From a virus: a stretch of DNA of 64,000 bases. Position numbers and translations under genes: made by a program. This document shows, one piece after another, positions 1-64,000 of the stretch. The notes beneath the pieces were generated by a model. The model was not told the DNA's origin. It saw nothing but the letters and a program-made list of their open reading frames with translations, and searched no databases. How positions within the stretch are numbered: position 1 is the stretch's first letter; every line of letters begins with the position of its first letter. The stretch spans positions 1 to 64,000 of the IMG/VR virus record IMGVR_UViG_3300008267_000007. One strand, given 5' to 3'.

Positions 1-396
1 ATCTACTTGGAATGGAAAGAGGATGGAAAGTTAAAAGAAAAGCACGAAAAGCCTCAAATAGGATTCAGTCTTTGGATGAGTCCATTCAATCAGTTTTATA
101 CTTGGCAGACAACTGTTATTACAGAAATCATTGAACAGACACAAACCACTCTGCATTTTAAAACAGAGAACTCAGAATATCACCTAGAACAAATTGAGGA
201 TGATTTTAAAGATCGTTCTGCACAAGAGTTCTTAGAAGAACTAGAAAAAGGTGAAGCTATAACTGTAAAAACTTACTCATTGGATAAACCAAAGAGTACA
301 ATCTGGTTAGAAGAGGCAGATGAAGTTACCTTAACAGACTTAGGATTAGATTCACAAAGCCTACAGGATTTGTTGGATGAGGATAATTTATTATAA
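1..396 (+). CDS. hypothetical protein, 5' partial
   Basis: The reading frame is open from the first base, with codons for I-Y-L in front of the first possible start (TTG at 7), so the gene probably begins upstream of the window. About 131 residues are visible. They are acidic and moderately hydrophilic, with Trp-rich stretches (near residues 4, 23 and 33) and an acidic C-terminal tail ending LLDEDNLL. I recognise no family and see no membrane segment or signal peptide. It is followed by a conserved phage promoter, so it ends a transcription unit. Confidence 0.7.
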   Translation: MYLEWKEDGKLKEKHEKPQIGFSLWMSPFNQFYTWQTTVITEIIEQTQTTLHFKTENSEYHLEQIEDDFKDRSAQEFLEELEKGEAITVKTYSLDKPKSTIWLEEADEVTLTDLGLDSQSLQDLLDEDNLL

Positions 397-420
397 AAAA
401 GTAGGATTCGAACTAAATAG

Positions 421-440
421 TTCGTATATTTAGGTATAAT
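421..440 (+). promoter_or_regulatory. conserved phage promoter (TCGTATATT class)
   Basis: TTCGTATATTTAGGTATAAT lies 18 bases before the start codon of the 459 gene. TATATTTA (425-432) matches the Bacteroidota -7 element TAnnTTTG; I see no good TTTG at -33. Confidence 0.75.
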
Positions 441-458
441 AGTAAAACGATAAAGGTT

Positions 459-719
459 ATGAAAAATCCAAAAGAAAAACAAAAACAACATCTTATTGAT
501 ATGATGAAATCTGACAAAGAGTTAGGATTGTATGAAGCTGCTGAATATAAGTCGCATCACAGTGAAGAAGATTTTATTAGAGGTGCTAAATGGCAACAAG
601 AAAGAAGTTATAGTGAGGAAGAAGTATTAAAACTATTGGTAAAAATGAACGAATGGCCTACTACTTTTAATGGTGAAGAAGAAGTAGAAGAGTGGTTTGA
701 ACAATTTAAAAAGAAATAA
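459..719 (+). CDS. small hypothetical protein, GAKWQ-ER-YSEEE family
   Basis: 86 aa, charged and helical, no membrane segment. It carries FIRGAKWQQERSYSEEEV near residues 39-56 and ends EWFEQFKKK. The same motif is in the C-terminal half of the protein at 36194-36667, where 41 bases are identical in DNA (582-622 = 36512-36552), so the two are duplicated or recombined copies. ATG 459 follows the leader AAAGGTTATG shared by many genes here. Function unknown; the motif is common in small proteins of Bacteroidota phages, from memory. Confidence 0.8.
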   Translation: MKNPKEKQKQHLIDMMKSDKELGLYEAAEYKSHHSEEDFIRGAKWQQERSYSEEEVLKLLVKMNEWPTTFNGEEEVEEWFEQFKKK

Positions 720-722
720 GTC

Positions 723-977
723 ATGAAAGCAACACTAAAATTTGATCTAGATAATCCAGACGATGTTACAAATCATTTACGAGCTGTAAAGTCATTAGAC
801 TTAGCTATTGCAATTGATAATATATTAAGTATTAGAAAAAAACTAGAAAGAAGATTTGAGAATACGGACAATACTGATAATGATGTGTTTGACGGAATTG
901 ATGCATATGCAGATGAAGTGTCAAAGATATTAGACGATTGTGGGATTAATATTGATGAGTTATTAAGAAATATCTAA
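723..977 (+). CDS. hypothetical protein
   Basis: 84 aa, acidic, mostly predicted helix, with a basic patch RKKLERRF in the middle. It starts 3 bases after the previous stop, so it is cotranscribed from the 421 promoter. No recognisable domain; only its place in a run of small early-type genes can be stated. Confidence 0.7.
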   Translation: MKATLKFDLDNPDDVTNHLRAVKSLDLAIAIDNILSIRKKLERRFENTDNTDNDVFDGIDAYADEVSKILDDCGINIDELLRNI

Positions 978-984
978 ATAAGTT

Positions 985-1236
985 ATGATAATAGGAGAAA
1001 TAATGAAATCTTTAGTTGCAGCTCAAGAATACAAAGATCTGAAGCTAGAAAATTTAAAGACTTATTTTGAAAATTTAACAGAAAAAGCTAAAGACGTAGA
1101 GAAGCTTGAACCAAAAGGGTGTTATAGTGAGGAAGATTTAAAATATGCTTATGAGCAAGGAAAATTATATTCACACATATGTTATAGTAGAACCTTTGAA
1201 AATGTACTTGAAATTATAAAAATTAAAAAAAAATAA
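985..1236 (+). CDS. hypothetical protein, VGEIM-type paralogue
   Basis: 83 aa. The N-terminus MIIGEIMKSLVAAQEYKDLK resembles MTVGEIMQALIMAEDYNKV of the 36877 gene, which supports the start at 985 rather than the internal ATG at 1003. A YSEEDLKYAYEQGKLY motif near residues 46-60 is related to the YSEEE motif of the 459 gene. Function unknown. The 459-1452 and 36194-37368 blocks hold related genes in similar order. Confidence 0.7.
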   Translation: MIIGEIMKSLVAAQEYKDLKLENLKTYFENLTEKAKDVEKLEPKGCYSEEDLKYAYEQGKLYSHICYSRTFENVLEIIKIKKK

Positions 1237-1239
1237 GTT

Positions 1240-1452
1240 ATGGGAAAAGGAAAAGGAATGGGATTATATCAAATAATTGATTTGGAAATCTCACAAACAT
1301 TAGGAGTAGACGTAGAGGATTATATCAGAATAATTGACCACAAATGTACTGAGGATGAAGCTAATTTTATTATCTTTACAATTCTAGACAACGTCACAGA
1401 GGATATGGAAGAAGCCAAAAGAATTTTTAACTCATACTTGAAAGATGAATAG
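1240..1452 (+). CDS. hypothetical protein
   Basis: 70 aa with a Gly/Lys-rich N-terminus (MGKGKGMG) and an acidic body. It starts 3 bases after the previous stop and overlaps the next start by 8 bases, in the operon from 421. No domain recognised. Confidence 0.65.
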   Translation: MGKGKGMGLYQIIDLEISQTLGVDVEDYIRIIDHKCTEDEANFIIFTILDNVTEDMEEAKRIFNSYLKDE

Positions 1453-1915
1453 TGAAGACAAAAAACAATTAAAGCAATATCCAAAACTAGGATTGCTTAA
1501 TTTTGAAGGAGATGTAATCAGAGCTTACAAAGTCAACAGCAACAAGTACATCATAATGGATGGACATGGAGAGTTTATTGGTGAGTACCGTTTCTGGGAA
1601 CTACGTAACTTCCTAACAGGACATTCAGACATTACAATCTCAGATGGTAAGACTTACAACTACTTAAAGGAACATCCAGAGGCAAGACCAAAGCCACAAA
1701 AACTAGAGGAGTTCTTAGGAGAGATGTACCAAGCCTTTCTAAGAACAGACCAGTACGTAATTGTGGATCTTAGAAACATGGACTTTATGAAAGATAAAAG
1801 TGGAAACATAAGCTACTACGACACAGAAGAAGAGGCCTCAGAAATTTGTGGGATGTATGAATTTGAAAATGCTTGGGTAATGAAATTAATTTATAATCAT
1901 ATTGAACGTGAATAA
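1445..1915 (+). CDS. hypothetical protein
   Basis: 156 aa, soluble. The N-terminal half is rich in beta-forming residues and Gly-Asp turns (GLLNFEGDVIRAYKV, IIMDGHGEFIGEYRF); the C-terminal half is helical and acidic. No catalytic motif recognised. It overlaps both neighbours slightly, which suggests translational coupling. Confidence 0.7.
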   Translation: MNSEDKKQLKQYPKLGLLNFEGDVIRAYKVNSNKYIIMDGHGEFIGEYRFWELRNFLTGHSDITISDGKTYNYLKEHPEARPKPQKLEEFLGEMYQAFLRTDQYVIVDLRNMDFMKDKSGNISYYDTEEEASEICGMYEFENAWVMKLIYNHIERE

Positions 1916-2732
1916 AATTATTGAGATATTTAAACAATACAAATGTCAACTGAGTTGGATATATCTTTTTATGTTATTAGCGGAGTTGTCAATTCTACTA
2001 ACACCTTTCTTGCTTGGAAAAAGTATTGACGGATTAATTAGTGGTAGTTGGTTCTGGACCATACTTTTAGGTATCTCATACTTCCTATCTAATTTTTTTA
2101 ATTATAAGCGAATGGTGTATGATACAAAAGTTTATACAAAAATTTATAATGACATATCATTAAACTTTCTTAGAAAAAATGATGTTGATGTTTCTACTAA
2201 AATAGCAAGAACTGATATGGCATATGACGTAGTCCATGTTCTGGAAGGGTATGTACACTACTATATAGCAACAATCATAACCATACTAGGCTCCATTACA
2301 TTTATCTACTCAGAAAACTGGAGAGTTGGATTATTAGTTAGTATTGCAGTTATCTTTATTATTGGAACGGTTTTTATATACTACAAAAAAATAAGACAAG
2401 GTATAAATGTAAGAAACAATCACTACGAGAAAAAAGTAAAATCTATTGAAGATGGATACAAACATTCGGAATCCTTTTTTAACAGAAAACGAAAAATAGA
2501 GATTTATGAATCAACGGTACAAGGTAAGAATTGGTTTTTAGTTGGTACCGTTAAGAATATATTTTTACTTTTATCAATAATACTTCTAGTAACAACAACA
2601 GAAAATATTACAATAGGTAGTGTAGTAACTGTTTATTCCTATGTAAATAACTTTCTAATCTCATTACTATCAGCACCAGTTGCTATTGAAATGTTTTTGA
2701 GGATTAGTGATATCTTAAAAAGATTAGATTAG
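1902..2732 (+). CDS. orphan ABC-exporter-type transmembrane protein
   Basis: 276 aa with about six hydrophobic segments (near residues 18-37, 51-66, 120-137, 143-163, 222-238, 243-263). The order and motifs look like an ABC-exporter membrane domain: LLTPFLLGKSIDGLISG after helix 1, a long cytoplasmic loop with VYTKIYNDISLNFLRKN, and TIGSVVTVYSYVNNF near the end. There is no Walker A/B ATPase domain and the protein stops where one would begin. I think it belongs to the stand-alone ABC transmembrane families (such as ABC_membrane_3), found mainly in bacteria. No ATG fits; TTG 1902 or GTG 1908 is the likely start, overlapping the previous gene. Role unknown: it could partner a host ATPase or act in host takeover or superinfection exclusion. 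Confidence 0.75.
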   Translation: MNVNKIIEIFKQYKCQLSWIYLFMLLAELSILLTPFLLGKSIDGLISGSWFWTILLGISYFLSNFFNYKRMVYDTKVYTKIYNDISLNFLRKNDVDVSTKIARTDMAYDVVHVLEGYVHYYIATIITILGSITFIYSENWRVGLLVSIAVIFIIGTVFIYYKKIRQGINVRNNHYEKKVKSIEDGYKHSESFFNRKRKIEIYESTVQGKNWFLVGTVKNIFLLLSIILLVTTTENITIGSVVTVYSYVNNFLISLLSAPVAIEMFLRISDILKRLD

Positions 2733-2753
2733 AACCAAATTATAAAAATAGAT

Positions 2754-3929
2754 ATGAATAAATTAGACAAAGCATATACAGACCTACTTCAAGACATCCT
2801 TGATAATGGTAGTACTAAAGGTGACCGTACTGGTACAGGAACTCTCTCAGTATTCGGAAGACAGATACGACATAATATGAAAGATGGGTTTCCACTTCTT
2901 ACAACAAAGAAGATGCCATTCAAAACAATCGTAACTGAATTGTTGTGGTTCTTACGAGGTGATACAAATATTAAGTATTTGGTTGATAATAATTGTCATA
3001 TCTGGGATGGTGATGCTTATATGAATTACCGTATGAATGTTCAAGAGTATGAAAAATTACCTAATGATAATGATGTTAAAAGTATGAAAATGATATTGGA
3101 TTCTCAAGGTAATTCTCACCCTTCATCAGTACCTTTTAATCAAGAAGAATTCATCAACAAAATAAAAACAGATGATAAGTTTGCTAAGAAGTTTGGGGAG
3201 TTAGGTCCAATTTATGGTAGCCAATGGAGAAGTTGGGAATACCATGAAGGTTATGGAGATATGGGACAGATAGACCAAATCGCAAACCTAATCAACGACC
3301 TTAACACAAATCCCAACTCAAGACGATTGATGGTGAATGCGTGGAATCCAGCGGATTTACAAGATATGGTTTTGCCACCTTGTCATTATGGATTTCAAGT
3401 CTATACAAGAGAGTTGAGTTTGGAGGAAAGGGAAGAGTTGTATAGAGCACATTGTATGAAACATTTTTGGGCAATAAAATTAAACCAAACTAATGAGGTA
3501 CATTATGAAAGAGCAAACATCCCAACCAGAGCAATCTCGTTAATGTGGAATCAACGTTCAGTAGATACATTCTTAGGTTTGCCATTTAACATCGCTTCTT
3601 ATGGATTGTTATTAGAGATAATTGCAAAATCTGTCAATATGATTCCAGATGAATTGATTGGCAACCTTGGAGATGTTCATTTGTATTCAAATCATATCGA
3701 ACAAGCAAAAGAACAAACCGGTAGAGAACCTTTTCCATTACCAAAATTAAACATCAACACAGAGTTTTGGCCAACAGAAGGTGGTTCATGTGGTGAAGGA
3801 CCTATAGATGCTCTAGCAGTATTTAATGGTTTTTTTAATGATGACTTCTGCAAGTGCTTATTAGAAGAAGATATACAGTTAAGTAATTATCAATCACACC
3901 CAACAATAAAAGCACCTTTAAGTAATTAA
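2754..3929 (+). CDS. thyA: thymidylate synthase
   Basis: 391 aa. Makes dTMP from dUMP with methylene-tetrahydrofolate. Visible: folate/dUMP-binding N-terminus GDRTGTGTLSVFG (23-35), the Arg pair of the dUMP phosphate site (about 190-191), the nucleophile Cys210 in LPPCHYGFQVY, RSVDTFLGLPFNIASY (268-283), and the C-terminus ending IKAPLSN (the family usually ends in a hydrophobic residue after KAP). It is well above the E. coli length of 264: an insert near residues 92-147 resembles the long form in some bacteria, and a second insert of about 44 residues (218-262) sits between the catalytic loop and RSVDTF, which is unusual. Two small genes follow. Confidence 0.95.
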   Translation: MNKLDKAYTDLLQDILDNGSTKGDRTGTGTLSVFGRQIRHNMKDGFPLLTTKKMPFKTIVTELLWFLRGDTNIKYLVDNNCHIWDGDAYMNYRMNVQEYEKLPNDNDVKSMKMILDSQGNSHPSSVPFNQEEFINKIKTDDKFAKKFGELGPIYGSQWRSWEYHEGYGDMGQIDQIANLINDLNTNPNSRRLMVNAWNPADLQDMVLPPCHYGFQVYTRELSLEEREELYRAHCMKHFWAIKLNQTNEVHYERANIPTRAISLMWNQRSVDTFLGLPFNIASYGLLLEIIAKSVNMIPDELIGNLGDVHLYSNHIEQAKEQTGREPFPLPKLNINTEFWPTEGGSCGEGPIDALAVFNGFFNDDFCKCLLEEDIQLSNYQSHPTIKAPLSN

Positions 3930-3931
3930 TT

Positions 3932-4081
3932 ATGTGGGACATCGTAGTAATAAAACAAGACGGAGATAGCTATATCGTAATGACTCCTAATGGAGATGTG
4001 CATAGTATCTCAAAAGAAACTTTTCAAACCTTTGAGAAGGCTGGTAGGGTAAGTTATAACCCTGAACACAGAGAAATATAA
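3932..4081 (+). CDS. small hypothetical protein
   Basis: 49 aa (MWDIVVIKQDGDSYIVMTP...), predicted mostly beta strand with a conserved-looking D-G-D turn. It starts 2 bases after thyA and is probably cotranscribed. No family recognised. Confidence 0.6.
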   Translation: MWDIVVIKQDGDSYIVMTPNGDVHSISKETFQTFEKAGRVSYNPEHREI

Positions 4082-4106
4082 ATTAAGTATTTAAAATAAA
4101 ACAAAC

Positions 4107-4277
4107 ATGAAAAAGTACAAACTAATTAAAACCTATCCAGGAAGTCCTAAATTAGGAACAATAGCTGAGGGCATTTACGGAGGAGAGAGTTACAGTTATA
4201 ATGAATACTCAAATGTAAGTAAAGGAGCAATTGAGGATTATCCAGAGTACTGGGAAGAGGTAATTGAAAATAAATAA
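4107..4277 (+). CDS. small hypothetical protein, YPGSPKLG / YPEYWEEV type
   Basis: 56 aa. YKLIKTYPGSPKLGT at the N-terminus and YPEYWEEV at the C-terminus form a short motif pair that I know from small phage proteins and fibre-associated domains; the function is not established. It lies 25 bases downstream of the preceding small gene. Confidence 0.65.
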   Translation: MKKYKLIKTYPGSPKLGTIAEGIYGGESYSYNEYSNVSKGAIEDYPEYWEEVIENK

Positions 4278-4284
4278 GAAGATA

Positions 4285-4320
4285 TTAGGAATTCTTAAAA
4301 TTTGATCGTATATTTAAATA
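4285..4320 (+). promoter_or_regulatory. phage promoter, TTAG-N20-TATATTTA
   Basis: TCGTATATTTAAATA at 4306-4320 with a weak -33 element TTAG at 4285-4288, 20 bases before TATATTTA (4309-4316). It lies 17 bases upstream of the 4337 gene and probably drives the queD/queE group. Confidence 0.65.
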
Positions 4321-4336
4321 CACAAATAAAATAATT

Positions 4337-4510
4337 ATGGAAAAATTTAATGAATACCAGGTGTTTAATGACAATAGGAAATATTCTCCTATAATAGATC
4401 ACAGAAAAAAACCTAAGAAACGAATAAACTGGACATTTATTATAGCATGGGCAGTCATAGGTGCAGTAGTATGCTGTCTAGTAAACACTTTATATAACTT
4501 AATAAACTAA
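4337..4510 (+). CDS. small single-span membrane protein
   Basis: 57 aa: a charged N-terminus with a basic patch HRKKPKKR (residues 22-29), then one hydrophobic segment (about 32-53, WTFIIAWAVIGAVVCCLV). By the positive-inside rule the N-terminus should be cytoplasmic. Its stop is 2 bases before queD. Function unknown. Confidence 0.65.
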   Translation: MEKFNEYQVFNDNRKYSPIIDHRKKPKKRINWTFIIAWAVIGAVVCCLVNTLYNLIN

Positions 4511-4512
4511 GA

Positions 4513-4974
4513 ATGAAATTTCAATCAACAAAATTATTTGACGGGTACTCTACATGTTTCAGACAGTGGAAAGCAGAAGGTACTCATTGTAAGTTCTTAC
4601 ACGGATACGCTGTATCTTTTAGAGTGTGGTTCGAAGGAGACTTAGATGAAAGAAACTGGATCTTTGACTTTGGAGGAATGAAAAGAGCTACCTCAACTAT
4701 TGATGGCTTTAATCCAAAAGCATACTTCGATTATTTATTAGATCACACAACTATTATTGCTGAGAATGATCCTTACTTGGAAAACTTCAAGCAGATGGAT
4801 AGAGATGGTATTATTCAACTAAGAATACTTCCTACAGTAGGTTGTGAGAGATTTGCAGAATTCTTATATGAAAAGATTAATACATTCTTACTAGAAGAAA
4901 CAAAAGGAAGAGTAAAAGCTACAAAGGTAGAAGTATACGAACATGAAAAGAACTCAGCATCTTATGGAGAGTAA
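4513..4974 (+). CDS. queD: 6-carboxy-tetrahydropterin synthase-like protein (QueD)
   Basis: 153 aa. QueD turns dihydroneopterin triphosphate into 6-carboxy-tetrahydropterin, step two of 7-deazaguanine synthesis. Seen: THCKFLHGYAVSFRVWFEG (24-42), which carries the family's catalytic Cys and Zn-ligand His spacing, IFDFGGMK (50-57), LLDHTTII with the Asp-His pair (75-82), and VEVYEHEKNSASY near the C-terminus, matching the family's Glu-rich end. The His usually found at the first Zn site appears as Cys15 in STCFRQW, so the metal site may be atypical. The 3' end overlaps queE; folE follows shortly, completing three consecutive steps. Confidence 0.9.
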   Translation: MKFQSTKLFDGYSTCFRQWKAEGTHCKFLHGYAVSFRVWFEGDLDERNWIFDFGGMKRATSTIDGFNPKAYFDYLLDHTTIIAENDPYLENFKQMDRDGIIQLRILPTVGCERFAEFLYEKINTFLLEETKGRVKATKVEVYEHEKNSASYGE

Positions 4975-5749
4975 ATTAAAAAGAGTAGAAGATTATAACA
5001 AAACACTTCCAATCGTAGAACTATACACTGCAGTTCAATCAGAAGGAAGTAGAGCAGGATATCCTACAGTAGTAATTAGAACTACAGGATGTACTCATAG
5101 ATGTTGGTTCGGAGATGGAGGATGGTGTGATTCTTGGTACACAAGTATTCATCCTGAGAAAGGACATATCAGTTTCCAAGACATTATTAATATGTATGAT
5201 GCAAATCCCCACATCACAGAGATGATGTTAACAGGAGGATCACCTACTATGCATCCAGCATTAGTAAATGAACTAACACATTTCGCACATGATAGAGGAA
5301 TTTTCATTACTATTGAAACCGAAGGGAGTCACTTTTTGGAGACTGATTACCCTATTAACTTACTTAGCATTAGCCCTAAATTTTCTAATTCTGTTCCTAA
5401 AGTTGGGGTTAAAACACCTCAAGGAGACATCGTTGATGAGAAGATGGTTAAGCAACACAACAAGTTTAGATTAAACTTTGAAGCAATGTCTAAGATGATT
5501 TCATATCATTCAGATTACCACCTAAAACCAGTATGGGATGGAGTAGATGAGCAAGCATTACAAGAGATCCTAGGATGCATCAAAGTACTAGACATACCTC
5601 AGGAAAAAGTATGGTTCATGCCAGCAGGAGATTCAAGAGAGGCTTTATTTCAATCTTATCCAAAGTTATTTGATTGGGTAAGAGATAATGGTTACAGATT
5701 AACTTGGAGACCTCACATCATTGCATTTGAAGATCAAAGAGAAGTATAA
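4943..5749 (+). CDS. queE: 7-carboxy-7-deazaguanine synthase (radical SAM, QueE)
   Basis: 268 aa. QueE rearranges 6-carboxy-tetrahydropterin to 7-carboxy-7-deazaguanine (CDG) using a 4Fe-4S cluster and SAM. Three Cys that could bind the cluster are at about 50, 54 and 62 in GCTHRCWFGDGGWCDSWY; the third interval is longer than the classic CxxxCxxC, a variant I associate with some QueE proteins. LTGGSPTMHP (96-105) is the SAM-binding GGE-type motif. C-terminal WRPHIIAF fits the family. ATG 4964 (MESKLKRV) is an alternative start; both overlap queD. No queC is visible in the window, so the pathway would stop at CDG or use host QueC. Confidence 0.9.
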   Translation: MKRTQHLMESKLKRVEDYNKTLPIVELYTAVQSEGSRAGYPTVVIRTTGCTHRCWFGDGGWCDSWYTSIHPEKGHISFQDIINMYDANPHITEMMLTGGSPTMHPALVNELTHFAHDRGIFITIETEGSHFLETDYPINLLSISPKFSNSVPKVGVKTPQGDIVDEKMVKQHNKFRLNFEAMSKMISYHSDYHLKPVWDGVDEQALQEILGCIKVLDIPQEKVWFMPAGDSREALFQSYPKLFDWVRDNGYRLTWRPHIIAFEDQREV

Positions 5750-5750
5750 T

Positions 5751-5936
5751 ATGAGAAAAGCAACAAATTTTGAAACATTACATGTCCTGCACTCTTTATG
5801 GAGAGCAGGGCAGGTTGATGTTAATTGGGTTAAGCATATATTATTAACAGTTTGCCAATTACACCTAACATCATTAACAAATGAAGGAATCACAGCTGAG
5901 ACATTTGCTGGAGGATCTAAATATAAATTAAAATAA
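5751..5936 (+). CDS. small hypothetical protein
   Basis: 61 aa from ATG 5751, one base after the queE stop; longer reading from TTG 5721 would overlap queE without reason. Sequence is helical in the middle (VNWVKHILLTVCQLHLTSL) and ends in a basic tail. No domain known. Likely cotranslated with queE. Confidence 0.65.
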   Translation: MRKATNFETLHVLHSLWRAGQVDVNWVKHILLTVCQLHLTSLTNEGITAETFAGGSKYKLK

Positions 5937-5937
5937 A

Positions 5938-5969
5938 TTTGGATTTCGTAAAAATATTTATTATATTTA
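5938..5969 (+). promoter_or_regulatory. promoter, TTTG-N20-TATATTTA
   Basis: TTTG at 5938-5941 and TATATTTA at 5962-5969, exactly 20 bases apart, just before folE. It fits the Bacteroidota housekeeping pattern but lacks the adjacent TTCG of the main class. Confidence 0.7.
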
Positions 5970-5987
5970 AATATAAAATTATTAAAA

Positions 5988-6683
5988 ATGGAGAATAATA
6001 GAAAAAAAACCCACAATGATTTAGAAGTGGTACAAGAAGGTTTTGCTAATGGTGTGGCACCTGGTTTCCCTCTAGATGATAAAGCTAAAACCAAAATGAT
6101 TGAGAAGGCTGCTAAAGCCTATGGTGATTTTTTAACAGCATTAGGTTGTGATTGGAAAAATGACCCAAATAGTGATAATACTCCAATGAGAGTAGCTAAA
6201 GCTTATGTTAATGATTTATGGAAAGGTAGATATACCGCTATGTCTGAAATCACATCATTCCCTTCAGATGGTTATGATGGTATTGTGATCGAAAGAAATA
6301 TTCCTCTTACTTCAATGTGTTCTCACCATCATCAAACAATTGGGGGGGTAGTACATATTGGTTATGTTGTAGGTGAAAATGGTAGAGTAATTGGTTTATC
6401 TAAATTAAATAGAATAGTTGAATTGTTTGGTAGAAGAGGAGCAATTCAAGAGCAATTAACATCTGCTATCCATAATGCTGTAAGTAAAATTTGTGAAAAT
6501 AATAGAGGTGTAATTGTAACTGTAGTAGGTACTCACAATTGTGTTTCTTGTAGAGGAGTTAGACATCAAGGTGCATCCATGATAACAACTAAAGCAGATG
6601 GTGTATTTATGGAAAATGGTAATTTAGCTCGTGAGGAGTTTTTTGATTCAATTAAAATTAATAACGGTAACCACCCAGTATAA
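5988..6683 (+). CDS. folE: GTP cyclohydrolase I
   Basis: 231 aa. Converts GTP to dihydroneopterin triphosphate, the entry to both folate and 7-deazaguanine synthesis. Visible: TPMRVAKAYVNDLWKG (65-80), the Zn/catalytic stretch SMCSHHHQTIGG (109-120) with Cys111 and the His cluster, IGLSKLNRIVELFGRR (135-150), QEQLTSAI (154-161), and NCVSCRGVRHQGASM (184-198) with Cys185/Cys188. The usual MxxRGV reads SCRGV here. Length fits the bacterial enzyme. It lies downstream of queD/queE under its own promoter and overlaps the next gene by one base. Confidence 0.95.
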   Translation: MENNRKKTHNDLEVVQEGFANGVAPGFPLDDKAKTKMIEKAAKAYGDFLTALGCDWKNDPNSDNTPMRVAKAYVNDLWKGRYTAMSEITSFPSDGYDGIVIERNIPLTSMCSHHHQTIGGVVHIGYVVGENGRVIGLSKLNRIVELFGRRGAIQEQLTSAIHNAVSKICENNRGVIVTVVGTHNCVSCRGVRHQGASMITTKADGVFMENGNLAREEFFDSIKINNGNHPV

Positions 6684-7081
6684 TGTTTAAAAATTTAGAC
6701 GGAAAACTTTATTTAAGTTGGAGTAATATTCAACAAGCAGTAGACACTATATGTGAAGCTGTACTAGCTTCAGAATTAGAAATAACATCAGTAACTGGGT
6801 TAAAACGCGGCGGGTTAATTCCTGCCGTGATGGTATCACATAAATTAAATTTACCGTGGTCTGACGTAATATTGCCTGGTACTTTAGTAATAGATGACAT
6901 TTGTGACACAGGGGAAACATTAAAAAATATAGCAGAAGGGGTACCAACAGCTGTATTGCATTATAAACCAACAGCTAGTATTCAACCAACATTTTACGCT
7001 AAGGAGGTAGGAGAAGAGTGGATAGTTTATCCTTGGGAAAGAGCAGATTCACAAGCTATCCCAGATTATTTAAGAGTATAA
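6683..7081 (+). CDS. phosphoribosyltransferase (purine PRT-like)
   Basis: 132 aa. The PRPP-binding loop LVIDDICDTGETL (68-80) is the hallmark of type I phosphoribosyltransferases; LKRGGLIPAVMVSHKL (40-55) gives the second phosphate-binding loop. C-terminal YAKEVGEEWIVYPWER resembles xanthine/hypoxanthine-guanine PRTs (gpt type), so salvage of a purine, or transfer of ribose-phosphate to a modified base, is plausible. Shorter than the typical 150-180 aa. Start ATG overlaps the folE stop (A shared), so the two are translationally coupled. Confidence 0.85.
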   Translation: MFKNLDGKLYLSWSNIQQAVDTICEAVLASELEITSVTGLKRGGLIPAVMVSHKLNLPWSDVILPGTLVIDDICDTGETLKNIAEGVPTAVLHYKPTASIQPTFYAKEVGEEWIVYPWERADSQAIPDYLRV

Positions 7082-7083
7082 CA

Positions 7084-7470
7084 ATGGAAAATTTTGACCC
7101 TACCCAACCTTCAGAAGGTTTAGGTGACACTATAGCGAAAATTACTCATTATACTGGAATAAGTAAATTAACAGAGGTTATTACTGATGCTCTGGGTATA
7201 GAAGATTGTGGATGTAATGGAAGAAGAGAAGATTTAAATAATTTGCATCCTTATAGTATTAAACCTAATTCACCACCTGCTTACAATCCAAATGATTACC
7301 CCGAAGCCGAAGTAGGAATATATGAGGTAAAACATCAAATTAGTGCTACTAAGGGAGGGCAAAAATTTGAATTCTCTCCTGGTGATAAAATTTTGATAAA
7401 TGAGAATCATTTATTATATTCAGATTGGCCTTATTATATTATAATAGGAGCTGTTATAAAAACAACCTAA
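7084..7470 (+). CDS. hypothetical phage protein with CGCNGRRE motif
   Basis: 128 aa from ATG 7084, two bases after the PRT stop; an earlier GTG at 7018 would read into the PRT gene. The N-terminal part GLGDTIAKITHYTGISKL followed by DCGCNGRREDLN (residues 41-52) recalls a short Cys-containing region found in structural or tail-tip proteins of several phages, from memory. The C-terminal half is beta-rich (ILINENHLLYSDWPYYIIIG). Function unknown. Confidence 0.7.
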   Translation: MENFDPTQPSEGLGDTIAKITHYTGISKLTEVITDALGIEDCGCNGRREDLNNLHPYSIKPNSPPAYNPNDYPEAEVGIYEVKHQISATKGGQKFEFSPGDKILINENHLLYSDWPYYIIIGAVIKTT

Positions 7471-7479
7471 AAACAAGTT

Positions 7480-8094
7480 ATGAATTTATTAGTACAAAAA
7501 CAACAAGAATTAATTAATCTTTTAACAAACCAAGTTGCGGACTTAACTATGATGTCAAAAATCGAGTTAGGAGATGATGTAATTGAAGAACTACAAAAAA
7601 TTAATGGTCAGATAGAGAGCCTTAAAACCTCAGTACCCTTTATTGATGAAGTAGAGATATTTAATGCCACAATGGGTAAACCAAATAACTATGAACCTAC
7701 TATCCCAGACTATAAAGAATGGAAATTTGTATATGACTTCATCCTTGAAGAACTTGAAGAATATAGAGAAGCTTGCGAAGCAGGAGACATCGTTGAAATT
7801 TTGGATGCTTTGTGTGATATTACTTATGTTGCCACTGGGAACGGTGCTATGTTACATGGCCTTAAGGATAAGATATGGCCAGCATATCAAGAAGTACAAG
7901 CTTCAAATATGTCAAAAGCTTGCAGAAATGAAGAAGAAGCTAAAGCTACTGTCATTAAGAGAAGCGTCGAGCAAAATGAAAAATGCCATTACGAAAAAGT
8001 TGGAGACTATTATATCGTCTATAGAAGCCGAGATAAGAAAGTAATGAAGAATGTAAACTACTTTAAACCAAATCTAAAACAATTTTTTAATTAA
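7480..8094 (+). CDS. MazG-like nucleotide pyrophosphohydrolase
   Basis: 204 aa. All-alpha NTP-PPase signature: ILEELEEYREACEAGD (88-103) gives the ExxxE metal motif and EILDALCDITYVATGN (106-121) the ExxD motif. Members remove pyrophosphate from (d)NTPs, often non-canonical ones, and phage versions are linked to nucleotide-pool control or (p)ppGpp turnover. An N-terminal coiled-coil-like stretch (1-55) precedes the domain, and a Lys-rich tail follows. Exact substrate cannot be read from sequence. Confidence 0.85.
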   Translation: MNLLVQKQQELINLLTNQVADLTMMSKIELGDDVIEELQKINGQIESLKTSVPFIDEVEIFNATMGKPNNYEPTIPDYKEWKFVYDFILEELEEYREACEAGDIVEILDALCDITYVATGNGAMLHGLKDKIWPAYQEVQASNMSKACRNEEEAKATVIKRSVEQNEKCHYEKVGDYYIVYRSRDKKVMKNVNYFKPNLKQFFN

Positions 8095-8105
8095 AAACAG
8101 ATAAT

Positions 8106-8474
8106 ATGGAAACTATTATATTACTAATTGTAACTACAATATTCGTATCAGTACTCGTTGCATACTTCCTAACAAGACAAGAGGATATACAAGAGGAATC
8201 TCCCCTACAAAAGGTATTGAACAAGTCAATGGAAAAATCGGCAAAAGACATTAAGGTAAAGGATGCAGTAGTGGTAAAACCCAGAGTAACCAAGGTTAAT
8301 GCCTCACCCGAGCTACTACAGCTTATAGAGCATTCCAACGAACTCGCCAAGGAGCTAGAGAACATTCCTACAGAAGACCTCGTAGCCTACGCAGCCAATA
8401 TAAGCACGCAAGGCAGAGAACCGGTAAAGTCTGTTAAAAAAAGAAAGTACTATCCTAAGGCACCTAAAAAGTAA
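8106..8474 (+). CDS. small N-terminally anchored membrane protein
   Basis: 122 aa. One membrane segment at residues 2-22 (IILLIVTTIFVSVLVAYFL) and a charged soluble region with a basic C-terminus (KKRKYYPKAPKK). Several codons late in the gene are more GC-rich than in neighbours (CTCGTAGCCTACGCAGCC), hinting at a different origin. A terminator follows. Function unknown. Confidence 0.7.
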   Translation: METIILLIVTTIFVSVLVAYFLTRQEDIQEESPLQKVLNKSMEKSAKDIKVKDAVVVKPRVTKVNASPELLQLIEHSNELAKELENIPTEDLVAYAANISTQGREPVKSVKKRKYYPKAPKK

Positions 8475-8502
8475 ATACTTCTTTAGTTACGTTATTTCAA
8501 TT

Positions 8503-8535
8503 GCACTAACACCTAATCACTGTTAGTGCTTTTGT
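8503..8535 (+). terminator. intrinsic terminator
   Basis: 9-bp stem GCACTAACA / TGTTAGTGC (8503-8511, 8521-8529) with a T-rich tail (TTTTGTT). It closes the metabolic operon before DNA polymerase. Confidence 0.8.
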
Positions 8536-8562
8536 TATCTTGTAACAATTATTACGAATTTA

Positions 8563-8594
8563 TTTGGAATCTCAACTAAAATAACGTATATTAT
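8563..8594 (+). promoter_or_regulatory. promoter for the DNA polymerase operon, TTTG-N20-TATATTAT
   Basis: TTTG 8563-8566, 20-base spacer, then TATATTAT 8587-8594, preceded by ACG instead of TCG. It lies 20 bases before the start of the polymerase gene. Confidence 0.75.
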
Positions 8595-8614
8595 ACAATA
8601 AAAAGGTTTATAAA

Positions 8615-10345
8615 ATGAGTTATAAAAATATTACAACAACATCCTTAGGTAAAAATCGTCATCAAATCACATTATGGACTGATGATGGGGTTGAGCAGTA
8701 TGAATTTCAAAATTATGCTTATGAGAAATGTTATGAAAAAGACTCAACTCATACTAGTTTAAAGGGTGAACCCCTAAAAAAGGTTACTTACTGGGAACGT
8801 GACAATCCTTTTATTCATTACCATGATATGCCTATACATCAAAAATTTTTAATTGATAAGTATGGCATTAATGATGAACCCTCAACTTCACATAAAGAAA
8901 TATTCTTTGATATTGAGATTGAAATGGGAGGAGCACTTACCCCAGAATATATAAAAAGAGCACCTAAACCCGTTACCTCAATTGCTTGGTGGTATAAGCA
9001 AGAAGATAAATGGTATATCTTAATTTTAGATAAAGAAGGTAAAATCCCATCATCAACTGTGGGGAATAAACAAATAATCTCAGTCCCCAATGAAAGGGAA
9101 TTATTAACTAAATGGTTAAATTATCTAAATAAAATCCAACCTGATATATTAATTGGGTATAATAGTGATTATTTTGATATACCTTACCTATATTGGAGAA
9201 TGTACCATCAATTAGGTGAGCGTAAAGCTAATTCATTTTCTCCTATAGGTAAAATAAAAGAACCATCATTTCAGGGTACAGATGGGAATACTATATTCGA
9301 CCCAGATCAACCTATTAGAATTGAGGGTTTATATTCTTTAGATTATATTCGTTTACATAAAAAGTATTCTATGTCTGATGAACCGTCTTATAAATTAGAT
9401 GCTTTAGGTGAAAAATATTGTAAATTAGGTAAAATTGAATACGATGGTAGTTTAGATAGGTTATTTGAAACCGATAAAGAAAAATTTATTGAATATAACT
9501 TTCGTGATGTTGAAATCTTAAAAGCTCTAGATGCCAAATTTAATTATATTGGTCTAACTAAAAACTTGGCACATAAAGGTAAAATCCATTATGATGATGT
9601 ATATCAATCATCTAAAATCCATGATGGTGCTATTTCAGCATATCTGTTAAGTGAAGGTATAGTTCCACCTTCAAGAGATAGAAACTTAATGAGCAAGAAA
9701 AATTATGCTGGTGGTTACTTATTCTGCCCTAAAGCTGGGTTATACCGCTACATGTTTGATGAGGATTTAACTTCATTATACCCTTCAATTATCATGTCTC
9801 TTAATATTGGAAAAGAAACATTAGTTGGTAGAATACTGGATTTCAATGATAGGAATAATAGATTAGGTTTAAATGATTTACAAGCAGATGAAGAAGACCA
9901 ACTACGAAATATGGAATGGTTTACTAACCAAAACAAATTCAACAAAATTGATTGGACAAGCTCAAAATTAGTTAAACTACTCACTCAATATAATTTGGCT
10001 ATATCAGCAAATGGTGTTATATTCCGAACTGATACCCCATCTGTATTATCTACAATTTTAGCAAAATGGTTTGAAGAAAGGGTTTTATACAAGAATCTAA
10101 TGAAAAAAGCATATAAAGCTGGAGACGTAGTAGGTGGTGAAAAATATCATTTAATGCAATATACCATGAAAATCTTGCTAAATTCGCTATATGGAGCTAC
10201 AGCTTTACCTACATTTAGATATGGAAATGTAATTTTATCTGAGGCTATTACATTAAGTGGTCAACGTATCATTCAAGAATCAGCACTTTGTGCTAATAGA
10301 CATATGAACAAAGTTATTCGTAATGAAATTAAATTAGAAATATAA
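8615..10345 (+). CDS. 43: DNA polymerase family B, N-terminal part (exonuclease and palm motifs A/B)
   Basis: 576 aa, T4 gp43-type. The 3'-5' exonuclease motifs are complete: Exo I FFDIEIEM with D99/E101, Exo II GYNSDYFDIP (181-190), Exo III YNFRDVEIL (294-302). Polymerase motif A DEDLTSLYPSI (382-392) holds D384 and motif B KILLNSLYGA (519-528) the Lys/Tyr pair. Motif C is absent: the protein ends with KLEI soon after motif B. The TAA overlaps the next ATG (TAATG), and motif C occurs in the 10610 gene in the same reading frame. The polymerase is thus split between motifs B and C by a 264-base insertion; the two chains must assemble to work. Confidence 0.95.
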   Translation: MSYKNITTTSLGKNRHQITLWTDDGVEQYEFQNYAYEKCYEKDSTHTSLKGEPLKKVTYWERDNPFIHYHDMPIHQKFLIDKYGINDEPSTSHKEIFFDIEIEMGGALTPEYIKRAPKPVTSIAWWYKQEDKWYILILDKEGKIPSSTVGNKQIISVPNERELLTKWLNYLNKIQPDILIGYNSDYFDIPYLYWRMYHQLGERKANSFSPIGKIKEPSFQGTDGNTIFDPDQPIRIEGLYSLDYIRLHKKYSMSDEPSYKLDALGEKYCKLGKIEYDGSLDRLFETDKEKFIEYNFRDVEILKALDAKFNYIGLTKNLAHKGKIHYDDVYQSSKIHDGAISAYLLSEGIVPPSRDRNLMSKKNYAGGYLFCPKAGLYRYMFDEDLTSLYPSIIMSLNIGKETLVGRILDFNDRNNRLGLNDLQADEEDQLRNMEWFTNQNKFNKIDWTSSKLVKLLTQYNLAISANGVIFRTDTPSVLSTILAKWFEERVLYKNLMKKAYKAGDVVGGEKYHLMQYTMKILLNSLYGATALPTFRYGNVILSEAITLSGQRIIQESALCANRHMNKVIRNEIKLEI

Positions 10346-10608
10346 TGGCGTTAAAGGGACAATCAATTAGAAATGGGGTTACTATTACTCAAGATGGTAA
10401 AAAAGTAGAAAAACAAGTAATTCTTGATGAAAGTGTGAATTGGGTTGAATCTCAAGAAAATTTCTTCAAAAAAATGCTTAAGCAAGGAGGTAAGTGTAAG
10501 ATAAATGGCCATTTATATGAAATATTTCTTAAAGAGAGAACAGACATAGACTCAAAAGGGAATAGACCCGTTAATTTACCACCAGTTCCAGGAGAAAGAA
10601 CATTTTAA
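10345..10608 (+). CDS. small ORF inserted between the two polymerase parts
   Basis: 87 aa, basic, with beta-type stretches (GVTITQDGKKVEKQVILDE; CKINGHLYEIFLKERTDID) and a Pro-rich end (VNLPPVPGERTF). It overlaps the upstream stop (TAATG) and ends one base before the downstream ATG, so all three ORFs are translationally coupled. I see no intein motif, HNH, GIY-YIG or LAGLIDADG signature. It could be a free-standing structural piece that helps join the two halves, or the remnant of a mobile element. Function unknown. Confidence 0.75.
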   Translation: MALKGQSIRNGVTITQDGKKVEKQVILDESVNWVESQENFFKKMLKQGGKCKINGHLYEIFLKERTDIDSKGNRPVNLPPVPGERTF

Positions 10609-10609
10609 T

Positions 10610-11545
10610 ATGAAACATTTAGAAGATACCCCATGGTGGATTTGCGATGAAGGTGATTTTAACTTCTGTGCTTATGTTGACACAGATTCCAATTATTTTA
10701 ATGCTGAGCCTTTATTATTACACCTTTATCCTGATTTTGAAACTAAAACTGATCAAGAAAAAGATGATATATTAGAAAAAGTGGCTCTTAAGTATCAAGA
10801 CATTATAACAGAATATTATAATACATTAGCTAAAGAAGCTTTTAATGTCCCAACTCATAGGCTTGAAATGAAAACTGAAGCTGTTATACGTTCTGCTTAT
10901 TTTAGAGCGACTCGTAGATATGCTCAATGGATTACTAAAAAAGAGGGTAGGCCTATAGAAGAACTTGATATTAAGGGATTAGAATTCAAAAAAGCTAACT
11001 TCCCTAAATATTTTGGAACATTTTATCAAAGTATATTAGAATTAATTATTAAAGGTACTCCTCAATCTATTATTGATAAACAAATATCAGATTTTAGAAA
11101 TGAAGCGACCTCACCTAATGTAGATTTTTGTTTAATAGGTAATCCAACATCTGTTAAGGTGTTAAATGATTATGTTGAATCTATTCCTAAACCTGGTAAA
11201 ATATTATCTATTCTTAAAAAAGGTGCAGGTGCAAATGTTAAAGCTGCTACTTGCTATAATGATTTACTAAGATTTTGGAATTTAGATAAAGATTATAGTC
11301 AAATTGTACAAGGTGATAAAATTAAATGGGTATATTTAAAAGATAACCCATATAAAATGGAAGCAATCGCATTCATGGAGTTTGATATGCCAGATAAAAT
11401 TAGAGATTTTATTAACGAGTACATTGATAGAGATAAAAGTTTTCAAACTATATTACAAAACAAATTACAAGGGTTTTATGATGACCTAGAATGGTCTTTA
11501 CCCCCTGCTAACCCACTTATTTATAAATTCTTTACATTCGGATAA
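10610..11545 (+). CDS. 43: DNA polymerase family B, C-terminal part (motif C and thumb)
   Basis: 311 aa. Motif C AYVDTDSNYF (21-30) supplies catalytic D24 and D26. The rest matches the T4 gp43 palm-thumb: RATRRYAQWI, LDIKGLEFKKANFPK, KAATCYNDLLRFW, and the C-terminal IYKFFTFG, which resembles the clamp-binding tail at the end of T4-type polymerases. It begins in the same frame as the upstream part; ATG 10610 sits one base after the small ORF. Together with 8615-10345 it restores every motif of a family B polymerase. Confidence 0.95.
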   Translation: MKHLEDTPWWICDEGDFNFCAYVDTDSNYFNAEPLLLHLYPDFETKTDQEKDDILEKVALKYQDIITEYYNTLAKEAFNVPTHRLEMKTEAVIRSAYFRATRRYAQWITKKEGRPIEELDIKGLEFKKANFPKYFGTFYQSILELIIKGTPQSIIDKQISDFRNEATSPNVDFCLIGNPTSVKVLNDYVESIPKPGKILSILKKGAGANVKAATCYNDLLRFWNLDKDYSQIVQGDKIKWVYLKDNPYKMEAIAFMEFDMPDKIRDFINEYIDRDKSFQTILQNKLQGFYDDLEWSLPPANPLIYKFFTFG

Positions 11546-11547
11546 AC

Positions 11548-12270
11548 ATGGACAAAAAGTTATTAGTACAAACCATAGATAGTTTTTATTTAAATGGTCT
11601 AACCTCACAAGTAAAGCTTAAAGTGAAAGACAATCAAGTTCACGTTAAGTTTGCTACAGATAATAAAGACTGTATAGGTGAAATCACAGCCCCAATTGAG
11701 TTAGAGGATTGCGAAATAGGAATATACAATACGGGACAACTTCTTAAATTATTAGGAATTACCAATGATTATATTGATCTTAAACTTGCTAAGCAAGGAA
11801 ATCATTTTTTACGTTTAAATATCAGTGATAATCAATTTGATTTGGTTTATAACCTAAGCGATTTGGGGTTAATTCAAGATCCAAGTGTTATATCAAATTT
11901 ACCACCACATGACTTAGAATTTAATATTAATTTTGAATTTTGCCAAAAACTTATTAAGGCCCATAATGCTCTTGATAAACCTCCAAGACTCGAGATTGGA
12001 ATTACTAAAGATTTTCAAGACCAAGATGTTATTGGTTTTATTATAGGAGAAAAATCATCATATTCTAATAAAGTAAATTTCTCGGAACCAGGTACTATTA
12101 CTAACACAATAAAACCTATCCCATTTAGTGCTTTAAATCTTAGAGAAATAGTATCCGTTAATAAAAATGCTAAAGGTAAAGCATATATTTTTAAAGATGG
12201 TCTAATGAAAATCCAATTAGAAGAAGATGGAATTCAATCAGAATATTATCTTGTTGCTTTCTCTGAATAA
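11548..12270 (+). CDS. 45: DNA polymerase sliding clamp (gp45 type)
   Basis: 240 aa, close to T4 gp45 (228 aa). The spacing of strand-rich segments, an ECEIGIYN-like centre (LEDCEIGIYNTGQLLKLLG near 51-69, compare gp45 DVAIYDLNGFLGILSL), and the ending YYLVAFSE support it. It would form the trimeric ring that tethers polymerase and activates late transcription with gp55. It lies directly after the polymerase, as in T4-type gene order. Confidence 0.85.
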   Translation: MDKKLLVQTIDSFYLNGLTSQVKLKVKDNQVHVKFATDNKDCIGEITAPIELEDCEIGIYNTGQLLKLLGITNDYIDLKLAKQGNHFLRLNISDNQFDLVYNLSDLGLIQDPSVISNLPPHDLEFNINFEFCQKLIKAHNALDKPPRLEIGITKDFQDQDVIGFIIGEKSSYSNKVNFSEPGTITNTIKPIPFSALNLREIVSVNKNAKGKAYIFKDGLMKIQLEEDGIQSEYYLVAFSE

Positions 12271-12273
12271 AAA

Positions 12274-12305
12274 TTTGGATATCTGAATCTCATTTTGTAT
12301 ATTAA
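12274..12305 (+). promoter_or_regulatory. promoter, TTTG-N20-TATATTAA
   Basis: TTTG 12274-12277 and TATATTAA 12298-12305 with a 20-base spacer, 15 bases before the 12321 start. It probably drives the chaperonin genes. Confidence 0.7.
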
Positions 12306-12320
12306 CTTAAACATAAAATT

Positions 12321-12617
12321 ATGGCAAATCCACAATTCAAAGGTCGTCAAAAAGGCGATATTAAAAGTAAAACACTTATTGAAGATCCACTATTAGGTGA
12401 TTTTAAAATTAGTATAGATGATAATTGTTATAATTTGATTTATACTGACCCAAAAACTAAAAGTGAAAAAACTACAGGTTATTTTACTAATTTATCTAAT
12501 GCTTTATTTTCAATTTGTAAACAACAAGCTTTAGATACTCCCAATTATACTCTAAAAGAGTATGCTAAACAAATAGAAACAAATTTTAACACATTAACAA
12601 ATTCAATTAAACTATGA
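12321..12617 (+). CDS. hypothetical protein
   Basis: 98 aa, basic N-terminus (MANPQFKGRQKGDIKSK), then predicted beta and helix. It overlaps the GroES start by 4 bases, so it is the first gene of the chaperonin operon. I recall similar proteins beside replication genes in T4-like phages but cannot name a function. Confidence 0.7.
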   Translation: MANPQFKGRQKGDIKSKTLIEDPLLGDFKISIDDNCYNLIYTDPKTKSEKTTGYFTNLSNALFSICKQQALDTPNYTLKEYAKQIETNFNTLTNSIKL

Positions 12618-12907
12618 GTAAATTAAAACCTAGAATGGGCCAAATTGTCCTAAAACCTCTAGAAGAATCAGAAATGATGGTAGGTAATATTATTATCCCA
12701 GATGTTGGTAATGAAAAAACACTTACAGCTACAATTGTTGCAGTATCTGATGTTTACAACTATCATAGAGGTGAGTTAATACCTACAGATTTAGAAGTAG
12801 GTATGAAAGTTGTAGTACCACCAATGGGTGTACAAAAACATAAATTAAATAATGAAGAATATCTTATTACTTCACAAGAAAACATTTTATCAATTATTGA
12901 AGATTAA
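12614..12907 (+). CDS. groES: GroES-like co-chaperonin
   Basis: 97 aa, the usual GroES length. N-terminal KLKPRMGQIVLKPLEESE and the mobile-loop equivalent MMVGNIIIPD (21-30) end in the hydrophobic tripeptide III that docks on GroEL. VGMKVVVPPMGVQKHKLNNEEYLI gives the core barrel. In T4 the analogous gp31 helps fold the major capsid protein; here it is paired with its own GroEL two bases downstream, so the phage carries the full machine. Confidence 0.9.
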   Translation: MSKLKPRMGQIVLKPLEESEMMVGNIIIPDVGNEKTLTATIVAVSDVYNYHRGELIPTDLEVGMKVVVPPMGVQKHKLNNEEYLITSQENILSIIED

Positions 12908-12909
12908 TT

Positions 12910-14547
12910 ATGACAGAAACATCATTCGGAACAGAATTAAAAAGTAAATTACTATCAGGAGTTAAAAAGTTAAATGATAGTGTATCATCTACCTTAGGAC
13001 CTGCAGGTAGAACGGTATTAATCAAAGGTGAATATGGCCAGTTAACAGTAACTAAAGACGGTGTATCTGTTGCAAAGGCCTTTAAAGAATTAGAAGATCC
13101 AATTGAATCAACTGGGGCTGAATTAGTACAAAAAGTATCAATTAAATCTGCTAATGAGGTTGGAGATGGTACAACTACAAGTACTTTATTAACATATGCT
13201 ATTTTAGAAGAAGGTCTAAAACATGTTAATGCGGGCCAAAATGCAGTTGAAATTAAAAAAGGTATTGATGCTGCCGTAGAGGAATTAAAAGTAGCTCTTA
13301 ATAACTTGACAGAAGATATTTCCGATAATCAACAAATTAAAGAAGTTGCTACTATTTCTGGTAACAATGATGAAGAAATTGGAAACCTAATTGCTACTGC
13401 TTTAGAAAAAGTAGGTAGAGATGGAGTTGTAGCTATTGAAGAATCTAAATCAGGTGAAACGTCATTAGAAATTGTTGAAGGTATGCAATTTGACAGAGGT
13501 TATAAATCACCTTATTTTGTTACTGATAACAATACAATGACTGCTACATTAGATAATCCTTACATCTTAATCTATAACGGTAGAATTGGCAATGTAAATG
13601 AGTTAGTAAACGCTTTAACAATAGCGAATTCAGAAACTAAATCATTATTGATTGTTGCAGAAGATATTGATGGAGAAGCATTAGCAGTAACAATTGTTAA
13701 TAAAATGAGAGGTGTTGTAAATGTTGTGGCCGTTAAAGCACCAGATTTTGGAGATCGTAGAACAATGGCTTTAGAAGATTTAGCTATTATTACAGGTGGT
13801 CAAGTATTATCTAAAGACAAAGGTCATAAGTTAGATAAAATTGATGTTGCTACTTTAAAACAATGTATGGGTACAGCTCGTACTGCTACAATTGGTAAAG
13901 ATAAAACCACTATTGTAGATGGTAAGGGTGAAGAAGAAGTAATCACAGCTAGAGCAGCTGAAATTAAAACCCAAATTGATAATGCTAGTTCATCATTTGA
14001 AAAAGAGAAATTACAAGAACGTTTAGGTAAACTAATTGGGGGAGTAGCTATCATTAATGTAGGTGGTAATAGTGAATTAGAAATTAGAGAGAAAAAAGAT
14101 AGAGTAGAAGATGCTTTATTTGCTACAAAAGCTGCTTTAGAAGAAGGTATTGTAGTAGGTGGTGGAACTGCTTTATTATATGCTAGAAAATCAATTACTT
14201 TTGAAGGATCAAATGATTTTGTTTTAGGTAAGAAAATAGTTTACAGAGCTGTAGCTTCACCATTCCAAAAAATCCTAACTAACGCTGGTCATGATATTGT
14301 AGAAGTACAATACCTGGGTTCTAAATTAACTGACTCTGATAAAGGAAGTAATTGGGCTGGTCTTAACTATAAAGATTTATCAACTATTGATTTTAAAGAA
14401 GCTGGTATTATTGATCCTAAAAAAGTAACTCGTATTGCTTTGGAAAATGCAGCGTCAGTTGCAGGTACTATTTTAACAACAGAATCTGTAATTTACGAAA
14501 GGAAAGAAGATAAAGAAGAACAAAATCCACAACAAGGGATGATGTAA
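12910..14547 (+). CDS. groEL: 60-kDa chaperonin GroEL
   Basis: 545 aa, full length. Nucleotide-binding motifs are intact: [10 protein letters not shown] (27-36), TKDGVSVAK (48-56), [10 protein letters not shown] (85-94); apical-domain hydrophobic grooves and the equatorial [11 protein letters not shown] are present. The C-terminus has QNPQQGMM instead of many GGM repeats, so the cavity tail is short. ATP-driven folding of phage proteins, probably capsid, is the expected role. Phage-encoded full GroEL is known but rare. A GGAGCC hairpin follows. Confidence 0.97.
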
Positions 14548-14554
14548 TAAATTA

Positions 14555-14574
14555 GGAGCCATGAAAATGGCTCC
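14555..14574 (+). terminator. hairpin, probable terminator
   Basis: GGAGCCATGAAAATGGCTCC: 8-bp stem with a GAAA tetraloop, but no T run (ATATATTT follows). It may be a partial terminator or an mRNA-stabilising hairpin between groEL and the clamp loader. Confidence 0.6.
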
Positions 14575-14587
14575 ATATATTTAAGTT

Positions 14588-15499
14588 ATGATAAATAAAA
14601 AACATTCACTTTGGACAGAAAAGTATAGACCTGATACTTTAGAAGGATATATTGGTAATGATAATTTCAAATCATCTTTACAGCAATGGATTGATTCTAA
14701 TGATATTCCACATCTATTACTTTGTGGGGGTGCAGGAACTGGTAAAACTACTGCCGCCAAATTAATCGTAAATAACATCAATTGCGATTCACTATACATT
14801 AATTGTTCAGATGAGAATGGTATTGATACCATTAGAGATAAGGTAAAATCATTTGCGTCAACTGCTAGCTTCAAACCACAAAAAGTGGTTGTAATGGATG
14901 AAGCTGATTTCTTGACAATTAATGCTCAAGCCGCTCTTCGTAATGTTATCGAAACATTTAGTTTAAACACTCGTTTTATCTTTACTTGTAATTATGTTGA
15001 ACGTATAATTGATCCTATTCAATCTAGAACTGTAGTATTTGAATTAACTCCACCTTCAATGAAAGATGTAGCTATGAAATGTATTCAAATTTTAGATGCT
15101 GAAGAAGTAACTTACTCTAAACCTGATGTCGCTGGTATTGTTAAACAAACCTACCCTGATATTAGAAAAAGTTTAAACTTATTGCAATCATCTGTTAAAG
15201 ATGGTGTATTAGAACCTAGTAGACTAATTACTAATTTTAATCAAACATCTGATAAGATTATAGAATTGCTAAAAACTAAAAATATTAAAAATTTTAACAC
15301 TATAAGACAGATAGTTGCTGATTCTAATATTAGAGATTACAATGAACTTTACAGAGCATTATTTGAAAGAGCAGATGAACATACAGACTCAGCCTTAGCT
15401 ACACTTATAATAGCAGACTATCAACATAAATCTATAATGGCACCAGATAAAGAAATAACTTTTTGTGCCTGCATATCAAAATTATTAACAACTAAATAA
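14588..15499 (+). CDS. 44: clamp-loader large subunit (gp44-type AAA+ ATPase)
   Basis: 303 aa. AAA+ features: WTEKYRPDTLEGYIG (9-23), Walker A GGAGTGKTT (47-55), Walker B VVVMDEAD (100-107), sensor 1 FTCNY (132-136), and the trans-acting Arg in PIQSRTV (143-149). T4 gp44 is 319 aa. Four copies with one gp62 would load the gp45 clamp. It lies close to the gp62-type gene, as in T4. Confidence 0.95.
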   Translation: MINKKHSLWTEKYRPDTLEGYIGNDNFKSSLQQWIDSNDIPHLLLCGGAGTGKTTAAKLIVNNINCDSLYINCSDENGIDTIRDKVKSFASTASFKPQKVVVMDEADFLTINAQAALRNVIETFSLNTRFIFTCNYVERIIDPIQSRTVVFELTPPSMKDVAMKCIQILDAEEVTYSKPDVAGIVKQTYPDIRKSLNLLQSSVKDGVLEPSRLITNFNQTSDKIIELLKTKNIKNFNTIRQIVADSNIRDYNELYRALFERADEHTDSALATLIIADYQHKSIMAPDKEITFCACISKLLTTK

Positions 15500-15506
15500 A
15501 TAAACA

Positions 15507-15743
15507 ATGGAAAAACCACAAGTAAGTTTAGATTTAAACAAGACTACACCTATTTTAACAGCTGCTGGAGGAAAAATTTGGCACCAAGGGTACATTTTAA
15601 GAAAAGTATCTAAATTTGTAACAGGGTCACCTGATGATAATGTTTTACCTATTCAAGTATTTTACGATCCTGAAACCGGAGATATCTTAAAAGAAGGATT
15701 ACCTGATGAACTTAGATTCATAATCGAGGATGCCACAAATTAA
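15507..15743 (+). CDS. conserved hypothetical protein
   Basis: 78 aa, beta-rich (GGKIWHQGYILRKVSKFVTG; VFYDPETGDILKEGLP), no membrane segment. It overlaps the gp62-type gene by 14 bases. I recall near-identical proteins beside clamp-loader genes in T4-like phages, but no function is known to me. Confidence 0.7.
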   Translation: MEKPQVSLDLNKTTPILTAAGGKIWHQGYILRKVSKFVTGSPDDNVLPIQVFYDPETGDILKEGLPDELRFIIEDATN

Positions 15744-16149
15744 ATCAGTTTTTGATTGGGTGAAACAAATCCAATATGATAAGTTACCATGGTCCTCATT
15801 TTCGAATGAGGAGCATGATATCTTTAGCAATTTTATGGTTAATAAGATAATATCAATGGACCCCCAATACATTGAAGTGGTTGCTGAGGTACAAGAATTT
15901 TCCATACCCAAGGAAAAGTTATATCAATTATATTGTCAAGTTTTACCCAAACAAAAATCGTTTTCAAAGTATATTAGACCCGCTAAGGCTATTTACAATA
16001 ATGAAGTACTAAGTTTATTAGCTTCTTATTTTCAAATTAGTACTAGAGAAGTTATAGATTATTGTAGTATTATAACTAAACAAGATGTTATAGAAATTTT
16101 ATTGCAAACTGGGAAACAAGATAAAGAAATTAAAAAATTATTAAAATGA
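15730..16149 (+). CDS. 62: clamp-loader small subunit (gp62 type)
   Basis: 139 aa against 187 in T4. The C-terminal half lines up with gp62: LYQLYCQVLPKQKSFSKYIR, then VLSLLASYFQIST and VIDYCSIITKQDV, against gp62 RGKRYGKWAK...LLAKRYQVN...AINYKSILTKN. The position right after gp44 supports it. It forms the collar chain that opens the clamp ring. Confidence 0.85.
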   Translation: MPQIKSVFDWVKQIQYDKLPWSSFSNEEHDIFSNFMVNKIISMDPQYIEVVAEVQEFSIPKEKLYQLYCQVLPKQKSFSKYIRPAKAIYNNEVLSLLASYFQISTREVIDYCSIITKQDVIEILLQTGKQDKEIKKLLK

Positions 16150-16568
16150 GTGACTCAATAACTAAATTTGAAGATATGAATCCAAGAGAAGGAAAAGTTA
16201 CAATAGATGAACCTAGGTTTACATCCAAACCTAATACTATTTCACAATTAGAGAAAGAATACCCTATTATAGCTAATGAATTCAAAGCAATTCTAGAAGC
16301 CCAATATGAATTATTCTCCCAAAAAATGTTATCATATGGTATGTCTAACATATCTATGGGTTCTAATTTAGAAACTAAAGATGAAGTTAAATTTTCACTT
16401 ACCTCAATCTGGATCAGAATGAATGATAAGATGAATAGATTAAAAAATCTAGTATTACTAGGTAATAAAAATCCTTTAGATAATGAACCCACTATGGATT
16501 CATGGATTGATCTAACTAACTATGGTATTATAGCCCAAATAGTTAGCAAAGGTAAATGGAGAAAATAA
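16146..16568 (+). CDS. DUF1599 / nucleotide modification associated domain 1 protein
   Basis: 140 aa. SQKMLSYGMSNISMGSN (57-73), SLTSIWIRMNDKMNRLKNL (83-101) and the end WIDLTNYGIIAQIVSKGKW match DUF1599 (Nmad1) as I know it: Met/Arg/Lys-rich helices with NDK and RLKNLVL. The family was named for its link to base-modification enzymes in phages and bacteria; its reaction is not established. Here it sits between clamp-loader and nuclease genes and overlaps both. Confidence 0.8.
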   Translation: MSDSITKFEDMNPREGKVTIDEPRFTSKPNTISQLEKEYPIIANEFKAILEAQYELFSQKMLSYGMSNISMGSNLETKDEVKFSLTSIWIRMNDKMNRLKNLVLLGNKNPLDNEPTMDSWIDLTNYGIIAQIVSKGKWRK

Positions 16569-17548
16569 TGAAAGATACAACCCCTAAAATACTAAAAGAA
16601 ATAAAATCAGTAATAGTTCCCGAAGTACAATATGGGGTTCAAAAATCTGTATCTTATTCTCAATTTAATATATTCTCTACTTGTCCTCACCAGTGGGGTT
16701 TAAAGTATAGGGATGGTCATAAAGTCTATACACCTAGTATACACGCGGTATTTGGTACGGCATTACATACAACTATTCAACAGTATCTAACGTTATTCTA
16801 CAATGAAAGTGTAGCAGCGGCTGACAGATTAGATTTGAATTTCATACTTAAAGAATCGCTAAGAACTGAATATCTATCATCTAAAGAGAAAAACAATAAC
16901 ACTAATTTCAGTACCTCTTCAGAATTAAGTGAGTTTTATGAGGATGGGGTTAATATAATAAAATACATTAAAACCAAAAAGGCTAAATACTTTTCTAAAA
17001 GAGGATGGCATTTGGTTGGTGTAGAATTGCCATTAAATTTGCAACCTAATAATACGTTAGACAATGTTAGATTTATTGGGTTCTTAGATTTGGTTCTATA
17101 TCATGAAGATACAAATACTATTAAAATTGTAGATATAAAAACTTCTACTCGTGGTTGGGGAGATAAAGAAAAAAAAGATGAAATAAAACAATCTCAATTA
17201 ATTCTATATAAAAAATTATTTGCTGAACAATATAATTTCCCTGTAGATAATATTGAAATTGAATTTTTCATTACTCGTAGAAAAATATTTGAAGAAGGAG
17301 ATTTTCCTCAAAAACGTATTCAAGAATTCATACCAGCATCCGGTAAAGTTAAACTTAATAAAGCTGGGCAGTTATTAGATTCTTTCTTAAATAATGTGTT
17401 TAACACTGATGGGAGTTACAAACAAGTTGATCTTGAAAAACGACCAAGTAAGAATAATTGTAGGTTTTGCCCCTATAAAGATAATTCCGATTTATGTGAC
17501 CAAAATGAAAAACCTATAACAATTCCTTCATTTTTCCAATCTATGTAG
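16568..17548 (+). CDS. RecB-family PD-(D/E)XK exonuclease with Fe-S-type cysteines
   Basis: 326 aa from ATG 16568, which shares TAATG with the previous stop; ATG 16556 is an alternative. SYSQFNIFSTCPHQWGLKY near the N-terminus, GTALHTTIQ, then VRFIGFLDLVL and KIVDIKTST hold the acidic-Lys (D...DxK) active site, and a C-terminal CRFCPYKDNSDLC cluster with the early Cys would bind a 4Fe-4S group as in AddB/Cas4-type nucleases. Likely processes DNA ends in recombination-dependent replication or host DNA breakdown. Confidence 0.9.
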   Translation: MKDTTPKILKEIKSVIVPEVQYGVQKSVSYSQFNIFSTCPHQWGLKYRDGHKVYTPSIHAVFGTALHTTIQQYLTLFYNESVAAADRLDLNFILKESLRTEYLSSKEKNNNTNFSTSSELSEFYEDGVNIIKYIKTKKAKYFSKRGWHLVGVELPLNLQPNNTLDNVRFIGFLDLVLYHEDTNTIKIVDIKTSTRGWGDKEKKDEIKQSQLILYKKLFAEQYNFPVDNIEIEFFITRRKIFEEGDFPQKRIQEFIPASGKVKLNKAGQLLDSFLNNVFNTDGSYKQVDLEKRPSKNNCRFCPYKDNSDLCDQNEKPITIPSFFQSM

Positions 17549-17549
17549 A

Positions 17550-17557
17550 TATTTATA
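17550..17557 (+). promoter_or_regulatory. candidate late promoter box TATTTATA
   Basis: TATTTATA 30 bases before the 17588 start, with no TCGTATATT promoter here. It is one of seven such boxes upstream of putative late genes (see findings). The short motif also occurs by chance in AT-rich DNA. Confidence 0.35.
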
Positions 17558-17587
17558 TATAACAATATAAATTTAAAAACAAAAATT

Positions 17588-17776
17588 ATGTCACAAAATC
17601 AACAACTAACAAGTGTAAAGGTAGATAAAGATATCTTCGAAGCATTTAAGATTACATCTATCAAAACTAAATTCTCATTACAAAAATTAGCAGACAGGTG
17701 TATGCATTTATACCTAACTGATCCTGAGTTTCAAAAATTAGTTCATAACCATATGAATTTAGAATTAGAAAAATAA
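17588..17776 (+). CDS. small hypothetical protein, ribbon-helix-helix-like
   Basis: 62 aa. A short strand (QLTSVKVDKDIFEAFKI) followed by two helices (SLQKLADRCMHLYLTD, EFQKLVHNHMNLEL) fits the ribbon-helix-helix fold of small DNA-binding regulators such as CopG/Arc, though no motif proves it. It stands directly before the glycan cassette, so it could regulate it. Confidence 0.65.
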   Translation: MSQNQQLTSVKVDKDIFEAFKITSIKTKFSLQKLADRCMHLYLTDPEFQKLVHNHMNLELEK

Positions 17777-17790
17777 TAAATAAATAGTTT

Positions 17791-19218
17791 ATGTTAAAAG
17801 AAAGTTATATACCTAAAGACCAAAGAAAGAAAATAATATTCATCTGTGATGATATTAGAATGCATTCTGGGGTAGCAACAATGGCCAGAGAAATAGTTTT
17901 AGGAACTTCCCATCATTATAATTGGGTAGTAGTAGGAGCAGCTATAAACCATCCAGAACATGGGCAAAGATTAGATCTATCTAGTGCCACTAATCAAGAA
18001 ACTGGCAATACTGATTCCTCTATTACACTTTATCCAAATAATGGATACGGTAATGCTGATTTAATTAGATCTTTAATCAAAACTGAAAAACCTGATGGGT
18101 TGTTCTTTTTTACAGATCCAAGATATTATGATTGGTTATTTGCTATAGAGAATGAGGTTAGAAAACAAATCCCAATGATTTATTTAAATATATGGGATGA
18201 TTTACCAGCGCCCCTATATAATAGAGCCTTCTATGAGTCTTGTGACGCATTATTAGCTATCTCCAAACAAACCAAAAATATTAATGAAATGGTTCTAGGT
18301 AAGAAAGCTAAGGATAAAATTATTACTTATGTTCCTCATGGAATAAATGAAAAACAATTCTTCCCAATTGATAATAAGGATTTATTAAAAGAAACTAAAA
18401 AGAAATTATTTGGTGATAAAGAATTTGATTTTGTATTATTCTTTAATTCAAGAAATATTAGGAGGAAATGTATTAGCGATTTATTAGCAGCCCACAAGAT
18501 ATTTTTAGATACCTTACCTAAAGAGAAAGCAGACAAGATTGCATTAGTACTCCACACTCAACCTATAGATAATAATGGTACTGATTTATATGCTGTGAGA
18601 GAATTACTATTTGGAAAAGACTCAAATGTTATATTCTCAGATAATAGAATAGATACATCCGAATTAAACCAAATATATAATCTTGCAGATGTAACTGTAT
18701 TACCTACTTCAAATGAAGGGTGGGGATTAGCTCTTACTGAAGCTATGATGGCAGGTAAGATGATTATTGCTAACGTAACAGGAGGTATGCAAGATCAAAT
18801 GAGATTCGAAGATGAAAATGGTAAATGGATTGATTTTACTACTGAATTTCCTTCTAATCATTTTGGTACTTATAAAAAACATGGTAAATGGGCTGTACCT
18901 GTATTCCCAAATAATATGTCATTAGTTGGTTCACCTACTACTCCTTACATTTGGGATGATAAATTAGATTTTAGAGAATTAGCTTTAGCAATTCAACAAG
19001 TTTATGAAATGTCTCCTGAAACTAGAAAAGAAAATGGATTAGCAGCTAGAGAATGGGTAACATCAGATGAATCAGGAATGTCAGCTCGAATGATGTGCAA
19101 CAATGTTATCAAAGATATTGATTTAACATTAGAAAAATTTAAACCTAGAAAAACTTTTGAATTTCTTAAGACAGGAGATTTGGATACCCTAGAATTAGTT
19201 CATAAATTAACGTATTAA
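17791..19218 (+). CDS. glycosyltransferase, GT-B fold (GT4 type)
   Basis: 475 aa. N-terminal FICDDIRMHSGVATMAREIV (17-36) is the Rossmann/sugar-acceptor start, and the C-terminal domain carries the GT4 donor site: YVPHGINEKQFFP, LPTSNEGWGLALTEAMMAG with the EGWGL(x)3EA pattern, then ANVTGGMQDQM. Retaining transferase of unknown sugar. First gene of a 13-kb cassette that continues in the same direction. Confidence 0.92.
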   Translation: MLKESYIPKDQRKKIIFICDDIRMHSGVATMAREIVLGTSHHYNWVVVGAAINHPEHGQRLDLSSATNQETGNTDSSITLYPNNGYGNADLIRSLIKTEKPDGLFFFTDPRYYDWLFAIENEVRKQIPMIYLNIWDDLPAPLYNRAFYESCDALLAISKQTKNINEMVLGKKAKDKIITYVPHGINEKQFFPIDNKDLLKETKKKLFGDKEFDFVLFFNSRNIRRKCISDLLAAHKIFLDTLPKEKADKIALVLHTQPIDNNGTDLYAVRELLFGKDSNVIFSDNRIDTSELNQIYNLADVTVLPTSNEGWGLALTEAMMAGKMIIANVTGGMQDQMRFEDENGKWIDFTTEFPSNHFGTYKKHGKWAVPVFPNNMSLVGSPTTPYIWDDKLDFRELALAIQQVYEMSPETRKENGLAAREWVTSDESGMSARMMCNNVIKDIDLTLEKFKPRKTFEFLKTGDLDTLELVHKLTY

Positions 19219-19227
19219 TAAGATAAA

Positions 19228-20529
19228 ATGAAAAATACATTTGTAATAAGCTGCCCAATTGACACTTACAGTGGATATGGTTCTCGTAGTAGAGATTTAG
19301 TTAAAGCGTTAATTAATTTGGACAAATATGACGTTAAAATATTACCTCAACGTTGGGGTAATACCCCACACAATTTTATAGAAGATCATAAAGAAGAATG
19401 GGGTTTCTTACAACCACATGTTGTAACTACTCAATTAACAGCACAACCTGATATTTGGGCTCAAATAACAGTTCCAAATGAATTTCAAGCTGTAGGTAAA
19501 TTTAATATAGGAATAACAGCTGGGATCGAAACTACAATCTGTGCTCCACAGTGGATTGAAGGGATGAATAGAATGAATTTAAATTTAGTATCATCTGAAC
19601 ATTCTAAAAAAGTATTCCAAGATTCTAAATTCCAAAAACAAGATGATAATACTAAACAAATAGTTGGTACAGTTGAGTTAACTGCTCCAATAGAAGTATT
19701 ATTTGAAGGAGTAGACATTACTAAATACTTTGCTTCTCCGTCACCCCCAGCTTCAGAGATAGGACAATCTCTAAATAAAATTGAGGAAGAATTTGCTTTC
19801 CTATTTGTTGGTCATTGGCTTCAAGGTGATTTTGGTCAGGATAGAAAAGATGTAGGAGGATTAATTCGTGTGTTTTTAGAAACATTTAAAAACAAACAAA
19901 AGAAACCAGCTTTAGTATTAAAAACAATGGCTGGACCTGCTAGTATTGTAGACAGGGACCAAATATTGAAGAAAATAGATGCTATCAAAGGATCTATTAA
20001 TTCTAAAAATTTACCTAACATTTACTTACTTCACGGTGAGGTGTCAGATGATGAGATGAATCAGTTGTATAACCATTCTAAGATCAAAGCTATGATTAGT
20101 TTAACTAAGGGTGAAGGGTTTGGTAGACCATTATTAGAATTTACTCAAGTTAAAAAACCTGTAATCGCTCCTAATTGGAGTGGTCAGATAGATTTCTTGA
20201 ATCATGAATTTGCATCACTAATCCCTGGAAATCTAACACCAATACACCCATCAGCTCAAGTACCTGATATGCTTATTGAAGGTTCACAGTGGTTCACAGC
20301 TGATTATGGATTTGTAAGTGGTTTATTAAAAGATTATTTTGATAATTATAAGAAATATCAAGAAAATGGTAAACGATTAGGTTTTTATTGTAAAACTAAT
20401 TTTTCATTTGAAAAAATGCAAGATAAGTTGGATTCAATACTATCTTCAAAAGTACCTGAAATACCTAAACAAGTTCAATTAAAGTTACCTCAACTTAAAA
20501 AAATTGAATTACCTAAATTAAAAAAATAG
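19228..20529 (+). CDS. glycosyltransferase, GT-B fold (GT4 type)
   Basis: 433 aa. Begins CPIDTYSGYGSRSRDLVKAL (9-28), with a Gly-rich loop as in GT4 N-terminal domains; C-terminal SLTKGEGFGRPLLEFTQVKKP (near 296-316) is the nucleotide-sugar site (ExGFGxxxxE). The last 20 residues are a Lys/Leu/Pro repeat (KLPQLKKIELPKLKK). Follows the 17791 gene by 9 bases. Confidence 0.92.
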   Translation: MKNTFVISCPIDTYSGYGSRSRDLVKALINLDKYDVKILPQRWGNTPHNFIEDHKEEWGFLQPHVVTTQLTAQPDIWAQITVPNEFQAVGKFNIGITAGIETTICAPQWIEGMNRMNLNLVSSEHSKKVFQDSKFQKQDDNTKQIVGTVELTAPIEVLFEGVDITKYFASPSPPASEIGQSLNKIEEEFAFLFVGHWLQGDFGQDRKDVGGLIRVFLETFKNKQKKPALVLKTMAGPASIVDRDQILKKIDAIKGSINSKNLPNIYLLHGEVSDDEMNQLYNHSKIKAMISLTKGEGFGRPLLEFTQVKKPVIAPNWSGQIDFLNHEFASLIPGNLTPIHPSAQVPDMLIEGSQWFTADYGFVSGLLKDYFDNYKKYQENGKRLGFYCKTNFSFEKMQDKLDSILSSKVPEIPKQVQLKLPQLKKIELPKLKK

Positions 20530-20533
20530 AATA

Positions 20534-21055
20534 ATGAGTAGGTGGATAGAATTATCATATATTGAGGATGTAAAAACCCTTACAAAGTATGGTTTGAATG
20601 AGTATTACAATAAAGCTAATCAAGGATTATTTGAATTTATAAATCCTTCTTTATCCTATGATTATGAAGAGGTTAATATGTCTGATGGTCAAAAGATGTG
20701 GAAGGTTGAAAAGCAAAACAATGATCCTCAATTTTTAATTACTTTAAAAAATGATGAGTCTTTAGATGAAAATTGGAAAGTTTTTGATTTTTATTTTTTT
20801 GAGACAGGTTTTGATAAACAATCAGGTTTAGAAGGTAAACATTATTTGGATACTTTAAGTAAAGTAATAAAAGATAATATAATTCCATATTTTTCATCTT
20901 TTCCTGAATTAGTTCTTTATTTTAATCCCTATAATGGGGATGGGGGGGGAGAAACTAGAAAAAAGGTATTTGAAAGGATGATTAATAAATTTATGGATAA
21001 AAATAAATTTGATATAGAAATTGATGGTGAAGAATTTATAATAAAAAAAAAATAG
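20534..21055 (+). CDS. hypothetical protein in glycan cassette
   Basis: 173 aa, acidic, aromatic-rich, C-terminus GEEFIIKKK. A Gly run near residue 137 (DGGGET) and a YFSSFPELVLYF stretch are the only distinctive parts. No transferase motif recognised; membership of the cassette is by position only. Confidence 0.7.
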   Translation: MSRWIELSYIEDVKTLTKYGLNEYYNKANQGLFEFINPSLSYDYEEVNMSDGQKMWKVEKQNNDPQFLITLKNDESLDENWKVFDFYFFETGFDKQSGLEGKHYLDTLSKVIKDNIIPYFSSFPELVLYFNPYNGDGGGETRKKVFERMINKFMDKNKFDIEIDGEEFIIKKK

Positions 21056-21061
21056 AATAAA

Positions 21062-21517
21062 ATGAAAGATAAATTAAGTATTTGTCCTCGTTGTGGGAGT
21101 GACGCTTGTTATGTAACGCCCGTAAATGAGGCTAAAAATAATTATTATTGCTTTGGATGTGGTTTTCAAACTAACGATTTAATGGTAGAAGGAGAATTCG
21201 ACTTTGAATCATATGAAGAAACACTACCTGAACTCTACAAAGACATTAAATCAGTAGATGATAAAAAACGTGTTTGGTACCCAATAACTATCAACATTCA
21301 GGATAAAGGAACGGTATTTGCTAATGGTACTTACAAAGATAATTGGCAATGGAGTGGAATATTAGCAATTGAAGTGAGCGATGATGAGAAGGGTAAATTC
21401 AAAATACCTGGAACTGAGGAATTTTATACTCATAAAACTGATATTAAAACATTAAAAAGCTTCCCTCAAAATGATTTTATAGAAGCATTGGATTATATTA
21501 ATTTCTTCACAGAATAG
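21062..21517 (+). CDS. hypothetical protein with N-terminal zinc ribbon
   Basis: 151 aa. ICPRCGSDACY ... YYCFGCGF (residues 6-36) gives two CxxC knuckles as in a zinc ribbon. The rest is beta-rich (VWYPITINIQDKGTVFANG, FKIPG). It may bind nucleic acid or serve as a structural protein; function unknown. It precedes the GT2 gene by one base. Confidence 0.75.
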   Translation: MKDKLSICPRCGSDACYVTPVNEAKNNYYCFGCGFQTNDLMVEGEFDFESYEETLPELYKDIKSVDDKKRVWYPITINIQDKGTVFANGTYKDNWQWSGILAIEVSDDEKGKFKIPGTEEFYTHKTDIKTLKSFPQNDFIEALDYINFFTE

Positions 21518-21518
21518 T

Positions 21519-22136
21519 ATGAAAATAAGTTATGCCATAACGGTTTGTAACGAATTAGAGGAGATCAAGAAACTAATTGATTTCCTCTTAGTTTACAAAC
21601 AAGATGAAGATGAGATAGTTGTACTACTAGACGACTCAAAAGGTAAAGGAGAGGTCTACGATTACTTGTTAACTACCTCACCCGAAGTAACTTGTTATAG
21701 GGACAGGTTTGAAGGACACTTTGCTGATTGGAAGAACAAACTAACATCATACTGTACTGGAGATTATATAGTAAACATTGATGCAGATGAGATTCCTAAC
21801 AATCAGCTAGTACTAAATCTCCCTTCAATATTAGAATACAACCCTGAAATAGATGTATACTGTGTACCTAGAGTAAATACTGTAGAAGGATTGACATCTA
21901 AGCATATTGCTAAATGGGGATGGAGAGTAGATGAAAAAGGTTGGGTTAACTGGCCAGATTATCAAATGAGAGTTTATAAGAATAGTCCTGAGATAAAATG
22001 GAAAAATAAAGTGCATGAAGTGTTGGAAGGCTACAAAATAATAACTACCTTACCTACTGAAGAAGAATATGCATTGTATCATCCAAAGACAATTGAGAGG
22101 CAAGAAAAGCAAAACAACTACTACGATACATTATGA
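21519..22136 (+). CDS. glycosyltransferase family 2-like
   Basis: 205 aa, GT-A fold. SYAITVCNELEEIKKLIDFL at the N-terminus and the metal-binding DxD in YIVNIDADEIPNN (near 86-98) define the GT2 core; WPDYQMRVYKN and WKNKVHEVL match the acceptor-side segments of this subgroup. It overlaps the next gene by 4 bases. Confidence 0.9.
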   Translation: MKISYAITVCNELEEIKKLIDFLLVYKQDEDEIVVLLDDSKGKGEVYDYLLTTSPEVTCYRDRFEGHFADWKNKLTSYCTGDYIVNIDADEIPNNQLVLNLPSILEYNPEIDVYCVPRVNTVEGLTSKHIAKWGWRVDEKGWVNWPDYQMRVYKNSPEIKWKNKVHEVLEGYKIITTLPTEEEYALYHPKTIERQEKQNNYYDTL

Positions 22137-23491
22137 TAAAATTTATAATATTTGATTTGGATGGAGTTTTAGTAGAAGCTAAAAATATTCATTTTGAAGC
22201 ATTAAATGAGGCTTTAGGGCCTAAATATGAGATATCCTGGAATGAACATTTAAGTAGATATGATGGTTTAAAAACTAATCAGAAACTTGAAATGTTAACT
22301 CAAGATAAAGGACTGCCTGTAGAGTTATATAAACAAGTTTGGGATGAAAAGCAACGATTAACATTACAAAAATTAAAGAGTTTAAAACCTGATACTCAAT
22401 TAATGGTTTGTATGGATCTATTAGTACAGCAAGGTTATAAATTAGCAGTGTGTTCAAATAGCATACGTAAAACTGTACTAACAGTATTATCTAAACTAAA
22501 TATAATTGAAAATTTTGATTTAATATTATCCAATGAAGATGTAAAAAATAGCAAACCTCACCCTGAAATATACTGGAAAGCTATATCACAAATGGGATTT
22601 TTACCTGAAGAAACTTTAATAGTTGAAGATTCACCCTATGGGTTATTAGCCGCTTCTCGTAGTAAATCCCATGTGATGAGAGTTGGATCCCCAAAAGACA
22701 TTTCGTATAATAACATCTATAAATACTTAAATCCAGAAAAAATGAATTTAATACCTAAATGGAACGATGATAAATTAAATGTTTTAATTCCTATGGCTGG
22801 GGCAGGTTCAAGATTTGAGCAAGCAGGTTATACATTTCCTAAACCTCTTATTGAGGTGAAAGGAAAACCTATGATTCAAGTTGTAGTTGAAAATCTAAAT
22901 TTAGAAGCTAACTACATTTATGTAGTACAAAAAGCTCATAGGCAAAAGTATAATTTAGATACATTGCTAAACCTAATTACACCTGGATGTAAAATTGTAG
23001 AGACTGATGGGTTAACCGAAGGAGCAGCATGTACTGCTTTATTAGCTAAAGAATTTATAGATAATGATTCACCTTTATTCTTTGCCAACTCAGATCAGTT
23101 TGTAGAATGGGATTCAAATGAATTTATGTATAAGATGAATGAAACTAATGCTGATGGTGGTATTGTTTCATTTACTGCTACACACCCTAAATGGTCATTT
23201 GCTAAAATTAATGAAGAGGGGTTAGTAACCAAAGTAGCTGAGAAAAACCCAATATCAAATATTGCAACAGTAGGTTATTACTATTGGAAAAATGGATCTG
23301 ACTTTGTTAAATATGCTGAGCAAATGATTGACAAGAATATCAGGGTTAATAATGAATTTTATGTATGCCCTGTATTTAATCAAGCAATTGAAGATCATAA
23401 ACAAATTAGAACATTTAACACAGCAGGGATGTGGGGTTTAGGAACACCAGAAGACTTAAATTATTATCTAGAACATTATAAAAACCAATAG
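22133..23491 (+). CDS. fusion: HAD phosphatase + sugar-phosphate nucleotidyltransferase
   Basis: 452 aa with two domains. Residues 1-200: HAD hydrolase, IIFDLDGVLVEAK (5-17), CSNS (107-110), KNSKPHPE (138-145), IVEDSPYG (163-170), of the beta-phosphoglucomutase group. Residues 214-452: nucleotidyltransferase, LNVLIPMAGAGSRFEQAG (215-232) with the signature GxGxR, KPLIEVKGKPMIQ, a FANSDQF metal site and EKNPISNI. It would make an NDP-activated donor from a phosphorylated sugar or similar, with the HAD part removing or moving phosphate. A phosphoramidate-type or unusual sugar donor is possible; substrate unknown. Confidence 0.9.
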   Translation: MIKFIIFDLDGVLVEAKNIHFEALNEALGPKYEISWNEHLSRYDGLKTNQKLEMLTQDKGLPVELYKQVWDEKQRLTLQKLKSLKPDTQLMVCMDLLVQQGYKLAVCSNSIRKTVLTVLSKLNIIENFDLILSNEDVKNSKPHPEIYWKAISQMGFLPEETLIVEDSPYGLLAASRSKSHVMRVGSPKDISYNNIYKYLNPEKMNLIPKWNDDKLNVLIPMAGAGSRFEQAGYTFPKPLIEVKGKPMIQVVVENLNLEANYIYVVQKAHRQKYNLDTLLNLITPGCKIVETDGLTEGAACTALLAKEFIDNDSPLFFANSDQFVEWDSNEFMYKMNETNADGGIVSFTATHPKWSFAKINEEGLVTKVAEKNPISNIATVGYYYWKNGSDFVKYAEQMIDKNIRVNNEFYVCPVFNQAIEDHKQIRTFNTAGMWGLGTPEDLNYYLEHYKNQ

Positions 23492-23492
23492 T

Positions 23493-24062
23493 ATGGCCCA
23501 TAAAGAACAAATAGATTATGTTAATAGAATAAAAAAATTATTCCCAAATTATTTTACCGGTCAAAAGGTATTAGGTATAGGAACTTTTAATGTTTGTGGG
23601 ACAGAAGATGAATACTTCACTAATTGTGATTATTCTGGATTAGATCTAGGCCCGGGACCCGGAGTAGATATAGTATGTCCTGCTCAAGAGTATGATGCTC
23701 CTGATAATACCTTTGATGTAATTATATCATGTGAATGTTTTGAACATAACCCATTTTATAAAGAAACTATCCAAAATTCCTATAGAATGCTTAAGCCTGG
23801 AGGGATGTTTATTTTTACTTGTGCCACTACCGGGAGACCAATTCATGGTGTAGCATCTTTAGAACAAGAGAGTAAAGAAAAGTGGGAAAATTGGAAAACT
23901 ATGCCTAATGTTTCAAGAGAAAATTGGGATAATGAATATTATAAAAATCTTACTGAAGAAGATATTAGAGAGTGTATTAATATAGATGAGGTTTTTTCTT
24001 CTTATGAATTTGAAGTTGAAACCAACCATTATGATCTATATTTTTGGGGAATTAAAAAGTAA
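23493..24062 (+). CDS. SAM-dependent methyltransferase (class I)
   Basis: 189 aa. QKVLGIGTFNVCG (24-36) is motif I, YSGLDLGPGPGVDIV (49-63) motif II, and FDVIISCECFEHNP with ESCECFEH then RMLKPGGMFIFTC (98-110) match methyltransferase family 11. Likely methylates a sugar or a base; the substrate is not visible. One base after the fusion gene. Confidence 0.9.
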   Translation: MAHKEQIDYVNRIKKLFPNYFTGQKVLGIGTFNVCGTEDEYFTNCDYSGLDLGPGPGVDIVCPAQEYDAPDNTFDVIISCECFEHNPFYKETIQNSYRMLKPGGMFIFTCATTGRPIHGVASLEQESKEKWENWKTMPNVSRENWDNEYYKNLTEEDIRECINIDEVFSSYEFEVETNHYDLYFWGIKK

Positions 24063-24065
24063 TAT

Positions 24066-24701
24066 ATGATATCAGTTATTATACCTACTTTATGGAAACC
24101 TAAGGGTTTTTTAGAGAGACTTGAAGAAATTTCAAAAAATTCATTTGTTGGAGAGATTATTTTAATTGATAATTCTACTTTAAATATAGATACATCTCAT
24201 ATTTCTAAAATAAATCATATTAAAGAAAATCAAAATACTTACGTTATCCCAGCATGGAATAAAGGAGTAAAATTAGCTAAATATGATAAATTATTAATAG
24301 TTAATGATGATGTAGAAACTGATTGGGGAGTTATAGATACTGTATACCCCCATATTACTGAAGATAAGGGTCTTATAGGAGCTGGAGTTAGTTGTTGGAA
24401 ACCCGATAATAAAATAGGAGATATTTCTCCTGTACAGTATATGCCTAATTGTTATGCTTGTTTTTTCTTCATTCATAAAAACTCTTACATTGAAATCCCA
24501 GAGATGAGAATTCATTTTGGAGATAATTGGATGTTTGATAGTATAAGACTCCAAGGTAAACCTAATTATGAAATACTAAACTGGAGTATGGGGGGAGAAT
24601 CAGAACAAACTAGTGGTTTAGAAGAATTTAATACTATTAAACATCAAGATTTAATTATATATCACAAATTAGCTCAAATTCAGTATGGAAATAACAAATA
24701 A
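24066..24701 (+). CDS. glycosyltransferase family 2-like
   Basis: 211 aa. Begins ISVIIPTLWKPKGFLERLEE (2-21) with a GT-A start, WNKGVKLAKYDKLLIVNDDVETDW gives the DD-type metal site, and HFGDNWMFDSIRLQG a conserved catalytic-side His/Trp region. It overlaps the next gene by 17 bases. Confidence 0.88.
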   Translation: MISVIIPTLWKPKGFLERLEEISKNSFVGEIILIDNSTLNIDTSHISKINHIKENQNTYVIPAWNKGVKLAKYDKLLIVNDDVETDWGVIDTVYPHITEDKGLIGAGVSCWKPDNKIGDISPVQYMPNCYACFFFIHKNSYIEIPEMRIHFGDNWMFDSIRLQGKPNYEILNWSMGGESEQTSGLEEFNTIKHQDLIIYHKLAQIQYGNNK

Positions 24702-25479
24702 GTGGGTAGTGTACTGTGCTGGTAACTCAGAATATATTTTATCGAAAAATCAAGAACCTATTCTCATGTTAAAATCTTTCCAAAGACATTTTGGGGATGA
24801 ACTAGATTATGTATATTTTACTGACATAAATGAAAGTAGAATAGATGAAATTGAAAAGGTTTGTGTTAATAATGGGATTAAATTAGTAAAGGGAAATTGT
24901 AAAGTTAATTACGATCAATATTCTGATATACAGTATACCCAAACTGGTTTAAATGGGCGATGGCCTGATGCCATGTATTGGTATTGTGATGCCCCTGAAT
25001 ATCTAGAGGGTTTATATGATTTTGCTATTAAGTGTGATGGAGATATGTTATGCAATACTAAATTTGATTTAACAGAGTTAGAAAGCCATTTACCCATATC
25101 TATAGCAGAGGCACCGGATTGGTATATTCCCTTTGATAAACATTCACCGAATGCTGGGTTTCAAATATTAAATTTAAAAGAATATGAAGATTCTAAAATC
25201 AACCTACTATTTCGAGAAGCAGCTAAACAAACGGCAACATTCAATAGTGACACTCCAGCCTTAGATTATTTTATAGGTTCAAATCAAATTTGGGCTAAAC
25301 GTCTAAGCTCAGAATATAATTATCTATTATTTGATGTAGATGAAGTTAACAATCTAAAACTCGAAGAAGTTTCAAATGTAAAAATATTTCATTTTGTAGG
25401 TAGTAAACCTTATAACTTAGATCCCAAAATGGAAGGATCTATAAAAGAATATTTTTCTAAAATTTATTTAAATGGATAG
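24685..25479 (+). CDS. glycosyltransferase, GT8-like
   Basis: 264 aa. CAGNSEYILSKNQEPILMLKS near the start, KCDGDMLCNTKFDL (near 114-127) as the DxD metal site, PNAGFQILNLKEYE (154-167) and IFHFVGSKPYNLD (234-246), the last matching the GT8 H-x-x-G-x-x-K-P ending. Retaining transferase of unknown donor. Confidence 0.85.
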   Translation: MEITNKWVVYCAGNSEYILSKNQEPILMLKSFQRHFGDELDYVYFTDINESRIDEIEKVCVNNGIKLVKGNCKVNYDQYSDIQYTQTGLNGRWPDAMYWYCDAPEYLEGLYDFAIKCDGDMLCNTKFDLTELESHLPISIAEAPDWYIPFDKHSPNAGFQILNLKEYEDSKINLLFREAAKQTATFNSDTPALDYFIGSNQIWAKRLSSEYNYLLFDVDEVNNLKLEEVSNVKIFHFVGSKPYNLDPKMEGSIKEYFSKIYLNG

Positions 25480-26080
25480 AATAGAATTAATTAATTATTA
25501 TCTTTCAAAGAAAGATTCTAAAAAATACCTTGAAATAGGAGTATACAAGGGGCATAGCTACAACCATGTAGAAGCAAATATCAAAGATTCAGTAGATCCC
25601 GATGTAACAACACCGGCTGTATATCATTTAACATCTGATGACTTCTTTGAAAATGTAGCACCTACCTTAGACTATAAGTATAATGTAGTTTTTATTGATG
25701 GATTACATCATAGTGAACAAGTTAATAAAGATATTAAAAACTCTTTAAATTTTTTAGAGGAGGATGGTGTAATAGTATTACATGATTGTAACCCACAAAG
25801 TGAAATGAGACAAAGAGTGCCTGCAGATTTTGATATATGGGAATATGGCTGGAATGGAGATGTTTGGAAATCCATAGTGGATTTTAGAAAGAATAATTCT
25901 CACTTAAAGTATAACGTGTTTGTTATAAATGATGATGAGGGGTTAGGAATAATAAAATCAGGAATTGGAAAAGAATTGAAATTAAAAATACCTAAAGAGT
26001 TAGATTATGATTTTCTAGAAAAATATAGAATTGATTTACTGAATTTAATAACTTCTAAACAGTTTTATTTAAATGAATAG
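25472..26080 (+). CDS. SAM-dependent methyltransferase (family 24-like)
   Basis: 202 aa. YLEIGVYKGHSYNHVEA (19-35) is the SAM motif, YNVVFIDGLHHSEQVNKDI (69-87) holds the metal/His region, and GVIVLHDCNPQSE (102-114) the core ending, as in methyltransferase family 24. Overlaps both neighbours by 8 bases. Likely tailors a sugar in the cassette product. Confidence 0.88.
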   Translation: MDRIELINYYLSKKDSKKYLEIGVYKGHSYNHVEANIKDSVDPDVTTPAVYHLTSDDFFENVAPTLDYKYNVVFIDGLHHSEQVNKDIKNSLNFLEEDGVIVLHDCNPQSEMRQRVPADFDIWEYGWNGDVWKSIVDFRKNNSHLKYNVFVINDDEGLGIIKSGIGKELKLKIPKELDYDFLEKYRIDLLNLITSKQFYLNE

Positions 26081-26933
26081 TTGTATATTTACTACTCATG
26101 CTACTCTAAATTTGGAGCATGCTAATTATAGTTTGAAGTCCCTATTGGGGCTTCAAAATTGTGATATAATATGGGATAATTTTGTAATCTATAATACCCA
26201 TGAACATGAACTTCCTAATGAAGACCTAATATCTCTAATCCAGAAATATGATACTAAGAATTATATAAAAGAAATTTTAATTTTTCCTTATGACCCTGAT
26301 AGTAACAAGAAAAATCTACTTCAAGATATAAGAAATTGGTATGACATTTCACTTTCATTAGGGTGCCAAAATACTAAAGGTAAAACATTGTGGTTAAAAT
26401 CAGACTATTGTGTATCTAATAATTTTAACGAGATATTTTTAGAAAATAATCTTAACAATTGTATGTGGTCTCTGCCTACATTAGGGGCTAAACAAAAAAT
26501 TAGTTATGATACCATATTAACAAAACTTAATTTACCTGAGTTCACTCCATCAGATTTTGAAACGTATTATAGGGGAGGAGATAATCCTCATAATACTTTA
26601 CCTAATGAAGAAGTATCACCTAATGGGGAAATGGATTATCACCCATCTATAAATTATGTTTCTCACAATTATGTTCATGATTTTAATTTGCATGTTGTGT
26701 CTAATGATACTTTAGAATTAGGTAGAGAATTAGCCTATCACCCACAAGTATTTGACATGAATTCAACTTGGGGTGGGCCTCATAATTTATTCTATGGTTT
26801 AAAACAAAATGGAGTTTATTTTAATGGTGAATATAGAGCTTATGGTATTCATATGTTCCATGAAATAATTTCTGAAAATAGGTTGGAAGACCGAGGAGAT
26901 GATCGTAAATTACATATAGGAGAAAAATATTAA
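26073..26933 (+). CDS. glycosyltransferase-like protein
   Basis: 286 aa. GT-A-like: early ATLNLEHANYSLKSLLGLQN, ESE-free but with KTLWLKSDYCVS (near 109-120) where the metal site of GT-A proteins lies, and EMDYHPSINYVSHNYVHDFN later. No exact family match; assigned from fold-like pattern and location. Confidence 0.6.
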   Translation: MNSCIFTTHATLNLEHANYSLKSLLGLQNCDIIWDNFVIYNTHEHELPNEDLISLIQKYDTKNYIKEILIFPYDPDSNKKNLLQDIRNWYDISLSLGCQNTKGKTLWLKSDYCVSNNFNEIFLENNLNNCMWSLPTLGAKQKISYDTILTKLNLPEFTPSDFETYYRGGDNPHNTLPNEEVSPNGEMDYHPSINYVSHNYVHDFNLHVVSNDTLELGRELAYHPQVFDMNSTWGGPHNLFYGLKQNGVYFNGEYRAYGIHMFHEIISENRLEDRGDDRKLHIGEKY

Positions 26934-26936
26934 ATT

Positions 26937-27383
26937 ATGATATTAATTTCACATAGAGGGAATATTAATGGTAAAAATACTGAAAGAGAAAATCACCCTG
27001 ACTATATTGATGAAGCTATAGCTTTGGGTTATGATGTAGAGATTGATATTTGGGTAGTTGATTCAGATATAATGCTAGGTCATGATGAACCTCAGTATAA
27101 AGTAACAAGTAAATGGTTAGAACAAAGACTTCATAAACTATGGATACATTGTAAGAATACACCTGCTTTAGAATACGCCAACTATTTTCATGATAGAGAA
27201 GACCTAACTTACTTTTGGCATGAGAATGATATAGCTACACTAACAAGTAAAGGTGATATATGGGTATACCCTGGTAAACAACCTATTGAAAATAGTATTG
27301 CAGTGATGCCTGAAATTTGTAATGACGATGTTACACATTGTAAGGGGGTATGTAGTGATTATATAGAAAACTATAAGAAATGA
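26937..27383 (+). CDS. glycerophosphodiester phosphodiesterase / PI-PLC-like protein
   Basis: 148 aa. ISHRGNINGKNTERENHPDY (3-22) with His-Arg, VEIDIWVVDSDIMLGHDEP (35-53) with the catalytic Glu-Asp and His, and LWIHCKN (72-78) match the N-terminal half of the GDPD/PI-PLC barrel. It is about half the usual 250 aa, so probably a reduced form. Such proteins occur in polysaccharide clusters and may add or remove a glycerophosphate. Confidence 0.75.
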   Translation: MILISHRGNINGKNTERENHPDYIDEAIALGYDVEIDIWVVDSDIMLGHDEPQYKVTSKWLEQRLHKLWIHCKNTPALEYANYFHDREDLTYFWHENDIATLTSKGDIWVYPGKQPIENSIAVMPEICNDDVTHCKGVCSDYIENYKK

Positions 27384-28093
27384 AAATAGCAATTTGCATA
27401 AGTGGTCAGCCCAGAAATTTTAAACATGGTTATGAAAGTTTAAAAACTCATTTTTTAGACAAGTATGATTGTGATATTTACTTCCATACTTGGAAAACTG
27501 ATAGTTTTGAATCAACTAATTTCGGGTTTGGTAATCATCAATATAATTTTGATAGAGATGATTATTATAGTTTAAATTTTATATATCAACCTAAAAATCA
27601 TATTTTAGAAAGTCCTATAACATTTGATGCTAGTGATTATAAATGTCCAATTTGGAGACAACCCCTAAATAATACATTAAGTATGTTTTATTCTACATAC
27701 AAGTCATTTCAACTAATTGAAGGTGATTATGATTATGTTGTTAGAACTAGATTTGATGTAGATTATTCTAAATTTAATTTGGAATTTCCAAAAGAAGGTA
27801 TTATATTACCTGAATGGAATACAGATAGTAGAGTCAAATCCAGAGGTTATTATGATGTGTTTGCCTTGGGCAAACCCGAAGATATGAAAGTATACTCACA
27901 AGTATTTTCAAATGTTATATCATATGTAACTAATGATGAAAATTTCCTTAACTTCCTAACAGGAGGCTGGCCAGGACAAGATTCACCATTACGAAATGAA
28001 TATTTGTTGAAATGGCATCTATTAAAAAATAACATTAAAGTAAAAGAACTACCAACATTAGAAACAAAAGCTGATGTTGGTCTAATAAGATAA
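27380..28093 (+). CDS. glycosyltransferase-like protein (polysaccharide type)
   Basis: 237 aa. MKIAICISGQPRNFKHGYES and CDIYFHTWKTD, then DYDYVVRTRFDVDYSKF (near 116-132) with a DxD-like site. I recall this pattern from proteins of capsule and phage glycan clusters. Its ATG overlaps the stop of the GDPD-like gene (ATGA). Confidence 0.75.
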   Translation: MKIAICISGQPRNFKHGYESLKTHFLDKYDCDIYFHTWKTDSFESTNFGFGNHQYNFDRDDYYSLNFIYQPKNHILESPITFDASDYKCPIWRQPLNNTLSMFYSTYKSFQLIEGDYDYVVRTRFDVDYSKFNLEFPKEGIILPEWNTDSRVKSRGYYDVFALGKPEDMKVYSQVFSNVISYVTNDENFLNFLTGGWPGQDSPLRNEYLLKWHLLKNNIKVKELPTLETKADVGLIR

Positions 28094-28094
28094 T

Positions 28095-29009
28095 ATGAAA
28101 GGAGTTATAACAATATTTGCATTACCTCAAGAATTAGAAGACTTAGCATTAACCCTATATAATCTAAAACGTAATTCAATTTACCTAGACCCCCAAAATG
28201 AGTATTTAGTAGATATAACAATGTGTCTATCAGATGAGTTAACAGATTGGGATAAATCTAAATTGCCAAAAGACTATATTGAACAACGAACTATTGAGTT
28301 ATGTAATAAGTTTTTAGATTGGTGTAAATATGATTTGAATATCGAAAAAGAAGATCGTATATTAGGATGTGTTTCACAAAGGAGATATAGTTTAGGTAAA
28401 CATGAAGATGCTGATTTCTTTATTTGGTTAGATTGTGATTTTATATTTAAAGATATTACATTACAATACATGACATATGCTTATGAAAATCTAAAATTAA
28501 CAGGAGTAGAGGATTTTATTATAACACCTCAATTTGTTAGACAATGGGATGCATCATGGGATATATTAGTTAATGAAAAATTTATAAATCATCCTCTATA
28601 TTACCATGAATCAGCAGATGTTTATATTGATACTCTTCCCCAAAATGATGAAATACAAATTAAACATATTAATGATATTAAATTTGCAGGAGGTTGGTTC
28701 ACATTAATATCAGGCAAATTATTAAGAGAAATAACCATTCCTGAATCTTTAGGCCATTATGGCTTAGAGGATAATTTTGTTATAGAATGTTCTAAAATAT
28801 TAAAACAAAGAGGTATAGGTGTGTCTCAATTTGTATTAGAGGGGCTTGTTATAGGTGAGAGTTATACCCATCGTCCAAATGGAACTATTAAAAACTTTAT
28901 TGCAAGTAGAAATCGAAAATTAGAATTTACTCAAATAGCTCAAAATAATTTTCCAATTGAATTAAATAAATTTTATGAAAGAAGTAACAGTAGTACTAAC
29001 AGCTTGTAA
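28095..29009 (+). CDS. glycosyltransferase-like protein
   Basis: 304 aa. DADFFIWLDCDFIFKD (near 109-124) is a DxD-type metal site; AGGWFTLISGKLLREI and GLEDNFVIECSKIL give the acceptor-side Gly/Glu-Asp motif seen in GT-A enzymes. The first 100 residues are unique. It overlaps the next gene by 35 bases in another frame. Confidence 0.7.
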   Translation: MKGVITIFALPQELEDLALTLYNLKRNSIYLDPQNEYLVDITMCLSDELTDWDKSKLPKDYIEQRTIELCNKFLDWCKYDLNIEKEDRILGCVSQRRYSLGKHEDADFFIWLDCDFIFKDITLQYMTYAYENLKLTGVEDFIITPQFVRQWDASWDILVNEKFINHPLYYHESADVYIDTLPQNDEIQIKHINDIKFAGGWFTLISGKLLREITIPESLGHYGLEDNFVIECSKILKQRGIGVSQFVLEGLVIGESYTHRPNGTIKNFIASRNRKLEFTQIAQNNFPIELNKFYERSNSSTNSL

Positions 29010-29664
29010 TAGAGCAGATTTATTAGAAAAAACTTTAGATAGTTTTTTTCAAATGAACACTTACCCAATTAAGCGTTTCATTATTATAGACGATGGAATG
29101 AATTTTGGTTGTAATGATTTTGTTAAGTCCCAATATGATTTCCCTATAGAACTTATATATAATGACCCTAAATTATTTCAAATTAGATCAATCGATGCTG
29201 CTTATTCATTGGTTGACACTGATTATGTATTTCATATGGAAGAAGATTGGTTATTCTTAAAACCAGGATTTATTGAAGACTCAATGTCAGTATTAGAAGA
29301 GGATCCTAACATATTACAAGTATGGTTAAGAGGAATTGATGATACAACCTTACCTCATCCTTGGCATCCTGACATGTATGAAGTCAATGGAAAGCAATTA
29401 GTTATGAATCAACAAGTTGGAATGTGGGGAGGAATAAGCTTCAATCCTGGACTAAATAGATTAAGTGATTGGAAATCATTTCCTGAGGGATATAATGGAT
29501 GTGAAAGAATAACACCAGCTGAATTAAGTGGTGGAGTAACTTTGGAATGCGATGTATCAATTGAATATATGAAACGAGGTAGAATAACTATGAGATTTCT
29601 TGAATCCTATATAGAACACATAGGGTGGGATAGACACATAGTTGATGGGGTTAATGGTAAATAA
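28975..29664 (+). CDS. glycosyltransferase family 2-like
   Basis: 229 aa. VTVVLTACNRADLLEKTLDSF (4-24), RFIIIDDGMN (34-43), and VFHMEEDWLFLKPGF (near 85-99) are the GT2 nucleotide and metal motifs. The start overlaps the 3' end of the previous gene; ATG 28975 is the first in-frame start before the GT2 core. Confidence 0.85.
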   Translation: MKEVTVVLTACNRADLLEKTLDSFFQMNTYPIKRFIIIDDGMNFGCNDFVKSQYDFPIELIYNDPKLFQIRSIDAAYSLVDTDYVFHMEEDWLFLKPGFIEDSMSVLEEDPNILQVWLRGIDDTTLPHPWHPDMYEVNGKQLVMNQQVGMWGGISFNPGLNRLSDWKSFPEGYNGCERITPAELSGGVTLECDVSIEYMKRGRITMRFLESYIEHIGWDRHIVDGVNGK

Positions 29665-29674
29665 AAAATAAAAC

Positions 29675-30853
29675 ATGTATAAAACATCTGACATATCAAT
29701 TGTAATACCTAGTTACAATAACCTAGAATACCTAAAATCAGTTTACAAATCAGTTAGAGAAATATCTAAAGATATTGAATTAATTCTATATGATGATAAT
29801 AGTGATGATGGTACTAGAGAATGGCTTTTAGGATTAGAAAAAGAAGAAAATGACATAATTGAAACTTTTGATAAAAAGGTTGGTCATCCCGTTCTATATG
29901 ATGTAGGGTTTAATTTAACTGAGAGAAAAATTATAGGTATACTTCATGCTGACATGATTGTCCATAAAGATTTCTTTACAAACATACTGAAACACATTAA
30001 TCGCAATACTGTAGTATGTGGGACTTGTGCCGAACCCCCAATCCACCCACCAGGAAATGAGAAGTATATCTTGGATGCTGGTTTTTATCCTAATGAGTTT
30101 AATCAATCTACTTTTAATAATTTTTATGAAACTTTAAATAAGGGGGAAACTAATAATGGTATATTTGCTCCTTGGTTTTTATTGAAAGAAGATTATATTA
30201 GAATTATAGGGAAGCATGATACTTCATTTTTTTATTGTGAAGATGTTGATATGTTTAATAGAATGGTAATAGTAGGGTTTAATATAATACAAAGTAGAGA
30301 TGCATTAGTGTATCATTTTACACAGCGTGGTCATAAGTTCGAAAAGGGTGTTATAGGAAAAGTACAACATGATTACCAAGATAGAGTCAATAAAGACACC
30401 AGAAATTATATAAGAAAGTGGGGTAGCATGTATAAATTCGATGTAAACCATCGTCCAATACCTTCACCTAAATATAATATAGCATTTGTAATTAAAAATT
30501 GTAATTACAACATATTAGAGACATTAGAACCATGGTGTGACAGAATCTATATAGAAGATGAAATGCAAGTATTAACTTCCCATTACATTGAAAAAGAGCA
30601 ACCTAACACCAGCTTTGACTTAACAAAACGTGTAATGACAATTGAATACAACGACCCAATAGGGGAGAATGATATAGTTGTAGAATTTAACTACTTACAA
30701 CTCACTCCTGAGTCATGGGGCATGCTTCAACAATTACCTAATATAATAAAAGATAATGGAGAGGTAGGAGAATTTGAATTAGACATATTCAAAATAACTA
30801 TTAACTCAATGGTTGAAAGTCAAAATGATTTAATAACTTTACCAACTAATTAA
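29675..30853 (+). CDS. glycosyltransferase family 2 with C-terminal extension
   Basis: 392 aa. N-terminal GT2 domain: ISIVIPSYNNLEYLKSVYKS (7-26), LILYDDNSDDGTREWL, GILHADMIVHKDF (near 88-100) as DxD-like metal site, and FFYCEDVDMFNRM (184-196) with the catalytic ED. Residues 260-392 form an unassigned domain beginning KYNIAFVIKNCNYNILET. Last gene of the cassette; a TATTTATA box follows. Confidence 0.9.
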   Translation: MYKTSDISIVIPSYNNLEYLKSVYKSVREISKDIELILYDDNSDDGTREWLLGLEKEENDIIETFDKKVGHPVLYDVGFNLTERKIIGILHADMIVHKDFFTNILKHINRNTVVCGTCAEPPIHPPGNEKYILDAGFYPNEFNQSTFNNFYETLNKGETNNGIFAPWFLLKEDYIRIIGKHDTSFFYCEDVDMFNRMVIVGFNIIQSRDALVYHFTQRGHKFEKGVIGKVQHDYQDRVNKDTRNYIRKWGSMYKFDVNHRPIPSPKYNIAFVIKNCNYNILETLEPWCDRIYIEDEMQVLTSHYIEKEQPNTSFDLTKRVMTIEYNDPIGENDIVVEFNYLQLTPESWGMLQQLPNIIKDNGEVGEFELDIFKITINSMVESQNDLITLPTN

Positions 30854-30861
30854 TATTTATA
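30854..30861 (+). promoter_or_regulatory. candidate late promoter box TATTTATA
   Basis: TATTTATA 14 bases before the 30876 start. Same box as at 17550, 32034, 33151, 56821, 59995 and (TATTTATG) 62795. Confidence 0.4.
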
Positions 30862-30875
30862 TCAAAACAAAAATT

Positions 30876-31295
30876 ATGGGATTCAAATTACGTGATTTCT
30901 TCTTAAATGAAGAATTTCTTAACGAAGAAGGTGAATTAAATTATAATGCCACTTACGGAGGTGAAAACTTTAAAGTTGTGGTTGATGTAAATAAAAATCC
31001 AACTAAAAAAGGTATTAAAGTTAAATTCTTTCCTATTAATGAAGCAGGACAAGTGTTAACCAATTTATCACCTGAAGAAGTAGATACACTACAAAATAGC
31101 ATTGCAACTACCGTGTCTAAGAAATTTGCTGAATTTGGTCTAGAATTTGACCGTGATACTGATGCACCAGATAAAGGAGCAGCTAACTTTCAAATACCAC
31201 TAGACTCAGTATTTACATTTATTAGAGATAAAATATTAGGTGGAGGTGAAGAAAAATCAACAACAGGTTCTGAAGATGAAGAAGCAGTCGCCTAA
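30876..31295 (+). CDS. hypothetical protein with capsid-targeting-like N-terminus
   Basis: 139 aa. The N-terminus MGFKLRDFFLNEEFLNEE has the alternation of a hydrophobic helix and LxE that T4 head protease (gp21) cuts in its internal proteins; the 32061 and 33178 proteins begin with a similar NLKQFLAEGKLLKE. The body is beta-rich and acidic (GENFKVVVDVNKNP; AANFQIPLDSVF). I infer, without proof, an internal head protein. Confidence 0.65.
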   Translation: MGFKLRDFFLNEEFLNEEGELNYNATYGGENFKVVVDVNKNPTKKGIKVKFFPINEAGQVLTNLSPEEVDTLQNSIATTVSKKFAEFGLEFDRDTDAPDKGAANFQIPLDSVFTFIRDKILGGGEEKSTTGSEDEEAVA

Positions 31296-31602
31296 CATAG
31301 TATTTTTAGAGTATAGTTTAAGGGGTATTATGGACACCATTTTTACCCCTAAAATACAACATCTACTGTTTGAAACAGTTGTGGAAGGGATAAAATTAGC
31401 CCTTAGGAGTAATAAAAAGGAATTTACTATTTGTAGTATAAATCACCTTGAAGTGAATATAACTATACCAAAGGCTGGTTTTGTCTCTGCTTTAAAATCA
31501 GCATTAGACCATTTTATTAAAACTGAAGATTATCTAAAGTGTTCTCAAATTAATGAATTAATCCAAGAAGCAAATGGACAAAGAACTACAAAACAATCTT
31601 GA
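31276..31602 (+). CDS. hypothetical protein
   Basis: 108 aa from ATG 31276 (MKKQSPNIVFLEYSL...), overlapping the previous stop by 20 bases; the GTG at 31240 is less likely. The C-terminus FIKTEDYLKCSQINELI is related to YYESIEDYEQCSKVNNLL of the 34394 protein, so the two probably share a helical domain. Function unknown. Confidence 0.7.
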   Translation: MKKQSPNIVFLEYSLRGIMDTIFTPKIQHLLFETVVEGIKLALRSNKKEFTICSINHLEVNITIPKAGFVSALKSALDHFIKTEDYLKCSQINELIQEANGQRTTKQS

Positions 31603-32002
31603 AGAAGGCTTTGAAAAGTTATTTAATACTCCTGTTATATTAAAAAAACAAAGACAGAATAAAGCATTAAAGAAGAAAGCCTTATTTATATCTCTAATAG
31701 AGCAGTATGAAACTTCAATAATCAAATCTGCTAGATTACAAGCCGAATTTGGTATTGATTTATTTGAATACGAAGAAGCATTTTATAGCATTATAGACAA
31801 ATTGATGGTATTAATGTGGGGTGAAAGTGGATATGATTTAATTGCTTTCTATTTACATGAAAGAATAGCATTAGATGGTTCAATTAATCATTTATTTCAA
31901 ATGAACGAGGATGGAACTGAATCTGAAGTTGAATTAAACACACCAGAAGATCTTTATAGCTACTTAATAAAAATAAATCCAAATTTTTTAAACGAAAAAT
32001 AA
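31574..32002 (+). CDS. hypothetical protein
   Basis: 142 aa. Basic patch KKQRQNKALKKKALF near 24-38, then amphipathic helices (ALFISLIEQYETSIIKSAR) and an acidic end. The start overlaps the previous gene by 29 bases. No function recognised. Confidence 0.65.
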   Translation: MDKELQNNLEEGFEKLFNTPVILKKQRQNKALKKKALFISLIEQYETSIIKSARLQAEFGIDLFEYEEAFYSIIDKLMVLMWGESGYDLIAFYLHERIALDGSINHLFQMNEDGTESEVELNTPEDLYSYLIKINPNFLNEK

Positions 32003-32003
32003 G

Positions 32004-32035
32004 TTTGGCAATCTAACTTACCTTTCGTATATTTA
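32004..32035 (+). promoter_or_regulatory. phage promoter, TTTG-N20-TATATTTA (TCGTATATT class)
   Basis: TTTG 32004-32007, 20-base spacer, TATATTTA 32028-32035 preceded by TTTCG. Nearly identical to the promoter at 33121-33152. Confidence 0.85.
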
Positions 32036-32041
32036 TTTATA
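32034..32041 (+). promoter_or_regulatory. candidate late promoter box TATTTATA overlapping the early promoter
   Basis: TATTTATA starts in the last bases of the TATATTTA element and ends 19 bases before the 32061 start, suggesting a tandem early/late control. Confidence 0.4.
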
Positions 32042-32060
32042 TAATTTAAAAATATAAAAC

Positions 32061-32402
32061 ATGAATAATAACTTTAATTTAAAACAATTCCTTGCTGAAG
32101 GGAAATTATTAAAAGAAGAACAAGAAGGAAATATTACTGAATCTGAAAAAAAATTATACGGTATTGAAAAAAATTATTCACCATATGAATTTGGACCATT
32201 TACATATGAAGAAGCTAAAGCTAAAGCTCAACAGTATATGAGTGAAGATCCTTATAGTATGTTTCAACCTAGACTATATAACGATATGCGTGATGAATTG
32301 CCTGCTAATGAGAGAATGGGTATGCCTATTATAGATAAAGATGGCAATCTTTATGATACTGATAGTACACCTTTTAGTCAAGGTGATTTAGCAGATTACT
32401 AA
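32061..32402 (+). CDS. hypothetical protein with capsid-targeting-like N-terminus
   Basis: 113 aa. Starts MNNNFNLKQFLAEGKLLKEE, almost the same as the 33178 protein (MENTFNLKQFLAEGKLLKEN), while the bodies differ. The N-terminal helix followed by LLKE or FLAE fits T4 capsid-targeting peptides cut at LxE. The rest is acidic and Tyr-rich. Own promoter and terminator. Inferred internal head protein; not proven. Confidence 0.75.
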   Translation: MNNNFNLKQFLAEGKLLKEEQEGNITESEKKLYGIEKNYSPYEFGPFTYEEAKAKAQQYMSEDPYSMFQPRLYNDMRDELPANERMGMPIIDKDGNLYDTDSTPFSQGDLADY

Positions 32403-32417
32403 ATTAAATCTCTTTAC

Positions 32418-32475
32418 ATACAAACTAATTTGGCTCCCGTAGGGAGCCTTATTACATTTCAATAAAAAATTATGG
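32418..32475 (+). repeat. 58-bp perfect direct repeat, copy 1 (includes a terminator)
   Basis: Identical to 33555-33612. It covers the 3' flank of the CTS-like gene, the GGCTCCC hairpin, and the first bases of the next gene, so the whole unit was duplicated. Confidence 0.9.
32432..32448 (+). terminator. intrinsic terminator
   Basis: GGCTCCCGTAGGGAGCC, 7-bp stem with a 3-base loop, followed by TTATTACATTT. Repeated at 33569-33585. Confidence 0.75.
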
Positions 32476-33119
32476 CTAGAGCCGCGAAGATATATAGCAA
32501 AGAAGATTTACTTCGTGCTATGAAAGTTACAAAATCAATTAGAGCAGCAGCACGATATCTTAATTGTTCATACCAACATATTAAACCTTACTTTAAATCA
32601 TATCGAATAGATGATAGTGATATAAATTCACCTACACTATTCGATCTACATAAAAACCAATTAGGAAAAGGCATCCCTAAATTTCTAAAACATCATGGTA
32701 AGGAACCTGATTTAAAGAAAATATTAAATGGTGAGTTATACACTGAATCATTCAGTATAGATAAATTCAAACGTCGTTTAATTCAAGAAGCTATATTAGC
32801 TGAGGAATGTACATGCTGTGGATTCAAAGAGCAACGAGTATCAGATTATCGAGTACCATTACTAATTAATTTTAAGGATTATAATAAACGTAATTGGAAA
32901 CAAGACAATTTAGAATTCCTTTGCTATAACTGCTACTTTTTGACTATAGGAGATGTATTTACTAAAAAACAAGAACAAGGTATAGAAGACTATATGGACG
33001 TTCCTAAAACACAACAAATAACATGGGAATTAGATAGTTATGCTGAAGAACACTTCAGGTCATTGGGTTTGATGGACGATGACGATAAAGAGGATGATTT
33101 TGTCTCTTATAATAAATAA
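32472..33119 (+). CDS. HNH-type endonuclease-like protein, degenerate active site
   Basis: 215 aa. Residues 1-45 look like a helix-turn-helix (SIRAAARYLNCSYQHIKPYF). Residues 112-160 have a zinc scaffold CTCCGF ... NLEFLCYNCYFL, as in HNH nucleases, but the first catalytic His position reads LLINFKDYN, so it may be inactive or only DNA binding. It sits between two copies of a duplicated promoter/terminator unit, a place where homing nucleases are often found. Confidence 0.65.
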   Translation: MARAAKIYSKEDLLRAMKVTKSIRAAARYLNCSYQHIKPYFKSYRIDDSDINSPTLFDLHKNQLGKGIPKFLKHHGKEPDLKKILNGELYTESFSIDKFKRRLIQEAILAEECTCCGFKEQRVSDYRVPLLINFKDYNKRNWKQDNLEFLCYNCYFLTIGDVFTKKQEQGIEDYMDVPKTQQITWELDSYAEEHFRSLGLMDDDDKEDDFVSYNK

Positions 33120-33120
33120 A

Positions 33121-33152
33121 TTTGACAATCTAACTTTTATTTCGTATATTTA
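33121..33152 (+). promoter_or_regulatory. phage promoter, TTTG-N20-TATATTTA (TCGTATATT class)
   Basis: TTTG 33121-33124 and TATATTTA 33145-33152, 20 bases apart; the region to the ATG is about 85% identical to 32004-32060. Confidence 0.85.
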
Positions 33153-33158
33153 TTTATA
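33151..33158 (+). promoter_or_regulatory. candidate late promoter box TATTTATA overlapping the early promoter
   Basis: Same arrangement as at 32034-32041: TATTTATA ends 19 bases before the 33178 start. Confidence 0.4.
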
Positions 33159-33177
33159 TAATTTAAAAACATAAAAA

Positions 33178-33546
33178 ATGGAAAATACATTTAATTTAAA
33201 ACAATTTCTTGCTGAAGGTAAATTATTGAAAGAGAATACTTTAAAGAACGATATTGAAGACTTTAAAAATTCTATTGAAATTGATAATTATCAAAGATCT
33301 GATGATGATGATTATGAAGAGGCTGAGGCTGATTTAGAATTCTTTTTAGATATGTACCCTGAATATAAAGGTAGAGAAGAAGAAATTCAACAGATCTTAA
33401 ATTCTCCTTCAACTCTCTCTCCTAATGTTGCTCTCTCTAATAAAGAAGATATTAAAAATCAAATAAAAGACTTAACAACTAAGTATATGGCTGGGGATTC
33501 ATCAGTATTACCTCAATTAAAAGCTTTACAATCTAAATTAAGATAA
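33178..33546 (+). CDS. hypothetical protein with capsid-targeting-like N-terminus
   Basis: 122 aa. MENTFNLKQFLAEGKLLKEN leads into an acidic helical body with a Pro/Ser-rich middle (NSPSTLSPNVALSN) and a basic C-terminus (LKALQSKLR). The N-terminus is shared with the 32061 protein and the upstream promoter is the sister copy. Inferred internal head protein. Confidence 0.75.
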   Translation: MENTFNLKQFLAEGKLLKENTLKNDIEDFKNSIEIDNYQRSDDDDYEEAEADLEFFLDMYPEYKGREEEIQQILNSPSTLSPNVALSNKEDIKNQIKDLTTKYMAGDSSVLPQLKALQSKLR

Positions 33547-33554
33547 AAGTTTAT

Positions 33555-33612
33555 ATACAAACTAATTTGGCTCCCGTAGGGAGCCTTATTACATTTCAAT
33601 AAAAAATTATGG
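33555..33612 (+). repeat. 58-bp perfect direct repeat, copy 2 (includes a terminator)
   Basis: Identical to 32418-32475, 1137 bases away. Ends with the first bases of the 33609 gene. Confidence 0.9.
33569..33585 (+). terminator. intrinsic terminator
   Basis: Same GGCTCCCGTAGGGAGCC hairpin as at 32432, within the second repeat copy. Confidence 0.75.
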
Positions 33613-33992
33613 AATATAGTACTTTTATAAAGTTAATAATAACTAACAAAAAAATTGGAGAAAACATGCATAATTTATATCAAGTTGGAGTAGATATGTT
33701 TGAATCCAAATATGCTGTAGCGGAACATATATCTTCAATGTTTAATGCTTCTCTTGAGTCACACTATAACCAAGAGGGAATTGATTGGGTATCATGGTTC
33801 ATGTATGAAAATGAATATGGTCAAGCCGATTGGAGTAAATGCCCCAGTTATAAAACTGATGATAATGGAAACATGGTTCTAGACAAAGAAGCAGGCGAAA
33901 TTAGATATGGAGCATACGATAAAGAAGGTAACCCAATTGCCTTTAGTTATGAGTCACTATATGAACTTTTAGAAAAAGATTATAAATTGTAG
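33609..33992 (+). CDS. hypothetical protein
   Basis: 127 aa, acidic, with aromatic-rich segments (GIDWVSWFMYENEYG; YGAYDKEGNPIAFSYESLYELL). A second in-frame ATG at 33666 is possible. I recall similar small proteins in Bacteroidota phages but know no function. A TATATTTA promoter for the next gene follows. Confidence 0.7.
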   Translation: MEYSTFIKLIITNKKIGENMHNLYQVGVDMFESKYAVAEHISSMFNASLESHYNQEGIDWVSWFMYENEYGQADWSKCPSYKTDDNGNMVLDKEAGEIRYGAYDKEGNPIAFSYESLYELLEKDYKL

Positions 33993-34008
33993 GATAATAA
34001 ATTTATCT

Positions 34009-34026
34009 TTCGTATATTTAGGTATA
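34009..34026 (+). promoter_or_regulatory. conserved phage promoter (TCGTATATT class)
   Basis: CTTTCGTATATTTAGGTATA upstream of the 34038 gene; TATATTTA at 34013-34020. A TTG lies 23 bases upstream. Confidence 0.75.
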
Positions 34027-34037
34027 AATAAGAAATT

Positions 34038-34394
34038 ATGGCAAAAGGTAGACCTATTGAAAACGACGATGTTATAAAGATCTATACTCAAGAGTTTAGA
34101 GACCATACAGGTGAAACTTTTACTTGGGAATGGGATAAAACCCAATTCAAAAACGGACCATTAAGTGTTGAAGTTAAAGACCCAACTTGGACCACATTTG
34201 ACAAGAAGGAAAAACAATTAGCAGCTTTATTATCCAAATATGAATCAAATGGTAAAGAACGTAAACAACGTATTACTAAAGCTGATAAATTGGAAATTGA
34301 AACCCTAGAAAGTGAAATAAATGAAATGTGGTATAATAATTTTCCAGAGGATAGACCAAAAGTTAGAAAACAACGAACTTCTAAAACTAAATAA
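34038..34394 (+). CDS. hypothetical protein
   Basis: 118 aa, strongly charged. The C-terminal half is a predicted coiled coil (RITKADKLEIETLESEI) and ends in basic KVRKQRTSKTK, consistent with nucleic-acid contact. Its stop overlaps the next start. Confidence 0.7.
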   Translation: MAKGRPIENDDVIKIYTQEFRDHTGETFTWEWDKTQFKNGPLSVEVKDPTWTTFDKKEKQLAALLSKYESNGKERKQRITKADKLEIETLESEINEMWYNNFPEDRPKVRKQRTSKTK

Positions 34395-34708
34395 TGAAAG
34401 CTAAAAAACTTAAAATGCGAGATATGGATTCGGTATTAGAATATACTGAAAATAATCCTAAAATTCTCCATGATCAAACTTATAATATGTTAAGTAAAGC
34501 TTGGAATAAAAGGAATAAAATATCAATGATTACTTTATTTGCTATAGAGTTAACTCACGATGAAGATTTAGATCAAGCTATCCTAACCATTGATGAACAT
34601 GAATGGGAAAAAGCTTTAGAGTTAGGATTAAAGTATTATGAAAGCATAGAAGATTATGAACAATGTTCAAAAGTAAATAATTTATTAATATCAATTAAAA
34701 ACAATTAA
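34394..34708 (+). CDS. hypothetical protein
   Basis: 104 aa, helical. The C-terminal YYESIEDYEQCSKVNNLLI resembles the C-terminus of the 31276 protein. The ATG shares its A with the preceding stop (TAATG), so it is translationally coupled. Function unknown. Confidence 0.7.
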   Translation: MKAKKLKMRDMDSVLEYTENNPKILHDQTYNMLSKAWNKRNKISMITLFAIELTHDEDLDQAILTIDEHEWEKALELGLKYYESIEDYEQCSKVNNLLISIKNN

Positions 34709-34712
34709 GATT

Positions 34713-34919
34713 ATGGCCTATTTTTTAACAAGTGTAGAAATCGTTGATATGAGCGATAAAGGTAAACAAACAAAAATGAGAGAACAATATTTAGTAGACG
34801 CAGTAAGTGTTACGGATGCAGAAGTAAAAGTTACAAAAATGTTTGAAGATGAAGGAATGTCAACAGACTTCCAAGTAAAAAGTGTTAAGGAAACAAAAAT
34901 ACTTCAAGTAATAGAATAA
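34713..34919 (+). CDS. DUF4494-like small protein
   Basis: 68 aa. YFLTSVEIVDMSDKGKQTKM, REQYLVDAVSVTDAEVKVTK and KSVKETKILQVIE fit, in order and spacing, DUF4494, a short family of Bacteroidota and their phages, as I remember it. Function unknown. Starts 4 bases after the previous stop. Confidence 0.65.
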   Translation: MAYFLTSVEIVDMSDKGKQTKMREQYLVDAVSVTDAEVKVTKMFEDEGMSTDFQVKSVKETKILQVIE

Positions 34920-34948
34920 TTCTACCCTGCCCTCCATACTTACATCCG

Positions 34949-34970
34949 TATATACTAACCTATGTATAAT
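34949..34970 (+). promoter_or_regulatory. weak promoter-like sequence
   Basis: CCGTATATACTAACC then TATAAT at 34965-34970, before the 34979 gene. It departs from the TCGTATATTTA class, so confidence is low. Confidence 0.4.
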
Positions 34971-34978
34971 TACATTCT

Positions 34979-35248
34979 ATGAAACAGCTATTCCAATACC
35001 ATGATACACTATATTTAGTAGTTAGGGCAATGCCTATACATCAATTTCACGATAAAACCGGCGTATTCAATAATGAAAAATTAAAAGCATGGAAGGAGTG
35101 GTTAGGATGTGATCATGTATTAAAACACAATGAGATGTACTTGTTTGTAGAGACAATACCGGAATATGAGTTTGAAGAATTACCCCAATGGGATGAAGAA
35201 CACGCATTAGATTTGGTTTTAAATAATATATTAGAAGAAAATGAATAA
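34979..35248 (+). CDS. hypothetical protein
   Basis: 89 aa, acidic C-terminus. Contains YHDTLYLVVRAMPIHQFHD near the start and aromatic/acidic blocks. The start is set by ATG 34979, which has no SD sequence. No function recognised. Confidence 0.65.
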   Translation: MKQLFQYHDTLYLVVRAMPIHQFHDKTGVFNNEKLKAWKEWLGCDHVLKHNEMYLFVETIPEYEFEELPQWDEEHALDLVLNNILEENE

Positions 35249-35252
35249 TAGT

Positions 35253-35284
35253 TTTGGTGTGTTCCTTGGATTTACATATATTTA
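35253..35284 (+). promoter_or_regulatory. promoter, TTTG-N20-TATATTTA
   Basis: TTTG 35253-35256 and TATATTTA 35277-35284 with exactly 20 bases between, just before the homing endonuclease gene. Confidence 0.7.
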
Positions 35285-35289
35285 TTATC

Positions 35290-35856
35290 ATGGAACCGAC
35301 AATAATATATTATTTACACAATGGGAATGAAGTTCCATTTTACGTAGGAAAAACCAATAAGTTAAGTTTTAGAATTGGTCATCATAGAAAAACCTATGGT
35401 AATAACATTCAAATGGAAGTATTAGATATTGTAGATACAGATAATTGGGTATTTTGGGAACGTTATTGGATATCTCAATTTAAAACATGGGGTTTTAATC
35501 TAACTAATGCTAATGATGGGGGTGGTGGGTTAACTAAATGTGATTTCGGACCTGAACGTGGGAAGAAAATTTCCCAATCAAGTAAGGGTCAATCTCGAAG
35601 TAATAAAGGTAAACCCTTCACCGAAGAGCATAAAGCTAAAATTAAAGCCAAACGGGGCCATCTTAAAGAAAGAAAAAATACTTGGACTTTAATTCAAGTA
35701 ATTCAATTAGATTTAGAAGGTAATTTTATTAAAGAATGGGAATCACAAACACAAGCCCAACTTTATTTTAATAAACCTAATAGTGATGGAGTAGGGGCAT
35801 GCTGTAGGGGAGAACAAAAAACCGCTTACGGTTACAAATGGAAATTTAAAAATTAA
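35290..35856 (+). CDS. GIY-YIG homing endonuclease
   Basis: 188 aa from ATG 35290; a GTG at 35254 would overlap the promoter. IIYYLHNGNEVPFYVGKTNK (4-23) is the GIY-YIG start, WERYWISQFKTWGFNLTNANDGG (near 56-78) holds the Glu region, KKISQSSKGQSRSNKGKPFTEEHKA resembles the NUMOD3 DNA-binding repeats, and IQVIQLDLEGNFIKEW near the C-terminus a NUMOD1-like piece. It is a free-standing mobile nuclease, inserted next to the thioredoxin gene. Confidence 0.9.
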   Translation: MEPTIIYYLHNGNEVPFYVGKTNKLSFRIGHHRKTYGNNIQMEVLDIVDTDNWVFWERYWISQFKTWGFNLTNANDGGGGLTKCDFGPERGKKISQSSKGQSRSNKGKPFTEEHKAKIKAKRGHLKERKNTWTLIQVIQLDLEGNFIKEWESQTQAQLYFNKPNSDGVGACCRGEQKTAYGYKWKFKN

Positions 35857-35862
35857 ATAAAT

Positions 35863-36114
35863 ATGAAAACAGTATTGAAATACGGAGGTACCTGGTGCGG
35901 ACCTTGCAAAGTTTATGCTCCTAAATTTGAACAAATTAAAAATGAAATGAACGGTATAAAATTTGAATCCATAGATGTTGATTCAGGTGATCCAAGAATA
36001 TTGGAGCATGGGATTAGAAACGTTCCAACTACAGTAGTAATTGATGAGAAAGGAAACGTTCGTAAGCAAACTGGGGTGATGAATGTAGATCAATTGAGAG
36101 CATTTATTGGATAA
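35863..36114 (+). CDS. thioredoxin-like protein
   Basis: 83 aa. Active site WCGPC (11-15) in GGTWCGPCKVYAPKF, the cis-Pro loop RNVPTTVVID (48-57) and GVMNVDQLRAFIG end the fold. Slightly shorter than typical 105-aa thioredoxin. Could reduce phage or host enzymes such as ribonucleotide reductase. Followed by a terminator and promoter. Confidence 0.9.
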   Translation: MKTVLKYGGTWCGPCKVYAPKFEQIKNEMNGIKFESIDVDSGDPRILEHGIRNVPTTVVIDEKGNVRKQTGVMNVDQLRAFIG

Positions 36115-36138
36115 AATAAAATTTATATATACAAATTA

Positions 36139-36155
36139 GGCTCCCTTTGGGAGCC
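36139..36155 (+). terminator. intrinsic terminator fused to the next promoter
   Basis: GGCTCCCTTTGGGAGCC, 7-bp stem. The promoter TTCGTATATTTAAGTATAG starts at the next base. Confidence 0.75.
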
Positions 36156-36174
36156 TTCGTATATTTAAGTATAG
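36156..36174 (+). promoter_or_regulatory. conserved phage promoter (TCGTATATT class)
   Basis: TTCGTATATTTAAGTATAG, directly after a terminator hairpin; drives the 36194 gene group. Confidence 0.8.
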
Positions 36175-36193
36175 AAATGGAAAAATAAAAGTT

Positions 36194-36667
36194 ATGGTAG
36201 ATTTAAGAAATTGCAAGCCTGGTGACAAATTAATATCAAAACATGGTTTAGTATTAGAGTACGTACGTCCGTTACCTGAGGATGGTTATATGGATCATGA
36301 GGTAAGGTATCCTGACGAAGCTCCTTACAAAGGTAGTATAGGAACTAGAACTCACGAGGGATACGTGATGAGAAGGAAGAGACTTGAAGAGGATCATGAT
36401 ATTGTAAGAATAGTTAGTAGTGAAGTTATGAAAGTAGAAACACTTGAAGAAGCTGCTGAAAGTTATATACCACAGTCAAGTAGATGGACTTTGAAAGAAA
36501 TTTTTATTGATGGTGCTAAATGGCAACAAGAAAGAAGTTATAGTGAGGAAGATATGGAAAAAGCTATTAAATTTGGAGCTGATGGAATGTATGGTTGGCA
36601 AATGGGAGAAGAAGGATACTATGTTAATCAAGTAAAAAGATTTTTAGAAACATTTAAAAAGAAATAG
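36194..36667 (+). CDS. hypothetical protein, GAKWQ-ER-YSEEE family
   Basis: 157 aa. N-terminal part (DLRNCKPGDKLISKHGLVLE, HEVRYPD, THEGYVMRRKRLEEDHDIV) is a beta-rich module I have seen in Bacteroidota phage proteins. The C-terminal half repeats IDGAKWQQERSYSEED of the 459 gene, with 41 identical bases. Function unknown. Confidence 0.8.
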   Translation: MVDLRNCKPGDKLISKHGLVLEYVRPLPEDGYMDHEVRYPDEAPYKGSIGTRTHEGYVMRRKRLEEDHDIVRIVSSEVMKVETLEEAAESYIPQSSRWTLKEIFIDGAKWQQERSYSEEDMEKAIKFGADGMYGWQMGEEGYYVNQVKRFLETFKKK

Positions 36668-36671
36668 TACT

Positions 36672-36863
36672 ATGGACTTTAGAACAGAACTATCAAAATG
36701 GGGTTACAATAAAGGTGACTCAATTGATGTTGATATATTGGTTAATGAAATACTACCAAGTTTATTTTCTCAACAAGAGAAAATATGTGATTCAGAAGTG
36801 ATCCAAAGAATTAGAGCAAGTAAGTCTGACGCAGAAGCCAGAAGAATTATTAGAACAATTTAA
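36672..36863 (+). CDS. small hypothetical protein
   Basis: 63 aa. It starts MDFRTELSKWGYNKGDSIDV and ends RIRASKSDAEARRIIRTI, acidic then basic helices. No family recognised. Four bases after the previous stop. Confidence 0.65.
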   Translation: MDFRTELSKWGYNKGDSIDVDILVNEILPSLFSQQEKICDSEVIQRIRASKSDAEARRIIRTI

Positions 36864-36876
36864 AAAGAAATAAGTT

Positions 36877-37068
36877 ATGACAGTAGGAGAAATAATGCAA
36901 GCCTTAATTATGGCTGAGGATTACAACAAAGTAAGAGTAAATGTATCTGATGAATTTATTAATATGGCTAAGGCTATGTTAGGGGATTTTGTATACATTA
37001 AGGAAAAAGAAGAAAAGTACCAGAAGGTGGTACAAGTTCTTGCAGACGCCGGAATTAAATTAAAATAA
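36877..37068 (+). CDS. hypothetical protein, VGEIM-type paralogue
   Basis: 63 aa, MTVGEIMQALIMAEDYNKVR at the N-terminus, related to the 985 gene (MIIGEIMKSLVAAQEYKD). Mostly helical. It is third in the same run of genes as its paralogue, which suggests block duplication. Confidence 0.7.
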   Translation: MTVGEIMQALIMAEDYNKVRVNVSDEFINMAKAMLGDFVYIKEKEEKYQKVVQVLADAGIKLK

Positions 37069-37071
37069 AGC

Positions 37072-37368
37072 ATGGGAAAAGAAACATTATCAGATTTCAT
37101 TAGAAGGATCTATTTAGAGAGGGCATCAGAGATGCCAGCACTTAGTGCTATGGACTTTGAAGATGCAATCTATTTAGGAGTACAATGGCAGAAGGATCAA
37201 ACCGAGATGGAGGCTAAGGAACTAATTAAACAGTACACAGCTAATCTCAATAGAGTAGAAGTTATAGATTATAGTAAAGGGGGAAGAGCATACACCAACT
37301 ATAGTGTGAGGGGTGTTCAAATATCATTTCAGGATAAAGGAGAGACATTAAAAGTGTTTGTAAAATAA
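37072..37368 (+). CDS. hypothetical protein
   Basis: 98 aa. LGVQWQKDQTEMEAKELIKQ near the middle is a diverged version of the GAKWQ motif. Beta-rich C-terminus. Three bases after the previous gene. Confidence 0.65.
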   Translation: MGKETLSDFIRRIYLERASEMPALSAMDFEDAIYLGVQWQKDQTEMEAKELIKQYTANLNRVEVIDYSKGGRAYTNYSVRGVQISFQDKGETLKVFVK

Positions 37369-37377
37369 TTATAAATT

Positions 37378-37644
37378 ATGGAGAAAACCGGAAATACTGA
37401 ATCGTTAAAGTATGATTTTAATACTGCTTCAAATTTAGAGGTTTTTATGCCTAATTTAGATGGTTGGTATAGAGTTACTTCAAGGGAATTTAGATCATTT
37501 AATGGTAAACGACGTATCAATAGTGAACCATATAGTGGTAAAACATACTATTATGCTACAAATAGAATTGCAGACTTGTCTATATCAGAACCCGATAAAA
37601 TAGTAGAACATAATTGGAAAAGTGTTAGGAGACCTGGTGATTAA
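37378..37644 (+). CDS. hypothetical protein
   Basis: 88 aa, beta-rich, aromatic (VFMPNLDGWYRVTSREF; YSGKTYYYATNR). Ten bases after the previous stop. Could be a small nucleic-acid-binding or structural domain, but I recognise no family. Confidence 0.65.
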   Translation: MEKTGNTESLKYDFNTASNLEVFMPNLDGWYRVTSREFRSFNGKRRINSEPYSGKTYYYATNRIADLSISEPDKIVEHNWKSVRRPGD

Positions 37645-37663
37645 TTCGTATATTTAAGTATTA
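37645..37663 (+). promoter_or_regulatory. conserved phage promoter (TCGTATATT class)
   Basis: TTCGTATATTTAAGTATTA immediately after the stop of the 37378 gene; TATATTTA 37649-37656. It drives the 37682 gene. Confidence 0.8.
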
Positions 37664-37681
37664 ATAATAAAAACGGAGGTT

Positions 37682-37813
37682 ATGAAAATTATTTACATGG
37701 AATGTACTTTAGCTCTACTTGCAGGTATTAACCCAATTATGGTTGAAGAATTATCTAAACAGGGTAAATTGAAACAAAATGAAATTACAAGGTATTTAGT
37801 AATTGAAGATTAG
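37682..37813 (+). CDS. small hypothetical protein
   Basis: 43 aa (MKIIYMECTLALLAGIN...). The start follows an unusually good Shine-Dalgarno GGAGG (37676-37680) and the common GGTTATG context. Helical, possibly a short regulator. Ends 16 bases before the next promoter. Confidence 0.6.
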   Translation: MKIIYMECTLALLAGINPIMVEELSKQGKLKQNEITRYLVIED

Positions 37814-37849
37814 GTTTATTAAAATAGATTTCGTATATTCAAGTATAAT
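37810..37849 (+). promoter_or_regulatory. conserved phage promoter, TTAG-N20-TATATTCA
   Basis: TATATTCA 37834-37841 in TTCGTATATTCAAGTATAAT, with TTAG at 37810-37813 20 bases upstream. Confidence 0.8.
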
Positions 37850-37866
37850 AAGTAAAAATAAAAGTT

Positions 37867-38481
37867 ATGGAAGTAAAAATTTACAGAGAACCAGAAAATG
37901 AGTCTCTAATTTTAGATGAAGTTCAATTAGCAGAGTACAATTCAATAGCTCTAGAGCTTGGTCTCGCTACACATGAAAATGTAGAAGCCGAAAATGTACC
38001 TAATGTTTATATCAGTCTTAATACCGCTATGGAGAAACAGCTTAAAGCTATTTGTCCTATGAAAGTAGATGCTGCTGAATATAAAAAGTCAACTATCCCA
38101 TTGGAGGTACTGAAAGTATATAAATTCTGTAAAGACAATAATATGTTTGATGGGTATCATATTTGGTATAATGATGTTGATCCTGATCCAATGTTAATAG
38201 GTTGGAATTGGAAATCAGAAAATGACAAGAAAAACAATTACACATGGTGTATAAACAGGTTCTTAATTGCTCGTTGGGGAGATTGTGCATTAGAACTTCC
38301 TGAATTACTTGAATTAGGTTTTCAAAAAATGAAACAAGAAGTATTAGACAAAGCACAGTCTGCAATAGATAAATGTAATGCAGTTTTATCTAATCCAGAC
38401 CTTCACATTAGAAAGATATTAAGTAATACAACTGATTCGGATATTACATTACAAATTAACTCATCAGGAACAATTTATTAA
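37867..38481 (+). CDS. hypothetical protein
   Basis: 204 aa. Beta/alpha mix with a Trp-rich centre (IWYNDVDPDPMLIGWNW; TWCINRFLIARWGDCALEL) and a helical C-terminal region with an LQKMKQEVLDKAQSAIDKC-like stretch. The Trp/Asp block is distinctive but I do not recognise it. First gene of a three-gene unit. Confidence 0.75.
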   Translation: MEVKIYREPENESLILDEVQLAEYNSIALELGLATHENVEAENVPNVYISLNTAMEKQLKAICPMKVDAAEYKKSTIPLEVLKVYKFCKDNNMFDGYHIWYNDVDPDPMLIGWNWKSENDKKNNYTWCINRFLIARWGDCALELPELLELGFQKMKQEVLDKAQSAIDKCNAVLSNPDLHIRKILSNTTDSDITLQINSSGTIY

Positions 38482-38482
38482 A

Positions 38483-38677
38483 ATGGAAAAATTAGGAGTA
38501 TTTTTAGGGGCAATTGGGGTATTAATATTAACAGCGGTATTATTAGCTTTGCCTGTACAATGGCTTTGGAATGAATGCTTAGTAGGGGCAGTAGAGGGAG
38601 TTCATGAAATTAGATTTTGGCAGGCCTTAGGAATTACATTTTTGTTCAACATGTTGTTTAAACCAAATAATAAATAA
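38483..38677 (+). CDS. small membrane protein
   Basis: 64 aa. Two hydrophobic segments: residues 4-25 (LGVFLGAIGVLILTAVLLAL) and 46-58 (WQALGITFLFNML). One base after the previous stop. Function unknown. Confidence 0.7.
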   Translation: MEKLGVFLGAIGVLILTAVLLALPVQWLWNECLVGAVEGVHEIRFWQALGITFLFNMLFKPNNK

Positions 38678-38680
38678 GAT

Positions 38681-38863
38681 ATGACAGGAAATTATTATCA
38701 AGTAGTATTAAAAACAGGTAAAACTCACCCTTCACTTTATGTTAACATTCAAACTGCTATTAAAAAGGTAGGAGCAGAAAATATAAAGCAGATTAAGGAA
38801 ATTAGAAGAGAATTAGTGGACACTAAATACACTGAGATTGTTGGTACAGTAAATATAGATTAA
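38681..38863 (+). CDS. small hypothetical protein
   Basis: 60 aa, basic (QTAIKKVGAENIKQIKEIRRE), strand-helix-strand pattern. Three bases after the membrane gene. No family recognised. Confidence 0.65.
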   Translation: MTGNYYQVVLKTGKTHPSLYVNIQTAIKKVGAENIKQIKEIRRELVDTKYTEIVGTVNID

Positions 38864-38895
38864 TTTGGCTTTATAATTTTTAATTCGTATATTCA
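38864..38895 (+). promoter_or_regulatory. conserved phage promoter, TTTG-N20-TATATTCA
   Basis: TTTG 38864-38867, TATATTCA 38888-38895 preceded by TTCG; 20-base spacer. It drives the small gene and DNA ligase. Confidence 0.85.
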
Positions 38896-38924
38896 AGTAT
38901 TAATAATTAAAAACAATAAAGGTT

Positions 38925-39095
38925 ATGATTTACTATGAAGGGTATAAGATATCATTAAATGATTATAATTATGATAATGGCTTACATACTAAATATGTAT
39001 TTTACAACATAGATAACAGTGATGATCCACATTTACATGGTACAGGGATGAGTGTTGAAGATTGTGAAAAACAAATAGACGAACTAATATGGTAA
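38925..39095 (+). CDS. small hypothetical protein
   Basis: 56 aa (MIYYEGYKISLNDYNYDNGL...), acidic, Tyr-rich. It overlaps the ligase start by 7 bases. Follows the AAAGGTTATG leader. Not recognised. Confidence 0.65.
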   Translation: MIYYEGYKISLNDYNYDNGLHTKYVFYNIDNSDDPHLHGTGMSVEDCEKQIDELIW

Positions 39096-40216
39096 AAGTA
39101 TTCCCAACATTATATAAACGTTCTAATAGTAAAGAACATATCAATCAATGGCAAATTGAAGTTGATGGAGATAGTTTTAGAACCACAACTGGATTTGTTA
39201 ATATGAAGCAATTCACTGGTGACTGGACTAAATGTGAGCCTAAAAATATAGGTAAAAAGAATTCTACAACTTCTGAAGAGCAAGCGTTATTTGAAGCCAA
39301 TGCTATGTTTACTAAACGTAAAGATTTAGGTTATTGGGAAGATATTAATAATTGTGATAAGAAGGTGTTTTTTACACCAATGTTAGCACAAGATTATGAT
39401 AAACGTAAAGATAAGGTTAAATTTCCAATCCTATCACAACCTAAACTAGATGGTATTAGATGTGTAGTCAAATCTGATGGGATGTGGACTAGAAATGGTA
39501 AAGAAATTATATCTGCACCTCATGTGTATGAAAATTTAAAGCATATATTTGATTTACAACCTGACCTAGTATTAGACGGTGAATTGTATACTTCAAATAA
39601 GGACGTTGATTTTAACACTATTATTTCATGTGTTAGAAAAACTAAACCAACACAAGCTGATTTGGATTTGTCTGCTCAATATATTGAGTATTGGATGTAT
39701 GATATGTTAGATCCTAATGAAGTTGATTATGGTTATGAAGGGAGATGTGAAAATTTATTTGATTTAAAACGAGAATTTAATTTAGACCCGTTTATTTATA
39801 AAGTAATTGCAACTTATGAATTACCTGATGCTAAACAGGTAAATGAACAGTTAAGTCATTATATTGAACAAGGGTTTGAAGGTCAAATATTAAGAGACCC
39901 AAATTCATTATATGAAAATAAACGTTCCAATGGTTTATTAAAACATAAAACATTCCATGATGATGAGTTTAAGATATTATCAGTTAATGAAGGAGTAGGT
40001 AAATTTGCTAACAAAGCCGCTACTATGTCATTCCAAACACCAGAAGGAGTTAAATTTGACTCAACTATTAATGGTACAATGGAGTATTTAGAAGAAATAT
40101 GGGCCATTAAGGATCAATTAATAGGTAAGTTAGCAACTGTTAAGTATTTTGAAAAAACAACTGATGGTTCATTAAGATTTCCTAAAGTTATTCAAATAGA
40201 TCGTTTGGATATGTAA
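39089..40216 (+). CDS. ATP-dependent DNA ligase
   Basis: 375 aa. Motif I SQPKLDGIRC with the adenylated Lys119 (116-125), motif Ia-III regions DLVLDGELYT (near 158-167), motif IV EGQILRDP (near 263-270) and motif V GLLKHKTF (near 281-288). Residues 14-80 look like an N-terminal WGR-type strand domain (KEHINQWQIEVDGDSFRTTTG) that would bind DNA. Seals nicks during replication and repair; T4 ligase is 487 aa, so this is a shorter form. Confidence 0.92.
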   Translation: MVKVFPTLYKRSNSKEHINQWQIEVDGDSFRTTTGFVNMKQFTGDWTKCEPKNIGKKNSTTSEEQALFEANAMFTKRKDLGYWEDINNCDKKVFFTPMLAQDYDKRKDKVKFPILSQPKLDGIRCVVKSDGMWTRNGKEIISAPHVYENLKHIFDLQPDLVLDGELYTSNKDVDFNTIISCVRKTKPTQADLDLSAQYIEYWMYDMLDPNEVDYGYEGRCENLFDLKREFNLDPFIYKVIATYELPDAKQVNEQLSHYIEQGFEGQILRDPNSLYENKRSNGLLKHKTFHDDEFKILSVNEGVGKFANKAATMSFQTPEGVKFDSTINGTMEYLEEIWAIKDQLIGKLATVKYFEKTTDGSLRFPKVIQIDRLDM

Positions 40217-40235
40217 AATATATTTCGTATATTTA
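40204..40235 (+). promoter_or_regulatory. conserved phage promoter, TTTG-N20-TATATTTA
   Basis: TTTG 40204-40207 lies inside the 3' end of the ligase gene; TATATTTA 40228-40235, N20, preceded by TTTCG. It precedes the 40255 peptide and the tRNA-like region. Confidence 0.85.
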
Positions 40236-40254
40236 AGTGTTAAAAAGATATGAT

Positions 40255-40332
40255 ATGAAAAATTTAAAAGACTTTAGTTTAGCAATGTTATTATGGTTAG
40301 CATTTTATTTAGGAGCAATGCTGCTAATGTAA
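40255..40332 (+). CDS. very small membrane peptide
   Basis: 25 aa: MKNLKDFSLAMLLWLAFYLG then AMLLM, a single hydrophobic helix after a short basic N-terminus. It has its own promoter. May be a real peptide or only the leader of the tRNA-like transcript. Confidence 0.5.
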   Translation: MKNLKDFSLAMLLWLAFYLGAMLLM

Positions 40333-40339
40333 TTAAAAT

Positions 40340-40429
40340 AGTCAGGTGGTGAAATGGTAAACACATGGTAGGCACTGTCCCCATATAGGTGAGAAACCTT
40401 GACTACAGGTTCGAGTCCTGTCCTGACAA
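40340..40429 (+). tRNA. tRNA-like element 1, Leu-type (class II), odd anticodon arm
   Basis: 90 bases. Acceptor AGTCAGG/CCTGACA (40340-40346, 40422-40428; 6 of 7 pairs), D arm GTG-AAATGGTAAA-CAC typical of tRNA-Leu, variable arm AGGT/ACCT, T arm ACAGG-TTCGAGT-CCTGT. The anticodon part (40365-40384) gives only ATGG/CCAT with an irregular loop; no U33-anticodon pattern fits. Could be a degenerate tRNA-Leu. Confidence 0.45.
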
Positions 40430-40438
40430 CAAATACAA

Positions 40439-40560
40439 GGTTCCTGAGATAAAGGATTAACTTAGCACTAACTAACTAAATACTTAAACTCCAGCATAAA
40501 GGTTTGCGACCCCAGTTAGTGATGGTGGTGGAAAGATAGGTTCAACTCCTGTAGGGACTA
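40439..40560 (+). tRNA. tRNA-like element 2 with a large anticodon-region insertion
   Basis: Acceptor GGTTCCT/AGGGACT (40439-40445, 40553-40559; two wobble pairs), T arm ATAGG-TTCAACT-CCTGT. At the anticodon place an 8-bp stem CACTAACT/AGTTAGTG (40466-40473, 40514-40521) encloses 40 bases instead of 7. Either an insertion or intron-like piece, or not a tRNA. Confidence 0.3.
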
Positions 40561-40658
40561 CTAAATAAAACTCTATAAGATGTTATTGTCTCTAGTCTAG
40601 AATAGATTCAATGATACGATTCGTAGCTCCAAGGGTAGTGGCTTATAGAGTACCTGGA

Positions 40659-40734
40659 GATCAAGTAAGTTAAAAAGGTATAACATTCTGTCGAAAGGCA
40701 GAAAGGGTTGCAGGTTCGAATCCTGTCTTGGTTG
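40659..40734 (+). tRNA. tRNA-like element 3, 8-base anticodon loop
   Basis: 76 bases, standard length. Acceptor GATCAAG/CTTGGTT (40659-40665, 40727-40733), D stem GTT/AAC with GG in the loop, T arm GCAGG-TTCGAAT-CCTGT. The anticodon stem TTCTG/CAGAA (40686-40690, 40699-40703) is perfect but the loop TCGAAAGG has 8 bases and no U33 before GAA. Confidence 0.45.
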
Positions 40735-40804
40735 CAAAAATAAAGAGAACCGTTATCTGCACCTTCGAGGTAGTAGAGAGCAGACGTCATACTTTATTTA
40801 AATT

Positions 40805-40873
40805 TATTGTGTAGTCTCAGTGGTGGAGCTAGTCAAAATAAGACTGCAGTAGGTTCGATTCCTACCACAATAT
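40805..40873 (+). tRNA. tRNA-like element 4, D-arm bulge and loop lacking U33
   Basis: 69 bases. Perfect 7-bp acceptor TATTGTG/CACAATA and 5-bp T arm GTAGG-TTCGATT-CCTAC. The D arm GCTCAGTGGTGGAGC is standard except for a T inserted after G. The anticodon arm TAGTC/GACTG has the loop AAAATAA, without U33, and almost no variable region. Confidence 0.4.
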
Positions 40874-40902
40874 CAAAGAAATTAATTTAAAACCCAACAA
40901 AA

Positions 40903-41043
40903 ATGAGTAAAAATAGTGCGAAGAAGAATTACCAATCATTAATTGAGTGGTTACCAACTTTAAATCAACCTAAAGTTAAGAAAGAGTTATCAACAACGAA
41001 ATTTTCCAAAGCGGATCATTATAAACAAAACGGAGTGAAATAA
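40903..41043 (+). CDS. small basic hypothetical protein
   Basis: 46 aa (MSKNSAKKNYQSLIEWLPTL...), many Lys, predicted helix. Starts after an A-rich leader (AACAAAAATG). Two bases separate it from the next gene. Not recognised. Confidence 0.6.
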   Translation: MSKNSAKKNYQSLIEWLPTLNQPKVKKELSTTKFSKADHYKQNGVK

Positions 41044-41045
41044 TT

Positions 41046-41210
41046 ATGACAAGACGACAACAACTTATTAAAGAGGTAAAGGGACTAAACATCAAAACTA
41101 TTAGACCCGCGCATATGTGTACAACAGAGTATTTAGAATCAATAGTAAGTACTCCTAAAGCAGAGAAAGTAAGTTTTTTTAAAAGATTTCTACAGGGTGT
41201 TGGATTTTAA
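41046..41210 (+). CDS. small basic hypothetical protein
   Basis: 54 aa (MTRRQQLIKEVKGLNIKTIR...), Arg/Lys-rich with a possible helix-turn-helix-sized helical pair. Three bases after the preceding gene. Not recognised. Confidence 0.6.
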   Translation: MTRRQQLIKEVKGLNIKTIRPAHMCTTEYLESIVSTPKAEKVSFFKRFLQGVGF

Positions 41211-41217
41211 GTAACTT

Positions 41218-41238
41218 TTCGTATATTTAGGTATAATA
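41218..41238 (+). promoter_or_regulatory. conserved phage promoter (TCGTATATT class)
   Basis: TTTCGTATATTTAGGTATAA; TATATTTA 41222-41229. A GTTG about 19 bases upstream may be the -33 element. Confidence 0.75.
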
Positions 41239-41247
41239 ATTAGATAT

Positions 41248-41385
41248 ATGAAAAAAGTACAATTCACAATGCAAGAAATTTGGGCAGCGTCACGACACAT
41301 TGTTCAAAAGAATAAGAAAAAGTATAATCGTAAAGAAAAGCATAATAGAAAGGACCCTAATAAGGGTCCTTATTTAGTTTGTTAA
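41248..41385 (+). CDS. small basic hypothetical protein
   Basis: 45 aa (MKKVQFTMQEIWAASRHIVQ...), strongly basic middle KNKKKYNRKEKHNRK. The 3' end of the frame runs through a hairpin (41351-41370), so the gene and terminator overlap. Possibly a DNA- or RNA-binding peptide. Confidence 0.55.
   Translation: MKKVQFTMQEIWAASRHIVQKNKKKYNRKEKHNRKDPNKGPYLVC
41351..41370 (+). terminator. hairpin terminator overlapping a small gene
   Basis: AGGACCCTAATAAGGGTCCT, 8-bp stem, followed by TATTTAGTTTG. Overlaps the coding 3' end of the 41248 gene. Confidence 0.6.
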
Positions 41386-41392
41386 TAAGGGT

Positions 41393-41423
41393 TTTGAGAA
41401 GTATAATAAATTTCGTATATTTA
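41393..41423 (+). promoter_or_regulatory. conserved phage promoter, TTTG-N19-TATATTTA
   Basis: TTTG 41393-41396, TATATTTA 41416-41423 preceded by TTTCG. It drives the DUF932-like gene. Confidence 0.85.
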
Positions 41424-41452
41424 AGTATTATTAATTTAAAACAACAAAGGTT

Positions 41453-42253
41453 ATGAAAAGTTTAAAAGCATTATCAAAAGAAGAATTACAATCATTAGCT
41501 CCTTCAGTTTTCAACCACACAATTAAACAAGGTTTGACTGATAAGTATGTTCACATCCCTACTGACACAATTGTTGAAGACATGGAAGCCTTAGGTTGGT
41601 TTCCATACGAAGTTAAAACAGTTCGCTCCAGAACCAAAAATGCTGCTACTAAAAAGCATTTAATTCAGTTTTTTAACCCTGATATTGTAATCAATAATGA
41701 AGCAGGTGAAGCTGATATGTACCCAGCATTACTTTTAATTAATTCTCATGATGGTTCAACAGCTGTTAGGTTTGAAATGGGAGTATTTAGAATGGTTTGT
41801 TCAAATGGTTTGGTTATTAAATCTCAAGATTTTGGAGGATTTAAAATGAAACATATGGGGTATTCATTTGAGGATTTACGTAATTATATTAGTGAATTAG
41901 TAAATACCTTACCAATAGTTGTTGAAAATCTTAACAAATTTTCTCAATTTGAAATGACACCTGAAGAACAATACACTTTTGCTGTTAAAGCGGTTGAAGC
42001 AAGATTTGGCGAAGAAAAACAATTACCTGAATGTGAAATCAACAATTTACTAACTGCTGATAGAAAAGAAGATGAAGGTAATTCAGTTTGGGTGGTTTTG
42101 AATAGAGTTCAAGAAAAATTAACAAATGGTGGTTTTGGTTACCTAAATGTTAAAGGTAAGCCAAGAAAAGCAAGAGCTGTTAAAAATTTCACACAAGACT
42201 TGTCAATGAACCAAAAATTGTGGGAATTAGCTGAGGAATTTATTGCATCATAA
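41453..42253 (+). CDS. DUF932-like protein
   Basis: 266 aa. FHPDIV-free but with HLIQFFNPDIVIN, ALLLINSHDGSTAVRFEMGVFRMVCSNGL (near 101-130) and GFKMKHMGYSFEDLRNYI, matching DUF932 as known from plasmids and phages (Gln/Leu-rich, beta-sandwich-like core with NSHDG). A role in DNA metabolism or defence interplay is often suspected but not shown. Confidence 0.8.
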   Translation: MKSLKALSKEELQSLAPSVFNHTIKQGLTDKYVHIPTDTIVEDMEALGWFPYEVKTVRSRTKNAATKKHLIQFFNPDIVINNEAGEADMYPALLLINSHDGSTAVRFEMGVFRMVCSNGLVIKSQDFGGFKMKHMGYSFEDLRNYISELVNTLPIVVENLNKFSQFEMTPEEQYTFAVKAVEARFGEEKQLPECEINNLLTADRKEDEGNSVWVVLNRVQEKLTNGGFGYLNVKGKPRKARAVKNFTQDLSMNQKLWELAEEFIAS

Positions 42254-42271
42254 TTGAAATTTAATAAAAGG

Positions 42272-42293
42272 AAGGGGATCTACGGATCTCCTT
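42272..42293 (+). terminator. terminator hairpin fused to a promoter
   Basis: AAGGGGATC-TACG-GATCTCCTT, 9 pairs with one G-T, loop TACG. The T-rich end merges into TTTCGTATATTACAG of the next promoter. Confidence 0.7.
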
Positions 42294-42309
42294 TCGTATA
42301 TTACAGTAT
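42292..42309 (+). promoter_or_regulatory. conserved phage promoter variant (CGTATATTACAG)
   Basis: TTTCGTATATTACAGTAT, TATATTAC 42297-42304, starting within the terminator's 3' arm. No TTTG at the usual place. Confidence 0.65.
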
Positions 42310-42332
42310 ATTAATAAAAAATATAAAGGGTT

Positions 42333-42731
42333 ATGAGTAGAATAGCGGTTCAATTCAAAGATAAACCAGACATAGTAATTTATAAAATTGTTGGTTTTAC
42401 AAAAGATAAACATGACATATTAATGGAAAATGTTAAGGATTTTCTTAAACACCCATTAATTGAATCATATGAGATGATTGAAGATAAACACAAGGCAGGC
42501 CATAATGAAGGTGGAAGTAAAAACTATGAATCCAAATATGAAAGGGAAAATAATAAATTACCTAAAGCAATCGCTAAGGAGGTAATTCAAGTAGCTACTT
42601 CATTAAAGGGTTGTACTAAAGACACTATTGATCGATGGAACACACATTTAGATTTTGACTTAAATGAAAAATTAAATGGTAAGTATGGATTTACTGGTGC
42701 TAAAAGATTATATAATATATTTGGCTTGTAA
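42333..42731 (+). CDS. hypothetical protein
   Basis: 132 aa, basic (KHKAGHNEGGSKNYESKYER), with predicted strands at the N-terminus. No domain recognised. Own promoter; the next promoter begins at its 3' end. Confidence 0.65.
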   Translation: MSRIAVQFKDKPDIVIYKIVGFTKDKHDILMENVKDFLKHPLIESYEMIEDKHKAGHNEGGSKNYESKYERENNKLPKAIAKEVIQVATSLKGCTKDTIDRWNTHLDFDLNEKLNGKYGFTGAKRLYNIFGL

Positions 42732-42751
42732 ATTTTAAATTCGTATATTTA
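42720..42751 (+). promoter_or_regulatory. conserved phage promoter, TTTG-N20-TATATTTA
   Basis: TTTG 42720-42723 (inside the preceding gene's end), TATATTTA 42744-42751 preceded by TTCG. Confidence 0.85.
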
Positions 42752-42787
42752 AGTATTAATAAGATAAATAATTAAAAAATAAAGGTT

Positions 42788-43525
42788 ATGAAAAATTTAG
42801 AAGAACAAAAAGCAATCGTTTTAGTAAGAAAAGAAGAATTAGAAAACAAAAGAGCTGAAATTTATGTTAGAGAGAAAGCTGCAATGGGAGAAACTATAGG
42901 AAGCTTCTTCAAAACATTCCCTCAAGATGTAGAGATTACAGTAAGTAGTGGTTCAGTTTATTTCAAAATAGATCATCCAGATTACTCTTACAAAAAGGAA
43001 TTATTTAATTTATATTTAAGAGAGAATTGGAGTGAGGATGGAAGAGCTTACAATGGGGTTGATTTGTCTTATTATACAACTTCGACAAAAGGAATGGATA
43101 GTTGGGAATTGAAAAGGTTACAATTGTTAGGTAAGTTAGCTGAAATTGTTTTTGAAGATCAAGAAAAGATAGTTGATGCTGCAAACAATACTGCAAATGA
43201 GTTTAAAGAAGAATATAAAGAGGTTTATGCTGAATTACAAATTGTAGGAAAAGAGTTAGGGGAGATAAATGAAAAGATAAAGGTAATTAAAGATCATGAA
43301 ACTGAGATTAAATTACGTAGTGAAGAAGGAGTAATGTTTGATAAGGAGGTACATATTGAATTAAAAAGAAATTACACTGCTAGAATTGCTAAAATCAAAA
43401 TAGTTGAAATTAAAGGTAAAACTTGTACAGTTGCAATTGAAACAAATAATAATTATAAAACAACAGAATCAAGAGTAAATGTTGAAAATCTTATTAGACA
43501 AGTTAAGTATCATAGTGCATTGTAA
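42788..43525 (+). CDS. hypothetical coiled-coil protein
   Basis: 245 aa. Long predicted coiled coils near the N-terminus (MKNLEEQKAIVLVRKEELEN) and around residues 140-175 (FKEEYKEVYAELQIVGKELG). The middle region is beta/aromatic. No enzyme motif. It follows its own promoter and ends before a terminator. Confidence 0.7.
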   Translation: MKNLEEQKAIVLVRKEELENKRAEIYVREKAAMGETIGSFFKTFPQDVEITVSSGSVYFKIDHPDYSYKKELFNLYLRENWSEDGRAYNGVDLSYYTTSTKGMDSWELKRLQLLGKLAEIVFEDQEKIVDAANNTANEFKEEYKEVYAELQIVGKELGEINEKIKVIKDHETEIKLRSEEGVMFDKEVHIELKRNYTARIAKIKIVEIKGKTCTVAIETNNNYKTTESRVNVENLIRQVKYHSAL

Positions 43526-43532
43526 TTAAAGG

Positions 43533-43553
43533 AAGGGGATTTTATATCCCCTT
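43533..43553 (+). terminator. terminator hairpin fused to a promoter
   Basis: AAGGGGAT-TTTAT-ATCCCCTT, 8-bp stem, 5-base loop, T tail continuing into TTTTCGTATATTTAAG. Confidence 0.75.
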
Positions 43554-43572
43554 TTCGTATATTTAAGTATAA
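43554..43572 (+). promoter_or_regulatory. conserved phage promoter (TCGTATATT class)
   Basis: TTCGTATATTTAAGTATAA directly after the terminator; TATATTTA 43558-43565. No separate -33 TTTG because the hairpin occupies that place. Confidence 0.75.
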
Positions 43573-43588
43573 TTGAAAAATAAATGTT

Positions 43589-43792
43589 ATGGAAAGTAAA
43601 GTAAATGAATTAAGAAATGCAATAGGTAAAGAATTTAGTGATAATCATTCTAATACCTTACGTTCAGTTTTATTAAGTGTTTCCAAATGTGGTAACGTTT
43701 GTTATACAATGAGTGTAGATTCTTATGATAAAAAAGGAGGTAAAATAAGTAAACAACCTAGTTGGTTAACTTGGAATGCTATGTTTTATTAA
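43589..43792 (+). CDS. small hypothetical protein
   Basis: 67 aa, basic, mixed strand pattern (RSVLLSVSKCGNVCYTMSVD). Start follows the variant leader AAATGTTATG. Not recognised. Confidence 0.65.
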   Translation: MESKVNELRNAIGKEFSDNHSNTLRSVLLSVSKCGNVCYTMSVDSYDKKGGKISKQPSWLTWNAMFY

Positions 43793-43797
43793 AGGAA

Positions 43798-43828
43798 TTT
43801 GAGATTATAAATGAATTTCGTATATTTA
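43798..43828 (+). promoter_or_regulatory. conserved phage promoter, TTTG-N19-TATATTTA
   Basis: TTTG 43798-43801, TATATTTA 43821-43828 preceded by TTTCG. Confidence 0.85.
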
Positions 43829-43857
43829 AGTATTAATAATTTAAAACAATAAAGGTT

Positions 43858-43977
43858 ATGTCACACCCATCAAATCAGGAATTTTTAGAATATTGGACGG
43901 AATTTTATATGAATCAAGGAATTGATTTAGAAAGAGCAATTGAGTTAGCTGAGAAGGAATTGAATGGTTGGGATTAA
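43858..43977 (+). CDS. very small hypothetical protein
   Basis: 39 aa (MSHPSNQEFLEYWTEFYMNQ...), acidic helix, no cysteines. It has its own promoter and AAAGGTTATG start, which argues for a real gene. Function unknown. Confidence 0.6.
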   Translation: MSHPSNQEFLEYWTEFYMNQGIDLERAIELAEKELNGWD

Positions 43978-43990
43978 GTTCGTATATTTA
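43959..43990 (+). promoter_or_regulatory. conserved phage promoter, ATTG-N20-TATATTTA
   Basis: ATTG 43959-43962 within the previous gene, TATATTTA 43983-43990 preceded by TTCG. Confidence 0.75.
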
Positions 43991-44028
43991 AGTATAAGAA
44001 AAATTAATAATTTAAAACAATAAAGGTT

Positions 44029-44340
44029 ATGGCAACTAAAACAGAAAAAAGTACAAATGGAACTTCATTTCATGATGTAACAATTAAAGCAAGTGCTCAA
44101 GATTTAATTAATGTATTTGGTGAACCAACTATTCAGGATAATACAGGTGAAGATAAAGTTAATATGGAGTGGTGCATGGAAACTGAAAGTGGAGATGTAT
44201 TTGCAATATATGATTGGAAGTATTATAGAAAATTAGAATTAGATGAAATTGTTGAGTGGCACGTAGGAGCTCATTCAAGAAGTATTTCAGGTGAAGCTCA
44301 ATACGAAGTGATGAGGGAGTTAGGTAATTATGTTGAGTAA
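44029..44340 (+). CDS. hypothetical protein
   Basis: 103 aa. KASAQDLINVFGEPTIQDNT resembles the start of a small regulatory or binding domain; the C-terminus is acidic (EAQYEVMRELGNYVE). It overlaps the next gene by 11 bases. Not recognised. Confidence 0.65.
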   Translation: MATKTEKSTNGTSFHDVTIKASAQDLINVFGEPTIQDNTGEDKVNMEWCMETESGDVFAIYDWKYYRKLELDEIVEWHVGAHSRSISGEAQYEVMRELGNYVE

Positions 44341-44650
44341 AGCAGAAATTGCAAGGTATTTAAGTAAAGAAGTTAATGCTTCTAAAGGTGAATTGGTACA
44401 GTTCTTACATTCAAACTTCTATAAAGATGGATTAAATGAAGAGCAGTACCTTCATACCTTTAAACAATTTATAATTGAATTAAATGAATTCTTACTTGAT
44501 TCAAAAGAATTTAGTATAAATGATACCTTTCTTAAAAACAAACCATTTACTACTTCTAAAATACCTAAAAAAGTATTAAAGCAAATGGAATTAGATTATT
44601 TAGAGAATCAAAAGTCTATAGAACAAATAATACGGGAAATAGATAATTAA
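44330..44650 (+). CDS. hypothetical protein
   Basis: 106 aa, helical and charged (MLSKAEIARYLSKEVNASKG). Overlaps the previous gene. Possible small DNA-binding protein, but no motif is convincing. Confidence 0.65.
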   Translation: MLSKAEIARYLSKEVNASKGELVQFLHSNFYKDGLNEEQYLHTFKQFIIELNEFLLDSKEFSINDTFLKNKPFTTSKIPKKVLKQMELDYLENQKSIEQIIREIDN

Positions 44651-44657
44651 TTCAAAT

Positions 44658-44676
44658 TTCGTATATTTAAGATGTA
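44658..44676 (+). promoter_or_regulatory. conserved phage promoter (TCGTATATT class)
   Basis: TTCGTATATTTAAGATGTA; TATATTTA 44662-44669. No clear -33 element. Confidence 0.7.
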
Positions 44677-44707
44677 AGAAAGATAAATAATTAAAACAAC
44701 AAATGTT

Positions 44708-45061
44708 ATGACTCGAGACTTCAGACCTTCACAAGTTCAATTAGATTATTTGAATGTAGATATGATTCCTCACTTGGAGAAATTAGGAATAGATGTAGAG
44801 AATTATGAATATGAAATTAAAGTAATTGAATGGTACAATTGGGATCATAAGCCAAGATGGTTTGTTCATATCTCAAAGTATTCTGGATTAGGTAAAAAGG
44901 TAGGATATGTAGAAGTTGATATGTACTGTAATGGATATAATGGAGAGGATCATCCACTTGGAGATATCTCAATAGAATTAGCAGATCATGGATTTCCTTG
45001 CATAGCTACTACTATAGTTCGACTTGAAGATGATGGATATGTTATTACAGAAGTTGAATAA
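44708..45061 (+). CDS. hypothetical protein
   Basis: 117 aa, aromatic and acidic (IEWYNWDHKPRWFVHISKYS), probably a beta-sheet domain. No family recognised. Own promoter. Confidence 0.65.
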   Translation: MTRDFRPSQVQLDYLNVDMIPHLEKLGIDVENYEYEIKVIEWYNWDHKPRWFVHISKYSGLGKKVGYVEVDMYCNGYNGEDHPLGDISIELADHGFPCIATTIVRLEDDGYVITEVE

Positions 45062-45065
45062 AAAA

Positions 45066-45096
45066 GTTGCTTACTAAAATAAAATTCGTATATTTA
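45066..45096 (+). promoter_or_regulatory. conserved phage promoter, GTTG-N19-TATATTTA
   Basis: GTTG 45066-45069 and TATATTTA 45089-45096 preceded by TTCG. Confidence 0.8.
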
Positions 45097-45123
45097 AGTA
45101 TTATAAATTTAAAAATAAAGGTT

Positions 45124-45309
45124 ATGAATATAGAAGATTTAAGAGGAAGAGAATTTATTTATCACAATGATGAATCAACTGTGTATATTGTAGGTAGAGG
45201 AAAAGATGGTAAAACTGTGATTAACTGGAAAGGTTCTGCAGATACTACAGTATACAGAGATGGTGAGATTGAAAATTTTTTTGAAAGAGGAAGATGGATT
45301 TTATTGTAA
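45124..45309 (+). CDS. small hypothetical protein
   Basis: 61 aa from ATG 45124, after the AAAGGTTATG leader; a TTG start at 45067 would run through the promoter and is not used. Strand-rich (FIYHNDESTVYIVGRGKDGK). Not recognised. Confidence 0.65.
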   Translation: MNIEDLRGREFIYHNDESTVYIVGRGKDGKTVINWKGSADTTVYRDGEIENFFERGRWILL

Positions 45310-45313
45310 AAAA

Positions 45314-45345
45314 GTTGTTTAGTATTAAAATCTTTCGTATATTTA
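45314..45345 (+). promoter_or_regulatory. conserved phage promoter, GTTG-N20-TATATTTA
   Basis: GTTG 45314-45317, TATATTTA 45338-45345 preceded by TTTCG. Confidence 0.8.
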
Positions 45346-45373
45346 AGTATTAATAATAAAATAAATAAAAGTT

Positions 45374-45640
45374 ATGGAAAATCTAGTAGAACAATTGTTA
45401 AAAGAAACTGCAAACAAACGAATTTTTACAGTAACATTTGTAAAAAAGGACGGTAGCATTAGAAAAATGAATGCTATGAGAGGTGTTAGAAAAGGTGTTA
45501 AAGGTGTAGGTTATAGTTTTAACCCTTCAGAAAAAAACCTATTAACTGTATATGATATGAAAATAAAAGAATTTAGATTTGTAAATTTGAATGACGTGTT
45601 ATCATTTACTGCTAATAAAAAGAAATTTGTAAAGGAATAA
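45374..45640 (+). CDS. hypothetical protein
   Basis: 88 aa, basic. FTVTFVKKDGSIRKMNAMRG (18-37) and KNLLTVYDMKIKEFRFVNLN look like a small beta fold, of a kind I recall in Bacteroidota phage proteins, perhaps nucleic-acid binding. Own promoter. Confidence 0.7.
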   Translation: MENLVEQLLKETANKRIFTVTFVKKDGSIRKMNAMRGVRKGVKGVGYSFNPSEKNLLTVYDMKIKEFRFVNLNDVLSFTANKKKFVKE

Positions 45641-45655
45641 TTTAGAAAATAAAAT

Positions 45656-45674
45656 TTCGTATATTTAAGTATAA
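45656..45674 (+). promoter_or_regulatory. conserved phage promoter (TCGTATATT class)
   Basis: TTCGTATATTTAAGTATAA; TATATTTA 45660-45667. No matching -33 element. Confidence 0.75.
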
Positions 45675-45692
45675 TTTAAATAATAAAAGAAA

Positions 45693-45899
45693 ATGGAAAC
45701 AGTAAATTATGCAGGTTTTGAATTTAAATTTGATTACAATTACCAACCAGCAGAAAAACAAACTTGGGATTATCCAGGTTGTGACGAGAGTTTTGAGATA
45801 TTTAATGTTACTTTAAATAACATTGATGCCTCAGAATTGCTTGAGAGTCAAATTGATGAGTTTGAAGAAGAAGTAATTAATATGCTTAAAGGAAGATAA
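45693..45899 (+). CDS. hypothetical protein
   Basis: 68 aa, acidic, with FKFDYNYQPAEKQTWDYPGC near the N-terminus. The next gene starts one base after its stop. Not recognised. Confidence 0.65.
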   Translation: METVNYAGFEFKFDYNYQPAEKQTWDYPGCDESFEIFNVTLNNIDASELLESQIDEFEEEVINMLKGR

Positions 45900-45900
45900 T

Positions 45901-46056
45901 ATGAGTAAGAAAAATAAATCGGTTTGGAATGAACCTACTGAAAAGGAACCAGATGTGTATAAAATTATTAAAGATGAAAATCTTGATAGTTTACTCAATG
46001 AGGGACTAGATGAAGATGATTTTGATTATGAGTTAGGATATGACGATGAATACTAA
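45901..46056 (+). CDS. small acidic hypothetical protein
   Basis: 51 aa, Lys-rich then strongly acidic (EGLDEDDFDYELGYDDEY at the C-terminus). A DNA-mimic or protein-binding acidic tail is possible. Function unknown. Confidence 0.6.
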   Translation: MSKKNKSVWNEPTEKEPDVYKIIKDENLDSLLNEGLDEDDFDYELGYDDEY

Positions 46057-46063
46057 AAAGTAA

Positions 46064-46082
46064 TTCGTATATTCAAGTATTA
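46064..46082 (+). promoter_or_regulatory. conserved phage promoter (TCGTATATT class)
   Basis: TTCGTATATTCAAGTATTA; TATATTCA 46068-46075. Confidence 0.75.
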
Positions 46083-46104
46083 TTAATTTAAAACAATAAA
46101 GGTT

Positions 46105-46359
46105 ATGCTAGACACGTATAATGACAACAATTTCAATTCCAACAACCCTGATAACTTTCCAGAGGAAGATTATTTAGATTATTCATTAATTGACAATATT
46201 GTATTTGGGGGAATTGACCCTGAAGATCATCCTCACTATTGTGACGCTTATATTGAAAGTGCAGACTATAATGGAAGAGAATTAACAGAAGCTGAATTGG
46301 AAGTAATTAATTTAGATATTAGTTATTGGCATATGGATATTGTAGAAGCAGCATTTTAG
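46105..46359 (+). CDS. small hypothetical protein, FGGIDPEDHPHYCDAYIESA type
   Basis: 84 aa, acidic. Residues 33-60 hold IVFGGIDPEDHPHYCDAYIE and YNGRELTEAELE, a motif I know from several phage proteins of unknown function. Possibly interacts with host RNA polymerase or another target, but that is not known. Confidence 0.7.
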   Translation: MLDTYNDNNFNSNNPDNFPEEDYLDYSLIDNIVFGGIDPEDHPHYCDAYIESADYNGRELTEAELEVINLDISYWHMDIVEAAF

Positions 46360-46367
46360 ATAAGGAA

Positions 46368-46398
46368 TTTGATTAATAAATAATAGTTCGTATATTTA
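46368..46398 (+). promoter_or_regulatory. conserved phage promoter, TTTG-N19-TATATTTA
   Basis: TTTG 46368-46371 and TATATTTA 46391-46398 preceded by TTCG. Confidence 0.85.
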
Positions 46399-46422
46399 AG
46401 TATAATAATAAAAATAAAAGTT

Positions 46423-46674
46423 ATGGAAAATGCAACATATAAAAAGATAGAAGGTAAAAACCTAATAATAGGAAATACATACTATCTAGATAATGGTGGA
46501 ATAAATAAAGCAATCTATGAGGGGATAATGGAAGGTGGTGCCGGGAAAGATAGATGTTTATTCACTCCCATAGGACATACACAATACTTTTTGTATGATG
46601 ATTCTCACCATGGGGGGGGATATGGGGGAATGTTTACTATATGGACTGAAGGGAACTTTTATGAGAAGGAATAG
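46423..46674 (+). CDS. small hypothetical protein
   Basis: 83 aa, Gly-rich C-terminal part (DDSHHGGGYGGMF) and beta-type N-terminus (IIGNTYYLDNGGINKAIYEG). Own promoter. Not recognised. Confidence 0.65.
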   Translation: MENATYKKIEGKNLIIGNTYYLDNGGINKAIYEGIMEGGAGKDRCLFTPIGHTQYFLYDDSHHGGGYGGMFTIWTEGNFYEKE

Positions 46675-46690
46675 TATATTATAATTTAAT

Positions 46691-46709
46691 TTCGTATATT
46701 TAAGTATAT
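46691..46709 (+). promoter_or_regulatory. conserved phage promoter (TCGTATATT class)
   Basis: TTCGTATATTTAAGTATAT; TATATTTA 46695-46702. Confidence 0.75.
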
Positions 46710-46729
46710 TAATAATAAAAACAAAGGTT

Positions 46730-47074
46730 ATGAAAACTACAAAACAAAATGTTATCGCTCAGGTTCAAAATTCAGTTAGTTCAATCTTTTCAAAAGAAGA
46801 TGTAATTAATTTAATCAATTCTATTCAAGCAGATAGAGTAATTACTACAAGAGATATTGAAAGAGCAATTGATAGTGTTGTAAGTAATTTTGAAATGAAC
46901 AATCAAGATGTTGTTGAACTTCATACTGCAGAATTTAATATTGGGTATAACAATCAATTAGAAGTTGACAACGTTGGTTTAAATTTAGATTATATTAGAG
47001 AAGCACTTGAAAATCAATTTATGGATTTTGGTGAAGTTGAAAATGATGAAGAAGTAGATTTAAATAAAATATAG
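46730..47074 (+). CDS. hypothetical protein
   Basis: 114 aa, acidic, long helices with Asn/Gln (SVSSIFSKEDVINLINSIQA; RDIERAIDSVVSNF). Possibly multimeric. Not recognised. Confidence 0.65.
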   Translation: MKTTKQNVIAQVQNSVSSIFSKEDVINLINSIQADRVITTRDIERAIDSVVSNFEMNNQDVVELHTAEFNIGYNNQLEVDNVGLNLDYIREALENQFMDFGEVENDEEVDLNKI

Positions 47075-47096
47075 GTAATTAATTATTAAAATAAAA

Positions 47097-47115
47097 TTCG
47101 TATATTCAAGTATTA
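47097..47115 (+). promoter_or_regulatory. conserved phage promoter (TCGTATATT class)
   Basis: TTCGTATATTCAAGTATTA, TATATTCA 47101-47108. Confidence 0.75.
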
Positions 47116-47136
47116 ATAAGATAAAAACCAAAACAC

Positions 47137-47325
47137 ATGACATTACAGGTAGTAAATCCAACATTAGAAAAGTTCAACCAATTCAGAACTACAACTAAAA
47201 CATTGTTCCAAGATGTTAAGGAACGAGGGTGGAATATAAAAGATTGTAAAGTAACAGAATTAAAAGAGGAATTAATACATACCTTATACCGAAGTGCAGA
47301 TGGAAAAAACTGTGCCAGGAATTAA
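47137..47325 (+). CDS. small hypothetical protein
   Basis: 62 aa, mixed charge (TTKTLFQDVKERGWNIKDCK), ends GKNCARN. Own promoter; terminator follows after about 50 bases. Not recognised. Confidence 0.6.
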   Translation: MTLQVVNPTLEKFNQFRTTTKTLFQDVKERGWNIKDCKVTELKEELIHTLYRSADGKNCARN

Positions 47326-47373
47326 CAACATAATTGTTTCATAACCAATTATTATTTTTTAATTATACTAGTG

Positions 47374-47396
47374 AATGGTCCCTTAAGGGGACCATT
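47374..47396 (+). terminator. intrinsic terminator
   Basis: AATGGTCCC / GGGACCATT stem with a TTAAG loop, followed by TTATGTTTT. Confidence 0.75.
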
Positions 47397-47433
47397 TATG
47401 TTTTAAAGAATGAATAGTTTATTATAATATAAT

Positions 47434-47452
47434 TTCGTATATTTAAGTGTTA
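47434..47452 (+). promoter_or_regulatory. conserved phage promoter (TCGTATATT class)
   Basis: TTCGTATATTTAAGTGTTA, TATATTTA 47438-47445. Confidence 0.75.
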
Positions 47453-47481
47453 ATAAGATAAATAATTAAAAAATAAAGGTC

Positions 47482-47760
47482 ATGACAAAAGATCAATTCA
47501 CATCAAGAGAATCATTTAAAGTAAAAGGAGAAGGAAATTACAAAGGGGCTTGCACATTTAAGTTTAATGGAGATCACCTATGGAAAGAGACTAGATCTTC
47601 AATAGATGATTCAGTATTGTTTACTTCTTATCATTTAAACATAGACAAGATAACTAAAGTAGGCTTTGAAGGGTTTGTTTATGTAATGTCTAAGTTAGTG
47701 AAAGTTAAATACAGATTTGAGGATTTAGTAGAATTTGAAATCGAGGAAGCGCTTAATTAA
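47482..47760 (+). CDS. hypothetical protein
   Basis: 92 aa, beta-rich (KGACTFKFNGDHLWKETRSS; FVYVMSKLVKVKYRFEDL). Its stop codon lies in the loop of the AAGCGCTT hairpin, so the terminator begins inside the gene. Not recognised. Confidence 0.65.
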   Translation: MTKDQFTSRESFKVKGEGNYKGACTFKFNGDHLWKETRSSIDDSVLFTSYHLNIDKITKVGFEGFVYVMSKLVKVKYRFEDLVEFEIEEALN

Positions 47761-47768
47761 AAGCGCTT
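47747..47768 (+). terminator. terminator hairpin overlapping a stop codon and fused to a promoter
   Basis: AAGCGCTT-AATTAA-AAGCGCTT, 8-bp stem. The stop TAA is in the loop and the TTTCGTATATTTAAG promoter starts at the 3' arm. Confidence 0.75.
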
Positions 47769-47786
47769 TCGTATATTTAAGTGTTA
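47768..47786 (+). promoter_or_regulatory. conserved phage promoter (TCGTATATT class)
   Basis: TTCGTATATTTAAGTGTTA, TATATTTA 47772-47779, abutting the terminator hairpin. Confidence 0.75.
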
Positions 47787-47815
47787 ATAAGATAAATAAT
47801 TAAAAAACAAAGGTT

Positions 47816-48082
47816 ATGGAAATTAAATTAAATACTGAAGCAAAGGGAAATAGAATTAATAAATTTTACCTTGAGGCATTGGATAAAATAGCTAGCGCTG
47901 CTGAAGATGGTTATGATTTAACTGAACATGTATTTCCAAAAGATATATATGATGAAGTGAGAACTAAAATAAATGAACATATGAAAGCATTTAATGTTGA
48001 ATTTGTTTGGCCAAGTATAGGTAATATGAGTAGTGTTGCTGTGGGGGACGGTCGTTTAATGAGATTTAAACTATTAAGTTAG
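47816..48082 (+). CDS. hypothetical protein
   Basis: 88 aa, helical first half (FYLEALDKIASAAEDGYDLT), then strands (VEFVWPSIGNMSSVAVGDGR). No family recognised. Confidence 0.65.
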   Translation: MEIKLNTEAKGNRINKFYLEALDKIASAAEDGYDLTEHVFPKDIYDEVRTKINEHMKAFNVEFVWPSIGNMSSVAVGDGRLMRFKLLS

Positions 48083-48086
48083 GGTA

Positions 48087-48117
48087 TTTGAGAGTATAAA
48101 TTAGTTTCGTATATTCA
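48087..48117 (+). promoter_or_regulatory. conserved phage promoter, TTTG-N19-TATATTCA
   Basis: TTTG 48087-48090 and TATATTCA 48110-48117 preceded by TTTCG. Confidence 0.85.
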
Positions 48118-48141
48118 AGCATAATTAAATAAGTATATATC

Positions 48142-48324
48142 ATGGAAAGCAGATTTGGAATTGAATTAAAGGTATTGGAACAAGCCCTAGAAAATATGAA
48201 GGTAGGAGGCTATTTAGGTAAGGATAGTACAATTGAGGATTTGGAGGACATGGCATATTCATGTTGTGAAGGAATAGATTGGTATGCCAAAAAGAAGTTA
48301 TATCAATGGGCGAGTGAACTATAA
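48142..48324 (+). CDS. small hypothetical protein
   Basis: 60 aa, acidic, with CCEGIDWYAKKKLYQWASEL at the C-terminus. Not recognised. The 48343 gene follows 18 bases later. Confidence 0.6.
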   Translation: MESRFGIELKVLEQALENMKVGGYLGKDSTIEDLEDMAYSCCEGIDWYAKKKLYQWASEL

Positions 48325-48342
48325 TTTAAAAAATCAAAGGTT

Positions 48343-48495
48343 ATGAAAAATGAATTAGAATTATTATTAGAAAAATTAGAAGCAGTTGAACTTCAATTAG
48401 TTGAAAATAATATTATCCAAGATGAAGGTAGATTGAGTGATGCTTTAGGTGTTATCAAAAGTAAAATAATGGATAAAATAAATAAGGCATATTAG
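48343..48495 (+). CDS. small coiled-coil protein
   Basis: 50 aa, nearly all helix with Leu heptads (MKNELELLLEKLEAVELQLV). It follows the AAAGGTTATG leader without a promoter of its own, so it belongs to the same transcript as 48142. Likely dimeric; function unknown. Confidence 0.6.
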   Translation: MKNELELLLEKLEAVELQLVENNIIQDEGRLSDALGVIKSKIMDKINKAY

Positions 48496-48508
48496 AGTAT
48501 AAATACAT

Positions 48509-48527
48509 TTCGTATATTCAAGTATAA
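48509..48527 (+). promoter_or_regulatory. conserved phage promoter (TCGTATATT class)
   Basis: TTCGTATATTCAAGTATAA, TATATTCA 48513-48520. Confidence 0.75.
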
Positions 48528-48546
48528 TAATAAAAAATAAAATGTT

Positions 48547-48633
48547 ATGAAAGCAATTAAGGTATTATCAGTTAAAGTTGGAATTGTATTGAGAGAAATG
48601 GCTAGTGGAGCAGGTACTGCTTTGAGATCATAA
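48547..48633 (+). CDS. very small hypothetical peptide
   Basis: 28 aa (MKAIKVLSVKVGIVLREMAS...), amphipathic and basic. The promoter and start leader support it, but its size makes this tentative. Confidence 0.45.
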   Translation: MKAIKVLSVKVGIVLREMASGAGTALRS

Positions 48634-48651
48634 AAACAGTTCGTATATTTA
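48621..48651 (+). promoter_or_regulatory. conserved phage promoter, TTTG-N19-TATATTTA
   Basis: TTTG 48621-48624, inside the previous ORF, and TATATTTA 48644-48651 preceded by TTCG. Confidence 0.8.
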
Positions 48652-48677
48652 AGTGTAATAATTAAAAAACAAAGGTT

Positions 48678-48989
48678 ATGTTAAATACAACTTATTTAGG
48701 TAGAGAAATCACAAGACGTGATAACGTGAAAGTAGAAGGTACATTCAGCTCAGTTCATGAAGCAGAAAAACGATTGAAGGGAATGGGTTATATAATAGGA
48801 AGTATGTGTGGGGGTGATCCAATAGGGTTCGCATGTGAGGAAAAATATAACTACATCTCAAAGTGGCATAACATGAATAGAGAAGATCAAAACAAATTAG
48901 ATGGGGTAATGATCTCTAGTAATTGGAGAGAAGGCAGTGTTGAAATAATATGGTTTATGGAACCAAAAACCGCAAAACAAGACATATAA
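48678..48989 (+). CDS. hypothetical protein
   Basis: 103 aa. IIGSMCGGDPIGFACEEKYN (near 39-58) and WHNMNREDQNKLDGVMISSN look like a compact beta fold, with Cys and Gly; no family recognised. A 131-base region to the next start holds a promoter and no other gene. Confidence 0.65.
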   Translation: MLNTTYLGREITRRDNVKVEGTFSSVHEAEKRLKGMGYIIGSMCGGDPIGFACEEKYNYISKWHNMNREDQNKLDGVMISSNWREGSVEIIWFMEPKTAKQDI

Positions 48990-49072
48990 TATCAGCAACA
49001 CGGGGGACGAGAAGAATAATACTACACACGTGGGGGAAAGATATCAAAAGGCATAACGTATTATAAATCAAT

Positions 49073-49091
49073 TTCGTATATTCAAGTATAA
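49073..49091 (+). promoter_or_regulatory. conserved phage promoter (TCGTATATT class)
   Basis: TTCGTATATTCAAGTATAA, TATATTCA 49077-49084. Confidence 0.75.
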
Positions 49092-49120
49092 GAAAGATAA
49101 ATAATATAAAAACAAAGGTT

Positions 49121-49309
49121 ATGAAAACAGAAATGGGGTTAATCGACAAAGTAATTGTTATAGATGGAATGTTAAACAAATTGGGGTATGACACTTCTAA
49201 AATGACGATGGATGAAATGCTGGATATAAAAAATGCTATAGAAAAGGCGGTGGTAAAGGCACAACTGCCTGTGAAGGGTTATGAACACCCATCTAAGGTA
49301 TTAGTTTAA
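49121..49309 (+). CDS. small hypothetical protein
   Basis: 62 aa, helical (MLDIKNAIEKAVVKAQLPV). A terminator follows. Not recognised. Confidence 0.6.
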   Translation: MKTEMGLIDKVIVIDGMLNKLGYDTSKMTMDEMLDIKNAIEKAVVKAQLPVKGYEHPSKVLV

Positions 49310-49322
49310 GTAATGTGGAGAG

Positions 49323-49361
49323 ACTTCCCCGCGGTGGAAACACTGTTGGGGAAGTTTTATT
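49323..49361 (+). terminator. intrinsic terminator
   Basis: ACTTCCCC (49323-49330) / GGGGAAGT (49348-49355) stem, 17-base loop, tail TTTTATTT. Confidence 0.75.
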
Positions 49362-49510
49362 TAAAATAATGTGGTATGTGGAGAACTGAGAGACGTGATG
49401 TGGAACATGGGGGGCAGGGTATGCTTTTTCTTCCCTAGACACCCTAGTTCCCTCCCCTAAAACAAAAGTATATACTATTTAAACAAGGGAATGTGAGGAT
49501 TAAGTTGCAT
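49362..49510 (+). other. 149-base intergenic region, G/C-tract rich
   Basis: Contains CATGGGGGGCAGGG (49407-49420) and two CCCTAG repeats (49433-49447) that could pair with it. No ORF supported. Possibly a small RNA or the spacer before the 49515 promoter. Confidence 0.35.
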
Positions 49511-49529
49511 TTCGTATATTTAAGTATAA
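49511..49529 (+). promoter_or_regulatory. conserved phage promoter (TCGTATATT class)
   Basis: TTCGTATATTTAAGTATAA, TATATTTA 49515-49522. Confidence 0.75.
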
Positions 49530-49546
49530 ATTAAAATAAAAAGGTT

Positions 49547-49708
49547 ATGAGAAAAGAAATAAAAAATTTGGCAGATGACTTATTTTTAAAAGGTAATAAA
49601 AGAAAGGCATTTATACTTGAATTTGAAAGTGCAGTGGTTTTAATGCGAGAAAATGATTTTGATCAATTCTATGCTTTCGCCGATATTATAATGCAAAAAT
49701 ATAATTAA
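49547..49708 (+). CDS. small hypothetical protein
   Basis: 53 aa, helical (MRKEIKNLADDLFLKGNKRK...), basic then acidic. Follows AAAGGTTATG. Not recognised. Confidence 0.6.
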   Translation: MRKEIKNLADDLFLKGNKRKAFILEFESAVVLMRENDFDQFYAFADIIMQKYN

Positions 49709-49720
49709 AATAAAAAGGTT

Positions 49721-49942
49721 ATGAGAATAATTAAATTGACAAGTCAGGACAAATCCCTAATTTACATTAATGTGGAACATATAGGGCATTTTTATGAAGT
49801 AGCAGATAAAATGGAGTATGGAAGAGTTACAGAAGTAAAACATACCAGAGTGGGGGTAACAACTCACAACAACGGGGGTTTCAAAGTAACTGAAAGTGTA
49901 TCCAAAATTCTTAAATTAATTAGTGAGAGTAAAGGAATTTGA
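49721..49942 (+). CDS. small hypothetical protein
   Basis: 73 aa, N-terminus IKLTSQDKSLIYINVEHIGH, of beta type, with a helical C-terminus. It starts 12 bases after the 49547 stop and shares its leader. Not recognised. Confidence 0.65.
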   Translation: MRIIKLTSQDKSLIYINVEHIGHFYEVADKMEYGRVTEVKHTRVGVTTHNNGGFKVTESVSKILKLISESKGI

Positions 49943-49968
49943 TGTTATAAATCAGTTTCGTATATTCA
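49938..49968 (+). promoter_or_regulatory. conserved phage promoter, TTTG-N19-TATATTCA
   Basis: TTTG 49938-49941 (over the stop of the previous gene), TATATTCA 49961-49968 preceded by TTTCG. Confidence 0.85.
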
Positions 49969-49991
49969 AGTATAATTAAAAAGATAATATC

Positions 49992-50165
49992 ATGACATTA
50001 GAACAAATGAATACCGAAAACAAATTGATGGAGGAAAAACACCTTGTAGTGAAGGAATTAATGAATTACCTACATGAAGCTCAATTTGATAGAACTACCT
50101 TAACAAGTGTAATGTTGAGAGAGTTGAGACATAAAGTTAATGAAATGTTAAAAAACGATTTCTAA
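49992..50165 (+). CDS. small helical hypothetical protein
   Basis: 57 aa (MTLEQMNTENKLMEEKHLVV...), helical throughout. ATG 49992 follows AATATC, not the usual AAAGGTT leader. Not recognised. Confidence 0.6.
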   Translation: MTLEQMNTENKLMEEKHLVVKELMNYLHEAQFDRTTLTSVMLRELRHKVNEMLKNDF

Positions 50166-50191
50166 AAAGGAATATGATTAGTAAAATCAGT

Positions 50192-50210
50192 TTCGTATAT
50201 TTAAGTGTTA
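50192..50210 (+). promoter_or_regulatory. conserved phage promoter (TCGTATATT class)
   Basis: TTCGTATATTTAAGTGTTA, TATATTTA 50196-50203. Confidence 0.75.
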
Positions 50211-50242
50211 AAAAGAAATAATAATTATAAAAAATAAAGGTT

Positions 50243-50644
50243 ATGAACAGAATTGAAATTATTGCCCGTGTAAAAGAATTAGGTTTAACAACTGAAAAAC
50301 CTGCTCAACAATGTAAAACTGCTTACTTGGAGGAATTGTTAAATGCAAGTCACAGCATTACAGTAAAAACATCTAAACGTGGAAGGCCAGCCAACCCTGA
50401 AAGTGCTGCATTTAAACGTAAAGCGGATTTGGAAGCAAGACGCGCCGCGGGGGAATTGAAACGTGGTAGACCAGTTGAAACAACAAGTGAACGTCAAATC
50501 AGATTATCACTACAGGGAACATTACCATTAGGTAGAAAACCAAATCCTGAAAGTGCTGCATACAAACGTAAGGCTGAATTAGAGGCAAGACGTGCCGCTG
50601 GTACATTAAAGAGAGGTAGACCAGCTGCCCCTAAAGCAGAGTAA
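50243..50644 (+). CDS. AT-hook DNA-binding protein with internal repeat
   Basis: 133 aa, strongly basic. Residues 46-77 and 97-127 repeat a block beginning GRPANPESAAFKRKADLEAR / GRKPNPESAAYKRKAELEAR and ending AAGxLKRGRP. RGRP cores lie at 46-49, 74-77 and 124-127. Such proteins bind the minor groove of AT-rich DNA and bend or compact it, so nucleoid takeover or genome packaging are reasonable roles. An N-terminal helical part (1-40) has no match. A strong hairpin follows. Confidence 0.85.
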   Translation: MNRIEIIARVKELGLTTEKPAQQCKTAYLEELLNASHSITVKTSKRGRPANPESAAFKRKADLEARRAAGELKRGRPVETTSERQIRLSLQGTLPLGRKPNPESAAYKRKAELEARRAAGTLKRGRPAAPKAE

Positions 50645-50655
50645 TAATGTATAAT

Positions 50656-50678
50656 GGGGGGTTAATAGTTAGCCCCCC
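50656..50678 (+). terminator. intrinsic terminator
   Basis: GGGGGGTTAA / TTAGCCCCCC stem of about 10 pairs with a TAG loop, tail TTTAACTT. Confidence 0.8.
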
Positions 50679-50699
50679 TTTAACTTAACAATTATTATA

Positions 50700-50933
50700 T
50701 TGGAGACCTCTACCGTATCAAACAGGAAATACGTTGACAATTATAAAAAACAGAAAAACACTCCACCACCACCCTCATCACCGCTTGTGGGATGCATTTA
50801 CCAGGGAAAAACCACGTCAAATAACAAAGTAATAGGCATGTTAATGGAGTATGGCGAGGCCAATTCAATCATTAAAGATAAACATGGTAAATCGCATGTT
50901 ATACTCTCCAACACACTATTAAGCATCCAATAA
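50700..50933 (+). CDS. hypothetical protein (TTG start)
   Basis: 77 aa. No ATG fits; TTG 50700 is the first start after the terminator. Pro-rich middle (KNTPPPPSSPLVG), then strand-type KVIGMLMEYGEANSIIKDKH. No promoter of the common class precedes it, so its expression is unclear. Tentative. Confidence 0.5.
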   Translation: METSTVSNRKYVDNYKKQKNTPPPPSSPLVGCIYQGKTTSNNKVIGMLMEYGEANSIIKDKHGKSHVILSNTLLSIQ

Positions 50934-50937
50934 GGAA

Positions 50938-50968
50938 TTTGATGTTATAACTTAATTTCGTATATTTA
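50938..50968 (+). promoter_or_regulatory. conserved phage promoter, TTTG-N19-TATATTTA
   Basis: TTTG 50938-50941 and TATATTTA 50961-50968 preceded by TTTCG. It drives two tiny membrane genes. Confidence 0.85.
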
Positions 50969-50991
50969 AGTGTAATTAAAAAATAAATGTT

Positions 50992-51078
50992 ATGGAAGCA
51001 GTTTTATTATGGGGGTTAGTTATAGTGTTATGTTGGGTGAAATTTTTAGTATTTAAACATATAACAGATAAAAAATAA
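50992..51078 (+). CDS. very small membrane protein
   Basis: 28 aa: MEAVLLWGLVIVLCWVKFLV then FKHITDKK. One membrane helix with a basic cytoplasmic end. Follows the AAATGTTATG leader. May work with the next peptide. Confidence 0.55.
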   Translation: MEAVLLWGLVIVLCWVKFLVFKHITDKK

Positions 51079-51082
51079 TATC

Positions 51083-51178
51083 ATGAAAAAATTATCATTA
51101 CAGCAAACGGCCAACATATTAAAAGTATTAGTAATTATTATTTGGGTTTGGTTCATGTATTCCTTCATTACGTCATAA
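51083..51178 (+). CDS. very small membrane protein
   Basis: 31 aa, MKKLSLQQTANILKVLVIII then WVWFMYSFITS; one hydrophobic helix after a basic N-terminus. Four bases after the preceding gene, so the pair is cotranscribed. Possible holin or inner-membrane peptide, unproven. Confidence 0.55.
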   Translation: MKKLSLQQTANILKVLVIIIWVWFMYSFITS

Positions 51179-51184
51179 AATAAA

Positions 51185-51216
51185 TTTGGAGTATTAAAAA
51201 TAATTTCGTATATTTA
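51185..51216 (+). promoter_or_regulatory. conserved phage promoter, TTTG-N20-TATATTTA
   Basis: TTTG 51185-51188 and TATATTTA 51209-51216 preceded by TTTCG. Confidence 0.85.
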
Positions 51217-51264
51217 AGTGTTAAAAAGAAATAATAATAATAATAATAATAAAAAATCAAGGTT

Positions 51265-51498
51265 ATGAAAAATTTTAAAATTAAATCGGTATTTGAACAA
51301 ATTGCATCTGAAGTATTCACAATGCGTGATGTAAACAAGGCAAAATCATTCATTAATGAGTTTATAACAAGTAAAGGCATAAACGGCGTAGACAAACAAA
51401 TAATTGTTAATAACGTTGCCAATTGCAAAAGCATATCAGCAATTCAAACTTACATTTGTAATTCATTGCTTAAATACGAAGGCATGAGTTTAAATTAA
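51265..51498 (+). CDS. small helical hypothetical protein
   Basis: 77 aa, basic, helical (FEQIASEVFTMRDVNKAKSF). Preceded by a run of AATAATAAT repeats (51231-51252). Followed by a strong terminator. Not recognised. Confidence 0.65.
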   Translation: MKNFKIKSVFEQIASEVFTMRDVNKAKSFINEFITSKGINGVDKQIIVNNVANCKSISAIQTYICNSLLKYEGMSLN

Positions 51499-51527
51499 AT
51501 ACCCGCCATACAAATTAGTATATGCCA

Positions 51528-51556
51528 GGGGACCTAGAAATAGGTCCCTTTTTTTC
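51528..51556 (+). terminator. strong intrinsic terminator
   Basis: GGGACCTAGAAATAGGTCCC: 8-bp stem, GAAA loop, then a run of T (TTTTTTTC). The clearest terminator in the window. Confidence 0.9.
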
Positions 51557-51691
51557 TTCTCAAAACAATTTCGGTCCGGCATTGGATGCTAGCGGGACAG
51601 GACTGGATGCCCACGCAGCGTTGAGGTCCATCGGCGGTCGTGTGTGGTTCCGGAAAAAATTTCCCCACTCTTCAGATCGAAAACGATCTTT
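51557..51691 (+). ncRNA. GC-rich non-coding stretch, candidate small RNA
   Basis: About 135 bases, visibly GC-richer than surroundings, without supported ORF. It has hairpins GCAT/ATGC (51580-51590), GGAC/GTCC (51600-51629), GGAAA/TTTCC (51652-51664), and ends with AGATCG-AAAA-CGATCT-TT (51674-51691), a terminator-like hairpin. No homology known to me; no promoter of the main class precedes it. Confidence 0.35.
51674..51691 (+). terminator. short hairpin, possible terminator
   Basis: AGATCG-AAAA-CGATCT, 6-bp stem, followed by only TT. It could end a small RNA upstream. Confidence 0.5.
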
Positions 51692-51780
51692 ACACCAAAT
51701 CCCCATATATACGAATATATCAAAGTAAATGCAGTTCTCCCAATGGGGTACATACTTATACGAAACTTAAAAAACACAAA

Positions 51781-52011
51781 ATGAAACAGATGAAAGTCCT
51801 ATTGATGGCAAATAAAACTTTATCTTTGATGATGGAAGATTTAGCCACACTATTAGAAGGAATGGATAACCTTGATTTAGTAACGGATCTTGAAGACAAT
51901 GTCCTCTCCTCTTTAGAAGATGCTCAAGCACAACTTGACATGATAATTGATGATATAGATGAGGGCGCGTATGAAAGTATGCCAGATGAAGATTTCGAAG
52001 AGTGGAATTAA
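51781..52011 (+). CDS. small acidic hypothetical protein
   Basis: 76 aa from ATG 51781; reading from 51640 would go through a hairpin and is rejected. MKQMKVLLMANKTLSLMMED then a strongly acidic C-terminal half (IIDDIDEGAYESMPDEDFEE). Not recognised. Followed by a terminator. Confidence 0.6.
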   Translation: MKQMKVLLMANKTLSLMMEDLATLLEGMDNLDLVTDLEDNVLSSLEDAQAQLDMIIDDIDEGAYESMPDEDFEEWN

Positions 52012-52058
52012 TATATTTTCCATAAATTCGTAAAAAAGAGATTTTAAAAAGATTTTTG

Positions 52059-52090
52059 GCCCTCCCCACATATATACTTGTGCGGAGGGC
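52059..52090 (+). terminator. intrinsic terminator
   Basis: GCCCTCC (52059-52065) / GGAGGGC (52084-52090), 18-base loop, tail TTGGTTTT. Confidence 0.7.
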
Positions 52091-52121
52091 TTGGTTTTCC
52101 AAAATATGCTTCGTATATTAT
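52090..52121 (+). promoter_or_regulatory. conserved phage promoter, CTTG-N20-TATATTAT
   Basis: CTTG 52090-52093 at the end of the terminator stem, TATATTAT 52114-52121 preceded by TTCG. It drives the triplicated genes. Confidence 0.8.
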
Positions 52122-52147
52122 ATATTGATAATTTAAATAAAAATGTT

Positions 52148-52375
52148 ATGACACCAAAGGAAAAAGCTCAAGAGTTAGTTGATAAGTTTATGGATATAAA
52201 AAATGTAAAGCTATCAGACTACTCAGTAATATACTTACCAACAGCTAAGCAGTGTGCATTAATAACAGTAAATTATATAATGTCATCAAACCCACATAGT
52301 AATCTATTTGATACAGAAGGTAAATCAACTATATCTTATTGGATGTTAACTAAACAAGAAATACAGAACCTATGA
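52148..52375 (+). CDS. MTPKEKA-family protein, copy 1 of 3
   Basis: 75 aa from ATG 52148, after an AAATGTTATG leader. MTPKEKAQELVDKF at the start, TAKQCALITVNYIM in the middle and LTKQEIQNL at the end are shared with the next two genes. Small helical protein of unknown function. Overlaps copy 2 by 4 bases (ATGA). Confidence 0.75.
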   Translation: MTPKEKAQELVDKFMDIKNVKLSDYSVIYLPTAKQCALITVNYIMSSNPHSNLFDTEGKSTISYWMLTKQEIQNL

Positions 52376-52608
52376 CACCAAAAGAAAAGGCAAGAGACTT
52401 AGTAGATACATTTTACTATTCACTTCCTAATAATGGAAGTACAGAAGGAATAAACAGTACTACAAGAAGGTATGCAGAAGCTAAACAATGTGCTTCAATA
52501 TCAGTTGATGAGATAATTAATTGTGATACATTTTTTAAAACACTACAAGATAGTAAAGATTTTATATATTATTGGTATAAAGTACATCAAGAAATAGAAA
52601 ACCTATGA
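52372..52608 (+). CDS. MTPKEKA-family protein, copy 2 of 3
   Basis: 78 aa. MTPKEKARDLVDTF, AEAKQCASISVDEII and VHQEIENL match copy 1. It overlaps both neighbours by 4 bases, typical of coupled translation. Function unknown. Confidence 0.75.
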   Translation: MTPKEKARDLVDTFYYSLPNNGSTEGINSTTRRYAEAKQCASISVDEIINCDTFFKTLQDSKDFIYYWYKVHQEIENL

Positions 52609-52835
52609 CACCAAAAGAAAAAGCATCTTATCTATTCCAGAAGTATCTTCCATACACCGATGGAAGTAATGTAGAAAGAATTAGATACAATACATTAGTT
52701 TGTGCATTGATAGTGGTAGATGAAATATTAGAGGAGTTAGAACCCCTATTAGATGCAGACGAACGAGCAAATGCAGCTACATTTTATTCATGGGAGTTTT
52801 GGAAAGAAGTTAAAGAAGAACTACACAAGATATGA
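52605..52835 (+). CDS. MTPKEKA-family protein, copy 3 of 3
   Basis: 76 aa. MTPKEKASYLFQKY, VCALIVVDEILEEL and a WEFWKEVKEELHKI ending. More diverged than the other two copies, with the Lys-Gln-Cys segment changed. Overlaps copy 2 and the next gene by 4 bases. Confidence 0.7.
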   Translation: MTPKEKASYLFQKYLPYTDGSNVERIRYNTLVCALIVVDEILEELEPLLDADERANAATFYSWEFWKEVKEELHKI

Positions 52836-53053
52836 AAACAATCATTCACGTAAACCAGCATGTAATAAAAGCTAATAAGAAGAATGGGGTAGAAAATCCT
52901 GTTCTTACTGTTAAGACTTATAAAAGCAATACTTACGCACATGAAGTTGATATCAAAGGCGATAGTAAGATAATATATAGCCCCGATAAGCCTCTAAGTT
53001 GTGGAGCACATGTTTGGATTGAAACACATAACGAAGTAGTGATAGTAAAATGA
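52832..53053 (+). CDS. small conserved phage protein, HVNQH / PLSCGA type
   Basis: 73 aa. IHVNQHVIKANKKNGVENPV (5-24) and PDKPLSCGAHVWIETHNEV (51-69) form a pattern I have seen in other phages and plasmids (short beta domain). No function known. Overlaps neighbours by 4 bases in the same operon as the triplicated genes. Confidence 0.7.
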   Translation: MKTIIHVNQHVIKANKKNGVENPVLTVKTYKSNTYAHEVDIKGDSKIIYSPDKPLSCGAHVWIETHNEVVIVK

Positions 53054-53238
53054 GAAAGTTATACTATAGGCTAGTTAGGTTAATAGGATACACCTTCCTG
53101 TTAGAAGATAGATACAACCCCGAAACATTTGAACTAGATAAAAAGTACTCTAGCTTATCACTTTACAAGTTCATAGGAAACTACAAGCACGACGGCAGTT
53201 TAAGAATGATTCGTATTTGGCAAATTAAAATAAAATAA
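53050..53238 (+). CDS. small hypothetical protein
   Basis: 62 aa, basic, Tyr/Arg-rich (MRKLYYRLVRLIGYTFLLED), possibly a short membrane-associated N-terminus. Overlaps the previous gene by 4 bases. Not recognised. Confidence 0.6.
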   Translation: MRKLYYRLVRLIGYTFLLEDRYNPETFELDKKYSSLSLYKFIGNYKHDGSLRMIRIWQIKIK

Positions 53239-53241
53239 GTT

Positions 53242-53883
53242 ATGAAAAAGGTTTTGTTAGTAGGGTTATTATTTTCATTAGCGGCATGTTCGTTAGACCC
53301 CTTTTCTCCCAACGTTTGCCTAGATGGCTCATGTGATGCAGCTTTTCTTGTTGACACAAATATTAATCCAGGCTCTTATCTGGATAATAAAAATGTATGG
53401 CATATAAAACGCTCAAAACAAAATTACTTTACTGTAAAAGGAATCGCAGATAAGCTCTCACCAGAATATGTAGTAAACGGAGTACCGTTAATTGAGACGG
53501 GGTATGACTCGGATTTCTTTTTTACTCCCACAAATATTCAATGGACTTATCCTGTGTATTCCTTTTTAGGTTTATTCTCAAATAATACCTTAACTACTGC
53601 TATTCCTTATGGTTATATAACTATAACATTGCCACAAATATTAGGAACAACTTCTGTTACTAATTTAGTGGGATATGAAATGAATTCGCATACAACATTC
53701 GATAAACCATACTCTCCCACGTTACTTTCAACGTATAGTAAGTATAACTACTCCCCTCAACATAATATGATATTTTTACCTAGTTTCGTTGGTAAATCCG
53801 CTGAAATTCATATTCGAGTAGTTTGGGGAGAAGGTAGAAGTGAAACTAAATTTTATAAATTGAAAATAATTTTTGAAAATTAA
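53242..53883 (+). CDS. secreted lipoprotein of unknown function
   Basis: 213 aa. Signal peptide MKKVLLVGLLFSLAAC with lipobox L-A-A-C and lipidated Cys16, so a signal-peptidase II substrate exported by the host. The mature part is beta-rich and aromatic (FFFTPTNIQWTYPVYSFLGLF; YGYITITLPQILG) with no known domain. Phage lipoproteins can change surface receptors (as Llp of T5) or block superinfection; this is a possibility, not shown here. The first of its kind in the window, at the end of the 52148 operon. Confidence 0.75.
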   Translation: MKKVLLVGLLFSLAACSLDPFSPNVCLDGSCDAAFLVDTNINPGSYLDNKNVWHIKRSKQNYFTVKGIADKLSPEYVVNGVPLIETGYDSDFFFTPTNIQWTYPVYSFLGLFSNNTLTTAIPYGYITITLPQILGTTSVTNLVGYEMNSHTTFDKPYSPTLLSTYSKYNYSPQHNMIFLPSFVGKSAEIHIRVVWGEGRSETKFYKLKIIFEN

Positions 53884-53936
53884 GTATATATGTACGCAAG
53901 GCGTGGTGCAGATGGGTGCAATTAAATTAGATAAAT

Positions 53937-54125
53937 ATGGATTACATTATTAATTACCTTATTATAGGGTACTTTATTTCATTAGGTTTCCACTTAATGA
54001 TATACTTTTCACCGGTGCCAGAAAAATTTACTGCTAAAGATGCCCTTAGTACAATGGTTCTTTGGCCTTTAGTTACTTATGGATTTATAAAAGAATTAAT
54101 TAAAAGACATTATGATGGAGAATGA
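53937..54125 (+). CDS. small membrane protein
   Basis: 62 aa with two hydrophobic stretches (residues 4-22, YIINYLIIGYFISLGFHLM, and 37-51) and a basic C-terminus. It overlaps the next gene by 14 bases. Confidence 0.65.
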   Translation: MDYIINYLIIGYFISLGFHLMIYFSPVPEKFTAKDALSTMVLWPLVTYGFIKELIKRHYDGE

Positions 54126-54366
54126 TTTAGAAAAACAACTTATTCCTTATTTGGAACCTATAATTAATCAAACATTAGATATGATTGAGGGAATGTTTAA
54201 TGAAGGAAATTTTGATGAAGGAGAAATAAATGAATTGCTTTATCAACTACAAGATGATTTTGGTGAATATATTAATATGCTATCACCGCAAATTCGTGGT
54301 AGAATCTCAAAGATACACGATAAACTATTAAATTTGGATAATATATATGACTCAAAAGATTTATAG
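54112..54366 (+). CDS. small acidic hypothetical protein
   Basis: 84 aa, acidic and helical (EPIINQTLDMIEGMFNEGNF). Overlaps the next gene by 20 bases. Not recognised. Confidence 0.65.
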   Translation: MMENDLEKQLIPYLEPIINQTLDMIEGMFNEGNFDEGEINELLYQLQDDFGEYINMLSPQIRGRISKIHDKLLNLDNIYDSKDL

Positions 54367-54460
54367 CGTAATATGCGACTCTCTAATAATTCAAAAACTT
54401 ATGACAAGAAGCTTGGCTTTTAGAGAAATGGGTTGTATAATTGAGGAGGGGAAAAGGTAA
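54347..54460 (+). CDS. very small hypothetical peptide
   Basis: 37 aa (MTQKIYSVICDSLIIQKLMT...), overlapping the previous gene's end. No motif. Tentative because of size. Confidence 0.4.
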   Translation: MTQKIYSVICDSLIIQKLMTRSLAFREMGCIIEEGKR

Positions 54461-54478
54461 AACAAAAATGATAGAAAA

Positions 54479-54778
54479 ATGGAAAATGAGAAAAGGGGAG
54501 GGGGGATGATGGAAATAACGTTATACACGTTGGAAATGTGTAACAGATGTAACGAGATAAAAGATGAATTGGATAAAAGAGGTATAAGGTATCAAAATAT
54601 TAACATAAGTAACAATGATAGATTAGGAGATACTTTGGAAGATGTATATAAATGCTCTTCGTACCCTATGGTTCTAAAGAACAATATTATGTTTTTACCT
54701 TATACCTCTTTACCTATTACTCCTAATATTAAAATATATAATTCAATTGCTGAATTAGTACAATTACTTAACAAATAA
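54479..54778 (+). CDS. glutaredoxin/thioredoxin-like protein
   Basis: 99 aa. MEITLYTLEMCNRCNEIKDE (11-30) carries a CxxC at 21-24 within a thioredoxin fold; the cis-Pro site is SSYPMVLKN (60-68). The true start may be ATG 54506 or 54509, which follow an A/G-rich stretch (AGGGGAGGGGGG) like a Shine-Dalgarno sequence, rare in this genome. Redox partner unknown. Confidence 0.75.
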   Translation: MENEKRGGGMMEITLYTLEMCNRCNEIKDELDKRGIRYQNINISNNDRLGDTLEDVYKCSSYPMVLKNNIMFLPYTSLPITPNIKIYNSIAELVQLLNK

Positions 54779-54784
54779 AATAAA

Positions 54785-54958
54785 ATGAGATATAAACAAT
54801 TAGTTTCGGACAAATTAGAACAATTAGACAACAGTTTTCAACAATTAGCTTATTTAATTAATACTCAAGACATATATCAAGCTAAGGATTTTATGGATAA
54901 AATGAGAGAGAAAATAGCTGATATTCAAACACTTATTAACACTAATACTGAAGATTAA
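54785..54958 (+). CDS. small helical hypothetical protein
   Basis: 57 aa (MRYKQLVSDKLEQLDNSFQQ...), predicted coiled coil. Starts 6 bases after the glutaredoxin-like gene and ends one base before the HD-domain gene, so it is coupled with it. Not recognised. Confidence 0.6.
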   Translation: MRYKQLVSDKLEQLDNSFQQLAYLINTQDIYQAKDFMDKMREKIADIQTLINTNTED

Positions 54959-54959
54959 T

Positions 54960-55721
54960 ATGGAAGTTAAATTAACAGCACAACAAATATCTGAGAATTG
55001 GGATATTTTAATGTCTAGAATAGATTCTTATATTGCTGAACCAAGATGTACTCAATTAAAAGAATTTTATTCTAAATTTCAAGAACGTATTATAATGATG
55101 CCTGCTTCTTATAAGAAAGAATACCATAACGCATTCCCAGGGGGGTACGTTGATCATGTTATAAGAGTTATAGATGGTGCCCTTAAATTAAATAAAGTTT
55201 GGAAGGATATGGGAGTAGATGACTCTACTTATACTATTGAAGAATTAGTATTTTCAGCTTTAAACCATGATTTAGGTAAAATAGGAGATGAAGAAAATGA
55301 ATCTTATATCCCTCAGACTGACCAATGGAGGAAAGATAAATTAGGAGAAGATTATATGTTTAATGAGAAATTAGCTTTTGCTTCTGTTCCTGATAGATCA
55401 CTATTTACACTTCAGTCATATGGCATTAAATATACTTTTAATGAAATGGTTGCCATCCAGACACATGATGGAATTTATGATGAGGGAAATAAAAAATATT
55501 TTATGTCGTTCACCCCAGGACAAAAACCAAGAACATCTTTACCTTTTATTTTACATCAAGCTGATTTAATGGCTTCACGTATTGAATTTGAGAAAGAATG
55601 GTTACCTAAATTAGGTAAAGATAAAAAAGTAGAAGTAAAAGCTCCTGCTAAATATTCTTCTAAAACACCTACTTTATCTAATGCTAATGCACCTTTTGCT
55701 AATCTTTTAAATAATTTATAA
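54960..55721 (+). CDS. HD-domain phosphohydrolase
   Basis: 253 aa. Metal-ligand motifs: H66 in GGYVDHVIRV (61-70), HD in ALNHDLGKIGD (100-110), His/Asp in QTHDGIY (near 164-170) and LHQADLMASRIEFE (near 201-214). The domain fits HD nucleotidases or phosphodiesterases that act on nucleotides; substrate unknown. The 40 C-terminal residues are low-complexity (KAPAKYSSKTPTLSNANAPF). I recall similar genes next to late sigma genes in T4-like phages. Confidence 0.85.
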   Translation: MEVKLTAQQISENWDILMSRIDSYIAEPRCTQLKEFYSKFQERIIMMPASYKKEYHNAFPGGYVDHVIRVIDGALKLNKVWKDMGVDDSTYTIEELVFSALNHDLGKIGDEENESYIPQTDQWRKDKLGEDYMFNEKLAFASVPDRSLFTLQSYGIKYTFNEMVAIQTHDGIYDEGNKKYFMSFTPGQKPRTSLPFILHQADLMASRIEFEKEWLPKLGKDKKVEVKAPAKYSSKTPTLSNANAPFANLLNNL

Positions 55722-55723
55722 AA

Positions 55724-56002
55724 ATGGAATTAATTTATATTAATTTAGGAGTAATTATATTAGGAGTTATAACCTATGTAATTTGGAATCTGCTTAAAAA
55801 AGTAGAAAAACTTGAAAATCAAATTACAGTTCAAGAAAAATATATTTTAGAATTTTATGACTTAATTAAACAATCTGAGTTTAAAATTAAAGAAATAGAC
55901 AACAAACAATTATTTCAATCAGATGATGAAGTAGGTTTTTTCTTTACTAATTTAAAAACTATCCAAGAAGCACTTTCGGATTATATAAAATTTATAAAAT
56001 AG
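55724..56002 (+). CDS. small membrane-anchored coiled-coil protein
   Basis: 92 aa. One hydrophobic segment at 5-22 (YINLGVIILGVITYVIWNLL), then a coiled coil (KKVEKLENQITVQEKYILEF). Two bases after the HD gene. Not recognised; could be a spanin-like or scaffold-linked protein, unproven. Confidence 0.65.
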   Translation: MELIYINLGVIILGVITYVIWNLLKKVEKLENQITVQEKYILEFYDLIKQSEFKIKEIDNKQLFQSDDEVGFFFTNLKTIQEALSDYIKFIK

Positions 56003-56003
56003 T

Positions 56004-56804
56004 ATGGAAGTAGATTTAAATATAAAAAATGTATTGCTAGTACCCCAGGAAGAAACTGGGGTACAATTTACAAAGAAAGGAACAGTCCGAAAAAGAAAAC
56101 CTAAAGAAAAGAAACAATACTTTACTCAAGATACTGAAGATGCTATTATTGAGTATTTAGCTGAAACTGATCCTATAAAAAGGAATAAAATATACAATGA
56201 ACGTATTGATTATAGTTTTCATAAATTAACTGAAAATATAATTCATACTTTTAAATTTTATTATACTGAAGTAGAAACTATATCTGAACTTCAACATGAA
56301 GTAACATCATTTTTACTTGAAAAACTTCATTTATATAATCAATCAAAAGGGAAAGCTTTTTCATATTTTGGTACAATTGCTAAAAGGTATCTTATTTTAT
56401 ATAATAATAAGAATTATGAGAAGTTAAAAAATAAAGCTGAAGTTGAAGCTATAGATGAAGACCAAACTATTGTTTTAAATATAATAAATAATTCAAAAGA
56501 AGCAGATGATGTTTTAATGGGTGAAAGTTATTTTATAGATAAATTTATAACTTATACTGATGCTCATTTATTTAAAATATTCCCTGATTGTGAAGATGCT
56601 AAAACTGCAGATGCTATTATTCAGCTATTTAAACATAGAGAGAATTTAGATATTTTTAATAAGAAAGGAATTTACATTTATATTAGAGAGCAAACAGATC
56701 AAGATACTCCTCAAATTACTAAAGTAATTAAATCTCTTAAAAAAGTTCATTATAGATTATTACAACAATACTTAGATTATGGATACGTTAATTTAAATTA
56801 TTAA
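56004..56804 (+). CDS. 55: late-transcription sigma factor (gp55 type)
   Basis: 266 aa. IIEYLAETDPIKRNKIYNER (48-67), KLTENIIHTFKFYYTEVE (74-91), then GKAFSYFGTIAKRYLILYNN (near 117-136), the clear signature of T4 gp55-type sigma proteins (FSYFxTIAKxYLI). T4 gp55 is 185 aa; this one has an N-terminal basic extension (KKGTVRKRKPKEKKQY) and a longer C-terminus. It would pair with host core polymerase and the gp45-type clamp to read late promoters. Confidence 0.9.
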   Translation: MEVDLNIKNVLLVPQEETGVQFTKKGTVRKRKPKEKKQYFTQDTEDAIIEYLAETDPIKRNKIYNERIDYSFHKLTENIIHTFKFYYTEVETISELQHEVTSFLLEKLHLYNQSKGKAFSYFGTIAKRYLILYNNKNYEKLKNKAEVEAIDEDQTIVLNIINNSKEADDVLMGESYFIDKFITYTDAHLFKIFPDCEDAKTADAIIQLFKHRENLDIFNKKGIYIYIREQTDQDTPQITKVIKSLKKVHYRLLQQYLDYGYVNLNY

Positions 56805-56820
56805 AAATTATAAAATTCCA

Positions 56821-56828
56821 TATTTATA
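56821..56828 (+). promoter_or_regulatory. candidate late promoter box TATTTATA
   Basis: TATTTATA 13 bases before the 56842 gene, the first gene of the structural module and directly after the gp55-type gene. Confidence 0.45.
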
Positions 56829-56841
56829 ATAAAAACATATT

Positions 56842-57207
56842 ATGGATTTCAACTCAGTAGTATTATTTGGTAAAAAAACATTTGCCGATTTATTAAAAGA
56901 GATACACTCAAATTCTTCTAATAAGGAAAAACAAATAAAAGAAATGATTGAGCAATTAAAACCGTTTATCACCTCCGCAGGTGATGCGGTTATTATTGTC
57001 CCATTAATTAAGGATTATTTAGATGTATCAGTGAAAAATGATGATTTATTAATCAAAATGGCAGGTATTGTTCAAAGATCTATGAATACTAAAAATGGAG
57101 AAGATGAAGGATTTTTATCTGAAGGTGAAAAAGAACAACTTTTTCAATCCATTAAAGAATTAGATGAACAAGCAAAACAAGTAGCAGTAAAAGAATTAAA
57201 TGAGTAG
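56842..57207 (+). CDS. hypothetical protein of the structural module
   Basis: 121 aa, helical and acidic (KEIHSNSSNKEKQIKEMIEQ). It is first in a run of coupled late genes and its 3' end overlaps the next gene by 8 bases. A virion or assembly role is inferred from location only. Confidence 0.65.
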   Translation: MDFNSVVLFGKKTFADLLKEIHSNSSNKEKQIKEMIEQLKPFITSAGDAVIIVPLIKDYLDVSVKNDDLLIKMAGIVQRSMNTKNGEDEGFLSEGEKEQLFQSIKELDEQAKQVAVKELNE

Positions 57208-58051
57208 TTTATATCCTAGTTTACAGGGTGCCATATCTAACATAGCTCAAGGTAAAGGGAATAAAGGTCAAAGTTTATTTTTTTTCGCTCGAGTTAATGA
57301 TATTTTATTATCTGTTAATACTAATACTAAAGATTTCTTTAAAGATGGAGGAGGTTGGGCTGGATTAGGTTCAATTAAATTTACTCCCACAGGTACTACA
57401 CCTGATGAAGGTAAACCTACTAAATTAATAGCTAAACCCTTATTTAATAATATTTCTAAATATCCTATTTTAAATGAATTAGTACTTATATTAAGTGCTC
57501 CTTCTTATGGATTAAATGAGGATCCTCAAGCTCAAACCTTTTATTATCTAACTACAGTAGGATTGTGGAATAGTGTTCATCATAACGCTTTTCCTGATAT
57601 ATCAACGTATAAAGGTGGTGAACTAAATTTTGGCCGTACATTTACCGAAAAAGAAGATATACGCAGTTTATTACCTGAAGAAGGAGATATATTATTAGAA
57701 GGTAGATGGGGTAATTCAATTAGATTTTCTTCTACTACTAAACAAAAGCAGCCTAATAATCCTTGGAGTTCACAAGGAGAAATAGGGATGCCTATTACTA
57801 TCATAAGAAATAACCAATCTAATATAGATATAAACCCTGACCCTTGGGTCCCAGTTTATGAAGATCCTAATAATGATGGATCATCAATCTACTTATGTGC
57901 TGGACAGGATATACCTTTAGAATTAGCTTCTAAAAATTTACAATCGTTTGGAGTAACAGTAGGTGCAGCCTTTAACAGTTCACTTCAGATTCCTGATCCT
58001 AAATTCCCATCACCTGACGTTTCACCTAAACAAGCAGATAATCTTAGATAA
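57200..58051 (+). CDS. probable baseplate/tail structural protein
   Basis: 283 aa, Gly/Pro/Asn-rich. GDILLEGRWGNSIRFSSTTK (near 160-179), PWSSQGEIGMPITIIRNNQ and EDPNNDGSSIYLCAGQDIPL are motifs I have seen in baseplate-hub-region proteins of T4-like phages. No enzymatic motif (no lysozyme Glu/Asp pair). Position two genes before the wedge genes supports the call. Confidence 0.7.
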   Translation: MSSLYPSLQGAISNIAQGKGNKGQSLFFFARVNDILLSVNTNTKDFFKDGGGWAGLGSIKFTPTGTTPDEGKPTKLIAKPLFNNISKYPILNELVLILSAPSYGLNEDPQAQTFYYLTTVGLWNSVHHNAFPDISTYKGGELNFGRTFTEKEDIRSLLPEEGDILLEGRWGNSIRFSSTTKQKQPNNPWSSQGEIGMPITIIRNNQSNIDINPDPWVPVYEDPNNDGSSIYLCAGQDIPLELASKNLQSFGVTVGAAFNSSLQIPDPKFPSPDVSPKQADNLR

Positions 58052-58053
58052 CT

Positions 58054-58485
58054 ATGTCACTATATAAACCCGAATTCCCTTATTTGGGAGACCATATAAT
58101 AATCAATTCAGGTAGAGTTACTCTTAATTCTAAGGATGATTCTATATTTCTATTTGCTAAAGAGGCAATTGGTTTTTCTTCTGCAGGAGTAATTAACTTT
58201 GATTGTGATGATACTTTAACTATTAATGCTCCACTAATTCACTTAGGATTAGAAAGTGATGTTGATAAGTTACAATCTGCAATAAAAGGAGATAATTTAG
58301 TGTACTTACTAGATAGATTATTATCTTCTTTACAGGATTTAGGAACAGGATTAAGTTATGCTATTGATAGCAATGGGATAGAAATCCCATCAGTATCTGT
58401 ACCAGGAGAAAATATACAAAGTGATGCAACTAATTTACTAACCTTATTAGAGGGAATTAAATCTGATAAAACCTTTTTAATATAA
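58054..58485 (+). CDS. probable baseplate/tail structural protein
   Basis: 143 aa. DHIIINSGRVTLNSKDDSIF (13-32) and GVINFDCDDTLTINAPLIHL (45-64) repeat a strand pattern typical of beta-helical spike or hub proteins. It starts two bases after the previous gene. Its stop overlaps the next ATG by one base. Confidence 0.65.
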   Translation: MSLYKPEFPYLGDHIIINSGRVTLNSKDDSIFLFAKEAIGFSSAGVINFDCDDTLTINAPLIHLGLESDVDKLQSAIKGDNLVYLLDRLLSSLQDLGTGLSYAIDSNGIEIPSVSVPGENIQSDATNLLTLLEGIKSDKTFLI

Positions 58486-59975
58486 TGGCCGTACCTAAAG
58501 GATTATCTAGAATACTAAATGATGTGGCACCTAAAAGAATTAATAAGGTATCACAACAAATTATAAAAATTTTATTTAAAATTAATAGTGTTTTAAGTGA
58601 AATTAATTCTATTGACTTTTGTAATCCCTTAGGATACATTTTAACTAAAGCTTTACCTCCTGGAGGATTTTTAGAAGGTAAACTTTTAAAATATGGTAAA
58701 GATGCTTTAGATTTTGTAAACAATTTAGGAGATAAATTAAATCCTCTAAGATTAGAAAGCGAAACTATTACATCAGATGATACTCCTGAGAAAATAGCAG
58801 CTAAAGATGCAGCTTATAAAACCCGAATTCAATCCTACCAAGCATCTATTGAGGAAATAAGATTATCTCTAGAAGACATCATCCCTCCAGATGATTTAAT
58901 TGAAATTATCCCTGGTGGGGAGGGTTTAGCAAAAACTATCCAATCTATAAATTTAGCTTTAGTAGCTACTAGTGATGCTATAGATCCTACTACTGATATT
59001 GTGAATAAGATCACTATATTAAAATCATTTGCTAGAAAATTAAGTCCTTTTTTATCCCCAATTAACATAGCTACTTTAGCTTTAGGGGGGCAAGAAGCTG
59101 AAATTAATAAGAAGTTAGCTGGTATTATTCAACCTGAAAGGTTTAGAGAAAGTGTCGGTTTTTTAGTTAATCAAGTTAAAGCCATTGATAAAGCTATCGT
59201 ACAAATACAAGCTACAGTAAAACTTATTAATACAATTTTAAAAGTCATCAATGTATTAATTAAAATTTATAAATTTGTAGTTAAAATATTAACTAAACTC
59301 CAAACCCCACTAGCTGTAGGAGGTGGGGGATCTCCAGTTATATCACAAACTAATGCTGTAGTCAATACCCAATCTGACAGAATTTCTAAAACTAATCAAA
59401 TTACTGACGATTTACAAAAAATAATTAGTCAAATAACTACATTTTTAAGTGGTACTATTCTACTGAATATGAGAAGGATAAGAAGGGAAATATTAAGGCT
59501 ATTAAAGGGTCTTGATATTCTATATAAAAATCTCCAAGAGTGTGGGTATACTAACAATGATGATGCCCTTTTAAAAGCAGTACAAGGTAGTATTACTTCA
59601 TTAAAAAATAACTTAATTACTTTAGAAGAATTATTCCCTACATTAGGTAATAGAGCTAATTTACCTTCTTTATATAATGGGTACACAATTGATATTATAA
59701 AAGAGGAAGTAGCAGATGAAGGAATTACTTTATTAAGAAGGAGAGTAGTAGTAGCAGATCAAAGAGGAGTTATCCAATATGAAGGTACACCTACTTATGC
59801 TCCAGATGATCAAGTACTATTAAAAGAGGGGCAATATTATGTAAATAAGCAAGATCAAATTAGTACTAGTGATGAAGGTAATGATTCACCTACAGATCAA
59901 GAAGTAATAGATATAGTATCATTAACAGGATTGGATCCTAATAATACTATTGTGGGTTCTGTAACACCTGATTAA
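58485..59975 (+). CDS. hypothetical structural protein
   Basis: 496 aa, mostly helical with long hydrophobic stretches (IIKILFKINSVLSEINSIDF; VLIKIYKFVVKILTKL near 254-269) and a C-terminal beta-type segment with YAPDDQVLLKEGQYYVNKQD. Not a tape-measure length. Probably a virion protein by position; function not recognised. Confidence 0.65.
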   Translation: MAVPKGLSRILNDVAPKRINKVSQQIIKILFKINSVLSEINSIDFCNPLGYILTKALPPGGFLEGKLLKYGKDALDFVNNLGDKLNPLRLESETITSDDTPEKIAAKDAAYKTRIQSYQASIEEIRLSLEDIIPPDDLIEIIPGGEGLAKTIQSINLALVATSDAIDPTTDIVNKITILKSFARKLSPFLSPINIATLALGGQEAEINKKLAGIIQPERFRESVGFLVNQVKAIDKAIVQIQATVKLINTILKVINVLIKIYKFVVKILTKLQTPLAVGGGGSPVISQTNAVVNTQSDRISKTNQITDDLQKIISQITTFLSGTILLNMRRIRREILRLLKGLDILYKNLQECGYTNNDDALLKAVQGSITSLKNNLITLEELFPTLGNRANLPSLYNGYTIDIIKEEVADEGITLLRRRVVVADQRGVIQYEGTPTYAPDDQVLLKEGQYYVNKQDQISTSDEGNDSPTDQEVIDIVSLTGLDPNNTIVGSVTPD

Positions 59976-59994
59976 AATAAGTTTTAATATTAAA

Positions 59995-60002
59995 TATTTA
60001 TA
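59995..60002 (+). promoter_or_regulatory. candidate late promoter box TATTTATA
   Basis: TATTTATA only 3 bases before the 60006 ATG. If real, the mRNA would be almost leaderless, so this copy could be a chance match. Confidence 0.3.
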
Positions 60003-60005
60003 AAC

Positions 60006-60491
60006 ATGAATTTAGACGCTTTTAGAAAAGTAATTAGAGAAGAAGTAAAAAAGGCTATTCAAGAAGAAATGAGAGAAGTTCTACTTGAAGCAGTTAAATC
60101 TGCTAGTAACCCTAAACCTTTAACCCAACAATATGCTCGTACTGAAGAGCCAACAAAACCCAAATTCTCAGAAGTAATTGCTGAACAACGATACACAGCA
60201 CCAAAACCTCTACCTTCAACCGGTAATCCCATGTTAGACATCTTAAATGAAACTGCTCAAGCAGGTGAATGGAGAACTTTAAATGGTGGTGACTATAATG
60301 CTTCAGATGCTGTAAGTTGGGCTGGAGGTATGCCAGGTATGGCAGGCGGATCAAATACTCCTGTAGTAGCATCAGTAGATGAAATGATTAAATCTCAAGG
60401 TCCAGTACGTGATATAAATGATGTACATATAGATGTTGTACCTGATTTTACTAAATTAATGGGTGCTTTAAAAGAAAAAGGTAGTTTATAA
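60006..60491 (+). CDS. hypothetical protein upstream of baseplate wedge genes
   Basis: 161 aa. A charged helical N-terminus (REEVKKAIQEEMREVLLEAV), then a Gly/Met-rich loop (WAGGMPGMAGGSNTPVV near 105-121). It shares the stop/start overlap (TAATG) with the gp25-type gene. Structural role inferred from position. Confidence 0.65.
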   Translation: MNLDAFRKVIREEVKKAIQEEMREVLLEAVKSASNPKPLTQQYARTEEPTKPKFSEVIAEQRYTAPKPLPSTGNPMLDILNETAQAGEWRTLNGGDYNASDAVSWAGGMPGMAGGSNTPVVASVDEMIKSQGPVRDINDVHIDVVPDFTKLMGALKEKGSL

Positions 60492-60904
60492 TGGCTTATA
60501 ATATAGTAAATATTAATCCTTTAGATCTATCTCCTAGTAAGGGGGTAGGAATCCAAGTACCTTTTAATGGTCCTACTGGATTAAATATTACTTATACTAC
60601 AAAAGAAGCTACTAAATCTAATATATTCAATTTTTTCCTTACAGGGAGAAGAGAGAGAGTAATGAACCCTACATTTGGTTCTGGTATTAGAGAACAATTA
60701 TTTGAACAGATTACTCAAGGTACTGTTCAAAATATAGAAGATATAATAAAATTTGGATTAAATGATTATTTTCCCCAAATAACAGTAAATAATTTGACAG
60801 TTAAAACGTCACCTGATCAAAATATAATTCAAGTTTATTTTAGTTATTCTATAAATAATACTAACATACAAGACGAAATTTTAATAAATTTCAATAATGG
60901 CTAA
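60491..60904 (+). CDS. 25: baseplate wedge protein, gp25/GPW type
   Basis: 137 aa against 132 in T4. FFLTGRRERVMNPTFGSGIR (48-67) and EQLFEQITQGTVQNIEDIIK are the gp25 core motifs (RRERVMNPxFG). In T4 gp25 has a sheath-initiating role in the baseplate wedge. It precedes gp6, as in contractile-tail operons, and overlaps it by 8 bases. Confidence 0.92.
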   Translation: MAYNIVNINPLDLSPSKGVGIQVPFNGPTGLNITYTTKEATKSNIFNFFLTGRRERVMNPTFGSGIREQLFEQITQGTVQNIEDIIKFGLNDYFPQITVNNLTVKTSPDQNIIQVYFSYSINNTNIQDEILINFNNG

Positions 60905-62777
60905 TACAAAGACAGTACAATACTTAAATCGCGATTTTGATAGTTTAAAAGCACAGTTAGTTAACTTTGCTAAAATATATTATCCCAACACTTATAATGA
61001 TTTTACTGAGGCATCACCTGGTATGATGCTTATAGAAATGGCTTCATATGTGGGAGATGTTATGTCTTTCTATATTGATAATCAAATTCAAGAAAATTTT
61101 CTACAATTTGCTAAACAAAGAAAAAACTTATTAGCCTTAGCATATAATTTTGGATATCGCCCTAAAGTAACAAGTGCTGCTTCAACTGTAGTTAGTGTTT
61201 ATCAAGTAGTACCATCTACTATGGTATCTGGTAGAGTTGAACCTGACTTTAATTATACTCTAATTTTAGAAGAAGGAACACAACTTCAATCAAGTCTAGA
61301 CTCATCTATATCATTTTACATAGATGAAAGAGTTGATTTTTCAACTGCAGAAACTTCCTCAGATACTGAAATTTCGGTATATTCTACTGATATAGATGGT
61401 AGACCTAATCTTTATTTACTTAAGAAACAGGTAAAAGCTACATCAGGAACCCTAACTTCGACAACATTTACATTTGGTAACCCTGAGCGTTATCCTACCG
61501 TGACTCTTAATGATAGTAACATACTAAACATATTAAGTGTAACCGATTCTGATAATAATTTGTGGTATGAAGTACCATATTTAGCACAAGATACAATATT
61601 TGAATCTACAGCTAATATTGCTTCAAATGATCCTAATTTATCCCAATACAACGACACAACACCTTATTTACTTAAATTAAAAAAAGTACCTAGAAGATTT
61701 GTATCTCGTTTTAAATCTAACAATTCCTTAGAACTTCAATTTGGGCCTGGTATATCAACCGGGGCAGATGAAGAAATTATTCCTAATTCTGATAATATAG
61801 GTTTAGGTTTACCTTATGGGGTTAACAAAATGAATACTGCTTGGGATCCTTCAAACTTTTTATATACTCAAACTTATGGAATTTCTCCTTCGAATACTAC
61901 TTTAACAGTAAATTATTTAAAGGGAGGAGGGGCAGTATCAAATACTCCTTCTAATACACTAACTAACAAAATTGGTGGTACAGTATCTTTTTCTAGTAGT
62001 AATAGAGATGGTGGGTTATCAACAACAGTTCTAAATTCACTTGCTTTCACAAATGAAAATGCAGCTGTGGGTGGGGGAGATGGAGATACAAATGAAGATA
62101 TTCGTTTAAATACTTTAGCTACTTACCCAACTCAATTAAGAGCTATAACTAAAGATGACTATATAATTAGAACCCTATCTTTACCTTCTAAGTTTGGTTT
62201 AGTTTCTAAGGCTTATGTTAATCAAGATTCAAGTATAGATGTTAATTTTAGAACAGGTTTACTTGCTACTCAAAACCCAAATGCTATATCATTATATATC
62301 CTATCTAAAGATAGTAATGGAAACCTAGCAGCACCTAGTCCTGCTCTTAAAGAAAATGTAAAAACTTACTTATCCGAATTTCGAATGATAACGGATGCAG
62401 TAAACATCAAAGAGGCTTTTATTATTAATATAGGAGTAAATTTTGATATAATAGTTAGACCTAACTATAATAATAAATTAGTATTAAATAATTGCTTAAC
62501 TACACTACAATCATTCTTTAATATTGATAAATGGCAAATCAATCAACCAATCATATTCTCAGATATTTATAGTTTACTAGATCAAGTAGAGGGGGTACAA
62601 ACTGTACAAAAAGTAGATATTATTAATAAAGCTGGAACTACCTCAGGATACTCACAATTTTCTTACGATATTAAAGGAGCTACTATTAATAATATTTTAT
62701 ATCCTTCTTTAGATCCTAGTGTTTTTGAAGTTAAAAATTTAACAACTGATCTTCAAGGTAGGGTAGTAACTTTATAA
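60897..62777 (+). CDS. 6: baseplate wedge protein, gp6 type
   Basis: 626 aa, T4 gp6 is 660. N-terminal YLNRDFDSLKAQLVNFAKIY (9-28), SPGMMLIEMASYVGDVMSFY (41-60) and NLLALAYNFGYRP are the gp6/GpJ core. Later: VEGVQTVQKVDI and a DSIYSLLDQ-type segment. It forms the wedge ring that links the hub to the tail fibres. Confidence 0.92.
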   Translation: MANTKTVQYLNRDFDSLKAQLVNFAKIYYPNTYNDFTEASPGMMLIEMASYVGDVMSFYIDNQIQENFLQFAKQRKNLLALAYNFGYRPKVTSAASTVVSVYQVVPSTMVSGRVEPDFNYTLILEEGTQLQSSLDSSISFYIDERVDFSTAETSSDTEISVYSTDIDGRPNLYLLKKQVKATSGTLTSTTFTFGNPERYPTVTLNDSNILNILSVTDSDNNLWYEVPYLAQDTIFESTANIASNDPNLSQYNDTTPYLLKLKKVPRRFVSRFKSNNSLELQFGPGISTGADEEIIPNSDNIGLGLPYGVNKMNTAWDPSNFLYTQTYGISPSNTTLTVNYLKGGGAVSNTPSNTLTNKIGGTVSFSSSNRDGGLSTTVLNSLAFTNENAAVGGGDGDTNEDIRLNTLATYPTQLRAITKDDYIIRTLSLPSKFGLVSKAYVNQDSSIDVNFRTGLLATQNPNAISLYILSKDSNGNLAAPSPALKENVKTYLSEFRMITDAVNIKEAFIINIGVNFDIIVRPNYNNKLVLNNCLTTLQSFFNIDKWQINQPIIFSDIYSLLDQVEGVQTVQKVDIINKAGTTSGYSQFSYDIKGATINNILYPSLDPSVFEVKNLTTDLQGRVVTL

Positions 62778-62794
62778 AAGATATTTCTAATGTA

Positions 62795-62802
62795 TATTTA
62801 TG
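62795..62802 (+). promoter_or_regulatory. candidate late promoter box TATTTATG
   Basis: TATTTATG 15 bases before ATG 62818, one mismatch to the TATTTATA box of other structural genes. Confidence 0.35.
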
Positions 62803-62817
62803 TTATATATTAGATTT

Positions 62818-63819
62818 ATGGCCATTTATAAAATATTTTCTGAAAAAGATACTTTTATTTCTAAATATCGTAGTACTCAAAATTTTGGTAGAGACGAAAT
62901 TTTAGAAATTTCAAACGAAACTGATATTACATCCTTAAATGCTGATGTAACTCGTACTTTAATTAAGTTTTCTCCTTCCCAAATAAGCAATGTTTTAACT
63001 AATATAGTAAGTGGGAGTTTCACATCTAATTTAAAATTATTTTTGGCTAACGCCACTTTACCTGTAGATTATACTATATATGCTTACCCAATCTCACAGA
63101 GTTGGGATATGGGATTAGGTAAATCTGCTGATAAACCCATTACTACCGTTGGAGTTACATGGGATACTGCGCCATTATATATCACTTCATCCGGAGCATC
63201 CCAATCTTTTTCATACCCTGATAATAAAGATATTAATCTTAATTTAACTACCATTGTCAGTCAATGGAATTCAGGTTCACTTAGCAATCATGGAGTATTA
63301 TTAAAACTTTCTTCTAGTATAGAAGATAGTAATACACCTCTAATTACTAGTTTCTTCTCAATGGACACTCATACTATTTACCCACCTCAATTAGAATTTA
63401 GATGGGATGATAGTTCATATAGCTCTTCACTAACTCAGGTGACAACAACTGATTTTACTTCTGTAATTTCTAACAACAAACCTGAGTTTGAAGAGAATAC
63501 AACTTATAATTTTAGAATTAAATCCCGAGATAGATTTCCTGCTAGGGCATTTCAAACTTCTTCTGTATACTTAAATGTAAAAGCTTTACCTTCATCTTCA
63601 TATTGGGCATTAAAAGATGTTAAAACTGAAGAAATGGTAATTGATTTTGATACTAATTACACTAAAATAAGTTGTGATAATGTTAGTAATTACTTTAGAA
63701 TATATATGGGTGGTTTAGAGCCTGAAAGATATTATCAAATTTTAATAAAAACTATACTCCCAGATGGTGAAGTTATAGTTATAGATAATGAATCAAATTA
63801 TTTTAAAATAGTTAGATAA
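62818..63819 (+). CDS. virion protein with DNRLRE-like (sugar-binding) domain
   Basis: 333 aa from ATG 62818; ATG 62800 is an alternative inside the promoter box. DTFISKYRSTQNFGRDEILE near 11-30 and IKFSPSQIS fit the DNRLRE domain, a beta-sandwich of many secreted proteins, as I know it. Two other sandwich-like parts follow (TVGVTWDTAPLYITSSGASQ; YWALKDVKTEEMVIDFD near 261-277). It may be a baseplate or fibre protein that binds a glycan on the host surface. Stop overlaps the next ATG (TAATG). Confidence 0.75.
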   Translation: MAIYKIFSEKDTFISKYRSTQNFGRDEILEISNETDITSLNADVTRTLIKFSPSQISNVLTNIVSGSFTSNLKLFLANATLPVDYTIYAYPISQSWDMGLGKSADKPITTVGVTWDTAPLYITSSGASQSFSYPDNKDINLNLTTIVSQWNSGSLSNHGVLLKLSSSIEDSNTPLITSFFSMDTHTIYPPQLEFRWDDSSYSSSLTQVTTTDFTSVISNNKPEFEENTTYNFRIKSRDRFPARAFQTSSVYLNVKALPSSSYWALKDVKTEEMVIDFDTNYTKISCDNVSNYFRIYMGGLEPERYYQILIKTILPDGEVIVIDNESNYFKIVR

Positions 63820-64000
63820 TGGCTGAGATAGTTCAATTAAATAAAACAGTTTATGGTAAAATCACATATCCAAATGTGATTGATACTCAATTTACTCAAT
63901 TATTAAAACCCCAAACTGAAGTTACTTCATCTGCGATGACAATAAATCAATTTTTTCAGGGGTATAATGATTTATTTTATGAAATCCCTACTGAAGGAGA
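63819..64000 (+). CDS. probable tail/baseplate structural protein, 3' partial
   Basis: 60 residues are visible before the window ends, beginning MAEIVQLNKTVYGKITYPNV. No stop is seen. It is coupled to the preceding virion gene and is likely structural. I cannot name the product. Confidence 0.6.
   Translation, partial: MAEIVQLNKTVYGKITYPNVIDTQFTQLLKPQTEVTSSAMTINQFFQGYNDLFYEIPTEG

Follow-up and report, generated by a model that had tools for sequence, protein, structure and literature searches.

Glycosyltransferases (GTs) are frequent in large aquatic phages, and the molecule that they decorate is rarely known. Here, we ask which molecule is decorated by the products of a GT-rich locus in a 64,000-nucleotide stretch of viral DNA (positions 1 to 64,000 of IMG/VR record IMGVR_UViG_3300008267_000007, referred to as the window). 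The source record is incomplete, spans 111 kb and comes from a T4-like relative of Flavobacterium phage immuto.

Gene content of the cassette

A first-pass annotation, made from the letters of the window, had described a tightly packed 13-kb cassette running in one direction. This description held: the interval 17791-30853 is filled by 16 ORFs, all on the + strand as are the border genes described below, with a summed ORF length of 100% of the interval and intergenic gaps of -35 to +10 nt. Scans for Bacteroidota-type and sigma-70 promoters gave matches at or below chance.

The left border is formed by the gene for a PD-(D/E)XK exonuclease (16556-17548; PF12705, E=6e-21), the position of which is kept across the compared loci as well as in cyanophage Mel-JY01, and the gene for a conserved 62-aa protein (17588-17776; in 80 of 85 loci), which is ribbon-helix-helix-like by eye and has no Pfam match. 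The conserved core comprises two GT4-type glycosyltransferases, i.e. GT1 (17791-19218; GT-B; PF00534, E=1.7e-11) and GT2 (19228-20529; PF00534, E=1.2e-8; in 79 of 85 loci), the four-cysteine Zn-ribbon-like protein Znr (21062-21517; in 67 loci), and GT3, a glycosyltransferase of GT2 family type (GT-A; 21519-22136; PF00535, E=2.6e-11) that marks the left edge of the exchanged block. An optional 173-aa ORF (20534-21055) was found in one other locus only (L016); this ORF and Znr are two non-GT ORFs inside the cassette that the first-pass annotation had left unmentioned.

The swap block encodes a HAD phosphatase-nucleotidyltransferase fusion for putative activated-sugar synthesis (22133-23491), the two domains of which matched PF13419 and PF00483 as anticipated from the sequence; an NCBIfam scan of this protein gave mostly sub-cutoff matches, none of which names the sugar. 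The two methyltransferases called previously were likewise recovered in Pfam, i.e. SAM methyltransferase 1 (23493-24062; PF13489/PF08241) and methyltransferase 2 (25472-26080; Methyltransf_24, PF13578, E=4.9e-12). GT2-type glycosyltransferases are encoded at 24066-24701 (PF00535, E=9.5e-6) and 28975-29664 (PF00535, E=3.6e-11), and GTlast, also GT2-type, at 29675-30853 (PF00535, E=6.6e-18); GTlast is usually the right edge and is an exchanged allele. The product of 28095-29009 is GT-A-like: in Foldseek, its weak model (mean pLDDT 59) matched GT-A/nucleotidyltransferase-like folds, including TarS and K4CP (E~1e-5, prob 1.00). By contrast, the GT-like proteins encoded at 24685-25479 (without a relative in the compared loci), 26073-26933 (85-87% identity in loci L008 and G019) and 27380-28093 (phrog_13607, function unknown, E=1e-24; distant relatives in cyanophage clusters) had no family support as GTs, and profile-profile comparison was also negative. 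Thus, the "at least nine" GTs counted before become seven supported GTs, six by Pfam and one by the fold of the weak 28095 model, and three unproven ones. Similarly, of the types assigned, GT4 (17791, 19228) and GT2 (21519, 24066, 28975, 29675) stood, whereas GT8 family matches were not found.

The protein that had been called GDPD-like (26937-27383) is short and retains, by eye, the HRG...ExD...H residues of GDPDs; however, it has no match in Pfam or NCBIfam, and matched only a PHROG of unknown function (phrog_34507, E=4e-34). In the Synechococcus phages S-PRM1 and S-CAM9, a 45% identical homologue lies beside the HAD-nucleotidyltransferase fusion, which is 59-60% identical there, and the pair often occurs together. 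Altogether, the family matches support the view that the cassette is a large set for glycan building. To its right lie the genes for two conserved small proteins (30876-31295, position kept in most complete cassettes; 31574-32002, conserved across cassettes) and an HNH/NUMOD endonuclease (32472-33119; phrog_14736, E=3e-10), which has the same position in 13 of 14 cassettes.

A fixed locus with an exchanged interior

The same locus was found in scores of phage contigs; thus, the cassette is not a product of chance. The immuto-like group, T4-like phages whose hosts are aquatic bacteria, is abundant, with at least 600 contigs matched in one scan. The left arm has the conserved order exonuclease, 62-aa protein, GT1, GT2, Znr and GT3, and the conserved right arm consists of small conserved genes followed by the HNH endonuclease. 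These borders recur unchanged in immuto and in 14 or more other cassettes, with sizes of about 9.5-25 kb. Among relatives with a GT1 identity of at least 80%, 69-73% of the upstream genes are shared, but only 21-22% of the interior genes. Moreover, DNA identity between the window and two relatives (L010 and G012) ends near 22.1 kb and returns at 30.5-30.9 kb. We conclude that the interior gene content is swapped between close relatives at a fixed chromosomal locus, and that the genes kept are probably those starting the sugar chain. This design of a conserved core and a swap block is our main point and was invisible to a reader of one sequence. The compared interiors encode pathways for sugar nucleotides, with a DegT aminotransferase, GDP-mannose-dehydratase-like enzymes, RmlC, mannose-P isomerase and a GT10 as well as a TPP enzyme with DmpF/DmpG-like enzymes.

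Eight records of at least 132 kb were examined, and each contained both GT1 and Znr; GT1 possibly initiates the glycan. The best solved relative of GT1 is chlorovirus B736L (3OY2, E=3e-13), a remote GT4 relationship to a protein whose own acceptor has no known identity (PMC9614988). GT3 is nearly always present, but its alleles diverge, with 49-72% identity where the neighbours have 75-93%. In Znr, C8, C11, C30 and C33 are invariant among 13 sequences; its structure was predicted with confidence (pLDDT 94.7), and the model had no fold match in the PDB and one uncharacterised viral homolog. GT1, GT2 and GT3 also adjoin the exonuclease in cyanophage Mel-JY01, in which GT2 is 46% identical, arguing against a core that depends on a single host surface.

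Candidate acceptors of the glycan

Phage DNA, virion proteins and host surface sugars had been put forward as acceptors. These are the right candidates; of these, a common modified base is disfavoured and virion decoration fits best. With moderate confidence, we suggest that the cassette directs the assembly, in the cytosol, of a glycan for the virion that has a conserved core and outer sugars particular to each strain, as in chloroviruses. In the host cell, GT1, GT2 and GT3 together with Znr would assemble the cytosolic core glycan straight onto an acceptor encoded by the phage, most likely at least one virion protein of the capsid or tail. The exchanged genes that follow GT3, up to the right border, would supply activated sugars via the nucleotidyltransferase, and in relatives via dehydratases, aminotransferases, isomerases and methyltransferases, and would also attach the outer sugars specific to the strain. 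The conserved flanks may serve homologous recombination that exchanges the block, so that related phages would bear different sugar coats; the benefit could be masking from recognition by the host or competitors, or adhesion. A search for Ser/Thr-rich acceptors gave unspecific stretches, located in predicted structural and tail proteins, and identified no acceptor. Further points count against a virion acceptor: the relationship of GT1 to B736L is remote, the neighbours of the locus are DNA-metabolism genes rather than structural genes, and peripheral cytosolic GTs can use host lipid-linked precursors without membrane segments.

Alternatively, the cytosolic enzymes might alter LPS or O-glycan precursors of the host during infection, changing receptors and excluding other phages, which is the interpretation published for the GT-rich hypervariable islands of pelagimyophages (PMC7029224). 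The interior sugar pathways resemble O-antigen loci. LPS-core-type GTs, moreover, do not need TM segments. However, the core GTs are common to phages that infect Bacteroidota and to a cyanobacterial phage, although the surface glycans of such hosts are expected to differ, and 10-25 kb would be a big outlay for a short lytic infection. Moreover, the cassette in the window lacks membrane parts, and in a crude hydropathy scan of 692 cassette proteins only three had a TM-like segment, none had more than two, and no flippase-, polymerase- or initiating-transferase-like membrane protein was seen. This near absence of membrane proteins disfavours export of a lipid-linked polysaccharide, and we consider remodelling of the host surface rather unlikely.

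Phage GTs acting on hydroxymethylated bases are known, e.g. in T4 and RB69, and a glycan on a modified base could block restriction or CRISPR, its variation following an arms race against enzymes that detect sugars on DNA. Consistently, relatives have DpdA or a dCMP-hydroxymethylase-like protein with the T4 Asp context, the locus is near DNA-metabolism genes, and the core includes a Zn-ribbon protein. By contrast, the same GT1/Znr core occurs with DpdA (7-deazaguanine DNA modification), with a hydroxymethylase-like gene or with neither; because the core is independent of the type of base-modification gene, a modified base is disfavoured as the common acceptor. In addition, the motif of ThyA in the window marks it as an ordinary thymidylate synthase, and multi-residue glycans on bases would hamper packaging unless few bases carried them. 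Glycosylation of DNA is therefore unlikely in our estimate. The least probable proposal, to which we give little credence, is that independent activities on DNA, virion and host are gathered in one hot spot rather than forming one pathway. Sets like the HAD-nucleotidyltransferase, GDPD-like and 27380 proteins also occur in cyanophage clusters without GT1, indicating that sub-modules travel separately, but the tight same-strand packing, the fixed borders and the presence of the core in all near-full-length relatives examined argue against a mixed collection.

As to base-modification genes, a hydroxymethyl-base route was considered for the phage of the window and rejected: the incomplete 111-kb record holds only a thymidylate synthase with a PFNIAS motif. 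DpdA was not found in this incomplete record, in which QueD, QueE and FolE are present. The complete immuto genome has a single ThyA-family gene.

Returning to virion decoration, we propose, more tentatively, a phage family with true glycan serotypes, in which a dedicated locus would make a complex strain-specific virion coat on a conserved core, Znr, which has no recognised fold, would assist, and the block would be exchanged between phages of different bacteria, a counterpart of the autonomous glycosylation of chloroviruses and giant viruses. If the virion is the acceptor, phages have serotypes, with effects on how they recognise hosts and compete, and on their ecology. The fixed locus, conserved core, swappable periphery and a cultured group member, immuto on Flavobacterium sp. 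LMO8, make the acceptor question directly testable. For rare-sugar synthesis, the cassette also offers a reservoir of enzymes.

Relation to known systems

Immuto (vB_FspM_immuto, Immutovirus) has the same locus with the same borders (MW353175, 49172-59988). Its GT1, GT2, Znr, GT3 and GTlast are 46-62% identical to those of the window (GTlast 51%, in the same position), while its interior is wholly different, encoding aminotransferases, an epimerase and a methyltransferase. The immuto cassette is annotated gene by gene only, and in the papers searched we found no description of it as a locus.

In chlorovirus capsid glycans, a conserved core bears outer residues that differ between viruses (PMC9614988; PMC7826918). 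At the level of genes, the conserved core and variable interior of the locus would fit such a glycan. Chloroviruses (PBCV-1, NY-2A) use cytosolic virus-encoded GTs and methyltransferases, and the locus likewise encodes soluble GTs and sugar-modifying enzymes; however, chloroviruses are eukaryotic viruses with partly scattered genes and Vp54 as demonstrated acceptor, whereas a virion acceptor is only suggested here. In mycobacteriophages, phage GTs decorate capsid and tail-tube subunits (Freeman 2023, as cited in PMC12619734); in the examples considered here the gene sets are smaller, with two putative GTs in Maravista.

Bacterial capsule and O-antigen serotype loci also have conserved flanks and an exchangeable interior of GT and sugar-nucleotide genes; unlike these Wzx/Wzy loci, the locus described here is phage-borne, has conserved core GTs and, in the crude hydropathy scan, showed no flippase or polymerase. 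No tail-fibre gene was found among the annotated cassette families, unlike in the host-recognition cluster (HRC) of T4-like phages. Pelagimyophages and cyanomyophages are T4-like and have a variable island that encodes GTs as well as sugar enzymes (PMC7029224), as here; that island, however, lies between VrlC and gp14 and includes tail fibres, whereas the locus in the window is a pure glycan locus beside an exonuclease with conserved flanking GTs. Cyanophages share the HAD-nucleotidyltransferase fusion at about 60% identity.

Borders and content of the cassette

The cassette at 17791-30853 comprises 16 ORFs, all on the plus strand and spaced by -35 to +10 nt. Pfam assigned two glycosyltransferases to the GT4 type, i.e. 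the genes GT1 (17791-19218) and GT2 (19228-20529), and four to the GT2 type, i.e. GT3 (21519-22136), those starting at 24066 and 28975, and GTlast (29675-30853); moreover, it identified two methyltransferases (23493 and 25472) and a HAD-NTP_transferase fusion (22133). ORF 28095 has a GT-A/nucleotidyltransferase-like fold in a weak structure model, ORFs 24685, 26073 and 27380 are glycosyltransferase-like by eye only, ORF 26937 is GDPD-like by eye, and ORF 20534 has no family named. The product of 21062-21517 is Zn-ribbon-like with four cysteines. Its AlphaFold model is confident (pLDDT 94.7) and had no fold match in the PDB at E<=0.001; the one viral homolog, A0A6J5M9U7, is uncharacterised.

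Flavobacterium phage vB_FspM_immuto (MW353175; immuto) has a cassette at the same position, flanked by the same PD-(D/E)XK exonuclease (16556-17548 in the window) and by the same small genes and HNH endonuclease. At its start, GT1, GT2, the Zn-ribbon protein and GT3 are 61.5%, 60%, 46% and 60% identical to those of the window; at its end, GTlast is 51% identical, and all genes between GT3 and GTlast differ. A scan of viral contigs for GT1 confirmed at least 597 stretches. Among 85 loci examined, many on contigs that end early, GT2 was detected in 79, the 62-aa protein (17588-17776 in the window) in 80, the exonuclease in 77, the Zn-ribbon protein in 67 and GT3 in 58. The left arm is common to the 14 cassettes that were traced to the right border (window and immuto counted) and to two further cassettes; the same is true, with few departures, of the right arm. 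The HNH gene lies at the right border in 13/14 cassettes, and the distance from GT1 to this border is ~9.5-25 kb across the traced cassettes. We conclude that the cassette is a single locus with fixed borders.

Exchange of the interior genes

In locus pairs with GT1 80-90% identical, 69% of upstream genes and 22% of interior genes (between GT3 and the right border) were shared, and in pairs with GT1 90-100% identical 73% and 21%, these pairs not being phylogenetically independent. The DNA identity of the window to the related records L010 and G012 was ~70-80% up to ~22.1 kb (22.0 kb in G012), was then lost, and was back at 30.5-30.9 kb. GT3 and GTlast at the block edges are divergent alleles, GT3 being 49-72% identical vs 75-93% for its neighbours. 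Exchange can be partial: G019 (173 kb; GT1 84%) retains the HAD-nucleotidyltransferase (95%) as well as ORFs 26073 (87%), 27380 (89%), 28095 (84%) and 28975 (79%), and carries different genes in place of 23493-26080.

In relatives, the interior codes for DegT aminotransferases, epimerases (GDP-mannose-dehydratase-like and others), RmlC, mannose-phosphate isomerase and a GT10 fucosyltransferase-like enzyme. In locus L107, a row of TPP enzyme, acetaldehyde-dehydrogenase-like and DmpG aldolase-like genes (7543-11173), with a C-methyltransferase in the same cassette, possibly serves a branched-chain sugar. Judging from weak GIY-YIG or NUMOD signatures, ORFs between GT1 and GT2 in L006, L010, L015, L072 and G019 are probably homing endonucleases; together with the right-border HNH gene, they could promote block exchange. 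An ORF elsewhere in the window (35254-35856) with such a weak signature is likewise probably a homing endonuclease.

The HAD-nucleotidyltransferase fusion is 59-60% identical in Synechococcus phages S-PRM1 and S-CAM9, where it adjoins relatives of the GDPD-like protein (45%) and of 27380 (24-30%) in compact glycosyltransferase/epimerase clusters. It seems that the three genes travel as a sub-module, which would supply one activated compound and transfer it. Microcystis phage Mel-JY01 has the exonuclease, GT1, GT2, GT3 and, further on, a GTlast-like gene in order, with one additional gene after the exonuclease, and Rhodothermus phage RM378 has GT1- and GT3-like genes. The exonuclease, 62-aa protein, GT1, GT2, Zn-ribbon protein and GT3 also occur in order in L120 (PBPJ01000021.1), a contig assigned to a Woesearchaeota MAG that is probably a misbinned phage.

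The acceptor and a proposed mechanism

A crude hydropathy scan detected TM-like segments in 3/692 cassette proteins, at most two in each, and in none from the window's cassette. Therefore, the product is unlikely to be a polysaccharide exported by a Wzx/Wzy-type route. Immuto and seven contigs, i.e. all eight records of >=132 kb that were examined, have both GT1 and the Zn-ribbon protein; G003, G005 and G019 were found via the cassette itself and the others via the major capsid protein or as a public genome. GT1 was not found in two immuto-like records of smaller size (103 and 111 kb), which may be fragments. DpdA is encoded by four of the eight (immuto, G013, G016 and G019) and a short ThyA relative by two, i.e. 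G005, in which it aligns with T4 dCMP hydroxymethylase through an Asp-containing GFxND segment, and G014, in which it has the GFxND motif and adjoins an ORF that reads like dCMP deaminase; neither was detected in G003 and G015. With this distribution, a modified base common to the phages bearing GT1 and the Zn-ribbon protein is not apparent at the sequence level. The window's ThyA retains the PFNIAS motif of thymidylate synthases; at 391 aa (2754-3929), it has insertions relative to bacterial enzymes, and that of immuto has 423 aa. The window also carries 7-deazaguanine route genes (4513-7081; QueD, QueE, FolE and a phosphoribosyltransferase), with QueE 91% identical to that of immuto. DpdA had no match in the 111-kb record, which is incomplete.

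Since the core is found both in Bacteroidota phages and in a cyanophage, the evidence favours an acceptor that the phage itself encodes. We propose that GT1 and GT2, and afterwards GT3, would use a component of the phage, most plausibly a virion protein, as the acceptor on which they assemble a core, that enzymes of the swap block would produce outer sugars and attach these, and that recombination via the conserved flanks would exchange the block, resulting in an altered coat; we give this mechanism as a whole an even chance of being correct. Chlorovirus capsid glycans have a conserved core and a virus-specific periphery (PMC9614988, PMC7826918), a pattern that the conserved and exchanged genes of the cassette fit. 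The best solved relative of GT1 is chlorovirus B736L, a remote GT4 kinship that is no proof of common function. Variable glycosyltransferase-bearing islands are already known in T4-like cyanophages and pelagimyophages, where they were read as host-surface modification (PMC7029224), as is virion glycosylation by phage glycosyltransferases, reported for mycobacteriophages in work cited in PMC12619734. The immuto-type locus is apparently undescribed, no description having been found in the literature searched, mostly outside subscription journals.

The phage and its genome

The source record has 111,094 bp, of which the window covers bases 1-64000, and the genome is incomplete. Window proteins match those of immuto (160 kb, Immutovirus) genome-wide, including the terminase (59%), major capsid protein (59%), portal-like gp20 (61%) and PhoH (85%). 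These matches indicate a T4-like phage, probably of Flavobacteriia. The window encodes a family B DNA polymerase (8615-10345) and immuto a family A polymerase in the corresponding region (37898-40231), a difference that agrees with the DNA polymerase swapping reported for Caudoviricetes (PMC11348598). As in immuto, GroES and GroEL are phage-encoded (12614-14547). Finally, a TTG-start ORF (1902-2732) strongly matches PF13748 (E=2e-21), a model of an ABC-transporter membrane region, which is odd for a phage.

Follow-up and report, generated by a model that had tools for sequence, protein, structure and literature searches.

The tRNA-like cluster that follows a phage DNA ligase gene is interpreted here as a group of non-decoding, exchangeable structured RNAs that are carried on a tRNA scaffold, would be matured like tRNAs, and would bind a variable partner through their inserts. 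We assign this reading a probability of roughly 0.6. Across the collected loci we found a constant frame, a diversity of inserts, insert structure under selection, and replacement of inserts in place at four sites. Transcription, processing, partner binding, and recombination through the frame are the steps that would join these observations into one system.

Elements of the window and their neighborhood

The window, that is, the whole stretch of DNA analyzed, comprises bases 1 to 64000 of a 111,094-base phage record. Mostly from sequence features, we take its genes to include those for thymidylate synthase, DNA polymerase, a clamp, a clamp-loader-like protein, GroEL, and a baseplate-like protein. 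The DNA polymerase gene is apparently split into two reading frames, 8615-10345 and 10610-11545, separated by 264 bases. The product of a reading frame a few kilobases upstream of the cluster (35254-35856) resembles a GIY-YIG endonuclease, as judged from a motif. The RNA cluster sits 3′ of a DNA ligase gene (39089-40216), which resembles annotated phage ligases, and of one short reading frame. A repeat with a putative promoter role, TTCGTATATTTAAG, lies upstream of the cluster at 40224-40237 (plus strand). A variant occurs near 41218, and the repeat also precedes genes in two of the loci retrieved for comparison, which carry L-numbers (L001 and L002).

On both strands of the 64 kb, T arms that combine 5/5 pairs and a closing G-C with a TTCRANY loop were found only at 40405, 40536, 40710, and 40849. 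These are the four reported in an earlier note on this DNA. Together with their acceptor partners they all fall inside 535 bases, and the acceptors pair at 6/7 positions in E1 (A·A at the end) and at 7/7 in E2, E3, and E4, the last being Watson-Crick throughout. E1 (40340-40429, plus strand) consists of acceptor strands at 40340-40346 and 40422-40428, a Leu-type D arm (40349-40364), an insert (40365-40404), a T arm (40405-40421), and an A73-like base (40429). The Leu-type D arm and variable arm reported for it in the earlier note are present; the insert replaces the anticodon and variable arms, with ATGG/CCAT around 12 nt at the anticodon place. Homologues of E1 occur in L098, L053, and L059, and its D arm as an exact pattern gave 0 matches. 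E2 (40439-40559, plus strand; acceptor 40439-40445/40553-40559, T arm 40536-40552) carries, where the anticodon arm belongs, 40 nt enclosed by a stem of 8 bp (40466-40473/40514-40521). It is identical at 117 of 121 positions to a sequence of another lineage (L241), found again in L283, and in both counterparts the U.G of its T stem becomes U-A.

E3 (40659-40734, plus strand; T arm 40710-40726) has a D arm and, at the anticodon place, a 7-bp stem closed by GAAA, alternatively read as 5 bp around 8 nt; an exact pattern search with this arm returned 6 stretches, none of them in a tRNA-like context when inspected by eye. E4 (40805-40873, plus strand; T arm 40849-40865) has a short variable region and an anticodon-like arm with a 5-bp stem (one G·U) and the 7-nt loop AAAATAA. 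With A at place 33, it is the nearest miss to the combination of a 5-bp stem, a 7-nt loop, and U33, which the note had denied to all four elements and which indeed none of them has. The acceptor and T arm of E4 are common to four loci (L317-L320) in which the middles differ and one acceptor pair has changed on both sides (A-U to G-C); ARAGORN calls these four relatives tRNA-Ser. Between the tRNA-like elements lie two structured units without a T arm, both on the plus strand. E5 (40570-40651; fold z, -2.00) is closed by its own 10-bp stem (40570-40579/40642-40651), the long-range stem already noticed, and E6 (40739-40798; fold z, -2.94), which had gone unnamed, by the 7-bp stem AATAAAG/CTTTATT. 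By analogy with an insert family that occurs once without a scaffold (F7, in L062), E5 and E6 may be free-standing insert-type RNAs. The middle of E3, E5, and E6 had no homologue in the loci collected by the time of that search.

ARAGORN called 0 tRNAs in the 64-kb window, and the Rfam tRNA model at its gathering threshold matched only E1 (38.9 bits) and E3 (37.6 bits). The suspicion that four neighbors odd at the same arm are out of the ordinary was borne out. No tmRNA (ARAGORN and Rfam) and no group I intron (Rfam Intron_gpI, gathering) was found in the window, and no GOLLD or ROOL match and no antitoxin family reached Rfam gathering in the window or in 20 array loci. The fold z values of the tRNA-like elements are +0.58 (E1), +0.44 (E2), -2.41 (E3), and -1.18 (E4), with -0.22 for the entire region. 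The case for the cluster rests on comparison because folding energies alone are weak.

Relatives of the window ligase are encoded in 11 IMG/VR loci. The 1,150 bases that follow the ligase gene contain no such RNA cluster in any of the 11, and neither Rfam (gathering) nor ARAGORN calls a tRNA in these loci, so the cluster is an accessory insertion in the window phage. The element finder placed single scaffold elements about 4 kb beyond the ligase in L003 and L004. The nearest relative, G001, has a ligase 95% identical to that of the window and a large tRNA array located elsewhere (L048; 18 ARAGORN genes with ordinary anticodons), which also includes odd elements. One of these (6895-6999, minus strand) has the acceptor and T arm of E1, a similar D arm, and a different middle; a 59-nt element of G001 (L049) is little more than an acceptor and a T arm. 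The same array holds, at about 5030-5330 (minus strand), Lys- and Gln-like tRNAs with ordinary anticodon loops (CTTTTAA and CTTTGAC) and unusual T loops (AGCATTA and AGCGTTA), neither of which is listed by ARAGORN.

The AGTCAGG scaffold class and related frames

The frame of E1 defines a class of elements with the consensus AGTCAGG…ACAGGTTCGAATCCTGT-CCTGACT, often including a Leu-type D arm. Membership was defined by an acceptor with at least 6/7 positions of AGTCAGG and CCTGACT, a perfect T arm, and a variable middle. E1 is the sole member in the window; the acceptors of E2 to E4 differ, and these elements are related to the class through architecture and not through its sequence. Scanning IMG/VR with the T arm and 3′ acceptor of E1 matched at least 120 stretches (80 loci among the matches listed), and most of the listed 3′-half matches share the start AGTCAGG-TGG, for which they were not selected, while their middles are unrelated. 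The converse scan with the 5′ part AGTCAGGTGGCGGAATNGGTAGACGC again matched at least 120 stretches. Among 119 such matches in L174-L282, 83 are followed within 180 bases by a T arm and a CCTGACT-type strand, another 25 show a T-arm core, and 3 are truncated by the sequence end. The 3′-half and 5′-half scans thus recover one and the same class. Outside these viral loci, the 5′ pattern was found among 84,980 species genomes in only 3 contigs, each from a metagenome bin, and the scaffold pattern occurred in 1 of 395 genomes of the phylum to which genome G062 belongs, namely in G062 itself. A phage collection gave no full-length match to the 30-base 5′ query, the best (90% coverage, 93% identity) lying in a tRNA-Leu.

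The element finder returned 763 elements, of which 759 distinct acceptor-plus-T-arm elements were left after 4 enclosing ones were dropped; acceptor partners were chosen with extra credit for an anticodon arm, in both classes alike. Of the 759, 341 were assigned to the scaffold class, with first occurrences in 202 loci, and 418 have other frames. The middles of the 341 members span 22 to 159 nt (below 38 nt in only 5), and a Leu-type D arm was recognized by pattern in 221. In 264 representatives the acceptor bases, unlike the middle, are kept at 0.94 to 1.0, a constancy that is partly given by definition and that exact-pattern fetching exaggerates further. One locus (L063) has five normal tRNAs and, under the strict rule, seven members whose inserts all differ. 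A canonical tRNA lies within 1.5 kb in the same locus for 101 of the 341 members and is on the same strand in all 101; for the remaining 240, none was counted within 1.5 kb in the stretch examined.

The scaffold class has no anticodon arm beyond chance. Canonical arms (at least 4 pairs, U33, and a purine at 37) occur in 26 of the 264 representatives against 25.1 (SD, 4.7) after shuffling, and in 10 of the 84 members with a middle under 62 nt against 7.6. Other-frame elements of that size have one in 340 of 384 cases, with 41.1 in shuffled sequences. ARAGORN, which is lenient toward weak arms, gives a tRNA name or "???" to some members in the loci submitted, including Cys for the E1 relative in L053, Glu in L055 and L070, and Pro in L063 and L137, and two or three members resemble real tRNA-Lys (e.g., in L097 and L071). 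Group I introns were matched by Rfam in one of the 20 array loci (L062), where the match adjoins a tmRNA match (7609-8193, minus strand) on a contig that also has scaffold elements. A hairpin of the form N4-GAAAGA-N4 (e.g., L241:1036-1049) recurs in the array loci with the stems CTTG/CAAG, CTCG/CGAG, GATG/CATC, ATTG/CAAT, and GCTG/CAGC; AGTCAGG follows within 40 bases at 20 of 86 sites against 0.6 expected, and the hairpin resembles the 3′ terminus of a further class of RNAs whose body varies. In some elements (L241:843-975, L113, L212, and L261) the D loop is a second insertion place, with GGGGTGTCC or GGGGTGTTGCCC.

Elements of similar architecture were found in other frames and in cultured phages. 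The frame GAATCGG…GAGGGTTCGAATCCCTC-CCGATTC occurs in 23 stretches, including G001 and Flavobacterium phage immuto, whose record labels the element tRNA-Cys; ARAGORN does not call it. Nine of the 23, chosen as distinct, align as a single family that combines a long arm (TGT.AA/TTAACA) with a second hairpin. In this alignment 93.2% of cells pair against 88.3% after shuffling and covariation is 0.144 against 0.068, values reached in 0 of 500 shuffles. The number of pairs with both sides altered (3 versus 2.3; 139 of 500 shuffles) and that of additional pair types (8 versus 6.7; 84 of 500) do not exceed chance. In helix 3, 72% of cells pair, and RNAalifold alone gives one compensatory pair. In Tenacibaculum phage pT24, four tRNAs are annotated (Sup, Undet, Pro, and Undet), and an RNA ligase gene is reported. 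By our reading, three of the four are without U at place 33; two have an eight-position anticodon stem and are called tRNA-Ile by ARAGORN. Beside the three odd ones stands a normal-looking tRNA (L292:5278-5351) with the anticodon CTA, of the amber suppressor type (Pyl in ARAGORN). A further frame, TGATTAT…TAAGGTTCGAATCCTTA with 3′ strands such as TTAATCA or TTAGTCA, encloses differing middles in L070:3106, L078:1680, L105:5879, and L241:254-350.

A T4-type gp23 capsid gene was present in 20 of 50 scaffold contigs examined; its absence says little because the contigs are mostly fragments. Eight of the gp23 proteins are 33 to 83% identical in pairwise comparison, yet their contigs share the frame, a constancy that is exaggerated because contigs were picked by exact frame match. 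Promoter-like motifs, the two cultured phages of related architecture, and one Chitinophagaceae bin suggest a host range in the Bacteroidota.

Structure and exchange of the inserts

Insert lengths have a median of 55 nt, with 10% and 90% quantiles of 25 and 93 nt. The inserts fall into 264 clusters, 215 of them singletons, and of 251 pairs from the same locus, only 1 has both inserts in a single cluster. Folding is weak on average, with a mean z of -0.62 (n = 240, inserts under 25 nt being left out of the 264) against -1.34 for normal anticodon-plus-variable regions and -0.26 for random pieces.

Covariation was assessed in 12 insert families and in the E1 family, all aligned with part of the D arm, over helices of at least 4 pairs formed by all members. 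These 13 families contain 22 compensatory pairs, against 8.9 (SD, 3.1; maximum, 17) in 200 column shuffles, with at least one in 11 families: five in F8; three each in F5, F6, and F10; two in F4; one each in F1, F2, F9, F11, F12, and E1; and none in F3 and F7. F8 and F12 consist of two sequences each and account for 6 of the 22 pairs. Examples include ACTAGG/CCTAGT, ACTTGG/CCAAGT, and ACTATG/CATAGT in F5; GTTGAA/TTCAAC versus GAGCAA/TTGCTC in F6; GTGTG/TACAC, GCGTG/TACGC, and ACGTG/TACGT in F4; and AGGT/ACCT versus GGGT/ACCC in the E1 family. A second F5 helix (GGGT/ACCC and GAGT/ACTC), read by eye, would cross the first and likely form a pseudoknot. These compensatory changes indicate that insert structure is under selection at the RNA level. 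Among motifs shared by inserts, mainly D-arm remnants stood out. Comparison of inserts of at least 20 nt with the collected phage DNA revealed no antisense partner, the best matches being related inserts in elements that the finder had missed; at 32 bits or more there were 17 plus-strand and 35 minus-strand matches against 14 and 13 for shuffled inserts, and strand here depends on locus orientation.

Whole inserts are exchanged in place. We paired scaffold elements between loci wherever the 300 bases on either side were homologous, covering L053-L283 other than L173 without de-duplication, and obtained 58 pairs at 33 sites. Where the flanks are 98 to 100% identical, 29 of 30 pairs have like inserts; the exception, L063/L091, has flanks of 99 and 100% and middles of 98 and 48 nt. 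Flanks of 85 to 98% are found in 28 pairs, 18 of which have inserts under 0.6 identical and 8 at 0.8 or more. All 18 replaced pairs come from 2 of the 4 sites with pairs in this range: six contigs with five inserts (L072/L115/L139/L145/L166/L222; 12 replaced pairs) and five contigs with two inserts (L086/L111/L134/L171/L187; 6 replaced pairs). The fourth exchanging site, L003/L004, was found via the ligase gene and has flanks of 93.6 and 95.0%. Overall, the flanks at exchange sites are 88 to 99.5% identical while the insert is replaced. Canonical tRNAs, compared in the same way, gave 32 pairs at 26 sites, with 0 of 26 pairs replaced at flanks of 85% or more, although 22 of these 26 lie at 98% or above and the 85 to 98% range holds only 4 pairs at 3 sites. 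At flanks of about 81%, two tRNA pairs at one site are replaced. Other-frame elements without a canonical arm show replacement in 2 of 9 pairs, at 1 of 7 sites. The exchange of entire inserts was thus directly seen at four sites, with few like-for-like tRNA controls.

Inserts also recur outside their usual frame. Four loci (L147, L159, L266, and L239) have F7 within the scaffold, and in L062 it stands outside one, between other complementary strands (by eye); none of the 395 genomes from the G062 phylum contains it. An AGTAGAG acceptor (L169) holds F2, an AGTCGGT acceptor (L063) holds F8, and one insert is common to the AGTCAGG frame (L205) and a TGTTGTG frame (G001). Ten bases upstream of the E2 counterpart, L241 and L283 have an element with the E1 acceptor, nearly the E1 T arm, and another D arm and insert.

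Proposed role, alternatives, and known systems

We propose that a constant frame (acceptor, T arm, and often a Leu-type D arm) would hold a structured insert at the place of the anticodon arm, and that the scaffold genes would be cotranscribed with the tRNA array. The frame would then be a substrate for host RNase P, for 3′ processing, and for CCA addition, and would in this way give the RNA defined ends and stability; such tRNA-type end maturation of the window elements is likely. The insert would be the working part, binding a partner from the host or a rival phage. Recombination would swap inserts as cassettes, with the constant frame as homology and with frame and flanks staying in place, presumably because partners differ between hosts. 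The role might be counterdefense by RNA mimicry, as in the pseudo-ToxI RNA of phage PhiTE. We advance this role tentatively; it is favored because insert turnover with kept flanks fits an arms race and because the PhiTE mimic provides a precedent. A more specific version is possible but rather doubtful: an RNA-effector cassette system of T4-like phages, at least some infecting Bacteroidota, with inserts (some of them pseudoknots) serving as decoys or antitoxin mimics against RNA-dependent defenses and with T4 RNAC as a distant relic.

Several other explanations share part of this evidence. Mitochondrial t-elements serve as tRNA-like processing punctuation, and the frames could likewise serve only to mark where RNase P and 3′ nucleases cut phage mRNAs and tRNAs apart, with the middle as unconstrained filler. 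The kept acceptor and T arm, the free middle length, and the weak folding energy of the inserts would suit that function, which we nevertheless consider unlikely in view of the compensatory changes within insert families, the recurrence of inserts in other frames and once without a frame, and their replacement as wholes, with no drift, at four sites. In-place exchange between constant ends would also be expected of recombination or homing hot spots that act as DNA, the RNA being irrelevant; compensatory changes, however, act on RNA, and the uniform strand of members and neighboring canonical tRNAs (101/101) likewise makes this quite improbable.

Three further readings take up, in part, those of the earlier note. 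A decaying cluster of pseudo-tRNAs left by recombination would account for the acceptor mismatch of E1, for the likeness of E2 to E4 to damaged tRNAs, and for the missing cluster behind the ligase of the eleven relatives. This reading is scarcely credible given hundreds of elements with the same acceptor and T arm and unrelated middles (the acceptor being kept partly by definition), members that adjoin large sets of normal tRNAs, covariation, and the preservation of E2 in another lineage. Functional tRNAs with removable introns or unusual arms that still decode are very improbable. The reported pT24 RNA ligase, the near-normal arm of E4 and of some members, and the names ARAGORN gives to some members and to the E4 relatives speak for them; against them stand anticodon arms at shuffle level, normal tRNAs alongside, and the want of a common intron class in 20 array loci, and splicing in particular is unlikely because so few middles are short and no group I intron was matched in the window. 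Decoys for anticodon nucleases in the narrow sense are unlikely too, since these elements offer such enzymes no normal anticodon loop as a target; we favor decoys or mimics of another kind. Insert families and the E4 acceptor show compensatory changes; E3, E5, and E6 have no homologue in the loci searched.

If the reading as scaffolded, exchangeable RNAs is correct, phages would use a natural tRNA frame as the carrier of a display system for fast-changing RNAs. It would imply that hundreds of structured RNAs have gone unnamed, being passed over by annotation programs or entered as tRNA-Pro, tRNA-Cys, or "undetermined," and would give a handle on the roles of T4 RNAC and RNAD and on why phages carry such clusters. 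The reading is testable because cultured phages with the wider architecture exist (Tenacibaculum phage pT24 and Flavobacterium phage immuto). A tRNA-scaffold class of this kind is not described among the literature matches listed, which mostly do not extend to subscription papers and preprints.

The nearest known RNAs are T4 RNAC and RNAD. In the T4 record, rnaC (species 1 RNA) and rnaD (species 2 RNA) are annotated as small stable non-tRNA RNAs in the phage tRNA cluster, a setting like that found here. Near the 3′ end of rnaC lies a perfect T arm (CCGGG-TTCGAAT-CCCGG), and the annotated 5′ end yields no clean 7-bp acceptor. T4 carries one copy of each, their likeness to the scaffold RNAs was compared at the T arm only, and we know of no exchangeable insert in either. 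One report describes both as late RNAs "of yet unknown functions" that were detected by Northern blotting (PMC9697503). PhiTE pseudo-ToxI, a mimic of a type III antitoxin, is a phage noncoding RNA that evolves through expansion and recombination and inhibits a host defense (PMC3475682). ToxI is given as a pseudoknot in another paper (PMC5772629), and insert family F5 is pseudoknot-like as well. PhiTE differs in carrying repeats, a tRNA frame goes unmentioned in the abstract of that description (PMC3475682), and no antitoxin family was matched in the 20 array loci. GOLLD and ROOL are large structured phage RNAs, often near tRNA islands and described as of unknown function (PMC12286853); each has one elaborate architecture (often more than 800 nt in GOLLD), unlike the variable scaffold inserts.

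Phage tRNAs with altered anticodon loops are thought to resist tRNA nucleases, as stated in a further study (PMC10264068). Those tRNAs keep a decoding arm, whereas the scaffold class has none beyond chance. In the tRNA scaffold used for recombinant RNA, the RNA of interest is reportedly placed at the anticodon stem. This laboratory system has an RNA of interest expressed in Escherichia coli within a tRNA frame (PMC3753655). That scaffold is man-made, whereas the phage arrangement is natural, repeated, and exchanged.
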